Source of the DNA: Eubacteriales Family XIII. Incertae Sedis bacterium
GTDB taxonomy: Bacteria > Bacillota > Clostridia > Peptostreptococcales > Anaerovoracaceae
Direction of reading: 5' to 3'
NCBI GenBank assembly: GCA_031257175.1
Contig: JAIRPE010000116.1
Location: 1-33,542, forward strand
DNA length: 33,542 nt
Positions within the stretch are counted from its first letter, which is position 1, and each line of letters opens with the position of its first letter. This document shows, piece after piece, positions 1 to 33,542 of the stretch. Under the pieces are notes generated by a model, which worked only from the letters and a program-made list of their open reading frames with translations, did no database searches and was not told the origin of the DNA. Position numbers and translations under genes: made by a program.

Positions 1-1
1 G

Positions 2-79
2 TCCGCAGGCTCCACCTCCGCGGCCAGCGTGGAGGCGCAGATCGCGGGGGTGGATCTGTATTTGGGGCAGGAGGGCTAA
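2..79 (+). CDS. C-terminal tail of an unidentified protein (partial)
   Basis: An open frame enters from the left edge and stops at TAA 77-79, giving about 25 residues that end in DLYLGQEG. I do not recognise the family. The frame is open from the first base and the following gene (162-884) converges on it, so a gene end here is plausible. So short a fragment could also be open by chance in GC-rich DNA. Confidence 0.3.
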   Translation, partial: SAGSTSAASVEAQIAGVDLYLGQEG

Positions 80-100
80 GGCCGTCGGGGCGGGTCATGG

Positions 101-123
101 GGCGGCCTGGCTTGCCAGCCGCC
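101..123. terminator. GC-rich hairpin between convergent genes
   Basis: GGCGGC-C-TGGC (101-111) pairs with GCCA-GCCGCC (114-123) around a two-base loop. It lies between the tail of the left-edge frame and the stop of the YebC gene. No T-run follows on either strand, so it is at best a weak or factor-assisted terminator. Confidence 0.3.
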
Positions 124-161
124 CGCCTCGGAACCCCCGAAGTCGAAACACGGGGCGCACC

Positions 162-884
162 TCACGCCAAGTCCACGGAACAGTTGGTATATACCTTCTG
201 CACGTCATCGTTGTCTTCCAAAGCCTCTATCATTTTTGTCAGGTTTTTGACATCTTCAGGGGACGTCGGAGCGTTCTCCATGGACGGCACGTACTCCACG
301 TCTTCTTCGGCCAACTCGTAGCCGGCCGCCTTAAGGGCGGTCGTCACGGCGTTAAAAACGTCGGGGGACGTCCTGATCTCAAAGCTGTCGTCGTAGCTGA
401 GCATGTCCTCCATACCCGCCTCCAACGCCACCTCCATCAGCGCGTCCTCGCTTATCTCGTCGGTTTTTTCCACTATAATTACGCCCTTGCGCTCGAACAT
501 ATAAGCCACGCAACCCGGCACCCCTAGATTCCCTCCATATTTGTCAAATATATGCTTTACAGCTGAAGTCGTCCTGTTCTTGTTGTCGGTCAGCACGTCC
601 ACGATGACCGCCACGCCGCCTGCGCCATAGCCTTCGAAGCTGCCCGCTTCATAAGTCTCTCCGGCCAACTCTCCAGTACCCTTCTTTATAGCTCTGGTGA
701 TATTGTCGTTGGGCATGTTGATGGATTTCGCTTTGTCTATTGCGTGCTTCAAGCTGACGTTATAGTCCGGATCGCCCCCTGCTTTGGCCGCCACCGTAAT
801 CGCTCTGGCGTATTTCGTGAACACCGCCGCCCGTTTCGAATCTTGCGCGGCTTTTCTCCCCGCTATTGTGCCATGCCTTCCCAT
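162..884 (-). CDS. yebC: YebC/PmpR-family DNA-binding regulator
   Basis: A cytoplasmic protein of 240 residues, the usual length for the YebC/TACO1 family. Family members act as DNA-binding transcriptional regulators, and some as translation factors that relieve ribosome stalling. The N-terminus MGRHGTIAGRKAAQD matches the family hallmark (basic, usually MAGHSKWxNIKxRK), followed by a DPDYNVSLKHAIDKAKSINMPNDNI-like segment and GYGAGGVAVIVDVLTDNKNRT, all typical. The frame is open a further 15 codons upstream. I chose ATG 882-884 because the family signature starts there and an AAGGA-type ribosome binding site lies just before it. It is transcribed away from the transketolase genes and stands alone. 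Its exact role here cannot be read from sequence. Confidence 0.95.
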   Translation of the reverse strand: MGRHGTIAGRKAAQDSKRAAVFTKYARAITVAAKAGGDPDYNVSLKHAIDKAKSINMPNDNITRAIKKGTGELAGETYEAGSFEGYGAGGVAVIVDVLTDNKNRTTSAVKHIFDKYGGNLGVPGCVAYMFERKGVIIVEKTDEISEDALMEVALEAGMEDMLSYDDSFEIRTSPDVFNAVTTALKAAGYELAEEDVEYVPSMENAPTSPEDVKNLTKMIEALEDNDDVQKVYTNCSVDLA

Positions 885-1243
885 ATAATCCTTACTCTCC
901 CTTCTAATACTACTATCAATCCGAAACACGACCGACAGGCGAGGGCTTTTTCGCCGAGCCAGTCGCGAAACAAATGCAAACCCGCAGATTCTGCGGGGCT
1001 TTGCGACGAACGCCGACGAAAAAATACCCCCCCGGGCGGTTGTGCTTTTCTCGCGTTAAATTCAAAGGCGGCAAAGCCGCCGGACTCCTTGAACGATACC
1101 TGCCACCAACCATAGGCGGTCGGTGGAGTGACAGGATTATTATAACATTAATACGCCTCGTCCGTCAAAAATAAAAGGAATGCCGACGGGGCGCTTGGCC
1201 ATATATTTATTTTTATGTTATTTTATTCCGTTATTCGATCCAC
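885..1243. other. Intergenic region with several hairpins
   Basis: No gene is supported here. The stretch holds three inverted repeats: CCCGCAG/CTGCGGG (981-997), GGCGGC/GCCGCC (1067-1081) and CCACCAACC/GGTCGGTGG (1103-1126). Beyond about 1130 the DNA is AT-rich and leads into the transketolase promoter. The short frames on both strands overlap each other and lack family character or good ribosome binding sites. Confidence 0.5.
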
Positions 1244-1272
1244 TTGACATAAGGCCCATTTATTATTATGAT
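1244..1272 (+). promoter_or_regulatory. Sigma-A promoter of the transketolase operon
   Basis: TTGACA (1244-1249), a 17-bp spacer and TATGAT (1267-1272) form a near-consensus promoter. The predicted start near 1279 leaves a leader of roughly 115 bases before the ATG at 1396. Confidence 0.8.
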
Positions 1273-1395
1273 GTTTGAGAAGGCGTGATTCTTTTGACAT
1301 CGAGCCGCCTATGGGAATTTCTTCGGCCTCGGCGCCTGCAAGCGTTTCGTCGTCCCCAAGAAAGCGGATGAAAACACTGATCGGAGGAACAGCGT

Positions 1396-2223
1396 ATGAT
1401 TGATTTGGAAAAATTGGATCTAGTCAAAGAAAAAGCCCGGGAGATACGCGTTGACGTCGTCAAGCAGATATACTTCGCCGGGTCAGGGCATCCGGGAGGC
1501 TCGCTATCGGCGGCAGACATATTGGCCACTCTGTACTTTCACGAAATGGACGTTGATCCCGCAGAACCCGAAAAAAAAGGGCGCGACAAGTTCATCCTGT
1601 CCAAGGGCCATGCCTGCCCCGTGCTTTACGCGGCGCTGGCCGAGCGCGGATATTTCCCCAAGGATGAACTGTGGAAGCTCAGGAAGCTGGGCGCCATGCT
1701 CCAAGGGCATCCCAGCAAGAAGACCACGCCTGGAGTGGAGATGTCCACCGGCTCGTTAGGCCAGGGCTTCTCCGTGGCCGTGGGTATGGCGCTGGCTTCA
1801 AGGCTCGACGGCGGCGGCAGGGTGTACGCGTTGCTGGGCGACGGCGAGCTGGAGGAAGGTTTGGTATGGGAGGCCGCCATGTCGGCCGGGCATTACAGGC
1901 TGGACAACCTCTGCGTCATTTTGGACTGGAACGGTTTGCAGATAGACGGGAAAAACGAGGACGTCATGACCGTGAGCCCCGTGGACGAGAAATTCCGCAG
2001 CTTCGGCTTCAACGTCCTGCCCGCCGACGGCCACGACATACCGGAACTCATAAACGCCTTCGAGAAGGCCAGGGCCTGCAAGGGCAAGCCTACGGCCATA
2101 ATAGCAAAAACCGTGAAAGGCAAAGGGGTTTCCTTCATGGAAAACGACGCCGGCTGGCACGGGAAAGCCCCCTCCTTAGACGAAGCGGGCAGGGCTTTAA
2201 GCGAGTTGGGAGGTGAGCTGTGA
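1396..2223 (+). CDS. tktA: Transketolase, N-terminal (ThDP pyrophosphate-binding) subunit
   Basis: First half of a split transketolase (275 residues), a cytoplasmic pentose-phosphate enzyme that moves two-carbon units between ketoses and aldoses. Visible family motifs are GHPGGSLSAADILATLYF (about 31-48), SKGHACPVLYAAL (69-81), GSLGQGFSVAVGMAL (119-133) and the ThDP motif starting GDGE (148-151) and ending near DWNGLQ (177-182). A good ribosome binding site (GGAGGA) lies 6 bases before the ATG. The stop codon overlaps the start of the next gene (TGATG), so the two halves are translationally coupled and presumably form a heteromer. A related dehydrogenase or synthase of the ThDP superfamily is the only realistic alternative. 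Confidence 0.93.
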   Translation: MIDLEKLDLVKEKAREIRVDVVKQIYFAGSGHPGGSLSAADILATLYFHEMDVDPAEPEKKGRDKFILSKGHACPVLYAALAERGYFPKDELWKLRKLGAMLQGHPSKKTTPGVEMSTGSLGQGFSVAVGMALASRLDGGGRVYALLGDGELEEGLVWEAAMSAGHYRLDNLCVILDWNGLQIDGKNEDVMTVSPVDEKFRSFGFNVLPADGHDIPELINAFEKARACKGKPTAIIAKTVKGKGVSFMENDAGWHGKAPSLDEAGRALSELGGEL

Positions 2224-3152
2224 TGGCCGATAAAATGGCTACAAGACAGGCATACGGGGAGTTTCTGGTTGAAAAAGGCAAGACAAAAAAGAATCTTATC
2301 GTAATGGACGCGGATCTCTCAAAATCCACGATGACCGCCGCCTTCTCCAAGGCTTTTCCGGACAGGTTCTTCAACATGGGCATAGCCGAGCAGAATCTAA
2401 TGGGCTCGGCGGCGGGCTTGGCCGCCTCCGGCTACGTGGTGTGCGCCAGCACTTTCGCCATGTTCGCCTCAGGCAGAGCTTTTGAGATCATCCGGAACTC
2501 TATCGGATACACTAAAGCGAACGTGAAGATATGCGCCACCCACGCGGGCATCAGCGTGGGCGAGGACGGCGCCAGCCATCAGACGTTCGAGGACATAGCC
2601 CTGATGCGCACGATACCCGGCATGACGGTACTCAACCCCTCCGACGGGAATTCCGCCAAGATACTTCTGGAGCAGGCCATAGAGGCTGACGGCCCGTTCT
2701 ACATACGCCTGGGGCGGGCTGCGGTGCCCCTGGCCTACGCCCAGGACGCCGGGCTCAAAATAGGCAAGGCCCATTGCCTCAGAGAAGGCGGCGACTGCGC
2801 CATCATAGCCACGGGCATAATGGTTGACGAGGCTTTGAAAGCCGCCGAAATTTTGGCTGGCGAAGGCATCAGCGCAAGGGTCATAGACATGCACACCATA
2901 AAGCCTTTGGACGGCGAGGCTGTTGAGAAAGCCGCGAGAGAGACAAAGGGCATCGTCACCGCCGAGGAGCATTCCGTCATAGGCGGCTTGGGAAGCGCGG
3001 TGGCCGAACACGTCGCGTTGAACTGCCCCGTGAAGATGCGTTTCGTTGGGCAGAACGACGTCTACGGGGAATCCGGCAAGCCGGACGAGCTTCTAAAAAA
3101 GTATAACATGGCTGCGGATGATATCGTGAAAGCGGTAAAGTCCCTGCTGTGA
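2223..3152 (+). CDS. tktB: Transketolase, C-terminal (pyrimidine-binding) subunit
   Basis: Second half of the split transketolase (309 residues from ATG 2223). The segment FFNMGIAEQNLMGSAAGLAASG (about 49-70) carries the ThDP-activating glutamate (E56). HAGISVGEDGASHQTFEDIALMR and the C-terminal VIDMHTIKPLD block are also typical of the family. A GTG at 2220 could start the same frame. I prefer ATG 2223 because GGGAGGTGAG (2208-2217) is well spaced for it and the start overlaps the previous stop codon. A strong terminator follows at 3170. D-xylulose 5-phosphate, which could arise from lyxose or xylose breakdown elsewhere in the window, is a substrate of this enzyme. Confidence 0.93.
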   Translation: MADKMATRQAYGEFLVEKGKTKKNLIVMDADLSKSTMTAAFSKAFPDRFFNMGIAEQNLMGSAAGLAASGYVVCASTFAMFASGRAFEIIRNSIGYTKANVKICATHAGISVGEDGASHQTFEDIALMRTIPGMTVLNPSDGNSAKILLEQAIEADGPFYIRLGRAAVPLAYAQDAGLKIGKAHCLREGGDCAIIATGIMVDEALKAAEILAGEGISARVIDMHTIKPLDGEAVEKAARETKGIVTAEEHSVIGGLGSAVAEHVALNCPVKMRFVGQNDVYGESGKPDELLKKYNMAADDIVKAVKSLL

Positions 3153-3169
3153 GCAAAAAGCGTCGCAAC

Positions 3170-3207
3170 GGGGCGTCGGCGGCCGCAAGAGCCGACGCCC
3201 CGTTTTT
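3170..3207 (+). terminator. Intrinsic terminator of the transketolase operon
   Basis: A perfect 11-bp stem, GGGGCGTCGGC (3170-3180) with GCCGACGCCCC (3191-3201), a 10-base loop, then GTTTTT. It starts 18 bases after the stop codon. Confidence 0.93.
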
Positions 3208-3342
3208 GCGTTGCCGCGAAAGAGATAAGGCTGTTAATTGAAAAAAATTAGTTAAAAAATTTATTTACTAAGGGCCGACTTTATGATATAGTATTCCTGT
3301 AATTGTTTCATGTTATAATTTTTTTTAATTGGAGGACGGACA

Positions 3343-3837
3343 ATGGCAAAGCCAAAACAAATGATTTGGAATTACATAGTGGACGGCGTACCACACACAT
3401 TTGTGTTAGATATCCTGAAAAATGATCGCACGTTAATCGTGGACGGACGGATCAAGCTGCAGAGGCGACTTACATTAATGGAATCTTTTACCGAGGGCAC
3501 GTTCCCGTTTCAACTGGACGGTAGAGAAATGCTGCTTATCAGCAGCCATTACGGCTCGCATATCGTGATAGACGGAAAATCTTTGTCCGACGGGCGCGAG
3601 TATGTGCCGTTCCCAAAATGGTCTTGTATATTTCTGCTTCCTGCTATCTTCTTAATCATCCTAGGCGGGGCTCTCGGCGGCATGTGCGGGATGGTGGCCT
3701 TTGCCGTTTGCGTAAGGGTGGCAAAAAACTCCGCGCTCCACAAAGCCGCTCGGATCGCGTGCTGCATCGCCATCATGTTAGCGAGCTGGGTGGTCTATTT
3801 CGTGCTGGCTTACGCGATTATAACGTCGTTCGCATAG
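3343..3837 (+). CDS. Small membrane protein of unknown function
   Basis: 164 residues. The N-terminal 90 residues look like a beta-rich cytoplasmic domain with repeated D-G turns (VDGVPH, IVDGRIKL, LDGREM, IDGKSL). They are followed by two hydrophobic segments, about 94-123 (with a GGALGGMCG stretch) and 136-162, joined by a short basic loop. There is no signal peptide. I do not recognise the family. The domain pattern is loosely like small 'VDG' beta domains attached to membrane anchors in Bacillota. The ribosome binding site TTGGAGGA precedes the ATG and the upstream 100 bases are very AT-rich. It lies alone between two strong terminators, so it is monocistronic. Confidence 0.8.
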   Translation: MAKPKQMIWNYIVDGVPHTFVLDILKNDRTLIVDGRIKLQRRLTLMESFTEGTFPFQLDGREMLLISSHYGSHIVIDGKSLSDGREYVPFPKWSCIFLLPAIFLIILGGALGGMCGMVAFAVCVRVAKNSALHKAARIACCIAIMLASWVVYFVLAYAIITSFA

Positions 3838-3892
3838 TCCGCGGCAACGCGAGCGGCGTCGGTACGGGCCGGTAATCCCCGAGCAATAAAAC

Positions 3893-3938
3893 AAAGGCGA
3901 AGCCCCGGCTGTCTCACGACAGTCGGGGCTTCGCCTTT
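3893..3938. terminator. Bidirectional terminator
   Basis: AAAGGCGAAGCCCCGGCTGTC (3893-3913) pairs perfectly across a TCAC loop with the segment ending TTCGCCTTT (3918-3938). The flanking A-run and T-run let it work in both directions. It serves the plus-strand membrane-protein gene and the minus-strand GH2 gene, which converge here. Confidence 0.92.
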
Positions 3939-3980
3939 GAGCTTACATTCTATATGCGAAAGAAGAGAAGCGTGTTGCCG

Positions 3981-6900
3981 TCAGTTGATGCCGCGAACGG
4001 CGGTGTTCCAGCCGCTAAGCTCGAACCGAGAGACTCCCCCCGCCAGATTCTTGGGGTTGAACTCGGCCGTGACCGTCTTAGAGTCGCCCGGCAACAGCGT
4101 GAAATAATTGTCGCTGAAGAAAGTGGGCAGAACGTCGTCGTCGGTGGCTGAGCTTATGTTTCTTATCCTGGTCTGAACCGCAGGGACGCTTGTTTCGTTC
4201 TTGAGCGTTATAGTGTACTCCACGTTGCCGTTGCTCAAGGTTCGCGCCTGTGAGACCGACGCGGTGAGGGCGACTTCATCCAGGGTTGTCAAAGCCTGGT
4301 TGGCCAAGTACATATCCTTGTTATGCCAGTAGATGTTCTCGCCCAAAAGCTTTCCGCCGGAATCTTTCAGGGTCAGCTTGATGAAGATCATGGGCGTGTC
4401 CGACAAGGCGAACTTAGCCTGCAAGTTGCCGATCAACACCCCATAGGCGTCGGACTCCAGGAACGCCGTCGTGATGGCCGATGAGGTGATCAGCCTGCCG
4501 TTCAGGTTGTAAACCGCCATCTCCGTTTTCACGTCCGCGTAGTCCTTTGTAGTGAAGTTCGACAGGTAGACGTTGTCGTTCCTGGGATCCCACACGGGCT
4601 GGGTAGGCTGGTTGCCTGCCTTAGTTCCGAAGTAGCCGCCGTTAGTGTCGAGATAGTAGTCATATGTCTGCCACATGAAACTCGGCCATGAAGACTGGCT
4701 CATCCACATGAGCAAACCGTTGGCTCTGGTCACGGTCAACGCCTGGAACAACGCCTTGTGGTTCTCATAGTTGATCGCCTGCGCCACGGTAGAGAATTCC
4801 TCCAAGGTATACCAGTCAGCCAGTTGCCGCAGCATGGGCGTGTAGGTGTTCCTGTAGTTGATCATGACTGTCGTCTCCGGGCTCTGGTTCTGGCTGCCGC
4901 CCGGGCTGTTGGGGAACGTCCAGGTAATCTTTGGCATGTATGACTTGAGCGCGTTCATGTAGGTGTTCGCCGGGCCGTTCATCATGTAAGTCCAGTCGTG
5001 GTGCGCCCAGGTCTCGCTGATGGGCCACTGGTTCTCCGGCGCCACGAAGCGCCTTATGCTCTGCACGGTCGGTACGTTGGGTATGCCGCGCTCGCTGCGC
5101 AGCACGTTGCTGCTCACGTTGGTGAAATACTGCTTCATGCCCTGCGCCGTGCCCACGCCGTTGTAGTTGGCCAGCGAATAGCCTCCGCCGCTGCCTACAG
5201 GGGCTCCTGCCGAATTCGGGAAGTAGAAACGCGTCCCGTCGTACTGGCTCGTGATCACGGGCAACGCGGCCTGAATAGGCGCGGCGGGACTGCTCTCGTT
5301 GCGCCCGCAGTAGACGGTCAGCGACGGATGGCTGCGGGTGGTCTTGACCCTGTCGATGGCGTTCTCTTGGAACATATCCGGGTCTTTCGGGTTAGGCCCG
5401 TCATAGGGATTCGCCAGCCAGAAGTCATCCCATATCATGAGGCCGTACTTGTCGCAGGCGTCGTAGAAGCCCTTGTGGTGTGTCTGCCCCACCCAGTTTC
5501 GTATCATGGTCATGTTTTCCTCGGCGTGGAGCCTCACTTTGTCGTCATAGCGTTCCGGCGTGTCCATCTGAAGGGCGTCGTCCATGCCCCAGTTACCGCC
5601 CTTGGCTATAATGAAAGTCCCATTGCAGTATATGCCCAGCCTGTTGGCCGCGCCGCTGTCCGTGGGATAAGTAAACTCGCGCACGCCGAAGTTGAATGAC
5701 TTGACGTCGGAGACCTTGCCGTCAAGCGAAAGCTTGGCGGAGGCGACGTACAGAGGCTGCTCGCCATAGGTGTTCGGCCACCACAAATCCGGGCTGTCCA
5801 TCACGAAGGGGATGTCCACCGCGACAACGGAACCTGCAGGCACGCTGACTGTTTTGGAAAAAGCCAATCCTCCCGGATTCACGACGCCCTCTATAACGGC
5901 CTGAGCCTCGACGTCTCTGTTGTTCTTGACTTCCGTCTTAAACGTCAGATCCGCCTTACTCGCGTCTAAGTCATATTTCCTTATGCCGCTTTGATCCAAT
6001 GCCGACTTGGCCTGGGAAAAGAGCTGCACCTCCACGACCTTGGGCGGCAACGTTCCCTGATCCGACAGCACGCTGGTCATCTTCTCCAAGGTGGTGAAGC
6101 GAAGATATTTGAACGTCCTTGTTATGACCGCGCCCGAGATGGGGTTAGTGGGGCCCATGATGGTATTCGCCTGGACGCCGCCCTCGTAGACAGCCGTGCC
6201 GTCTGACGCCGGATAAGCGTTGGCGCCGGTGCCTCCGGCGGGATACGCGTCGTAGTTCCTCCAGGTTTCCCCGTCATCGGAAACCTCCAGCTTGAACGTT
6301 TTCGCGTTCTGGTATTCCGTCGCCAGAGCGGGGCGAACCTGTCCCCAAGTTATCACCATCGTGTTGGCCGTGACGGCCGCAGGCAACTCCAACGTGAACG
6401 TGGGGTGTTCCGCGCCGCTGTCCCCCAGCCACACGCGGCTCTCGTTCAGATCGCCGTCAAACAGATACTGCAGGCCCGTGCCGCTCTGCCCCGACGGCTG
6501 GGACACCGCCGAATCCGGGCCGACCGTCAACGGCGCCGCCGTCCACACCGTCTGCGCCGGCTGTACGTCCAGATCGGTGACCATCCAAGGATCCAGCATC
6601 TCAACGCCGTCGGTAAAGCTGAGGTACACGTCCTCATTGATGCCCGTGTCCCTGCCGCGCACCGTCGGCGCCCAGTCCCAACCTAACGAGGCGTGGAAGG
6701 TGGGGTTGTCAATGCCTATGTTGCCGCCGTTGGGCCATGGGCCGGCGTTCAGGTACTGGTTGGTCACGTACTTCGTGATATATAGCCCTAAATTGGTCGC
6801 CGCTCCCACGCCGCCTGGGGTGGTGTTGGAATAGCCCCATGGCGTGTCGTTGTTCTGTATCATCACGGCAAGATAGTTCTCCCCGCCGTAGTTCACGTAG

Positions 6901-8591
6901 GGAGTCACGTCGAACTTGCCGCGGATAAAGCCGCCTTCTATGGAACGCGACCTTCTGGGATTCGTGTTGTTCGACATGTAATGGCCGTTGAAATACACGT
7001 CGGCGCGATAGTTAATCTCGTCGAAGTTCAGCCACACGTCCTTGCCCGCCTGGGACTCGGGAACCACGAAGCTGTTCCTGTACCAGAAATCCGTGGTGAA
7101 ATAGGTATCTGAAATATCCAGGTTGTAGTTGTCATAATAGGGATCGCCCACGGCGCCGGCTTTCAGATAAGAGGCGAAGGTCGTCCCGGGAACGCTGGCG
7201 GGCAACCACGAATAATCGTCATATCCGGCCGTCGAGAGGGTGAAGCCGTCCGCTTTGACCTCAGTGCCCCTCTCCAGCTTCCAGTTGCCCCCGGTCAGAT
7301 ACAGCTTGCCGTCCTCCACGGACGTAGGCTGCGGCTCCAAGGCGTAAGCCGGCAAAGGCTCATAGCTCAAAGCCTCCAGCTCTTTTACCATATAATTATC
7401 CCCTGAAGATGTTTTGCACAGCAAGCGCAAGTAACGGGCTTCCGCCACGAAGTCGCTGGTGACCGCCTGGTAGGGCCTGTCAGCGGCGGCCTGAGCCTTG
7501 GTGACCCAGTCTTTTCCGTCGTCGGAAACCTGGATGTCGTAATCAGTGGCGTAGTTGGCGCCCCAGGTCACTTTCGCACCGGTGAGCTTGGCGGCGGCGC
7601 CCAGATCCACGTACACCCACTCCGCGTCCGCGCTCTTGCTGATCCAGCAGCTGTCAAAGCCGTTGGAAGCGTAGTAAGTGTCGATGGCGCTGCCGTTGAC
7701 GCTCAAGCCCTTGATCTGATAGTTGCCCTGCCCTGTGAAACTGCCGCCCGACACGCTGTCGCAAAGCACGCGCACGTATCTGGCCGTCACCCCGGCAGGC
7801 ACCGCGTCCGTTTTCGGGGCGTTCGCCCAAGCCGCGGAATAGTCACCGCCGCCGGCGCCCTGCGTGTACGTGTTGCTGCCGACGCTGACTCTCGTGACCC
7901 ACTTGGCCGCGTCGTCCGAGGTTTGGATATGGTACCTGGTGGCATAATAGGGGCCCCATGACGTGGTCACTTCGCTGATGGCGGTGGGGGCGCCCAGATC
8001 CACGTATATCCACTCCCTGTAATACCTGGTCAAAGCTTCCCATGGCCCTGCGGAGAAGCTCCTGGCCACGGGCTTGCTGATGATGCCGTCAGACACCAGA
8101 GTCCCGGTGTTGAACTCATCGACGGCTCCCGACTGGTACGCGGCCTTCCTCTTTGCCACATTTATCCTGGCGTCGGAGGCGGGCGCCAGAGGCGCGAAAT
8201 TCGCGTTCCAGCAAAACACCTTGAACGAAAACTCATCGCTGGGATATAGAGCCGCCGCCACGTCGAATTTGATGTCTTTTGTCTGGTAAGCCGCGGCTTC
8301 AAAAGGCTTGACTTCAGTAAAGGCCAGCCTGCCCTCGCTGTCATATATTGCCAGGATCGCGTTGGCCTCCGTAAGGGCCGCCGCGTTATTTCTGTATGAA
8401 GCCTTGAAATACCCCTCCGGAGCATCCCTGTCGTCCACTATCCTCTCGGCGTCAAAATCGCCCTGCGCGGCCGACGCCAACGCTGCAACAGGCGTTCCGC
8501 CGGTCTCAGCCAGCGCCGCCGGAGAAAATGAGCACATGCTCACAAGCACCGTAAGCGCCGTTGCCAAAGCTAAAGCACGTCTTTTTTTCAT
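3981..8591 (-). CDS. Secreted modular glycoside hydrolase family 2 enzyme with discoidin domains
   Basis: A 1536-residue exported enzyme. Signal peptide at 1-29 (KKRR, hydrophobic core, AALAET). Residues about 58-138 are the shared module also found in the GH92 and GH3 proteins here. Two discoidin-like (F5/8 type C, CBM32-like) domains follow at about 150-300 and 305-412, each with WVYVDLG and SDDGKDWV-type motifs. The GH2 sugar-binding fold is at about 430-665 (YDNYNLDISDTYF, WLNFDEINYRADVYFNG). A third discoidin-like domain at about 690-860 is inserted before the GH2 immunoglobulin-like domain (870-975). The TIM barrel at about 980-1300 has E1099 in CGRNE as likely acid/base and E1167 in RSERG as likely nucleophile. 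The C-terminus is beta-rich. Overall it resembles exo-beta-D-glucosaminidases and mannosylglycoprotein endo-beta-mannosidases; the Glu at the acid/base position favours the latter. The start has GGGAGGA upstream. Exact substrate is uncertain. Confidence 0.92.
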   Translation of the reverse strand: MKKRRALALATALTVLVSMCSFSPAALAETGGTPVAALASAAQGDFDAERIVDDRDAPEGYFKASYRNNAAALTEANAILAIYDSEGRLAFTEVKPFEAAAYQTKDIKFDVAAALYPSDEFSFKVFCWNANFAPLAPASDARINVAKRKAAYQSGAVDEFNTGTLVSDGIISKPVARSFSAGPWEALTRYYREWIYVDLGAPTAISEVTTSWGPYYATRYHIQTSDDAAKWVTRVSVGSNTYTQGAGGGDYSAAWANAPKTDAVPAGVTARYVRVLCDSVSGGSFTGQGNYQIKGLSVNGSAIDTYYASNGFDSCWISKSADAEWVYVDLGAAAKLTGAKVTWGANYATDYDIQVSDDGKDWVTKAQAAADRPYQAVTSDFVAEARYLRLLCKTSSGDNYMVKELEALSYEPLPAYALEPQPTSVEDGKLYLTGGNWKLERGTEVKADGFTLSTAGYDDYSWLPASVPGTTFASYLKAGAVGDPYYDNYNLDISDTYFTTDFWYRNSFVVPESQAGKDVWLNFDEINYRADVYFNGHYMSNNTNPRRSRSIEGGFIRGKFDVTPYVNYGGENYLAVMIQNNDTPWGYSNTTPGGVGAATNLGLYITKYVTNQYLNAGPWPNGGNIGIDNPTFHASLGWDWAPTVRGRDTGINEDVYLSFTDGVEMLDPWMVTDLDVQPAQTVWTAAPLTVGPDSAVSQPSGQSGTGLQYLFDGDLNESRVWLGDSGAEHPTFTLELPAAVTANTMVITWGQVRPALATEYQNAKTFKLEVSDDGETWRNYDAYPAGGTGANAYPASDGTAVYEGGVQANTIMGPTNPISGAVITRTFKYLRFTTLEKMTSVLSDQGTLPPKVVEVQLFSQAKSALDQSGIRKYDLDASKADLTFKTEVKNNRDVEAQAVIEGVVNPGGLAFSKTVSVPAGSVVAVDIPFVMDSPDLWWPNTYGEQPLYVASAKLSLDGKVSDVKSFNFGVREFTYPTDSGAANRLGIYCNGTFIIAKGGNWGMDDALQMDTPERYDDKVRLHAEENMTMIRNWVGQTHHKGFYDACDKYGLMIWDDFWLANPYDGPNPKDPDMFQENAIDRVKTTRSHPSLTVYCGRNESSPAAPIQAALPVITSQYDGTRFYFPNSAGAPVGSGGGYSLANYNGVGTAQGMKQYFTNVSSNVLRSERGIPNVPTVQSIRRFVAPENQWPISETWAHHDWTYMMNGPANTYMNALKSYMPKITWTFPNSPGGSQNQSPETTVMINYRNTYTPMLRQLADWYTLEEFSTVAQAINYENHKALFQALTVTRANGLLMWMSQSSWPSFMWQTYDYYLDTNGGYFGTKAGNQPTQPVWDPRNDNVYLSNFTTKDYADVKTEMAVYNLNGRLITSSAITTAFLESDAYGVLIGNLQAKFALSDTPMIFIKLTLKDSGGKLLGENIYWHNKDMYLANQALTTLDEVALTASVSQARTLSNGNVEYTITLKNETSVPAVQTRIRNISSATDDDVLPTFFSDNYFTLLPGDSKTVTAEFNPKNLAGGVSRFELSGWNTAVRGIN

Positions 8592-8797
8592 CCTTATTCC
8601 TCCCTCTTATTCACCTCAGTCAATGTAATTACTTAAGAATCCGCCAAAGCGAACAGCTCTTTGGCAGACAACAAGAACTCTCGATGAACCCGCCTCACGC
8701 GGGCTCACCGCCTAACGTCGGCCACGCCCCGATATCCGAGTCTCGAAGCGAAGCAGTCATCGCGGCTACATGTCAAAAAACTTGCGATAACAGTTAC

Positions 8798-8826
8798 ATT
8801 CTAGATAATTCGATAAAATATTGCAA
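8798..8826 (-). promoter_or_regulatory. Promoter of the GH2 gene
   Basis: On the minus strand: TTGCAA (8821-8826), a 17-bp spacer, TAGAAT (8798-8803). The -35 lies 5 bp from the proximal AAAGAAT half-site of the operator at 8832-8859. Predicted start near 8791, giving a leader of about 200 bases that contains hairpins at 8643-8665 (GCCAAAG/CTTTGGC) and 8689-8703 (CCCGC/GCGGG). Confidence 0.72.
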
Positions 8827-8831
8827 CCAGT

Positions 8832-8859
8832 ATTCTTTAGGGGATAGGGGGTGTTTTTT
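8832..8859 (-). promoter_or_regulatory. Predicted activator site upstream of the GH2 gene
   Basis: Read on the minus strand: a degenerate half-site AAAAAAC (8853-8859), then ACCCC, then a perfect AAAGAAT (8832-8838) exactly 21 bp further on. It matches the sites upstream of GH92, the ABC operon and the isomerase. The candidate binding protein is the YesN-like regulator at 19924-21549 (inference). Confidence 0.65.
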
Positions 8860-8889
8860 GGATGTTTGCCCATATTAAGATCAAGTCCC

Positions 8890-8916
8890 AAAGAATAGAC
8901 ACATTGGCAAAAGAAT
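8890..8916 (+). promoter_or_regulatory. Predicted activator site upstream of the GH92 gene
   Basis: AAAGAAT at 8890-8896 and again at 8910-8916 (20 bp apart, one less than the other copies), preceded by TCCC and followed after the first half by AGACAC. The second half-site is 5 bp from the -35 of the promoter at 8922-8950. This site and the GH2 site face away from each other in the same intergenic region. Confidence 0.65.
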
Positions 8917-8921
8917 CACCG

Positions 8922-8950
8922 TTGCGGCGCCGACCTACAAAATATAAACT
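8922..8950 (+). promoter_or_regulatory. Promoter of the GH92 gene
   Basis: TTGCGG (8922-8927), a 17-bp spacer, TAAACT (8945-8950). Both hexamers are weak, as expected for an activator-dependent promoter. The same -10 (TAAACT) and the same spacing occur in front of the ABC operon. Predicted start near 8957, leader about 157 bases. Confidence 0.7.
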
Positions 8951-8951
8951 T

Positions 8952-9050
8952 ATACTATCCCTTTTTAAATTCTGCCCAAAACTATTGGGCGGGCGTCGGA
9001 GGATAGTATCTGCTGATCCTCCCCAAAGCAACATTTTGAATGCGAATCAT
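8952..9050 (+). repeat. Imperfect repeat element, copy A, in the GH92 leader
   Basis: It begins at the predicted transcription start. It contains a TTTTTAAATTC tract, hairpin GCCCAA/TTGGGC (8974-8990), hairpin GGAGGAT/ATCCTCC (8998-9022) with an AGTATCT loop, and then GCAACATTTTGAATGCGAATC. A clearly related element (copy B, 17212-17315) lies in the ABC-operon leader but in the opposite orientation relative to its gene. ATACTATCC (8952-8960) could alternatively pair with GGATAGTAT (9001-9009), excluding the second hairpin. Function unknown. Confidence 0.6.
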
Positions 9051-9113
9051 TATTGGATTAATTCAAGGTTTGGGCGTTATCTCTTGCCCGATGATTGAAA
9101 CGGAGGTGCTGTC

Positions 9114-12100
9114 ATGAGCTCCAAGAAAAAAATCCCGCTTAGCCGAAAAAGTTTTACGGCCTTGGCATTAACGCTGGCCATGGTCTTTTCCGGCTTCACT
9201 TTCTCCGCGGCTGACGACGCCGAAAGCCCCGCCGCGGAGCTTAACTGGTCTTTTGAAACCTCCGAAGCTTTACCTGAGCTTCTGGAAAACGACGTGGCTG
9301 TTTCGGAAGGGATGGCTTCCCCTCTCACGACGATAAGATCCCCGGGGCCCTCGGCGACTGCGGATCCCATCTATGGCAACGGCAGCAGAAGCTGGAACGG
9401 CGTCAGGGCGCTGCGGATCAGAGGGACGCATCCGGCTTACGGCGGCGCTTCTTCCACGAACCTCATCTGCCGGGATCTGAACATCCCCGTGGGAACGGAT
9501 ACCCTGTTTTCCTACCTTATTCTTCCCGATTATTCATCGTACACCAGTTTTGACTGGGAATTCACCAGCCAATATATCGCGCTGGATCTGGAGTTTTCAG
9601 ACGGCAGCAGGCTCAGCGAGCTCGGGGGCACGGATCAGTACGGCCATTTTCTCACCGGGGCAGCCCAAGGCGGTAACAAGCACCTTTATTCTAAGCAATG
9701 GAACTTGGTGAAATGCGATCTCAGCAAGATAGCGGCCGGAAAAACAGTGAGCAAAATATTCGTCAACTACGACAAGCCCGACAACAGGTCCGGGAAAACT
9801 CTGAACATAGACGCCTATGTTGACTGCGTGAAAATAGGCTCGGCAGACATGTCGCCTAAAGCCACACCCGTAGAATACGCCAACATATTTGTGGGGAATA
9901 ACGACAAGGGGCTTTATTCCAGAGGCTTGCAGTGGCCGGCTGTCATGACTCCCAACGGCTTTAATTGCTGGTGCCCCTCAAACTACCCCGTGACCACATG
10001 GCTTGGCTCCAGCTATACCGGAAACAAAATATTCACTCCTTATCCCGACGCAGGCATAACCCATTTTACCGTGTCCCATCAGGCCAGCCTTTGGATAGGG
10101 GATTTCGGCACGTTCCAATTTATGCCAAATACTAGCCACGCGCCTTCCGCCGCCTCCATTCTGGCTCCCGCCGACAGAAGGGCGCTGTACGACAAGGACT
10201 CTATGACGGCAAACCCCGCCTATTTTTCCGTCACTTTTAACAGAGGCTCTTCCGCAAGCGGGGTGAGAACGGAGCTTAGCCCCACCGAGCACGCGGCCAT
10301 AGTCCGCATGAGCTTTCCTGAGGACAGCGCCTACGTGAACGTGCTATTCGACACGGTTTACGCCACTTCAGGCGGACGCATGACCCTTGCCGGGAACACG
10401 TTCACGGCAGTCACTGCCCACAACTCAAGCGAGGGCAGAACAGGCAACATGTATATCTACGGCGAGTTCGACAAAGCCCCCACGGCTTTGAGCAAAGCCT
10501 ACAGCCCCACGACCAACGCCAGGGCCGTCGTCAATTTCCCGAGCGGCACGGGGGAGGTGGTCATGAAGCTCGCGACCTCTTTCATAAGCGCGGAACAGGC
10601 CAAGAGAAATCTCGATCTTGAGATAGCCGGGGACGCCTCTTTCGATCAAGTGAAGCTCGCCGCCATGGAAACTTGGAATGACGTCATGAACGTCATACAG
10701 GTGGAGGGAGCTTCCGAGGAAGAGAAGGTGGAGCTGTACTCCAACGTCTACAGGCTATATGCCGATCCTCTCACCTTGTCGGAGAACACCGGGAACGCGG
10801 AAAACCCCGTGTGGACTTACGCCAGCCCATACGCGGGAAGCAACTCAACAACGAGAACCCCCAAGAGCGGCTACAAGCTCTATTACAACAACGGGTTTTG
10901 GGACACGTTCAGAGGCTCTTGGACGGCGTATCAGCTTCTTACTCCGGAATATTCCACCACCCTGCTCAACGGGCTGGCGCAGCACTATGTAGACTCTGAC
11001 TGGCTGGCCCGCTGGTTGGCTCCCGGAGGGAGGAACTCCATGGTAGGCACCAGCTCGGACATTATCTTCGGCGACGCGGCGGCAAAAGGCGTGGCCTTCG
11101 ATCTGGAGAAAGCCTACATGGCCAGCCTGAAAAACGCTTCCGCCTACGCGCCCTACGCCACCAGCGGCAGCACGAGCAACGCGGCCAGCTACACGGGAAG
11201 GGCCGGCATGGATCAGGCGCCGTTTTTAGGCTACACGGCAAACAGCACTGACGGAGGCAAGGGACTGTCATGGGCCCTCGACAACTATCTGAATGACTTA
11301 GGGGTGTCCGTCATGGCTGAGAAGCTGGGTAAAACCGATGAGGCCGTTTTCTTTAAGAACAAGGCCTTGAACTACGTGAACCTCTGGAACTACGCGGGCG
11401 GAGGCTGGTTCATCGGCAAGACCGCGGCGGGCGCCTGGTCTCAGCCCAACGGTCTCACCTACGCCGCCACAGGCGCCAACAGCGCCTACAACAGAAGCCC
11501 CAGCGACTATGAAGAGACCAACGGCTTCACTATGGCTTGGCACGCCCTGCAGGACGTGCAAGGCCTTATAAACCTGTACGGAGGAAAGGAAAAATTTACA
11601 GAGCGCCTGGACAGGTTCTTTAGCGACGAGACCCAGTTCAGCGGCGGCGGCAGGGACTACGTGCTGGATCATTACGACACCAAGATGGGGCAGTACGGCC
11701 AGGCGAACCAGCCGGATCACCACATACCCTACATGTACGCCTACGCGGGCCAGCCGTATAAGACCCAGGCGCTCACCAGGGAAATACTGGACAGAGTCTA
11801 CGTGGGCTATTCTTTCGATCAGGGCTTCCCCGGCGACGCGGACAACGGCCAGCAGGCCGGATGGTATATCATGACTATGCTGGGATTTTACCCCTTCAGC
11901 AACGGCGCGGACGGTTACGTCATCACCTCCCCCATGCATGACAAGACTACTCTAAACCTGCCCACAGGCCCCATAGAGATACTGGCCAACAACAACAGCC
12001 ATGACAATGTTTATATCCAGAGCATGACTGTAGACGGAGCGCCCTATGACAGCGTCTACATTTCCCGCTCCGATCTGCTGAAGGCGAAAAAGATCGTCTT

Positions 12101-13169
12101 CGAGATGGGGCCTTCCCCGTCGGACTGGGGCAAAGCCTCCGCCCCGCCTTCCATAACGTCTCGGGACGACACGGCCCCGCCCAATCCCTTGAAAGATTTC
12201 ACGACCCCCGGCGCGTCGATAAGCCCCTCTGTCCCTGAAAACACCCATGTCGGCCAGGCTGCTTACGCCACGGGGTTGAGCGCCGCCAACACGGCTCTTC
12301 TGTTCAATAACACTTCCTCGGCCAACGTCACGTTCCCTTCGGCCAAGGCTTCGGTCTGCTATTATTTCCCGGACGGGAAACAGGTGGAGCTGTACACCGT
12401 CACGTCTTCAAGCAATCTCGACGGTTCCGCCCCTTCCAGGCTGGAGCTTCTGGCTTCGGATGACGGGAGCGACTGGAAGTCTCTGGACAGGAGAGAGGAT
12501 GTGAGGTTCGACTGGGCGAGGCAAACGAAACCCTTCGCCCTTGCCAACGACAAAGCGTACAATTACTACAGGCTGGATTTGGAGGCTGCCTCCGGCGTTT
12601 CCGTGAGCGAGCTGGAATTCATGGGCTATCCGGTTAGCATCATAAAGGCGCCCGAAAAAATCACCGTCGGCGGCAAAGGGCGTTTTGACGTGACAGTAGA
12701 GAATTCTGTCAGTGGCCTCTGGTTCAGAGACAAGGATTTCAACAGGCTCACCGACGTGACGACATCCGTCCCCGTCCTTAACGCCGACGGCACAAAAACC
12801 ATCTCCGTAGAGATCGGCGCCGACGCGGGCGCGACTTACATGACCGCCCTGGACGGCAACGGTTATGAGATCGTCGCCTCCCGCAGGGAGCTGGCCGTCT
12901 CCGGGCTGGTGGTCATAAGGAACGGCGACAGCGCGGGTCTGAGGTTCACTAACGCTACAGGCAAGGATATGGACCTGAACCTGATCCTCGGCATTTATGA
13001 GCCTAACGGCGCGTTGGCGAAAGTGGAGAGCAAAACCCTGATCGTGGCCACAGGCGACGCGGAAGAACTCTTCTTGGACATTTCGGCCTACAAAGGCCAC
13101 AACCTTAAAGCTTTCGCCTGGGACAGCCGTTTCGCGCCTGTCTGCGGGGCAGTCTCTTTAGGGCTTTAG
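9114..13169 (+). CDS. Secreted GH92 alpha-mannosidase with C-terminal accessory domains
   Basis: A 1351-residue exported protein; signal peptide about 1-33. Residues about 45-245 form an extra beta-rich N-terminal domain. The GH92 catalytic unit follows at about 250-1000: VEYANIFVGNNDKG, YNNGFWDTFRGSW (591-603), YEETNGF with E801 as likely general acid, NQPDHHIPYMYAYAG (865-879), and GDADNGQQAGWY (907-918) whose D908 and D910 align with the family's catalytic-base aspartates. The family consists of calcium-dependent, inverting exo-alpha-mannosidases acting on mannans and high-mannose N-glycans. A discoidin-like domain lies at about 1040-1170, a linker domain at 1175-1262, and the shared module at about 1267-1346. 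The start follows CGGAGGTG. Linkage preference cannot be read from sequence. An activator site and weak promoter precede it, so it is probably inducible. Confidence 0.95.
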   Translation: MSSKKKIPLSRKSFTALALTLAMVFSGFTFSAADDAESPAAELNWSFETSEALPELLENDVAVSEGMASPLTTIRSPGPSATADPIYGNGSRSWNGVRALRIRGTHPAYGGASSTNLICRDLNIPVGTDTLFSYLILPDYSSYTSFDWEFTSQYIALDLEFSDGSRLSELGGTDQYGHFLTGAAQGGNKHLYSKQWNLVKCDLSKIAAGKTVSKIFVNYDKPDNRSGKTLNIDAYVDCVKIGSADMSPKATPVEYANIFVGNNDKGLYSRGLQWPAVMTPNGFNCWCPSNYPVTTWLGSSYTGNKIFTPYPDAGITHFTVSHQASLWIGDFGTFQFMPNTSHAPSAASILAPADRRALYDKDSMTANPAYFSVTFNRGSSASGVRTELSPTEHAAIVRMSFPEDSAYVNVLFDTVYATSGGRMTLAGNTFTAVTAHNSSEGRTGNMYIYGEFDKAPTALSKAYSPTTNARAVVNFPSGTGEVVMKLATSFISAEQAKRNLDLEIAGDASFDQVKLAAMETWNDVMNVIQVEGASEEEKVELYSNVYRLYADPLTLSENTGNAENPVWTYASPYAGSNSTTRTPKSGYKLYYNNGFWDTFRGSWTAYQLLTPEYSTTLLNGLAQHYVDSDWLARWLAPGGRNSMVGTSSDIIFGDAAAKGVAFDLEKAYMASLKNASAYAPYATSGSTSNAASYTGRAGMDQAPFLGYTANSTDGGKGLSWALDNYLNDLGVSVMAEKLGKTDEAVFFKNKALNYVNLWNYAGGGWFIGKTAAGAWSQPNGLTYAATGANSAYNRSPSDYEETNGFTMAWHALQDVQGLINLYGGKEKFTERLDRFFSDETQFSGGGRDYVLDHYDTKMGQYGQANQPDHHIPYMYAYAGQPYKTQALTREILDRVYVGYSFDQGFPGDADNGQQAGWYIMTMLGFYPFSNGADGYVITSPMHDKTTLNLPTGPIEILANNNSHDNVYIQSMTVDGAPYDSVYISRSDLLKAKKIVFEMGPSPSDWGKASAPPSITSRDDTAPPNPLKDFTTPGASISPSVPENTHVGQAAYATGLSAANTALLFNNTSSANVTFPSAKASVCYYFPDGKQVELYTVTSSSNLDGSAPSRLELLASDDGSDWKSLDRREDVRFDWARQTKPFALANDKAYNYYRLDLEAASGVSVSELEFMGYPVSIIKAPEKITVGGKGRFDVTVENSVSGLWFRDKDFNRLTDVTTSVPVLNADGTKTISVEIGADAGATYMTALDGNGYEIVASRRELAVSGLVVIRNGDSAGLRFTNATGKDMDLNLILGIYEPNGALAKVESKTLIVATGDAEELFLDISAYKGHNLKAFAWDSRFAPVCGAVSLGL

Positions 13170-13408
13170 CTTAGGCCCCCGGACCGTCAGGCGCGGCTTT
13201 GCCGCAGGCTTGATGAACGCCAGGGGGCATGACGGCACATTCCTACGGCTCCATCGATCCGGCGTGCCGACAGTTTGCTGAAATTCACAACTCAATATTC
13301 GCGGATTAGAACAGGGCGTGGCGAGAGGTTTTCGCGGCGCCCTGTAGCTTTGTTTCGCGACGGCGTTCCGAATGCGAATCAGCGTCAACCTGTTCCGGAT
13401 TTGCGCCC
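13170..13408. other. Intergenic region between convergent GH92 and ABC units
   Basis: No gene is seen. A short GCGGC/GCCGC hairpin near 13190 follows the GH92 stop but lacks a T-run. GAATGCGAATCA near 13370 is identical to a 12-base stretch near the 3' end of leader element copy A and may be a relic of that repeat. Confidence 0.4.
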
Positions 13409-13462
13409 CGTCATAGACTAAGGGCGCAGGAGCCTCAGCGCCCGCGCCCTTAGTCTATGACG
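13409..13462. repeat. Perfect 19-bp inverted repeat, 3' end of the ABC operon
   Basis: The arm 13409-13427 (CGTCATAGACTAAGGGCGC) is exactly complementary to 13444-13462, around a 16-base GC-rich loop. It begins about 20 bases after the stop codon of the binding-protein gene. No T-run follows on either strand, so it could be a factor-dependent terminator or mRNA 3'-end stabiliser shared by the two convergent units, or a mobile palindrome. Confidence 0.75.
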
Positions 13463-13483
13463 ATTGTTATGTATGGAGCGGAA

Positions 13484-14473
13484 TTAGGACTTCTTAAGCA
13501 CGGCGACGCCGGTGTCTATCACGGCCGGGCCCAAGCTATATCCCGAAAGGGCGCCGAAAGCCTGCGCCATTCCCAAGTAACCCATGGTATAGGGGTTCTG
13601 CGCCATGCTGGCCAAAAGGCTGCCGTCCTGGAGCAGACTGTTGATGGCGTCGGACTTGTCAAAGCCCACGCCGATGACATCCTTCCCGGACGCCTTGATG
13701 GCGTTGCCCGTGCCCACGGTGGAACCTTCGTTAGTGCCGAAGATGCCCACCAGGTCGCTGTTGCCCGATATGAAGCCCGCAGCGGCGTCTTGAGAGGCGG
13801 CCGCGTCGCCGTTCTTGTATTCGGTCGTCAGCAGGGTGTAGCCGCCGGCCTCGTCTATGGCGGCGCGGAAGCCGTTCTCACGGCTGATGGTGGAGTTGGT
13901 GGCGGTATTGACGCCTATGATCCCGATCTTGCCGCTGGTTTTCCCCGCCGCCTTCAGGGCATCCAGCATGGTGGTTCCCGCCAGCTTCCCGGCGTTATAG
14001 TTGTCAGTCGAGAGGGATTCCAGAGCGGGCTCGTCGGCGCCGGAGTCCACGTAGATGATCTGCACGCCCTTGCTCTTTGCGTTCTTGACGGCCTCGGACA
14101 CAGCCGTCGGGTCGTTGGCCGCGAGCAGGATCAGGTTCGACCCGTCAGCCACCGCGTTATTGATGCATTCGATCTGCTTCGCGTTGTCCTTCACGTCGGG
14201 GGCATCCCACTTGTAGTTGATGCCCAAGGCCCTGGCCATGTCGCCGGCGCCCTTGTCCACGCTCACCCAATGCTGATCCATCTTGTCCATGGTGATCAGG
14301 TACACGGTGTAATCCGCGCCCGCCAAAGGCGTGGCGGCAGGCGCCGCTTCGGACGAGGTCGTGGCCGCGCCCGTCCCGGCGTTATTGGCCGGCGGGGCGC
14401 TCTGTCCGCAACCTGTTATTACCGCGGACAGCAACGCCGCCGCCGCGACAACAGCAATAATCTTTTTCTTCAT
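13484..14473 (-). CDS. Sugar ABC transporter substrate-binding lipoprotein (RbsB-like)
   Basis: 329 residues. Signal peptide with lipobox VITGC (C22), so it is lipid-anchored on the outer face of the membrane. The mature protein is a periplasmic-binding-protein type 1 fold of the ribose/galactose/allose group (pfam Peripla_BP_4 type): YTVYLITMDKMDQHW, IILLAANDPTAVSEAV, GIIGVNTATNSTISRENGF, GIFGTNEGSTVGTGNAI and VGFDKSDAINSLLQDG are typical segments. Last gene of a three-gene operon in the order ATPase, permease, binding protein, as in rbsACB. The ribosome binding site AAGGAGGA is well placed. The ligand is not determined by sequence. From context a mannose-related sugar is likely (inference). 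Confidence 0.93.
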   Translation of the reverse strand: MKKKIIAVVAAAALLSAVITGCGQSAPPANNAGTGAATTSSEAAPAATPLAGADYTVYLITMDKMDQHWVSVDKGAGDMARALGINYKWDAPDVKDNAKQIECINNAVADGSNLILLAANDPTAVSEAVKNAKSKGVQIIYVDSGADEPALESLSTDNYNAGKLAGTTMLDALKAAGKTSGKIGIIGVNTATNSTISRENGFRAAIDEAGGYTLLTTEYKNGDAAASQDAAAGFISGNSDLVGIFGTNEGSTVGTGNAIKASGKDVIGVGFDKSDAINSLLQDGSLLASMAQNPYTMGYLGMAQAFGALSGYSLGPAVIDTGVAVLKKS

Positions 14474-14522
14474 TTTCGATTCCTCCTTTTTATCACATAA
14501 AGTTTTTAAATAGAGCCCTGCT

Positions 14523-15617
14523 TCAGCTGACGCCGTTCCCGTCGCCGTTCCCGTTGGGCGGCGTCTTGGACGTCTTTCTGTTAGTTCCGAATATCATGTC
14601 CCCTATGCCTATTTTGTTGCCTCTGGCTATTCTGTCTATCAAGACGGATATTATCACCACCACGCCTATCACTATGTTTCTCAGCGCCAGCGGAGCCCCG
14701 GCGAACTGCAGCCCGTTGTTGAGAACGCCCCAGATCGCCGCCCCTATGACAGTGCCGAACAGCAGCCCCTGGCCGCCCATGGTACTCACTCCGCCTATGA
14801 CGGAAGCGGCCACGGCGTTCAGCTCGTACATGTTGCCGGCATCCATAGTCCCCATGCCGCTCTGCGCCATGAGGATCAGGCCCACCACCGAGGAGAGAAA
14901 CGCGCTGGCCACGTACACCTTGGTCTCCGCCAACACGACGCGCACGCCGGAAAGCTTCGCCGCCTCATAGTTGCTGCCTATAGCGTATGTGTGCCTGCCC
15001 GTCCTCGTCTTGGACAAAAGGAACGCGAATATCAGGAACAGAATCAACGCTATCCACGTAGGGGCGAACAACCCGAGGAATTTGCCGTAGTAAAAGCATT
15101 GGCGAAACGCCTCGTAGGTGGGGTTGTTGGGATCGTCCAGCATGAGTATGCTGTCCGTGTTCCGCCCGTTGAGCTGCGCTATCCCCCTGGCTATGATCAT
15201 AGTCCCCAGGGTCGCTATGAAAGGCGGAAGTTTTGTTTTGGCGACCAGGAAACCATTAAGCGCGCCTATAAGCACGCAACTCAGCACAGTCAGCAACACC
15301 GCCGCGACGGGATGCATACGCCCCAAGGTGGTCATCAGCAAGGCGGACAACATGCAGCTCATCCCCGCCACGGAGCCTATGGACAGGTCTATCCCCGCAG
15401 TGATCAGCACGCACGACTGGCCTATGCCGATGATCAGTATAGGCGAGATCTGCCGCAAGAGGTTCATAACGTTCTCAGACGAAAAAAAGTTAGGATTTAT
15501 GATTCCGAACGCCGTGACCATTATGATAAGCGCCACCGTGACGGATATCACCTGCCCCATGCCCCTTATGGAAGTGAATTTTCTTATTGCCCCTAAGGTT
15601 CCCGCTGATTCATTCAT
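14523..15617 (-). CDS. Sugar ABC transporter permease (RbsC-like)
   Basis: 364 residues with about eight to ten hydrophobic segments, in the BPD_transp_2 family of ribose/xylose/galactose permeases. Family segments visible are LITAGIDLSIGSVAGMSC (about 71-88), FIATLGTMIIARG, RTGRHTYAIGSN and VIGGVSTMGGQG. A hydrophilic tail rich in Lys, Asn and Gly (from about 345) is unusual but probably unimportant. It lies 51 bases after the ATPase gene and 49 before the binding-protein gene. Ribosome binding site GTGGAG. Presumably a homodimer with the ATPase at 15669-17174 on its cytoplasmic face. Confidence 0.93.
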   Translation of the reverse strand: MNESAGTLGAIRKFTSIRGMGQVISVTVALIIMVTAFGIINPNFFSSENVMNLLRQISPILIIGIGQSCVLITAGIDLSIGSVAGMSCMLSALLMTTLGRMHPVAAVLLTVLSCVLIGALNGFLVAKTKLPPFIATLGTMIIARGIAQLNGRNTDSILMLDDPNNPTYEAFRQCFYYGKFLGLFAPTWIALILFLIFAFLLSKTRTGRHTYAIGSNYEAAKLSGVRVVLAETKVYVASAFLSSVVGLILMAQSGMGTMDAGNMYELNAVAASVIGGVSTMGGQGLLFGTVIGAAIWGVLNNGLQFAGAPLALRNIVIGVVVIISVLIDRIARGNKIGIGDMIFGTNRKTSKTPPNGNGDGNGVS

Positions 15618-15668
15618 TTTTTGATTTCTCCACTAATTACCGCTCGAGAACGGCACGGCCCGCCCAAT

Positions 15669-17174
15669 TCACGCGCTGTAGGTCTCGTAACGCGTCGCCA
15701 GCGTGAGTATCTTGTCCTGGGTCGCGTCCTCGACGGGCAGAGTTCCCGTTATCCTGCCGTTGCACATCACTATTATCTTGTCGCTCATGCCTAAGACTTC
15801 GGGCATCTCCGAAGAGACGAAAATGACGCCGATCCCCTGCTCTTTGAGCCTGTTCATCAGGTTATATATCTCCACCTTCGCCGCCACGTCGATACCTCTG
15901 GTCGGCTCGTCGAAGATGACCACCTTGGCGTCCCTGACAAGCCACTTCCCCACCACGACCTTTTGCTGGTTGCCCCCCGACAAGTTCTTCACGCTCTGAA
16001 CTTGAGACGGCGTCTTGATCTTCAGCTCATTGATGGCCCTCGCCGTAAGCTCCCGCTCTTTTTTCCCGTTAATCACTCCCAAAGGCCCGCATATGCTGTC
16101 CAGATTGGCCAGGCCCACGTTCTCCCTTATATGCAGATTTACGCACAGCCCTTCCCTTTTGCGATCCTCCGGCGCACAGGCAATGCCGGCGACGATGGCG
16201 TTTATGGGCGACCTGATGGACAGACGCCTCCCTTCCAACGTTACCTCCCCTGACTCTATGCGGTTGGCGCCGAACAGCGCCTTCACCACCTCCGTGCGCC
16301 CGGCGCCCATAAGGCCCGCGAACCCTATGATCTCGCCCTTGTAAAGCTCGAAGCTCACGTCGCGGACTAAGGGCCCCGCGTTCAGATGCTTCACCTCAAG
16401 CAGCTTCTCCCCGCGCTCGCAGCGCACACGGGGGAACTTCTCGTTGATCTCGTGTCCCACCATCATCGATATGATCTCGGGCAGATTTGTGTCGGCGAAG
16501 TTCAGGGTCTTTATATAGCGTCCGTCACGCAGAATGGTGACCCTGTCAACTATGTGCGTCAGCTCCTCCAAGCGATGGGAGATGTAGACTATGCCGTGGC
16601 CCCTCTTTTTCAGGTCGTTGATAATCCTGAACAGCTCATCTATCTCTTTCGACGTCAGCGCCGAAGTGGGCTCGTCCATTATGATCACCTTGGCGTCGGT
16701 AGACAGCGCCTTGGCGATCTCCACCATCTGCTGACTGGACACCGGAAGGTTGCCCACCACCGTCTGCGGGGAAAGGGAAAGCTTGAGTTCCTTCAGTATG
16801 ATGTCCGCCGCTTCATTCATGGCCTTCTGATCCAGCATCCCGCCCTTGATTTTCTCCCTGCCCAGAAAGATATTCTCCGCCACCGTCAGATGGGCGCACA
16901 TGTTCAGTTCTTGATGGATGATGGCAATCCCCAGTTCCTGAGCTTTTCTAGGGTCGATATCCGTGACACGGTCGCCATTAACGAAGAAGTCCCCGCTGTC
17001 CAGCTCATAGACTCCGCTCATGATCTTCATGAGCGTAGATTTGCCTGCGCCGTTCTCGCCCAGCAAAGCATGTACTTCCCCTGCCTTGAGGTCGAAAGAC
17101 ACGGAGTCCAGGGCTTTGACGCCTGGGAATTCCTTGGATATGTTGCTAAGTTCGACTAAATATTCTGATTGCAT
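15669..17174 (-). CDS. Sugar ABC transporter tandem ATPase (RbsA/MglA-like)
   Basis: 501 residues, two ABC domains. The first has a complete Walker A (GENGAGKST, 39-47), an atypical signature VSSQQ (145-149) as is common in this family, Walker B IIMDEPT (164-170) and switch H200. The second has the family's degenerate Walker A, LMGAGRTE (288-295), LSGGNQQ (398-404) and VIFDEPTRG (419-427). This is the normal pattern for RbsA/MglA/XylG. It powers uptake through the permease encoded next. It makes a useful internal control for the dead paralogue at 17421-18869. Start: ATG with GCAGGA upstream. It is the first gene of the operon, preceded by leader element copy B, a promoter and an activator site. 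Confidence 0.95.
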   Translation of the reverse strand: MQSEYLVELSNISKEFPGVKALDSVSFDLKAGEVHALLGENGAGKSTLMKIMSGVYELDSGDFFVNGDRVTDIDPRKAQELGIAIIHQELNMCAHLTVAENIFLGREKIKGGMLDQKAMNEAADIILKELKLSLSPQTVVGNLPVSSQQMVEIAKALSTDAKVIIMDEPTSALTSKEIDELFRIINDLKKRGHGIVYISHRLEELTHIVDRVTILRDGRYIKTLNFADTNLPEIISMMVGHEINEKFPRVRCERGEKLLEVKHLNAGPLVRDVSFELYKGEIIGFAGLMGAGRTEVVKALFGANRIESGEVTLEGRRLSIRSPINAIVAGIACAPEDRKREGLCVNLHIRENVGLANLDSICGPLGVINGKKERELTARAINELKIKTPSQVQSVKNLSGGNQQKVVVGKWLVRDAKVVIFDEPTRGIDVAAKVEIYNLMNRLKEQGIGVIFVSSEMPEVLGMSDKIIVMCNGRITGTLPVEDATQDKILTLATRYETYSA

Positions 17175-17211
17175 CGCGCCATCCTGCTAAATAACCATAC
17201 TACAGCCTATA

Positions 17212-17315
17212 ATCATCCTTTTTTAAATTCCGCCCAAAATTACCGGGCGAACGGTGGAAGGCAGTATCTACCAATCCGTTTCAAGGCAACATTTCAAACG
17301 CGGATCGGCATTACA
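17212..17315 (+). repeat. Imperfect repeat element, copy B, in the ABC-operon leader
   Basis: On the plus strand it has TTTTTTAAATTC, hairpin CGCCC/GGGCG (17231-17249), a second hairpin AACGG-TGG / CCA-AT-CCGTT (about 17250-17280) with the conserved AGTATCT, then GCAACATTTCAAACGCGGATC. The second stem keeps its pairing although its bases differ from copy A. Relative to the ABC genes (minus strand) it is inverted, whereas copy A is in the sense direction of GH92. It ends close to the predicted transcription start of the ABC operon. Confidence 0.55.
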
Positions 17316-17322
17316 TGCTTTA

Positions 17323-17351
17323 AGTTTAACTTTTTTAATTTTTCTCATCAA
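17323..17351 (-). promoter_or_regulatory. Promoter of the sugar ABC operon
   Basis: On the minus strand: TTGATG (17346-17351), a 17-bp spacer, TAAACT (17323-17328). The -10 and spacing are identical to the GH92 promoter, and the -35 is again 5 bp from the proximal AAAGAAT. Predicted start near 17316, leader about 140 bases. Confidence 0.7.
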
Positions 17352-17356
17352 TGGGG

Positions 17357-17384
17357 ATTCTTTGGAGTATGGGGTGTATTCTTT
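17357..17384 (-). promoter_or_regulatory. Predicted activator site upstream of the ABC operon
   Basis: On the minus strand, TCC-AAAGAAT-ACACCCC followed by a second TCC-AAAGAAT exactly 21 bp further on (half-sites 17378-17384 and 17357-17363). This is the best-conserved copy of the motif. It lies between the degenerate ATPase gene and the ABC transporter. No intrinsic terminator is visible between those two units, so some readthrough is also possible. Confidence 0.7.
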
Positions 17385-17420
17385 GGATCTTTCGCGCTGA
17401 ATATCGATTTCGTGAAGATA

Positions 17421-18869
17421 TCATTCCGTCTCAGGCAGACGCGCCCGATACGCCTCGCTCAGCAGAGCCACCCTGTCGCCCAAGGCGTGAGCCTCATTTA
17501 TGCTGGAGGACACTATGATCACCGCGACGCCTTTATCGGCGATCTCCCTTATCATATCCGTCACCAGACGACGCAACGCCAAATCCAGCCCCGCGAAAGG
17601 CCGGACGCATATCAGAAGCTTGGGCGCGAAGAGATGCCATCTGTAGTAGAGAGTTTTGTACATCGTCACCGCATCCGCCTTTCTCAAGCTTTTCGCGAAA
17701 ATATTTTCTCCGAATTTTAGATAATATTCCTGTATAATGCTTTTATAGAACCTGCGGATGCCCATCATGCGCCCGCTGTATTTATTAATAGACATGAAGG
17801 CCAGATTTTCCAGCACGCTCCATCTCCTGAACACCGAAGTCTCCAGCGCCCCCTCCTGCATGAGGCCAATGCCCTCTTTAAAGAAATCCGTTTTTTGCGG
17901 CTTGAACGTCTCGCCTTTGAAATAGATCTCCCCGCTCGTGGGCGCGGCGGCGCCCGTCAGCAGATTAACTATGTCGTCCTCCGCCCTGCCTAAGGGATCC
18001 AAAAAGCTCACTATCTCCCCCCGTTTTACCATTATGGACAGCGCCTTGATCCTTCTCGACGTCACGCGCTCGAAACGGATTACCTCATCGCTGTCCCTAA
18101 CTCGGGCAAGAGGCTCATCCTCCGTGCCGACGGGCGCGTAGCCGCCTAGCAGCACCGTCATGATGCGATCCTTGTCGAAGGATTCCCTTCTGAACGTCCT
18201 CGCGTTCTTTCCGTCCCTCATGACCATTATCCTCTCAGCCGTACTCATGAGCAGATCTAAGTCGTTGTCTATGTAAACGACGGAATTGCCCGCATCCTTT
18301 ATGGCGCGTATTATTTCGTTGATTTGCTGTATTTCTCGAATATTCAGATAATTGGATGGCTCGTTGAGTATGATGAGTTTGCTGGATTTTCGCCTGATGG
18401 CGAACGCCTTCACCAACTCCACCATGCAGCGCTCCAACGGCTCCAGCTCGCAGGCGTCCTTCCCGGGATCGACGTCAAGCCCGAATCTTTTGAACAGCTC
18501 CTCTGTTTGGCGCAGTATGACCTTGTTTTTAATAAAATATTGCTTGCACTGGTCTCTTATGATAAAAATATTCTCCGCCACAGTGATGTTCCGGCAAAGC
18601 CTGTTTTTGCCGTCAACCACGAACACCCGGCCTGCGGCGGGCTGGACGTATCTGCCCCCTTCCACGGGCGCGTCGTAAAAATACAGCCGTCCGTTGTCTA
18701 TTCCGTCCTTTCCGTTCAGCACGTTCACAAGGCTCTCTTTTTCAGCCGCGCTCCACGAAAGAAGGCCCAATATCTCGCCTTTGAAGACGTTCATGCAGAA
18801 GCCGTCCAGCGCGTTTGCCCCGTCAACGGCTTTGTACACGTTATCCATCCTGAGTATTTCAGCTCTCAT
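17421..18869 (-). CDS. Degenerate tandem ABC ATPase-like protein, probably without ATPase activity
   Basis: 482 residues that align end to end with RbsA-type tandem ATPases. The first domain keeps the outline (ALDGFCMNVFKGEILGLL) but Walker A reads SWSAAEKES (38-46) with all glycines lost. The signature region is ELEPLERCMVELVKAF (141-156), Walker B is LIILNEPSNYL with Asp replaced by Asn (N169), and the switch His is lost (YIDNDLD). In the second domain Walker A reads LDPLGRAEDD, LSGG is replaced near LRKADAV (395-401), and Walker B is LLICVRPFAGLD (no DE pair). The frame is intact with normal codon use and a GAGGGA ribosome binding site, so it is a maintained gene rather than a decaying one. 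It is last in the operon isomerase-YesN-YesM-this gene, 18 bases after the kinase. A regulatory or adaptor role beside the kinase is inferred, not shown. Confidence 0.88.
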   Translation of the reverse strand: MRAEILRMDNVYKAVDGANALDGFCMNVFKGEILGLLSWSAAEKESLVNVLNGKDGIDNGRLYFYDAPVEGGRYVQPAAGRVFVVDGKNRLCRNITVAENIFIIRDQCKQYFIKNKVILRQTEELFKRFGLDVDPGKDACELEPLERCMVELVKAFAIRRKSSKLIILNEPSNYLNIREIQQINEIIRAIKDAGNSVVYIDNDLDLLMSTAERIMVMRDGKNARTFRRESFDKDRIMTVLLGGYAPVGTEDEPLARVRDSDEVIRFERVTSRRIKALSIMVKRGEIVSFLDPLGRAEDDIVNLLTGAAAPTSGEIYFKGETFKPQKTDFFKEGIGLMQEGALETSVFRRWSVLENLAFMSINKYSGRMMGIRRFYKSIIQEYYLKFGENIFAKSLRKADAVTMYKTLYYRWHLFAPKLLICVRPFAGLDLALRRLVTDMIREIADKGVAVIIVSSSINEAHALGDRVALLSEAYRARLPETE

Positions 18870-18887
18870 GTTCCCTCGCGAGGCCGT

Positions 18888-19922
18888 CTATTTTTTCAAT
18901 GGCAACGTTATCTCCACGTCCGTCCCCACGCCCAAGGCGCTGGAGATCCGCAACCCGTAATCGTCGCCGAAAATAAGTTTTATGCGATTATTCACGTTTA
19001 TGAGGCCTATGCCGGAGGACACCCTGCCAGGGCCTCCCGCCTCCGCGCCAGGCCCGTTCCCTTGCGCCTCTCCTTCCTCCGTCATGTCGGGAAACCTGGG
19101 GTTCATGGCGCCATTCAGGTAATTCAACGTATCCTCTCCTATTCCCACCCCATCGTCTATAACGTTGATGATCAGTCTGCTTTGGGTAGGCTCGATGATG
19201 ATGTCTATGCGTCCCGGCCCCAGCTTGCATTCGATGCCGTGGTATATGGCGTTTTCGATTATGGGCTGGAGCGTGAGCTTGGGGATGGCGCAGTCCAGCA
19301 CGTTGTCCTCGTTGCGCACCGCGTAGCTCAGCCGATCGCCGAATCGATAGCGCTGGATGAGGAAATAGTTTTCCACGTTGCCGAGCTCGTCCTCCAAAGT
19401 GACCAGCGCCTGCCCGCCCGACACGGAGTACCGGAAAAACGTGCCCAACGCCTCCGTCATCTCAGACACCGCGCTCATGCCCGAACTGAGCGCGTCCCCG
19501 CGTATGGCCTCCAGGGTGTTGTAGAGAAAATGCGGGTTTATCTGGCTTTGCAGCGCCAAATATTCCGCCTGGCGCTTGGACTCTTCTATTCTGTACTCTT
19601 TTTGGGAAATTATGCTGATCTTGTTGACAAACTCCGCCGCATCGCCTGTAAGGCCACGTCGCAGCTTTGCGAGCTCGCCCTCGTTGCGCACCTGCCCAAG
19701 TTTTTTCAACAGCAGTTTGGCCTTGCTTTCAGGCAACAGCACAGCCAGGAGATACAGCAACGTGATGACTGCCAAACCGGACACCGCAAGCAATATGCCG
19801 CAGAGACGCAACAAAGCCTCACTCTTTACCGACAGCATCAATGCGACGAACAGGATTGACTGCGCCACGCCGACGGACAAGAGCGCCGCTCCCTGACCAT
19901 TTTTCAAAAAGAAATCCTTCAT
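18888..19922 (-). CDS. YesM/LytS-type sensor histidine kinase lacking an external sensor domain
   Basis: 344 residues. Two predicted membrane helices, about 12-31 and 38-63, are joined by only about six residues, so there is essentially no extracytoplasmic domain. No HAMP domain is recognisable. A helical linker (65-120) leads to the His_kinase motif LQSQINPHFLYNTLEAI with phospho-acceptor H131, then the ATPase domain: LQPIIENAIYHGIE (N224), VIDDGVGIG (254-262) and GIGLINVNNRI (304-314). A Gly/Glu/Pro-rich insert (281-300) lies within the ATPase domain. YesM kinases usually have a large external sensor of about 250 residues, so this one must be triggered otherwise. It starts one base after the regulator gene ends, consistent with translational coupling. 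Confidence 0.93.
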   Translation of the reverse strand: MKDFFLKNGQGAALLSVGVAQSILFVALMLSVKSEALLRLCGILLAVSGLAVITLLYLLAVLLPESKAKLLLKKLGQVRNEGELAKLRRGLTGDAAEFVNKISIISQKEYRIEESKRQAEYLALQSQINPHFLYNTLEAIRGDALSSGMSAVSEMTEALGTFFRYSVSGGQALVTLEDELGNVENYFLIQRYRFGDRLSYAVRNEDNVLDCAIPKLTLQPIIENAIYHGIECKLGPGRIDIIIEPTQSRLIINVIDDGVGIGEDTLNYLNGAMNPRFPDMTEEGEAQGNGPGAEAGGPGRVSSGIGLINVNNRIKLIFGDDYGLRISSALGVGTDVEITLPLKK

Positions 19923-19923
19923 G

Positions 19924-21549
19924 TCACTGATAAAACTTCCTGTACTCGCTGGGGCTCAGGCCCGTGGTCTTTCTGAACAATTTAGAGAAATGCTTGATGT
20001 CGTTATAGCCTACCTGGACGCTGATATCCGCCACGCTGTGTTCCGTGTCTATGAGCAGCGCCTTCGCCTTGTCCACCCTCACCTCCGTCAAGTACTCCAG
20101 AAAATTCATCCCCGTCACCTTCTTGAACAGATGCGAGAAATATGTGGCGTTGAAGCCCACGTAGCCGCTCACTTCGTCCAGCGTCAGCGCGGAATGGTAG
20201 TTCCGCGAAATGTACTCCTTGGCGGCGCGAATAGGTTTCGTCTCGACATACAGCCGTTCAGCCGTTATTACGCGCACTTGGGTCAGGATTTCCTCCGACG
20301 TCATTTCGAACAGTTCCCGGATGCTGCCGCACTTTTGCAGCTTTTCGTTGAACGCGGACAAGAATCCCGTCTTTCCCTGTATGTCCATGTTCGCCTTCCT
20401 CAAGTTGAACAGGTACATATCCACTATTTCGGCGCATATGGCCAGCATTATGTTCCCGTCGTTCTCCTCCAGCGCCTCGGCGGACTTGAGCAGATCGTCG
20501 AACCAGGCGCGAAGCCCGTCGCCGTCCAAAGCGGCTATCAAAGCGCCGAAACCCTTCACTGCCGCAGGGGTGAGCAGTCTCCCCCTGACTTTGGAGTGAC
20601 TTACCGACGCGAGGCGCGCGGCTTCGATGATTCGCCCGCCTCCCTGAGTGATCCGCGAATTTACGGCTTGCCGCGCCTCTTTTAAGGACGTGCCCGCGTG
20701 TTCCAGGCGCGCCCCCGCGCTTCCCAGCCCCAAAGTGACCGTGAAATTGATAAACAGCTCGTTCAGTCCTCTTATGCCGTCCAATATAAGCTTGAAGGAC
20801 TTTCTAAGGGAAGGCTTGACTTCCTCATCGTAGTTCAGCACGCAGTATATATCGGTTCCGGCGACATGGGTCACCATCTCGCGGCAGACGCCGTTCAGGT
20901 TGTTCTCCGCTATTTTCAGGCATTTGCTAACGGCCAAGGCGTTGATATTCTCGTTGCTCTCCTTGTAACCCATATCTATTTTGATGATGAGGGTCTGAAA
21001 ACAGCCGTCAGCAAACGCTAAATGGTATTCTCTGTTGACGCGTTCCAGGCTCATGTTTTCAGCCTCGGGGCCGACGCGCAGCAGACGCTCGGCGACGAAT
21101 GTGGAGCGCAGCCTGTTTTGCTCGTTCCTCAGTTGCTCCCGAATGTCCAGCATCTCGCCTATGCGCCTGTCCCTGGAATCCAGTCTTCCCGTAACCTTGG
21201 TCAGCGTGCTTTCGAATTCGTTCTTTTTCAACGGTTTCAGCAGATAGTCATATACGCCCAGTTTTATGGCGTCATGGGCATAGTCAAAGTTTTTGTAACC
21301 GCTTATTATGATGAACTCTATGTTCGGGTTGGCGCCCCTGGCGCTTCTTATCATGTCTATCCCGTTATATCCGGGCATACGAATATCCGTTATCACTATG
21401 TCGGGCCGCATCTCGTCTATGGCCTTCAGCGCCGAGCTGCCGTCGTTGACGCAGGCGACCACCTTAAGCCCCAAGGCGTCCCAGGACACGAGCCCTTCTA
21501 TAAGCCTGCACACCTTCATTTCGTCGTCCGCGATGAGCACCTTGTACAT
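19924..21549 (-). CDS. YesN-type response regulator with AraC-family DNA-binding domain
   Basis: 541 residues, cytoplasmic. Receiver domain at 1-120: acidic pair DDE (8-10), phospho-acceptor D55 in VITDIRMPGYNG, and the conserved Lys in LLKPLKK. A long central region (about 130-430) of the kind common in YesN proteins. The C-terminal AraC helix-turn-helix pair lies at about 440-541: YHSALTLDEVSGYVGFNATYFSHLFKK and SVADISVQVGYNDIKHFSKLFRKTTGLSPSEYR. Phosphorylated by the adjacent kinase, it should activate sugar-utilisation promoters. The four AAAGAAT direct-repeat sites are the natural candidates. Start ATG has GGGGGTGA upstream. It lies 55 bases downstream of the isomerase gene, so it is probably autoregulated through the site at 22502. 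Confidence 0.95.
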   Translation of the reverse strand: MYKVLIADDEMKVCRLIEGLVSWDALGLKVVACVNDGSSALKAIDEMRPDIVITDIRMPGYNGIDMIRSARGANPNIEFIIISGYKNFDYAHDAIKLGVYDYLLKPLKKNEFESTLTKVTGRLDSRDRRIGEMLDIREQLRNEQNRLRSTFVAERLLRVGPEAENMSLERVNREYHLAFADGCFQTLIIKIDMGYKESNENINALAVSKCLKIAENNLNGVCREMVTHVAGTDIYCVLNYDEEVKPSLRKSFKLILDGIRGLNELFINFTVTLGLGSAGARLEHAGTSLKEARQAVNSRITQGGGRIIEAARLASVSHSKVRGRLLTPAAVKGFGALIAALDGDGLRAWFDDLLKSAEALEENDGNIMLAICAEIVDMYLFNLRKANMDIQGKTGFLSAFNEKLQKCGSIRELFEMTSEEILTQVRVITAERLYVETKPIRAAKEYISRNYHSALTLDEVSGYVGFNATYFSHLFKKVTGMNFLEYLTEVRVDKAKALLIDTEHSVADISVQVGYNDIKHFSKLFRKTTGLSPSEYRKFYQ

Positions 21550-21604
21550 AAATTCACCCCCAACGCTGTTTTGCCTGCCAAATGTCGGTAAAGCGCTTCA
21601 TCCG

Positions 21605-22282
21605 CTATTGCCGCGGGTATTCGTTGCACAGCAGCCTATAGGGCTCCTCATCCTCTTCGATGTTCGAAAAACGTCTCATTTCTTCGTAGAAACGGTTGTC
21701 CGTGTTGTCGTCGTTAGTCTGGCTGACCTCCCCTATCAACACCGGGCCTCCGCCCTCTTCAGCCCAAAACGCGTGGTATAAGCCGGGGCGAAGGGTAATG
21801 CTTTCCCCAGGGCGCAGCCTGACCTTGACTCCCGCAGGCGCGACGTAAGTCCTTCCGTCGCTGTTCACCGTCACGTCGGAGCTGTCCATCTCGCCTTCGG
21901 CCGTGGAATTGTGCAGCTCTATGACCAACGTGCCGCCACCCCTGTTGATAATGTCCTCCATTTTACTGAAATGGAAGTGCATAGTGCATACCTGGTTCTC
22001 ATTCGACAATATGAGTTTTTCCGCATACGTCTTGTCATATTTCGGGTTTTTGTAATTACCGTTGCGTATGGTCACAAGTGTCAGCCCGGCCTTCGCGAAA
22101 TCATCCAGGCCGTAGTCCGTCACGTCCCAACCCAGCATGTTGTCCCGAATCTCGTCGTATTCTTTCCCTTTGCTGCCCCATTCTTCCGGAGTCCAGGCGC
22201 AGAACGGCGGCAAAGCGAAGCCGTGCTTCGCGGCCATGCTTTCCATTTGCTTTATTGCTCTGTTTATCTCAGATCGTTTCAT
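21605..22282 (-). CDS. D-lyxose/D-mannose isomerase (cupin-type)
   Basis: 225 residues, cytoplasmic, cupin-fold D-lyxose ketol-isomerase family (EC 5.3.1.15). Members interconvert D-lyxose and D-xylulose, and many also D-mannose and D-fructose. The metal-binding set is visible: H102 and H104 in MHFHFSK, E109, and H170 in GLYHAFW. Other family segments are YAEKLILSNENQVCTMH and PGESITLRPGLYH. The frame is open 11 codons further upstream. I chose ATG 22280-22282 because AAGGAG lies 5-10 bases before it. It is the first gene of a probable operon with the YesN regulator, the kinase and the dead ATPase. With an alpha-mannosidase in the same predicted regulon, mannose-to-fructose conversion is the likelier role. 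Confidence 0.9.
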   Translation of the reverse strand: MKRSEINRAIKQMESMAAKHGFALPPFCAWTPEEWGSKGKEYDEIRDNMLGWDVTDYGLDDFAKAGLTLVTIRNGNYKNPKYDKTYAEKLILSNENQVCTMHFHFSKMEDIINRGGGTLVIELHNSTAEGEMDSSDVTVNSDGRTYVAPAGVKVRLRPGESITLRPGLYHAFWAEEGGGPVLIGEVSQTNDDNTDNRFYEEMRRFSNIEEDEEPYRLLCNEYPRQ

Positions 22283-22382
22283 GGCGAACTCCTTTTCCGA
22301 TTTACGCGCGGGCAAGCCCGATCAGGCAAGGCTGCGCACGATCAGGGGGAAGGGCAAACGCGCGTTGCATACTTATGTTAAT

Positions 22383-22411
22383 ATTATATTGTGTTAATGC
22401 CTATTTTGCAA
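22383..22411 (-). promoter_or_regulatory. Promoter of the isomerase-regulator operon
   Basis: On the minus strand: TTGCAA (22406-22411), a 17-bp spacer, consensus TATAAT (22383-22388). Predicted leader about 95 bases. The AAAGAAT site is roughly 90 bp upstream of this -35, unlike the tight spacing at the other three units, so a basal promoter is likely here. Confidence 0.7.
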
Positions 22412-22501
22412 TATATCCCCAGGCCGCGTTCCGCAGCACGTCCGGGCACGTCCGGCCATAGCCGCCTACAGCACGTGACTTAGCCTCGAATCAGGGGTGA
22501 C

Positions 22502-22529
22502 ATTCTTTGTTCCGGAGGGTGTATTCTTT
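22502..22529 (-). promoter_or_regulatory. Predicted activator site upstream of the isomerase-regulator operon
   Basis: On the minus strand, AAAGAAT-ACACCC (half-site 22523-22529) and a second AAAGAAT (22502-22508), exactly 21 bp apart. Both half-sites are perfect. No convincing -35 or -10 lies at the distance used at the other loci. The spacer region towards the gene carries a direct repeat of GGACGTGC. Confidence 0.6.
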
Positions 22530-22590
22530 TGAAAATTTTCATCCGCTCGCGTTCCGGCTCGACTATTAATCTATTTGTAGTTTTTTGTGC

Positions 22591-22630
22591 AAACCCCGAC
22601 GGGAACGCTTCCGCGTCTCCGTCGGGGTTT
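22591..22630 (-). terminator. Hairpin after the GH3 gene
   Basis: AAACCCCGACGG (22591-22602) pairs with CCGTCGGGGTTT (22619-22630) around a 16-base loop, 58 bases after the GH3 stop codon. Only three T residues end the stem on either strand, so termination efficiency is uncertain. It separates GH3 transcription from the isomerase operon. Confidence 0.6.
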
Positions 22631-22687
22631 GCGTGTATATCATATGGGTGAGGAGGGGCTTAGTATGCCGCCAATGGCGGCGCGTGT

Positions 22688-25600
22688 TTAGTTCTCCAGC
22701 TCCAAAGCGATGCCCGCCATGAGCGGCGCGAAGGTGACGGCATTCCACACGAAGGCTTTGGCAGTCACCGCGTCCGCGACGAGATCAGCCGTCACGGTCA
22801 GGGCGGCCGCGCCGCCCGCCGGCGCCGACGCCGTGCTTGCCTTCTGACCTATCAGCCTTCCTTGCGCGTCGTAGAACGCCAGAATCAAAGCCACTGTTTT
22901 AGAAGCCCCGGCGGCGTTCTCATAGCCGACGGAGGCAGTGACCGTGTCCGAAGTCTTCGTTATCTTCAACGCTTTGTTCCCAAGCACCACGATCTGTCTC
23001 TCTACGGCTTCGGAGGCGCGACCGTACTGATCGAACACCCTTACGCTCACTCCCACCGTCGTGTCAACAACAGCGGGGGTAACGCGCCCCTGGGCGTCTA
23101 TGACCGTCGGCTCGGTAGAGACGACCTCAACGCGGTAGCCGTGAGGCAAAGCGAACTCCAGATCGCCTTCCGTCGATTCCGGCAGGTTGGCACCCATGAC
23201 ACTCACCGCGTCGGCAAACGCCTTGTCCAAGGAAGCGGCCAGATAGCCGTCGGCCCATGTGGTGAACCCATCCAGAGGCTTGTACACGACGTATTCGCAA
23301 TAGGTCTGGATGACCGGGGCAGTAGCGCTGTTCGTTGCGGACAGCAACGCTATCTGCGGGTTGACCAGATGTATCTCAGGCGTTCCGGCAGACACGAAGT
23401 TGGCGTAGCTGCTCGGATTCGTGGCGAACCTGAAGTTATAACTGTCGCCGTTTTTGGTGACGATGTAGTAGACAGTCAGCGAGCCGTCGTTATCCACGGC
23501 GTTTACCGGCAGGGACGCGTATGTGGTGGACGCCGTGCCGGCGCGCTCCGTGGTCACATAGACCCGCGGCCCGTTGGCGTTGAAACGGGCGTCTATCTTA
23601 ACGAAGTTATCGCTGTCCTGATAGACGTAGAGTCCCATGTTCTGAGTAGCCACGCCCGGGGCCTCCGGGTAATAGACTTTCGCCAGTATCTCCCAGTCTC
23701 CGCCGCCCGGCCTGGCGAACAGATCCTGCCACGCGGTGTTAGTCCCGCTCATGTCATAGCGCTGGGTAGGCAGTCTCAGGCCTTTGCCCGGTTCGATCGA
23801 CCAGTTGCCGCCGGCGCTCGGGTTTATGATCGTCCATTTGCCGTCTTTCACGCCCGCTATGAAGGTATCCGACACGGGCAGCTCGTCAAACACCACATAA
23901 TAGTTGGTAGAAGCTATGGCGCTGCTCACGGTGACGGTGGCCATGCCGGGCAATGACTCCGCCTGCTTCACGCTCACCGCCAGCCCCTGCCCCGCGTCGG
24001 CCGTAGCCGCTATGACAGGGATCGCCGCGAAGTCTTTGGCGGCGTAGCTGAAGTCCGTCTTGGCGTTGCTGTCCGCCACGAAACCGCTGACCGCCTCTCC
24101 GTTGATGGTGAGGGTTTTCAGCGTGGGCGACGCCTGGGTGAGGTCGAACACGTTCAGGTACTCATAAGTAGCGGTGAACGGGGAAGCGTCCGCATCGCCG
24201 GTGTTGGCTAACAGCCCCACGTAAGGCAGGGCGTACTTGGCCGCGACAGGCAACGTAGTGGTTATCCTGGTCCACGTCACGTCATTCTGGGAGTAGGCGA
24301 AGCTGTATCCCCCGCCCACCTTCTGTATCTGCAGGTACAGTTCCCGCGCGTTGGCCAGGTTCGCCGTGTACGCCTGGGTTTCCGTGCCTCTGACCGCCTG
24401 GTACACGCGTATGACGTTGGTCGTCCCTGACGTGGGACGCTCGTAAACATATCTTATGTAGTTCTGATCGTCGTCCCACACTATCAGGCCCGCCTGCTGG
24501 TTGCTGGCGCCAGGCGTGGCTGACAACGTCAAATGCGTCTTGACCACCCAGTCGCCTCCCGCAGCCTGTTTGTAAACGTTCGCCGGCGGCGTGGCCGTGC
24601 CGTAGGCGCCTCTGCGGGCGGTGATGCTGAGGCCCGTGTCGTCATGTCTCACGTCATCGACGGCCTGGTTCTGCCATGTCCAGTCGCCGGCCCAAGCCTC
24701 GGTTTTGAAGTCGGCGCTCTTAGGTCTGTGCGCGAAGCCAATGCGATAGATCTGCTTGGAACCCGTCCGCGTGTCTACGGCCTCGATCTCCGTCACGCCC
24801 GGTATGGCCGCGGCCGGCCTGACGGCATAGGTGACGTCAGTATCGTCGGAGGGCACGTAGGTAACGACAGGCACGGCAGTGACGCCGTCCGGTATTTCGA
24901 TCGAGTAGTTCAGGTTCGAGGGGTCGTAGTCCGCTATGGGCGTCCCGCCGACAGCAATGGAGGCGGGGCCCGGGTCGGACAGAACCAGCACGACGAACTC
25001 GCCCTCGGCAGACGCGCCGTTATAAGTCACGGTGGCCGTTATGGTGGCGACGCCCGGATTCTTAGTCACGATCTTGCCTCCCTCGACAGCCGCCACTTCG
25101 GGACGGTTGCTGGAATAGGTCACTGTTCCGGGGATATCGGCCACCTTCACGATGCCCGCCTTGCTCATGTCGCTGTAGCCAGGCACGTTGTTGGCTATAA
25201 TATAGCCGTACATGGCCTCATTGTTCATAGACACCGCCGTATGCGGATCGACCTCCACGCCCTTGTTGTAGATCAGGCGCTCGGCTATGCCCTTGTCCGC
25301 ATCCCCGGTCTGGTTGGGCTTGAATGTGACGACCTGGGGCTTTTCAGTGATCTGGCCTCTGGTCACGCTGAAATTTTGGCTCAGAGCGATGTTATTGCAA
25401 GCAGCGCCGACCTGAAGCTGCCATGCGCCCTCGTCCACCACGTATTTATTCGCGGCAGTGTCGAAATAAGCCAGATCCTTCACGTCCGCCTTCAACGTGA
25501 CGCTCTTAGTCTCGCCTGGGTTCAGCTCTACCTTCTGGAAGCCCTTCAGACGCTTTATCGGCCGGTTCGGCAACGCCGTGCCCGGCTGCGCGAAGTACAG

Positions 25601-27892
25601 CTCCGCTACTTCCTTGCCCTTGACGTTCCCCGTGTTTTTGAGATCGAAAGTGACCTCGACGGTATCGTCGGCGGTGAAGCTCGTGCCGTTCACCCTCAAG
25701 TTGGAATATTCGAAGGTGGTGAAGCTCAGCCCGTAACCGAAGGGATAGGAAACGCCGCCGGGCTGGTACGTCCCGGAATAATACATGTACGTGCGTCCGG
25801 GGTGCCCTTCGCTTTCATACAGATCGTAGTCGTAGATGCCAGTGATGTCCGACGCCGGATCCGTGTTGTCCACGTTATTGTACCACAGCTGCTGGGTTTT
25901 TCCGGAAGGGTTCACCGCGCCGGTTATGATCTTGCCGAAGCCGACGCCCTTCTTTACTCCGCCAAAGCTGGACCACAGTATCGCCGCCACGTCCGGCTCA
26001 AAACTAGTGACCTGGACGGGACCGCAGGTCTCCAGTATTACTATGGTGTTGGGGTTGGCCTTGCCGACGGCGGAAGCGAGCTGCGCTTGGGCGCCCGGCA
26101 GTTTTATGGTGGCGCGGTCATTGCCCTCGCGGCTCGTCGCCTGTTCCGTGGCCAGCACCACGACGGCCAGATCCGCGGCCGCGGCCTTCGCCACGTCGTC
26201 CTGAGCTATGGTGGTGAGGCTGGCCAGCGCCGTCAGGGAATTGCTGAAGCCTCTATAATAGTCCACCTGCACGTTGTCGCCGTACTTGGCCTTCATGGCG
26301 GCGATGATGCCGCGCTCGATGGTCACGAAGTTAGAGTCGCTTTCACCCGTGACGAGCTGGGTGGAAGAGTACTGGCCGAGATAAGTCCCTGTGCGGGCCC
26401 ACTGCCCTATAACGGCGACCTTCAAGGGCCTGTCCGCCGTGGGGGAGGCTTTCACGGGCAGGATTTTATCCGCGGAACCGGCCGGGGCGGCGTTCTTCAG
26501 CATGACCACTGAATTCTCCGCCAAGTTCTCCGCCAAAGCCAACCGTTCCTGTGTCTGTCCGAACAGATTCTTAACGTAGCCGCCGTCCAGACCCGCCTCC
26601 ATGCGCGCCTTGCCCGCGGCCTGGTAGCCTATGACGCCGTCGAACTCACCCAACTGCATACGCGTGGTCATCAGGCGATGCACGGATATGTCGAACTGGT
26701 TCTCAGTGAAGACACCCTTGTCAGTCTTGACTCCGCCCAGCATGAGGGGGTAGTTCACCCAGTAGTTGCCCGAGCCGGACACGCTGACGCCCGAGTTGCA
26801 CTCCAGATCCTCGCCGTGGGCAAGGGCGCTGGCGTACTGCTCCGCCTTGGTGAGCAACTTGCCCGTGTGCGGGTTGACATAGCGATGGTTCGCTATGGTC
26901 TGCACAGAGTCGCAGTCGGAGGTGATAAACCCTCCGAACCCGAAAGTCTGACGCAGCAAGGTGTCCATAAAGTAGCTGCTCATGGACACAGGCAACCCGT
27001 TGACGGTGCTATAGGCGGTCATGACGGAACCCACGTTCGCGTTCTGGATGATGTCGCGGTAGGGCGCGGTGAAGTATTCGCGCATGGCGCGGTAATCCAC
27101 GTTGAAAGCGCCGCCTTCCACGCCGCCGTTAGCCGCGTTGGCCAACCCGCCGTTCAAGGGGCCCGTGCGGTTGTTCTCGCTGTTGTTGGCCGTATAGTGC
27201 TTTATAGTGGTTGACACTTTCTTGTATCCGTTCGGATCCAGCGTCTCGCCCGTGGCGTAATTTCTGCCTTCCATGCCGTTCACGAAGGCCGATCCCATGA
27301 CGCCCGTCAGATAGGGGTCTTCGCTGTAGGCTTCCTCATTACGCCCCCAGCGCGGGTCTCTCTGCAGGTTGACGTTGGGCGAATACATGTTCAAGTTTTT
27401 GCTGTTGTCCACAACACGCTCACGAATCTCATCTGAAATCTGCGTCGCTTCAGCATAGTACAGCGCCGGATCCCATGAGGACGCCATGGACGTGCTCTGG
27501 GGATAAGACGTGCTGTTGGGGACGCTGGTGCCGTAAGAGGGAGCGACGCCCATGCCTCCGGCAGTCTCGGGACTGGTGGCCGCGAAGCCGTGCAGCGCCT
27601 CATTCCACCACTGATACTTGGAGAGGCCTAACCTAGGTATGGCGGGGGACATGGAGCCAGTGCTTTGGGACGCTTTTTCGGCCACGGTCATCCTGGAAAC
27701 CAGGTCTGCCGCGCGTTCCGCAAACGAATACTGCCCTGACGCGTCTTTGTAGATAGGCGTCTCAAGCGGAGCCGTCCTGGTAACGACGGCGTCTCCCGCC
27801 TCGATGCCCGCCGGGGCGGCCACGCTCACGGACAAGCTGCCAAAAACCATGGCAGCCGACGTGAAGATCGCGAGTAATTTTTTCCCTTTCAT
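22688..27892 (-). CDS. Secreted modular glycoside hydrolase family 3 enzyme (beta-xylosidase/glucosidase-like)
   Basis: 1734 residues, exported (signal peptide about 1-26). GH3 N-terminal barrel at about 55-420 with WWNEALHG (95-102), NVNLQRDPRWGRNEEAYSED (173-192) and the nucleophile motif ITSDCDSV (D326). GH3 C-terminal domain at about 455-725, with E589 in SREGNDR as candidate acid/base. Fibronectin-III-like domain at 725-835. A Big_2-like bacterial Ig domain at about 915-970. Two concanavalin-like beta-sandwich modules at about 1058-1248 and 1338-1537, separated by a short beta domain. A further Ig-like domain at 1560-1635 and the shared module at about 1648-1725. The SDCDSV motif and the plant-type WWNEALHG favour beta-xylosidase or alpha-arabinofuranosidase activity over glucosidase. 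Usual GH3 length is 700-900 residues, so half this protein is accessory. It lacks the AAAGAAT site and has its own promoter, so it is probably regulated separately. Confidence 0.93.
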   Translation of the reverse strand: MKGKKLLAIFTSAAMVFGSLSVSVAAPAGIEAGDAVVTRTAPLETPIYKDASGQYSFAERAADLVSRMTVAEKASQSTGSMSPAIPRLGLSKYQWWNEALHGFAATSPETAGGMGVAPSYGTSVPNSTSYPQSTSMASSWDPALYYAEATQISDEIRERVVDNSKNLNMYSPNVNLQRDPRWGRNEEAYSEDPYLTGVMGSAFVNGMEGRNYATGETLDPNGYKKVSTTIKHYTANNSENNRTGPLNGGLANAANGGVEGGAFNVDYRAMREYFTAPYRDIIQNANVGSVMTAYSTVNGLPVSMSSYFMDTLLRQTFGFGGFITSDCDSVQTIANHRYVNPHTGKLLTKAEQYASALAHGEDLECNSGVSVSGSGNYWVNYPLMLGGVKTDKGVFTENQFDISVHRLMTTRMQLGEFDGVIGYQAAGKARMEAGLDGGYVKNLFGQTQERLALAENLAENSVVMLKNAAPAGSADKILPVKASPTADRPLKVAVIGQWARTGTYLGQYSSTQLVTGESDSNFVTIERGIIAAMKAKYGDNVQVDYYRGFSNSLTALASLTTIAQDDVAKAAAADLAVVVLATEQATSREGNDRATIKLPGAQAQLASAVGKANPNTIVILETCGPVQVTSFEPDVAAILWSSFGGVKKGVGFGKIITGAVNPSGKTQQLWYNNVDNTDPASDITGIYDYDLYESEGHPGRTYMYYSGTYQPGGVSYPFGYGLSFTTFEYSNLRVNGTSFTADDTVEVTFDLKNTGNVKGKEVAELYFAQPGTALPNRPIKRLKGFQKVELNPGETKSVTLKADVKDLAYFDTAANKYVVDEGAWQLQVGAACNNIALSQNFSVTRGQITEKPQVVTFKPNQTGDADKGIAERLIYNKGVEVDPHTAVSMNNEAMYGYIIANNVPGYSDMSKAGIVKVADIPGTVTYSSNRPEVAAVEGGKIVTKNPGVATITATVTYNGASAEGEFVVLVLSDPGPASIAVGGTPIADYDPSNLNYSIEIPDGVTAVPVVTYVPSDDTDVTYAVRPAAAIPGVTEIEAVDTRTGSKQIYRIGFAHRPKSADFKTEAWAGDWTWQNQAVDDVRHDDTGLSITARRGAYGTATPPANVYKQAAGGDWVVKTHLTLSATPGASNQQAGLIVWDDDQNYIRYVYERPTSGTTNVIRVYQAVRGTETQAYTANLANARELYLQIQKVGGGYSFAYSQNDVTWTRITTTLPVAAKYALPYVGLLANTGDADASPFTATYEYLNVFDLTQASPTLKTLTINGEAVSGFVADSNAKTDFSYAAKDFAAIPVIAATADAGQGLAVSVKQAESLPGMATVTVSSAIASTNYYVVFDELPVSDTFIAGVKDGKWTIINPSAGGNWSIEPGKGLRLPTQRYDMSGTNTAWQDLFARPGGGDWEILAKVYYPEAPGVATQNMGLYVYQDSDNFVKIDARFNANGPRVYVTTERAGTASTTYASLPVNAVDNDGSLTVYYIVTKNGDSYNFRFATNPSSYANFVSAGTPEIHLVNPQIALLSATNSATAPVIQTYCEYVVYKPLDGFTTWADGYLAASLDKAFADAVSVMGANLPESTEGDLEFALPHGYRVEVVSTEPTVIDAQGRVTPAVVDTTVGVSVRVFDQYGRASEAVERQIVVLGNKALKITKTSDTVTASVGYENAAGASKTVALILAFYDAQGRLIGQKASTASAPAGGAAALTVTADLVADAVTAKAFVWNAVTFAPLMAGIALELEN

Positions 27893-27970
27893 GTCTGCCT
27901 TTCACTCCCTTCTTGATTTCCTCTTACTCTCACATGCTTACAGATACTTACAGAAATAGCTCTTAGTTGT

Positions 27971-27999
27971 ATTTTATATGAATGTTTGATGGTTGTCAA
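27971..27999 (-). promoter_or_regulatory. Promoter of the GH3 gene
   Basis: On the minus strand: consensus TTGACA (27994-27999), a 17-bp spacer, TAAAAT (27971-27976). Predicted start near 27964, leader about 70 bases. The upstream ribosome binding site of GH3 is AAGGGAG. Confidence 0.8.
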
Positions 28000-28004
28000 A
28001 CGAA

Positions 28005-28042
28005 AATCTCAACCTTTAAATGAAAAGTCAGAGGCTGAGATT
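28005..28042. promoter_or_regulatory. Inverted repeat adjoining the GH3 promoter
   Basis: AATCTCAACCT (28005-28015) and AGGCTGAGATT (28032-28042) are inverted copies with one mismatch and a 16-base spacer. The near edge is 5 bp upstream of the GH3 -35, the position expected for an activator dimer. The motif differs from the AAAGAAT site. Confidence 0.5.
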
Positions 28043-28229
28043 CCTAGTGCCCGGCATGATATTTTCGTCTTTGGCGACGCTCGTCTTATTGTTGCCCACC
28101 GCCTAATCCATGGGCCGTCCCGAACAAATGTCAAATGTTCAAGTAAAAATTCCCTTGCATATGCCGCTTTCTTGAAGCCTCAGTTGTTTTCCGGCAGTTC
28201 TTCCGGCAACGGACTTCTAAACTATGTTT

Positions 28230-28278
28230 ATAAAACGGCAAAACGCCGCAGAGGATGCCTTGCTCCCTCTGCGGCGTT
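28230..28278 (-). terminator. Intrinsic terminator of the 593-residue beta-helix gene
   Basis: Minus-strand stem of 13 bp, AACGCCGCAGAGG / CCTCTGCGGCGTT (28266-28278 with 28242-28254), followed by TTTTGCCGTTTTA. It lies about 105 bases after the stop codon at 28383. Confidence 0.85.
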
Positions 28279-28382
28279 CACGTCACAGCCCGACCGGGCC
28301 GAACAGTCGAAAAAACATTTGCAAATCTGTCCTAAGTCAATGCCCTAGAACAGCGTTCTCCAAAAGTCCTACTAAATCCTTC

Positions 28383-30164
28383 TCACTTTACGAGCGCCGT
28401 GGCGATCACGGCGCCGGACGCGTCTATGGCGCGAAGTTCCAGCCTTTGCGTGTTATTGTTGGCGTAAGAAAGGCTTCCCCCTTCTTTGATGGTCGTCCAA
28501 GTGAAGTTGTTGTTCTTGGCTACCTGTATCTTGTAGACAAAGCCTGCAGGAGGCGTGGGGCTGAGAGCGAAGTTGGACAGTATCACATTCGTTCCGCTTC
28601 CCTGGGTCGTCGTGTACGTGATAACGTACCCGCCCGCAGTCCCGCTCTTGACCACTTTCACCGTGAACGACAGGGAGTTGCCTCTGTTCGTCGCGGTCAC
28701 GGTTACGGTGTTTTCGCCGGGCGCCAGCTGGGAGACGCCGGTTATGGGTTGGCCGTTCGCCTCGAAGGCCAGGCTTTCGGCGTATTTCACGTCGGCTGCC
28801 GTGGGGAGGGCGTCGTTGTACTCGGCCACGTCCCGGTCGCCGTCAATGACGGTCTTGCCGTTGACTTCCACGTACTCCTTCTTCAGGGGGAGGGAAATGT
28901 TGTCTTGGAACACCTGGAGGGACACGTTGCCTATGTGGCCCAGGGCCACCAGGATGTAGGCTTTCGCGTTGCTGCCGGTGGGGGCCTTGAGGGATATCAT
29001 GCCGAAGATGGCTGACCTTTCCACTGCGCCGAATTTGAACAGGGACTCCAGGTTCGAGCCGCGGGCGGGGGCTATGACCAGGGGGTTCAGCTCGGTCACC
29101 ATATCGTCGCCGTTGAGGAACCTCATGCCCACGTTATCGACTATGGGGGCGTTCAGGTAGTAGGTGAATTTGCCCTTCAGCTTCCAGGCGTCGCCGGGGT
29201 TCTTTTCCAGGGAGGCTATCAGGTTGTTCAGGTAGTGGCCGCCGAAGGACTGGTTGAGGTATTTTTTCCAGTCGTTGGCCCACACGCCCAAGTCGCTGGT
29301 TTTGGGGATGTCGGCGCTGTTCAGGTTGGCGACGTACCCTCTCCCTTTCGAGTCTCCGAGGAAGTACTGCCCCTTGGGCGTCCAGGCGGCGTAGTCCGTC
29401 TTGAAGGCGCCGTAGGTGTTGGGGCTGCCGTTGGTTATGTCCACGTCGCCTATGAGGGTCAGCTTGGCGTTCTGGTGGGACTGGGAGTAGGCGAGGACGG
29501 AGTACGTGCCGCCCGTGTTGCAGGACACTACGCTGTCCTCTATGACCAGGTCGCCGAAGGAGATGACGCCGTTGGCGAAGCTGTTGGAGCCGCTGACGGT
29601 GTTTTCGGCGATGACGCAGTTTTTAAGCGAGAGGGCGCCGTCGTCGGTGGGCCCGCCCTCGTTGTAGACGATGTTGCTGTTTTTGCCGTTGGCCACGCAG
29701 CCTATGACTTTGACGTTCTCAAGGGTGGTGGTGGCGCCGCCTAAGGCGCGGCTGAAGATGACGTGGTCGCCCGTGACGACGTTTTTGACGGTCACTCCCT
29801 TCAGGGTGAACCAGTCGCCGGGGGTCTGGACGGTGACGCCGCCCGCGCCGCCGCCGCCGTCGAGGACGACCTCACCTCCGAAGTCCGCGCTCACGCCGCG
29901 GGCCATGAGGAAGTGGTGGTTGGCGGAAGGGGCCGCGTAGATGACCTTAGTCCCTTTCACGTCGGCGGCGGCGATGTTTCCCGTGACGCTGATCCTCTCG
30001 GAGAGGTTTATCCGATCGATGGACTGGTCGGCCAGGGCGGCTTTCAGCTGGGCGAAGTCGCCCACGTCGGCGGACGCCGCGCTGGCGGAGCCTAGTGACA
30101 GGGGCAGGGCAACCGCCACCGCCAGCAGGATTGCCAAGATTTTTCTCATTTGTGGCGTTTTCAT
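28383..30164 (-). CDS. Secreted beta-helix-like protein of unknown function (593 aa)
   Basis: Signal peptide about 1-31 (KTPQMRK, hydrophobic core, GSASAASA). Residues about 35-250 are rich in short beta-strand repeats (LKGVTVKNV, LENVKVIGC, LKNCVIAENTV, LVIEDSVVSCN, LTLIGDVDI) of the right-handed parallel beta-helix type seen in pectate lyases, adhesins and polymorphic repeat proteins. The middle (255-450) is unassigned, with a WANDWKKYLNQ segment. Residues 455-510 look like a cadherin-like or bacterial Ig domain (PGENTVTVTATNRG), followed by a final beta domain. No cell-wall anchor, dockerin or catalytic motif is recognised. It is a paralogue of the next gene in its N-terminal third. A strong AGGAGGT lies 6 bases before the ATG. 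It could be a carbohydrate-binding or surface protein; no function is assigned. Confidence 0.85.
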   Translation of the reverse strand: MKTPQMRKILAILLAVAVALPLSLGSASAASADVGDFAQLKAALADQSIDRINLSERISVTGNIAAADVKGTKVIYAAPSANHHFLMARGVSADFGGEVVLDGGGGAGGVTVQTPGDWFTLKGVTVKNVVTGDHVIFSRALGGATTTLENVKVIGCVANGKNSNIVYNEGGPTDDGALSLKNCVIAENTVSGSNSFANGVISFGDLVIEDSVVSCNTGGTYSVLAYSQSHQNAKLTLIGDVDITNGSPNTYGAFKTDYAAWTPKGQYFLGDSKGRGYVANLNSADIPKTSDLGVWANDWKKYLNQSFGGHYLNNLIASLEKNPGDAWKLKGKFTYYLNAPIVDNVGMRFLNGDDMVTELNPLVIAPARGSNLESLFKFGAVERSAIFGMISLKAPTGSNAKAYILVALGHIGNVSLQVFQDNISLPLKKEYVEVNGKTVIDGDRDVAEYNDALPTAADVKYAESLAFEANGQPITGVSQLAPGENTVTVTATNRGNSLSFTVKVVKSGTAGGYVITYTTTQGSGTNVILSNFALSPTPPAGFVYKIQVAKNNNFTWTTIKEGGSLSYANNNTQRLELRAIDASGAVIATALVK

Positions 30165-30463
30165 ACATATACCTCCTAAGTTTTAGTGTCGTGCCGACCG
30201 CGCGCCGCGAACCGCCCCGCCGCGCGGGGATCCCCCTCCCGCCCGACAGACGGGGAAGGCCGCGGGGGCGGATGGTTTTTTGGCGTTTGGCTAGTGTTAT
30301 GTAAAAATGTTATCACATCGCCCAAAGGGGAGTCAAAGCCGTCCGAGGCGCATTTTTGGGGGCTTTATCGCCTGTCGAGCAACGGCGCGGGCTGGCTCTG
30401 CGGCTGATTGAAATCGGCCTGCCATCCGACGGGGCGACTAACGGCGCCATGGGCTTATTGGCG
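30165..30463. other. GC-rich intergenic region upstream of the 593-aa gene
   Basis: Contains the leader of the 593-residue gene. The part near 30190-30280 is very GC-rich with short complementary stretches (for example CCGCCCCG against CGCGGGG). A candidate promoter is at 30307-30336. No gene is supported in either direction. Confidence 0.5.
30307..30336 (-). promoter_or_regulatory. Candidate promoter of the 593-aa beta-helix gene
   Basis: On the minus strand: TTGACT (30331-30336), an 18-bp spacer, TAACAT (30307-30312). Predicted leader about 135 bases. Confidence 0.5.
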
Positions 30464-30502
30464 AAAAAAATAACCCCCGAGGGGGGCTCCCACCCCCTCG
30501 AA
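30463..30502 (-). terminator. Intrinsic terminator of the 889-aa beta-helix gene
   Basis: Minus-strand stem CGAGGGGG (30493-30500) with CCCCCTCG (30478-30485), continued by G residues and then TTATTTTTTT. It lies 18 bases after the stop codon. Confidence 0.9.
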
Positions 30503-30517
30503 GGCTGTGTTTTCGGG

Positions 30518-33187
30518 CTATTTCACTTTCACCCCGTTGACCTGTATCTGGCTGCCGTTTTGGACCACGAACCTGCTCGAGCCCGCGATCTGGCTCGCCG
30601 CCATTTCAGAGCCGTTGACGTAGAATCTGCAGTTGACGAAGTTGACCACGTTGCCCGCGCCCTGGAGGTAGACTATGTGGCCGTTTCCTGACGTCTGGCC
30701 GTTGCTGGTGGTCAGGCGCAGCTCGGCGCCCGTGACCGTTATCGTGTTGTTCGTGCCGCCCTGGACGGCTATGATGGCGCCCGTGGCGCTGCTGCCCGCG
30801 CCTTTGAACACGCCGCCGCTCACCGTGACCGTGTTGCCGCTCGTCTGCATGAAGAGCGAGCTGTTGCGCACGTCGGTGTTGACGTTTTCGAGGGTGAGGA
30901 CGGTGTCGCTGTAGGGTATCGCCACGCCCATGTTGTACGTGCCGCCGCTCGAGGTGAGGGTGGCGTTTTTAAGCGTGGCCGTATCGAAGTTCAGGCCCGC
31001 CAGGAAGGCGCTTATGTTGCTGCCCGGCATGGGGGTCGCGTTGTAGGTGAAGCCGTTGCCGTCAACGACCGCGTTGGCGTCCAGGGCGTTCTGGAGGTTC
31101 TCAAGGGGCGCCAGCGGGCGCTCTTTGCCCTCCGTGAACGTGTGTTCCGCCTCCCCTAACAGGGTCGCGGGGGGATTGGCCGTGTAGGCGCGGACTATGA
31201 CGGTCTCCCCTTTGTAGAAGTCCGTCTTTGGGAACGAGGCCTGCGCGCCGGGGGAACCTCCCGTCAGGGTGATGGTCTCGCCTGTCTCGGGGCGGTAGAG
31301 GCGCCATTTGATCTGCACGCCCGAAGCCGCCGACACGCCTTCCACCTTGTAGTTGGCCATCCATTTGGCGGAGTTGTTGTTGTGGGTGGCCACGTCCAGC
31401 TTGACCTGGGGCGCGGGGAAGGTGTACTCGGCCTCCGCGTAGACCAGCGCCGCGTTCAGGGCGTCGCCGTTCTGGGCGCGGATGGTGACGGTCTTGCCCG
31501 CGTAGTCCATCAGCTTGATGTTGCTCTTCTCAAAGGGCGCCGCCGCCGCTCCCAGAGGCGTCACTTTGTCGCCGTCGATGAGGACGTATTTCAGCGCCTT
31601 GCCGTCCATCTTGTCCGCGAAGGGGTCGAGGGCCACGGAGTAGTTGACCCCGCCGTCGGCCTTGAAGCCGCCGAGGGCGAAGGTGAGGACGGGCGCCGCC
31701 GCAGGTTCTTCGATGGTGAAGTCGCCCAGCAGCATCTGCTGGCTCCGCGAGTCGAAGTAGCGGACGTAGGAGTAGACCCCCGGCTCGGTGAAGGTGAGGC
31801 CGTGGTCGCGCACGTGCCTGTACACGTAGCCGGAGCCGTCGAAGTACAGGAAGTAGCCCGTGCCCTCAGTCACGTGCCTGCCCTCCACGGTGACGGTGAC
31901 GGGGGAGACGTAGACGTTGTCGCTGCCCTCTTTGAGCGTCCCGTCAATAGCGACGAGCGCGGGCTCGTTTTTGACCTTGATGTTGACCTCGAAGGAGACC
32001 GCCTCGCCTTCGAGCCTCACGCCGCCCGCAGTCCTGACCGCGCGGAATTCATAGGTCTTGTGGTAGGTCTGGTCTCCTACCACGTGGATGAAGTCGAAGC
32101 AGCTTTTCCAACTGTCGCCCTCTCTCCAGCCGCTCCAGTCGGAGCCGTCCTCGCAGTCGCGGACGCGCCATTCGATTTTGCGGGAGCCCGGGGCCGGGTC
32201 TGTAGCGGCCTCCAGCCAGAGGATGTCGTCAGTGACCAGCTCGCCGCTGGCGACGGGGTAGGACTCCATGCCGTAGTCGGCCTGTTTCCAGGCGTTCATT
32301 CGGACGGCGGGGGGGACGGCGTTCTCGGGGTAGGTTTCCCGGGGAGCGTTCCCCTCTATGTAGCTGTCTCCTGCCATGACCAGCTTATCTGACCCCCCAG
32401 GCGTCGAAACCGCCGCCGCGCCGCCTGAATTGCCGATAATCCGGCTGCTCTCAATGATGAGCTTGCCGCCATTGCCGTCACCGCCGCACAGGGCGCGGAT
32501 GGCGGAGGCCGCCTGGTTCTTCACGCCGCTGGCAGGGGTCTCGCCGGGGGCGGTGTTGTCCTGTATAATGCAGTTCCTGACGGTCAGAGTGGCGTAGCCC
32601 GCCTGATAAACGGGGGCGTAGTTGCTGTTGTTGGTTATCACGCACCGCGCGATGATCACGCCGTCCAGCACGGAAGGCTCCGTGTCGCTGTAGTCGAAGT
32701 TCACGACGGCCGTCCTGTTGGCGGTGACCACGCCCGCAATCACGACGTTCTTCAAGGTGTAGTGTCTGCCTGTCACGCCGCCAGCCTTGCCTCCTCCTTC
32801 GAGAACCACAAAAGAGCCGTCGCCGTAGTACCCGCCGTTGAAATCAACCGTTTTGCCGTCGGCTATGCTGAAATGGTATTTCTCGGCCGAACGAACATAC
32901 TTATCGCCATTAACGGCAAAAGTGATATCTTCATTGATGGGGATGGTGCCCGTCAATTTGACGTTTTGAACGTCGGGGTCGGCGAAGGCGGCCTTAAGGC
33001 CGTCGAGGTCGCTTACCTCCAGGGCCTGCGCCGCTCCGGGCGCGGGCGCCTCCAGGGACTTTAACAGAGCTTCAATATCCGCCCGACTCTTGGGGGCGGA
33101 CGCGGAAGCCATGCCGACGTTCAGGGTCGCGACCATGAGCGCCGCGATAAGGATCGCCAGCATTTTTTTCATTTTTGGGGCTTTCAT
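30518..33187 (-). CDS. Secreted multidomain beta-helix protein of unknown function (889 aa)
   Basis: The frame is open 37 codons further upstream. I chose ATG 33185-33187 because AGGAGGT sits 6 bases before it and a signal peptide (KAPKMKKML, hydrophobic core, ASAS, about 1-30) starts there. Residues about 60-285 form a beta-helix-like repeat region related to the 593-residue neighbour (LKAAFADPDVQNVKL, FNGGYYGDGSFVVLEGGGKAGGVTG, LKNVVIAGVV, LTVRNCIIQDN). Residues 320-600 contain Ig/fibronectin-like beta domains; 600-690 is another. Residues 700-889 return to beta-helix repeats (LKNATLTSS, LENVNTDVRN, VSGGVFKGAG, VTGAELRL, VNFVNCRFY). No catalytic residues or anchor are recognised. The monocistronic unit has its own strong promoter and terminator. 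A surface or secreted binding protein or lyase is possible; sequence alone does not decide. Confidence 0.85.
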   Translation of the reverse strand: MKAPKMKKMLAILIAALMVATLNVGMASASAPKSRADIEALLKSLEAPAPGAAQALEVSDLDGLKAAFADPDVQNVKLTGTIPINEDITFAVNGDKYVRSAEKYHFSIADGKTVDFNGGYYGDGSFVVLEGGGKAGGVTGRHYTLKNVVIAGVVTANRTAVVNFDYSDTEPSVLDGVIIARCVITNNSNYAPVYQAGYATLTVRNCIIQDNTAPGETPASGVKNQAASAIRALCGGDGNGGKLIIESSRIIGNSGGAAAVSTPGGSDKLVMAGDSYIEGNAPRETYPENAVPPAVRMNAWKQADYGMESYPVASGELVTDDILWLEAATDPAPGSRKIEWRVRDCEDGSDWSGWREGDSWKSCFDFIHVVGDQTYHKTYEFRAVRTAGGVRLEGEAVSFEVNIKVKNEPALVAIDGTLKEGSDNVYVSPVTVTVEGRHVTEGTGYFLYFDGSGYVYRHVRDHGLTFTEPGVYSYVRYFDSRSQQMLLGDFTIEEPAAAPVLTFALGGFKADGGVNYSVALDPFADKMDGKALKYVLIDGDKVTPLGAAAAPFEKSNIKLMDYAGKTVTIRAQNGDALNAALVYAEAEYTFPAPQVKLDVATHNNNSAKWMANYKVEGVSAASGVQIKWRLYRPETGETITLTGGSPGAQASFPKTDFYKGETVIVRAYTANPPATLLGEAEHTFTEGKERPLAPLENLQNALDANAVVDGNGFTYNATPMPGSNISAFLAGLNFDTATLKNATLTSSGGTYNMGVAIPYSDTVLTLENVNTDVRNSSLFMQTSGNTVTVSGGVFKGAGSSATGAIIAVQGGTNNTITVTGAELRLTTSNGQTSGNGHIVYLQGAGNVVNFVNCRFYVNGSEMAASQIAGSSRFVVQNGSQIQVNGVKVK

Positions 33188-33336
33188 AAAATTACCTCCT
33201 GAAATTTTTTGACATTCGGTTCGGGGCCTGATACGCATCCTCAGTCCGGGTCGGCGGCGAAGCGGCCATCGCCCCGCCTCCGAAGGGTTTCGAGGCAATA
33301 TGTTACATTAATTACATACCCTCACCCCAAAACAAT

Positions 33337-33365
33337 ATTATACCGAAACGCGGCCCCTTTGTCAT
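33337..33365 (-). promoter_or_regulatory. Promoter of the 889-aa beta-helix gene
   Basis: On the minus strand: ATGACA (33360-33365), a 17-bp spacer, consensus TATAAT (33337-33342). Predicted start near 33330, leader about 143 bases. The TATGG repeat tract begins 80 bp upstream of this -35. Confidence 0.8.
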
Positions 33366-33445
33366 GTTAATTTTTTGTGTCCATTGAATTCAAATTCGAT
33401 TTTTTAGTAACCTGTTATTCCGTAGCAATCCTTTGAACGATAAAG

Positions 33446-33525
33446 TATGGTATGGTATGGTATGGTATGGTATGGTATGGTATGGTATGGTATGGTATGG
33501 TATGGTATGGTATGGTATGGTATGG
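33446..33525. repeat. Perfect pentanucleotide tandem repeat (TATGG)16
   Basis: Sixteen uninterrupted copies of TATGG (CCATA on the other strand), 80 bases in total, flanked by unique sequence on both sides. It is non-coding in this window and lies about 80-160 bp upstream of the promoter of the 889-residue gene. Confidence 0.97.
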
Positions 33526-33542
33526 TGATTTTAAGAAAATTA

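Follow-up and report, generated by a model that had tools for sequence, protein, structure and literature searches.

A tandem RbsA-type ABC ATPase with degenerate catalytic motifs is very probably a dedicated part of a histidine kinase module in the window, the whole 33,542-nucleotide stretch of DNA from an Eubacteriales Family XIII. Incertae Sedis bacterium that was analyzed here. The association of this dead ATPase with the kinase is strongly supported. Unlike that association, its docking and signaling role is something that we infer: it is rather likely that the pseudo-ATPase serves as input subunit to a YesM-type kinase that has no sensor, docking on the permease RbsC and reporting the state of the sugar and its binding protein (SBP).

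Organization of the locus

The genes of the system lie on the minus strand in the order LyxI, response regulator (RR), histidine kinase (HK), dead ATPase, live RbsA, RbsC, and SBP (Table 1). The gap between the kinase and the dead ATPase is 18 bp, and that between the dead ATPase and the live RbsA is 246 bp. The preliminary description of this DNA had reported an intact frame for the dead ATPase 18 bases after the kinase, the same gene order, and a neighboring RbsA that keeps all its motifs; the coordinates were confirmed and the RbsA motifs are all in place. Large GH2, GH92, and GH3 proteins are encoded on both sides of the system (window 3981-13169 and 22688-27892), which suggests a locus for the utilization of mannose-rich glycans. 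Two more large proteins, of 593 and 926 aa, are encoded at 28383-30164 and 30518-33298. Pfam searches of these two gave a weak Pectate_lyase_5-like adhesive domain in one and no match in the other.

Table 1. Features of the sensor kinase and sugar transporter locus in the window.
Feature	Coordinates	Strand	Basis or remark
Third box, 3 mismatches	8832..8861	-	upstream of GH2 gene 3981-8591; region shared with divergent GH92 gene 9114-13169
Sugar-binding lipoprotein (SBP), Peripla_BP_4	13484..14473	-	Pfam
RbsC-type permease, 364 aa, PF02653 BPD_transp_2	14523..15617	-	proposed docking partner, common to live and dead ATPases
Live RbsA-type ATPase, 501 aa	15669..17174	-	retains every motif; belongs to the partner clade confined to type-1 operons
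Direct repeat CCAAAGAAT-N12-CCAAAGAAT, 21 bp apart	17357..17386	-	precedes live RbsA; candidate box for the response regulator
Dead tandem RbsA-type ABC ATPase, 482 aa; proposed kinase input subunit	17421..18869	-	degenerate motifs, monophyletic family, selection, AF2 fold
YesM/LytS-type histidine kinase, 344 aa	18888..19922	-	PF06580 and HATPase_c; two membrane helices, no sensor domain
YesN-like response regulator, receiver and AraC-type HTH, 541 aa	19924..21549	-	Pfam; conserved first gene of the RR-HK-dead cistron
D-lyxose/D-mannose isomerase (LyxI)	21605..22315	-	PF07385 and NF051472; first gene of the regulatory operon
Second box, 2 mismatches	22502..22531	-	upstream of the LyxI-RR-HK-dead operon

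A conserved family of dead RbsA paralogues

Motif losses were read from an alignment of the dead ATPase to the live RbsA next to it. In NBD1, the Walker A sequence is SWSAAEKES where the live protein has GENGAGKST, the Q-loop Gln is absent, the signature is LEPLERC compared to LPVSSQQ, Walker B is LNEPS compared to MDEPT, and the H-loop is IDND compared to ISHR. In NBD2, DPLGRAEDD stands in place of the Walker A sequence GLMGAGRTE, ADAVTMYK in place of the signature LSGGNQQK, and CVRPFAG in place of the Walker B sequence IFDEPTRG. The original statement that the motif residues are lost in both halves is correct as far as function goes, but it does not hold for the Walker A Lys or for the Glu-Pro after the NBD1 Walker B, both of which the window protein retains. 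The Walker A Lys is present in 74% of the 31 orthologues described below. At many loci, live RbsA proteins themselves mostly have GAGRTE, which contains no Lys, as the NBD2 Walker A; judged by sequence, one site is non-canonical even in active RbsA transporters.

The dead ATPase is a single chain with two NBDs whose residues 5-472 align to the YtfR/RbsA models, giving homology over the full length. Its NCBIfam scores are 174 bits for YtfR (cut-off 850) and 172 bits for AraG (cut-off 689), and it falls far under every curated CUT2 family cut-off. The AF2 model (pLDDT 82.7) has the tandem-NBD transport fold and is nearest to DppD/OppD with a TM score of 0.67-0.72.

A staged search of about 1,630 genomes (family, 350 genomes; order sample, 394; class sample, 391; phylum sample, 348) identified 31 orthologues of the 482-residue protein in 13 family-level groups across the phylum. 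The family contributed 6, the order sample 10 more, the class sample 12 more, and the phylum sample another 3. Intact motifs occur in 0/31, and a functional Walker A/B, signature, and H-loop are missing from all of them. These proteins are monophyletic with 100/99 support in a tree that contains 19 of them and with a FastTree support of 1.0 when all 31 are included. A scan of the genome contigs with the lone window protein matched only ordinary RbsA proteins and unrelated ATPases.

The dN/dS ratios between close pairs of dead ATPases are 0.04-0.18, the same range as for the neighboring kinase and live RbsA. Where live RbsA is invariant, the dead family retains the residue 23% of the time at catalytic sites and 55% of the time at non-catalytic sites (p = 8e-5). 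Some of the former catalytic sites have become fixed for a different residue, T425F in 100% and G287D in 97% of the family. The AEN segments that follow each Q-loop face the permease in ABC importers, and the Asn of both segments is kept in 31/31 dead ATPases in a permease-facing comparison that covers very few positions (3 groove columns). As judged from these ratios and replacements, the dead ATPase is under purifying selection and is a protein with a new job rather than a ruin. Shared motif losses in 31 orthologues with such ratios lie far outside what chance would give.

A sensor-less kinase tied to the dead ATPase

The window kinase contains PF06580 (1.6e-24) and HATPase_c and nothing else; HisKA was not matched, and the catalytic residues are conserved. 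The PF06580 kinase and the AraC-type response regulator form a YesM/YesN pairing. Hydropathy places two helices at about residues 12-30 and 43-61, between which some 6-12 residues form a loop, in keeping with the two helices and the external loop of about six residues first proposed. The large extracytoplasmic sensor domain that YesM-type kinases usually carry is absent; the sensor-bearing ones examined in related genomes have loops of 154-274 aa. The interhelix loop is short or undetected by hydropathy in all 30 kinases of the family. AF2 modeling of a read-through of the kinase and the dead ATPase (TAG read as Gln, 833 aa) gave two folded proteins, whose proximity is forced by the seven-residue junction and is not taken as evidence for a complex. 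The model draws kinase residues 11-77 as one helix with middling pLDDT, and the helix hairpin therefore rests on hydropathy.

The dead ATPase gene lies directly after a short kinase and response regulator in 30/31 orthologues. The exception is genome G858, in which the dead gene follows ileS (L224:4115-5569) and an RR-HK-RbsA-RbsC-SBP operon is on another contig (L292). Distance matrices from the 20 complete operons of the window's type (type 1, below) gave partial tree correlations of 0.57 for the dead ATPase and kinase, 0.58 for the kinase and response regulator, and 0.58 for RbsC and SBP. The values were 0.04 for the dead ATPase and RbsA and a weak 0.17 for the dead ATPase and RbsC. By this measure, the dead ATPase evolves with the kinase and not with the live RbsA.

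A kinase profile was used to search 14 genomes, and 18/18 sensor-less YesM-type kinases are followed by an RbsA paralogue. Fourteen of them are dead-linked, and the other four (L139, L142, L288, and L289) are additional short kinases. Among the other YesM-type kinases examined in these genomes, the extracytoplasmic loop measures 154-274 aa, or else the protein has a longer frame or a soluble N-terminal domain and no such ATPase is encoded behind it; the remaining kinases were judged by frame length only. Thus, the lack of a sensor and an RbsA-paralogue neighbor go together in the 14-genome sample. The adjacency in 30/31, the partial correlation of 0.57, and the 18/18 kinases uphold the earlier proposal that the dead ATPase belongs with the short kinase, and the co-occurrence of its orthologues with short YesM kinases came out as predicted. 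A gene that follows a kinase in an operon can be related to it in other ways.

Probable intermediate stages of decay

Two of the additional short kinases are followed by RbsA paralogues with Walker A/B intact in both halves (class B; L139:7736-10366 and L142:8592-11350). These paralogues have Gln for the H-loop His, DETT for DEPT, and have lost the first signature, and the pairs stand ahead of an SBP-RbsC-live RbsA set. The NBD2 Walker A of class B is GSGKS, unlike the GAGRTE of live RbsA. The other two kinases precede paralogues that have the first Walker A only (class C; L288:4985-7001 and L289:3313-5677), and the L289 pair is divergent from a complete SBP-RbsA-RbsC transporter. The proposition that all kinase-linked ATPases are dead is ruled out by class B, which keeps Walker A/B. 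The preliminary description had held that homologues with catalytic residues in the same gene order would speak against it; the distant class B relatives bear this out only in part, as they keep Walker A/B in this position without the H-loop His or the first signature, and the dead clade itself contains no intact protein.

The kinase-linked ATPases split from all live RbsA proteins at 98/95 support, a split that is likely but not certain because the branches are long. FastTree joins the RbsA-linked kinases in one clade at 0.98, but an IQ-TREE quick run on the kinase core breaks it with two changes, and a single clade of all RbsA-linked kinases is only partly supported. Classes B and C would be graded intermediates, and the dead family would belong, as a single branch, to a broader collection of paired RbsA paralogues and kinases that have decayed to different degrees. 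The system offers a testable case of an ATPase turned signaling subunit, and classes B and C would preserve the route.

Two operon types and the RbsC permease

The dead ATPase operons fall into two types. Type 1 (23 cases including the window) consists of RR-HK-dead, a gap of 61-661 bp, and then a live RbsA of a specific clade, RbsC, and SBP. Type 2, with five cases that all come from the family of the window, consists of RR-HK-dead-RbsC with overlapping genes and has no RbsA or SBP of that clade; in the four cases with enough contig, an unrelated SBP-RbsA-RbsC set lies alongside. The remaining three of the 31 are a module alone (L198), a contig that ends (L227), and the orphan gene (L224). 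The L198 module (L198:7034-11213) is RR-HK-dead with neither RbsA nor RbsC adjoining, and a weak CCAAAGAAT-type box (19.7 bits) is found at the end of the dead gene.

The type-2 RbsC is nested inside the type-1 RbsC clade, the same clade as the window RbsC. An RbsA of the partner clade was not found in four type-2 genomes, where the best match was 488 bits compared to about 640 or more in type 1, and the fifth (G235, 58% complete) had no match at that threshold; the loss is not certain because the genomes are incomplete drafts (58-90%). The four genomes carry 10-23 other RbsA paralogues. The ratio of the RbsC rate to the kinase rate is 0.91 in type 2 (minimum 0.76) compared to 0.48 in type 1 (maximum 0.74), and the type-2 RbsC thus keeps pace with the kinase, yet it preserves 23/24 of the residues conserved across RbsC proteins. 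Membership in a kinase operon, apparent loss of the cognate motor, and faster evolution with the fold kept are the traits expected of a permease turned receptor. RbsC, the permease next door that was first named as a possible partner, is the likeliest membrane partner of the dead ATPase because in type 2 the dead ATPase gene is directly followed, with an overlap, by that of an RbsC from the window clade.

The putative regulon and its probable sugar

The 21-bp spacing of the direct repeat is usual for AraC-type sites. The repeat is recognizable between the dead ATPase and RbsA genes in 23/23 type-1 operons, with scores that are flattering because the matrix was trained on those same sequences. 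The window check is independent of the training and gave three box sites compared to 0.04 expected. The whole 2.04-Mb genome contains five box matches, 3 of them in the window, and the reversed control gave two. A fourth genomic box lies on another contig (G000:C79:15525-15554; L301/L305), about 185 bp upstream of the gene for a second GH92 protein of at least 1597 aa. Near the type-2 modules, no conserved box scored above 12.3 bits. ROK kinases, phosphomannose isomerase, or PfkB are encoded in relatives. The sugar sensed is probably mannose or one closely related to it, as judged from the D-mannose isomerase, the GH92 alpha-mannosidases, and the sugar genes of the relatives.

Proposed mechanism and alternatives

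In the mechanism that we propose, the dead ATPase would dock on the RbsC dimer at the place of the live RbsA, where it could not drive transport. A sugar-loaded SBP would engage RbsC and change the shape of the permease, and the dead ATPase would relay this change to the kinase beside it in the membrane. The kinase would phosphorylate the YesN-like regulator, which would then bind the CCAAAGAAT repeats and raise expression of the transporter, LyxI, and the glycosidases. A single type-1 permease would take part in either of two complexes, acting as importer when paired with RbsA and as receptor when paired with the dead ATPase; the type-2 permease would have become a component of the receptor. 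We put even chances on the fuller idea of a sugar ABC importer turned receptor, in which a dead motor replaces the live one on RbsC, SBP/sugar occupancy is passed to the kinase, and the type-2 permease no longer transports. The preliminary description suggested sugar transport itself as the signal, a version that is not supported. A dead motor could report turnover only if live RbsA were also cycling on its permease, and the cognate live ATPase seems to be missing from type 2. Occupancy of RbsC by loaded SBP is a simpler signal than flux and is favored on these grounds. The weak dead-RbsC correlation speaks against docking, and the other RbsA paralogues of type-2 genomes might energize the permease.

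The dead ATPase may instead bind the kinase in the cytoplasm, where it would sense an internal ligand (a nucleotide or sugar phosphate) or act as a scaffold with the permease uninvolved. We regard this as unlikely. Its evolution in type 1 is tied to the kinase and hardly to RbsC, the type-1 gene is co-cistronic only with the HK and RR genes, the Walker A Lys is kept in 74% of members, and L198 is an RR-HK-dead module with no RbsC adjoining, all as cytoplasmic sensing would have it. The type-2 cistron adds RbsC of the cognate clade and drops the live RbsA and SBP, and the permease-facing Asn is invariant, which argue for a permease partner. Improbable is a post-translational throttle on uptake, in which the dead ATPase competes with live RbsA for RbsC and has no role in signaling. 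Type 1 does have two ATPases for one RbsC, and RbsA-type folds are expected to dock on RbsC; however, the dead ATPase is linked to the kinase and not to the transporter (partial r of 0.57 compared to 0.04), its gene is encoded before the transporter's own box, and it is retained in type 2, in which the search gave no cognate live RbsA.

We consider very improbable a heteromeric importer that carries dead and live RbsA on one permease with a kinase that senses flux as in Bce modules. Bce modules are proposed to sense flux (PMC10314905), and a live RbsA is next door in 23/31; against this, a single RbsA already carries both NBDs, the dead-RbsA partial r is 0.04, and type 2 yielded no cognate live RbsA. 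A decaying pseudogene or sequencing artefact, to which the breakage of all catalytic motifs could point, is ruled out by 31 intact frames, dN/dS ratios of 0.04-0.18, and new invariant residues, and its probability is negligible. For the proposed receptor, type-2 systems, seemingly without a live motor, are a natural test of occupancy versus flux sensing.

Comparison with known systems

Many bacterial kinases lack a sensor domain; for the YesM group, the family described here suggests that an ABC importer whose motor is dead may have been reused as the sensor. Transporter-derived receptors have precedents. In UhpC-UhpB, a transporter paralogue is the receptor for a histidine kinase. The transporter DctA acts as a co-sensor for the histidine kinase DcuS (PMC5703999). 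The window system would resemble both in having a transporter-derived co-sensor, but those are secondary transporters rather than ABC transporters and have no pseudo-ATPase. In XylFII-LytS and CuaDSR, a two-component system and an extra transporter-derived protein control expression of a sugar importer (PMC10384115), an arrangement that the window system would share. The extra protein of these systems is an extracellular SBP that touches a large extracytoplasmic sensor domain, with CuaS helices at 30-49 and 316-339 (PMC10384115), whereas window-type kinases have no large extracytoplasmic domain.

In Bce-type modules (BceAB-BceRS and VirAB-VirRS), an ABC transporter does the sensing for a kinase that lacks a sensor domain and whose two helices are joined by 3-11 residues, and the module controls its own transporter (PMC3023708, PMC10314905, PMC7828314). 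The window kinase likewise has two helices and no extracytoplasmic sensor domain. The Bce transporter confers antibiotic resistance, its ATPase is live, and its 10-helix permease carries an extracytoplasmic loop of about 200 aa; the window system, in contrast, has a CUT2 sugar importer, a PF06580 YesM/LytS-type kinase, an AraC-type regulator, and a dead ATPase. The window permease is RbsC-like (PF02653, 364 aa) and lacks the Bce permease trait. BceS-type kinases lie outside the His_kinase PF06580 family. The window system is thus not a Bce member, because its permease type and kinase family differ from those that define the group, although it would work alike in principle.

To our knowledge, a pseudo-ABC-ATPase has not been described as a histidine kinase input subunit, and a search of the open-access literature, whose silence is weak evidence of novelty, gave neither such a case nor any report in which an RbsA paralogue is paired with a kinase. 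The dead ATPase shares full-length tandem-NBD homology with the CUT2 ATPases RbsA, MglA, XylG, and AraG; unlike them, it has lost the motifs and is encoded with a kinase rather than a transporter. Some proteins annotated as sugar ABC transporter ATP-binding proteins beside kinases are thus likely not to be transport ATPases.
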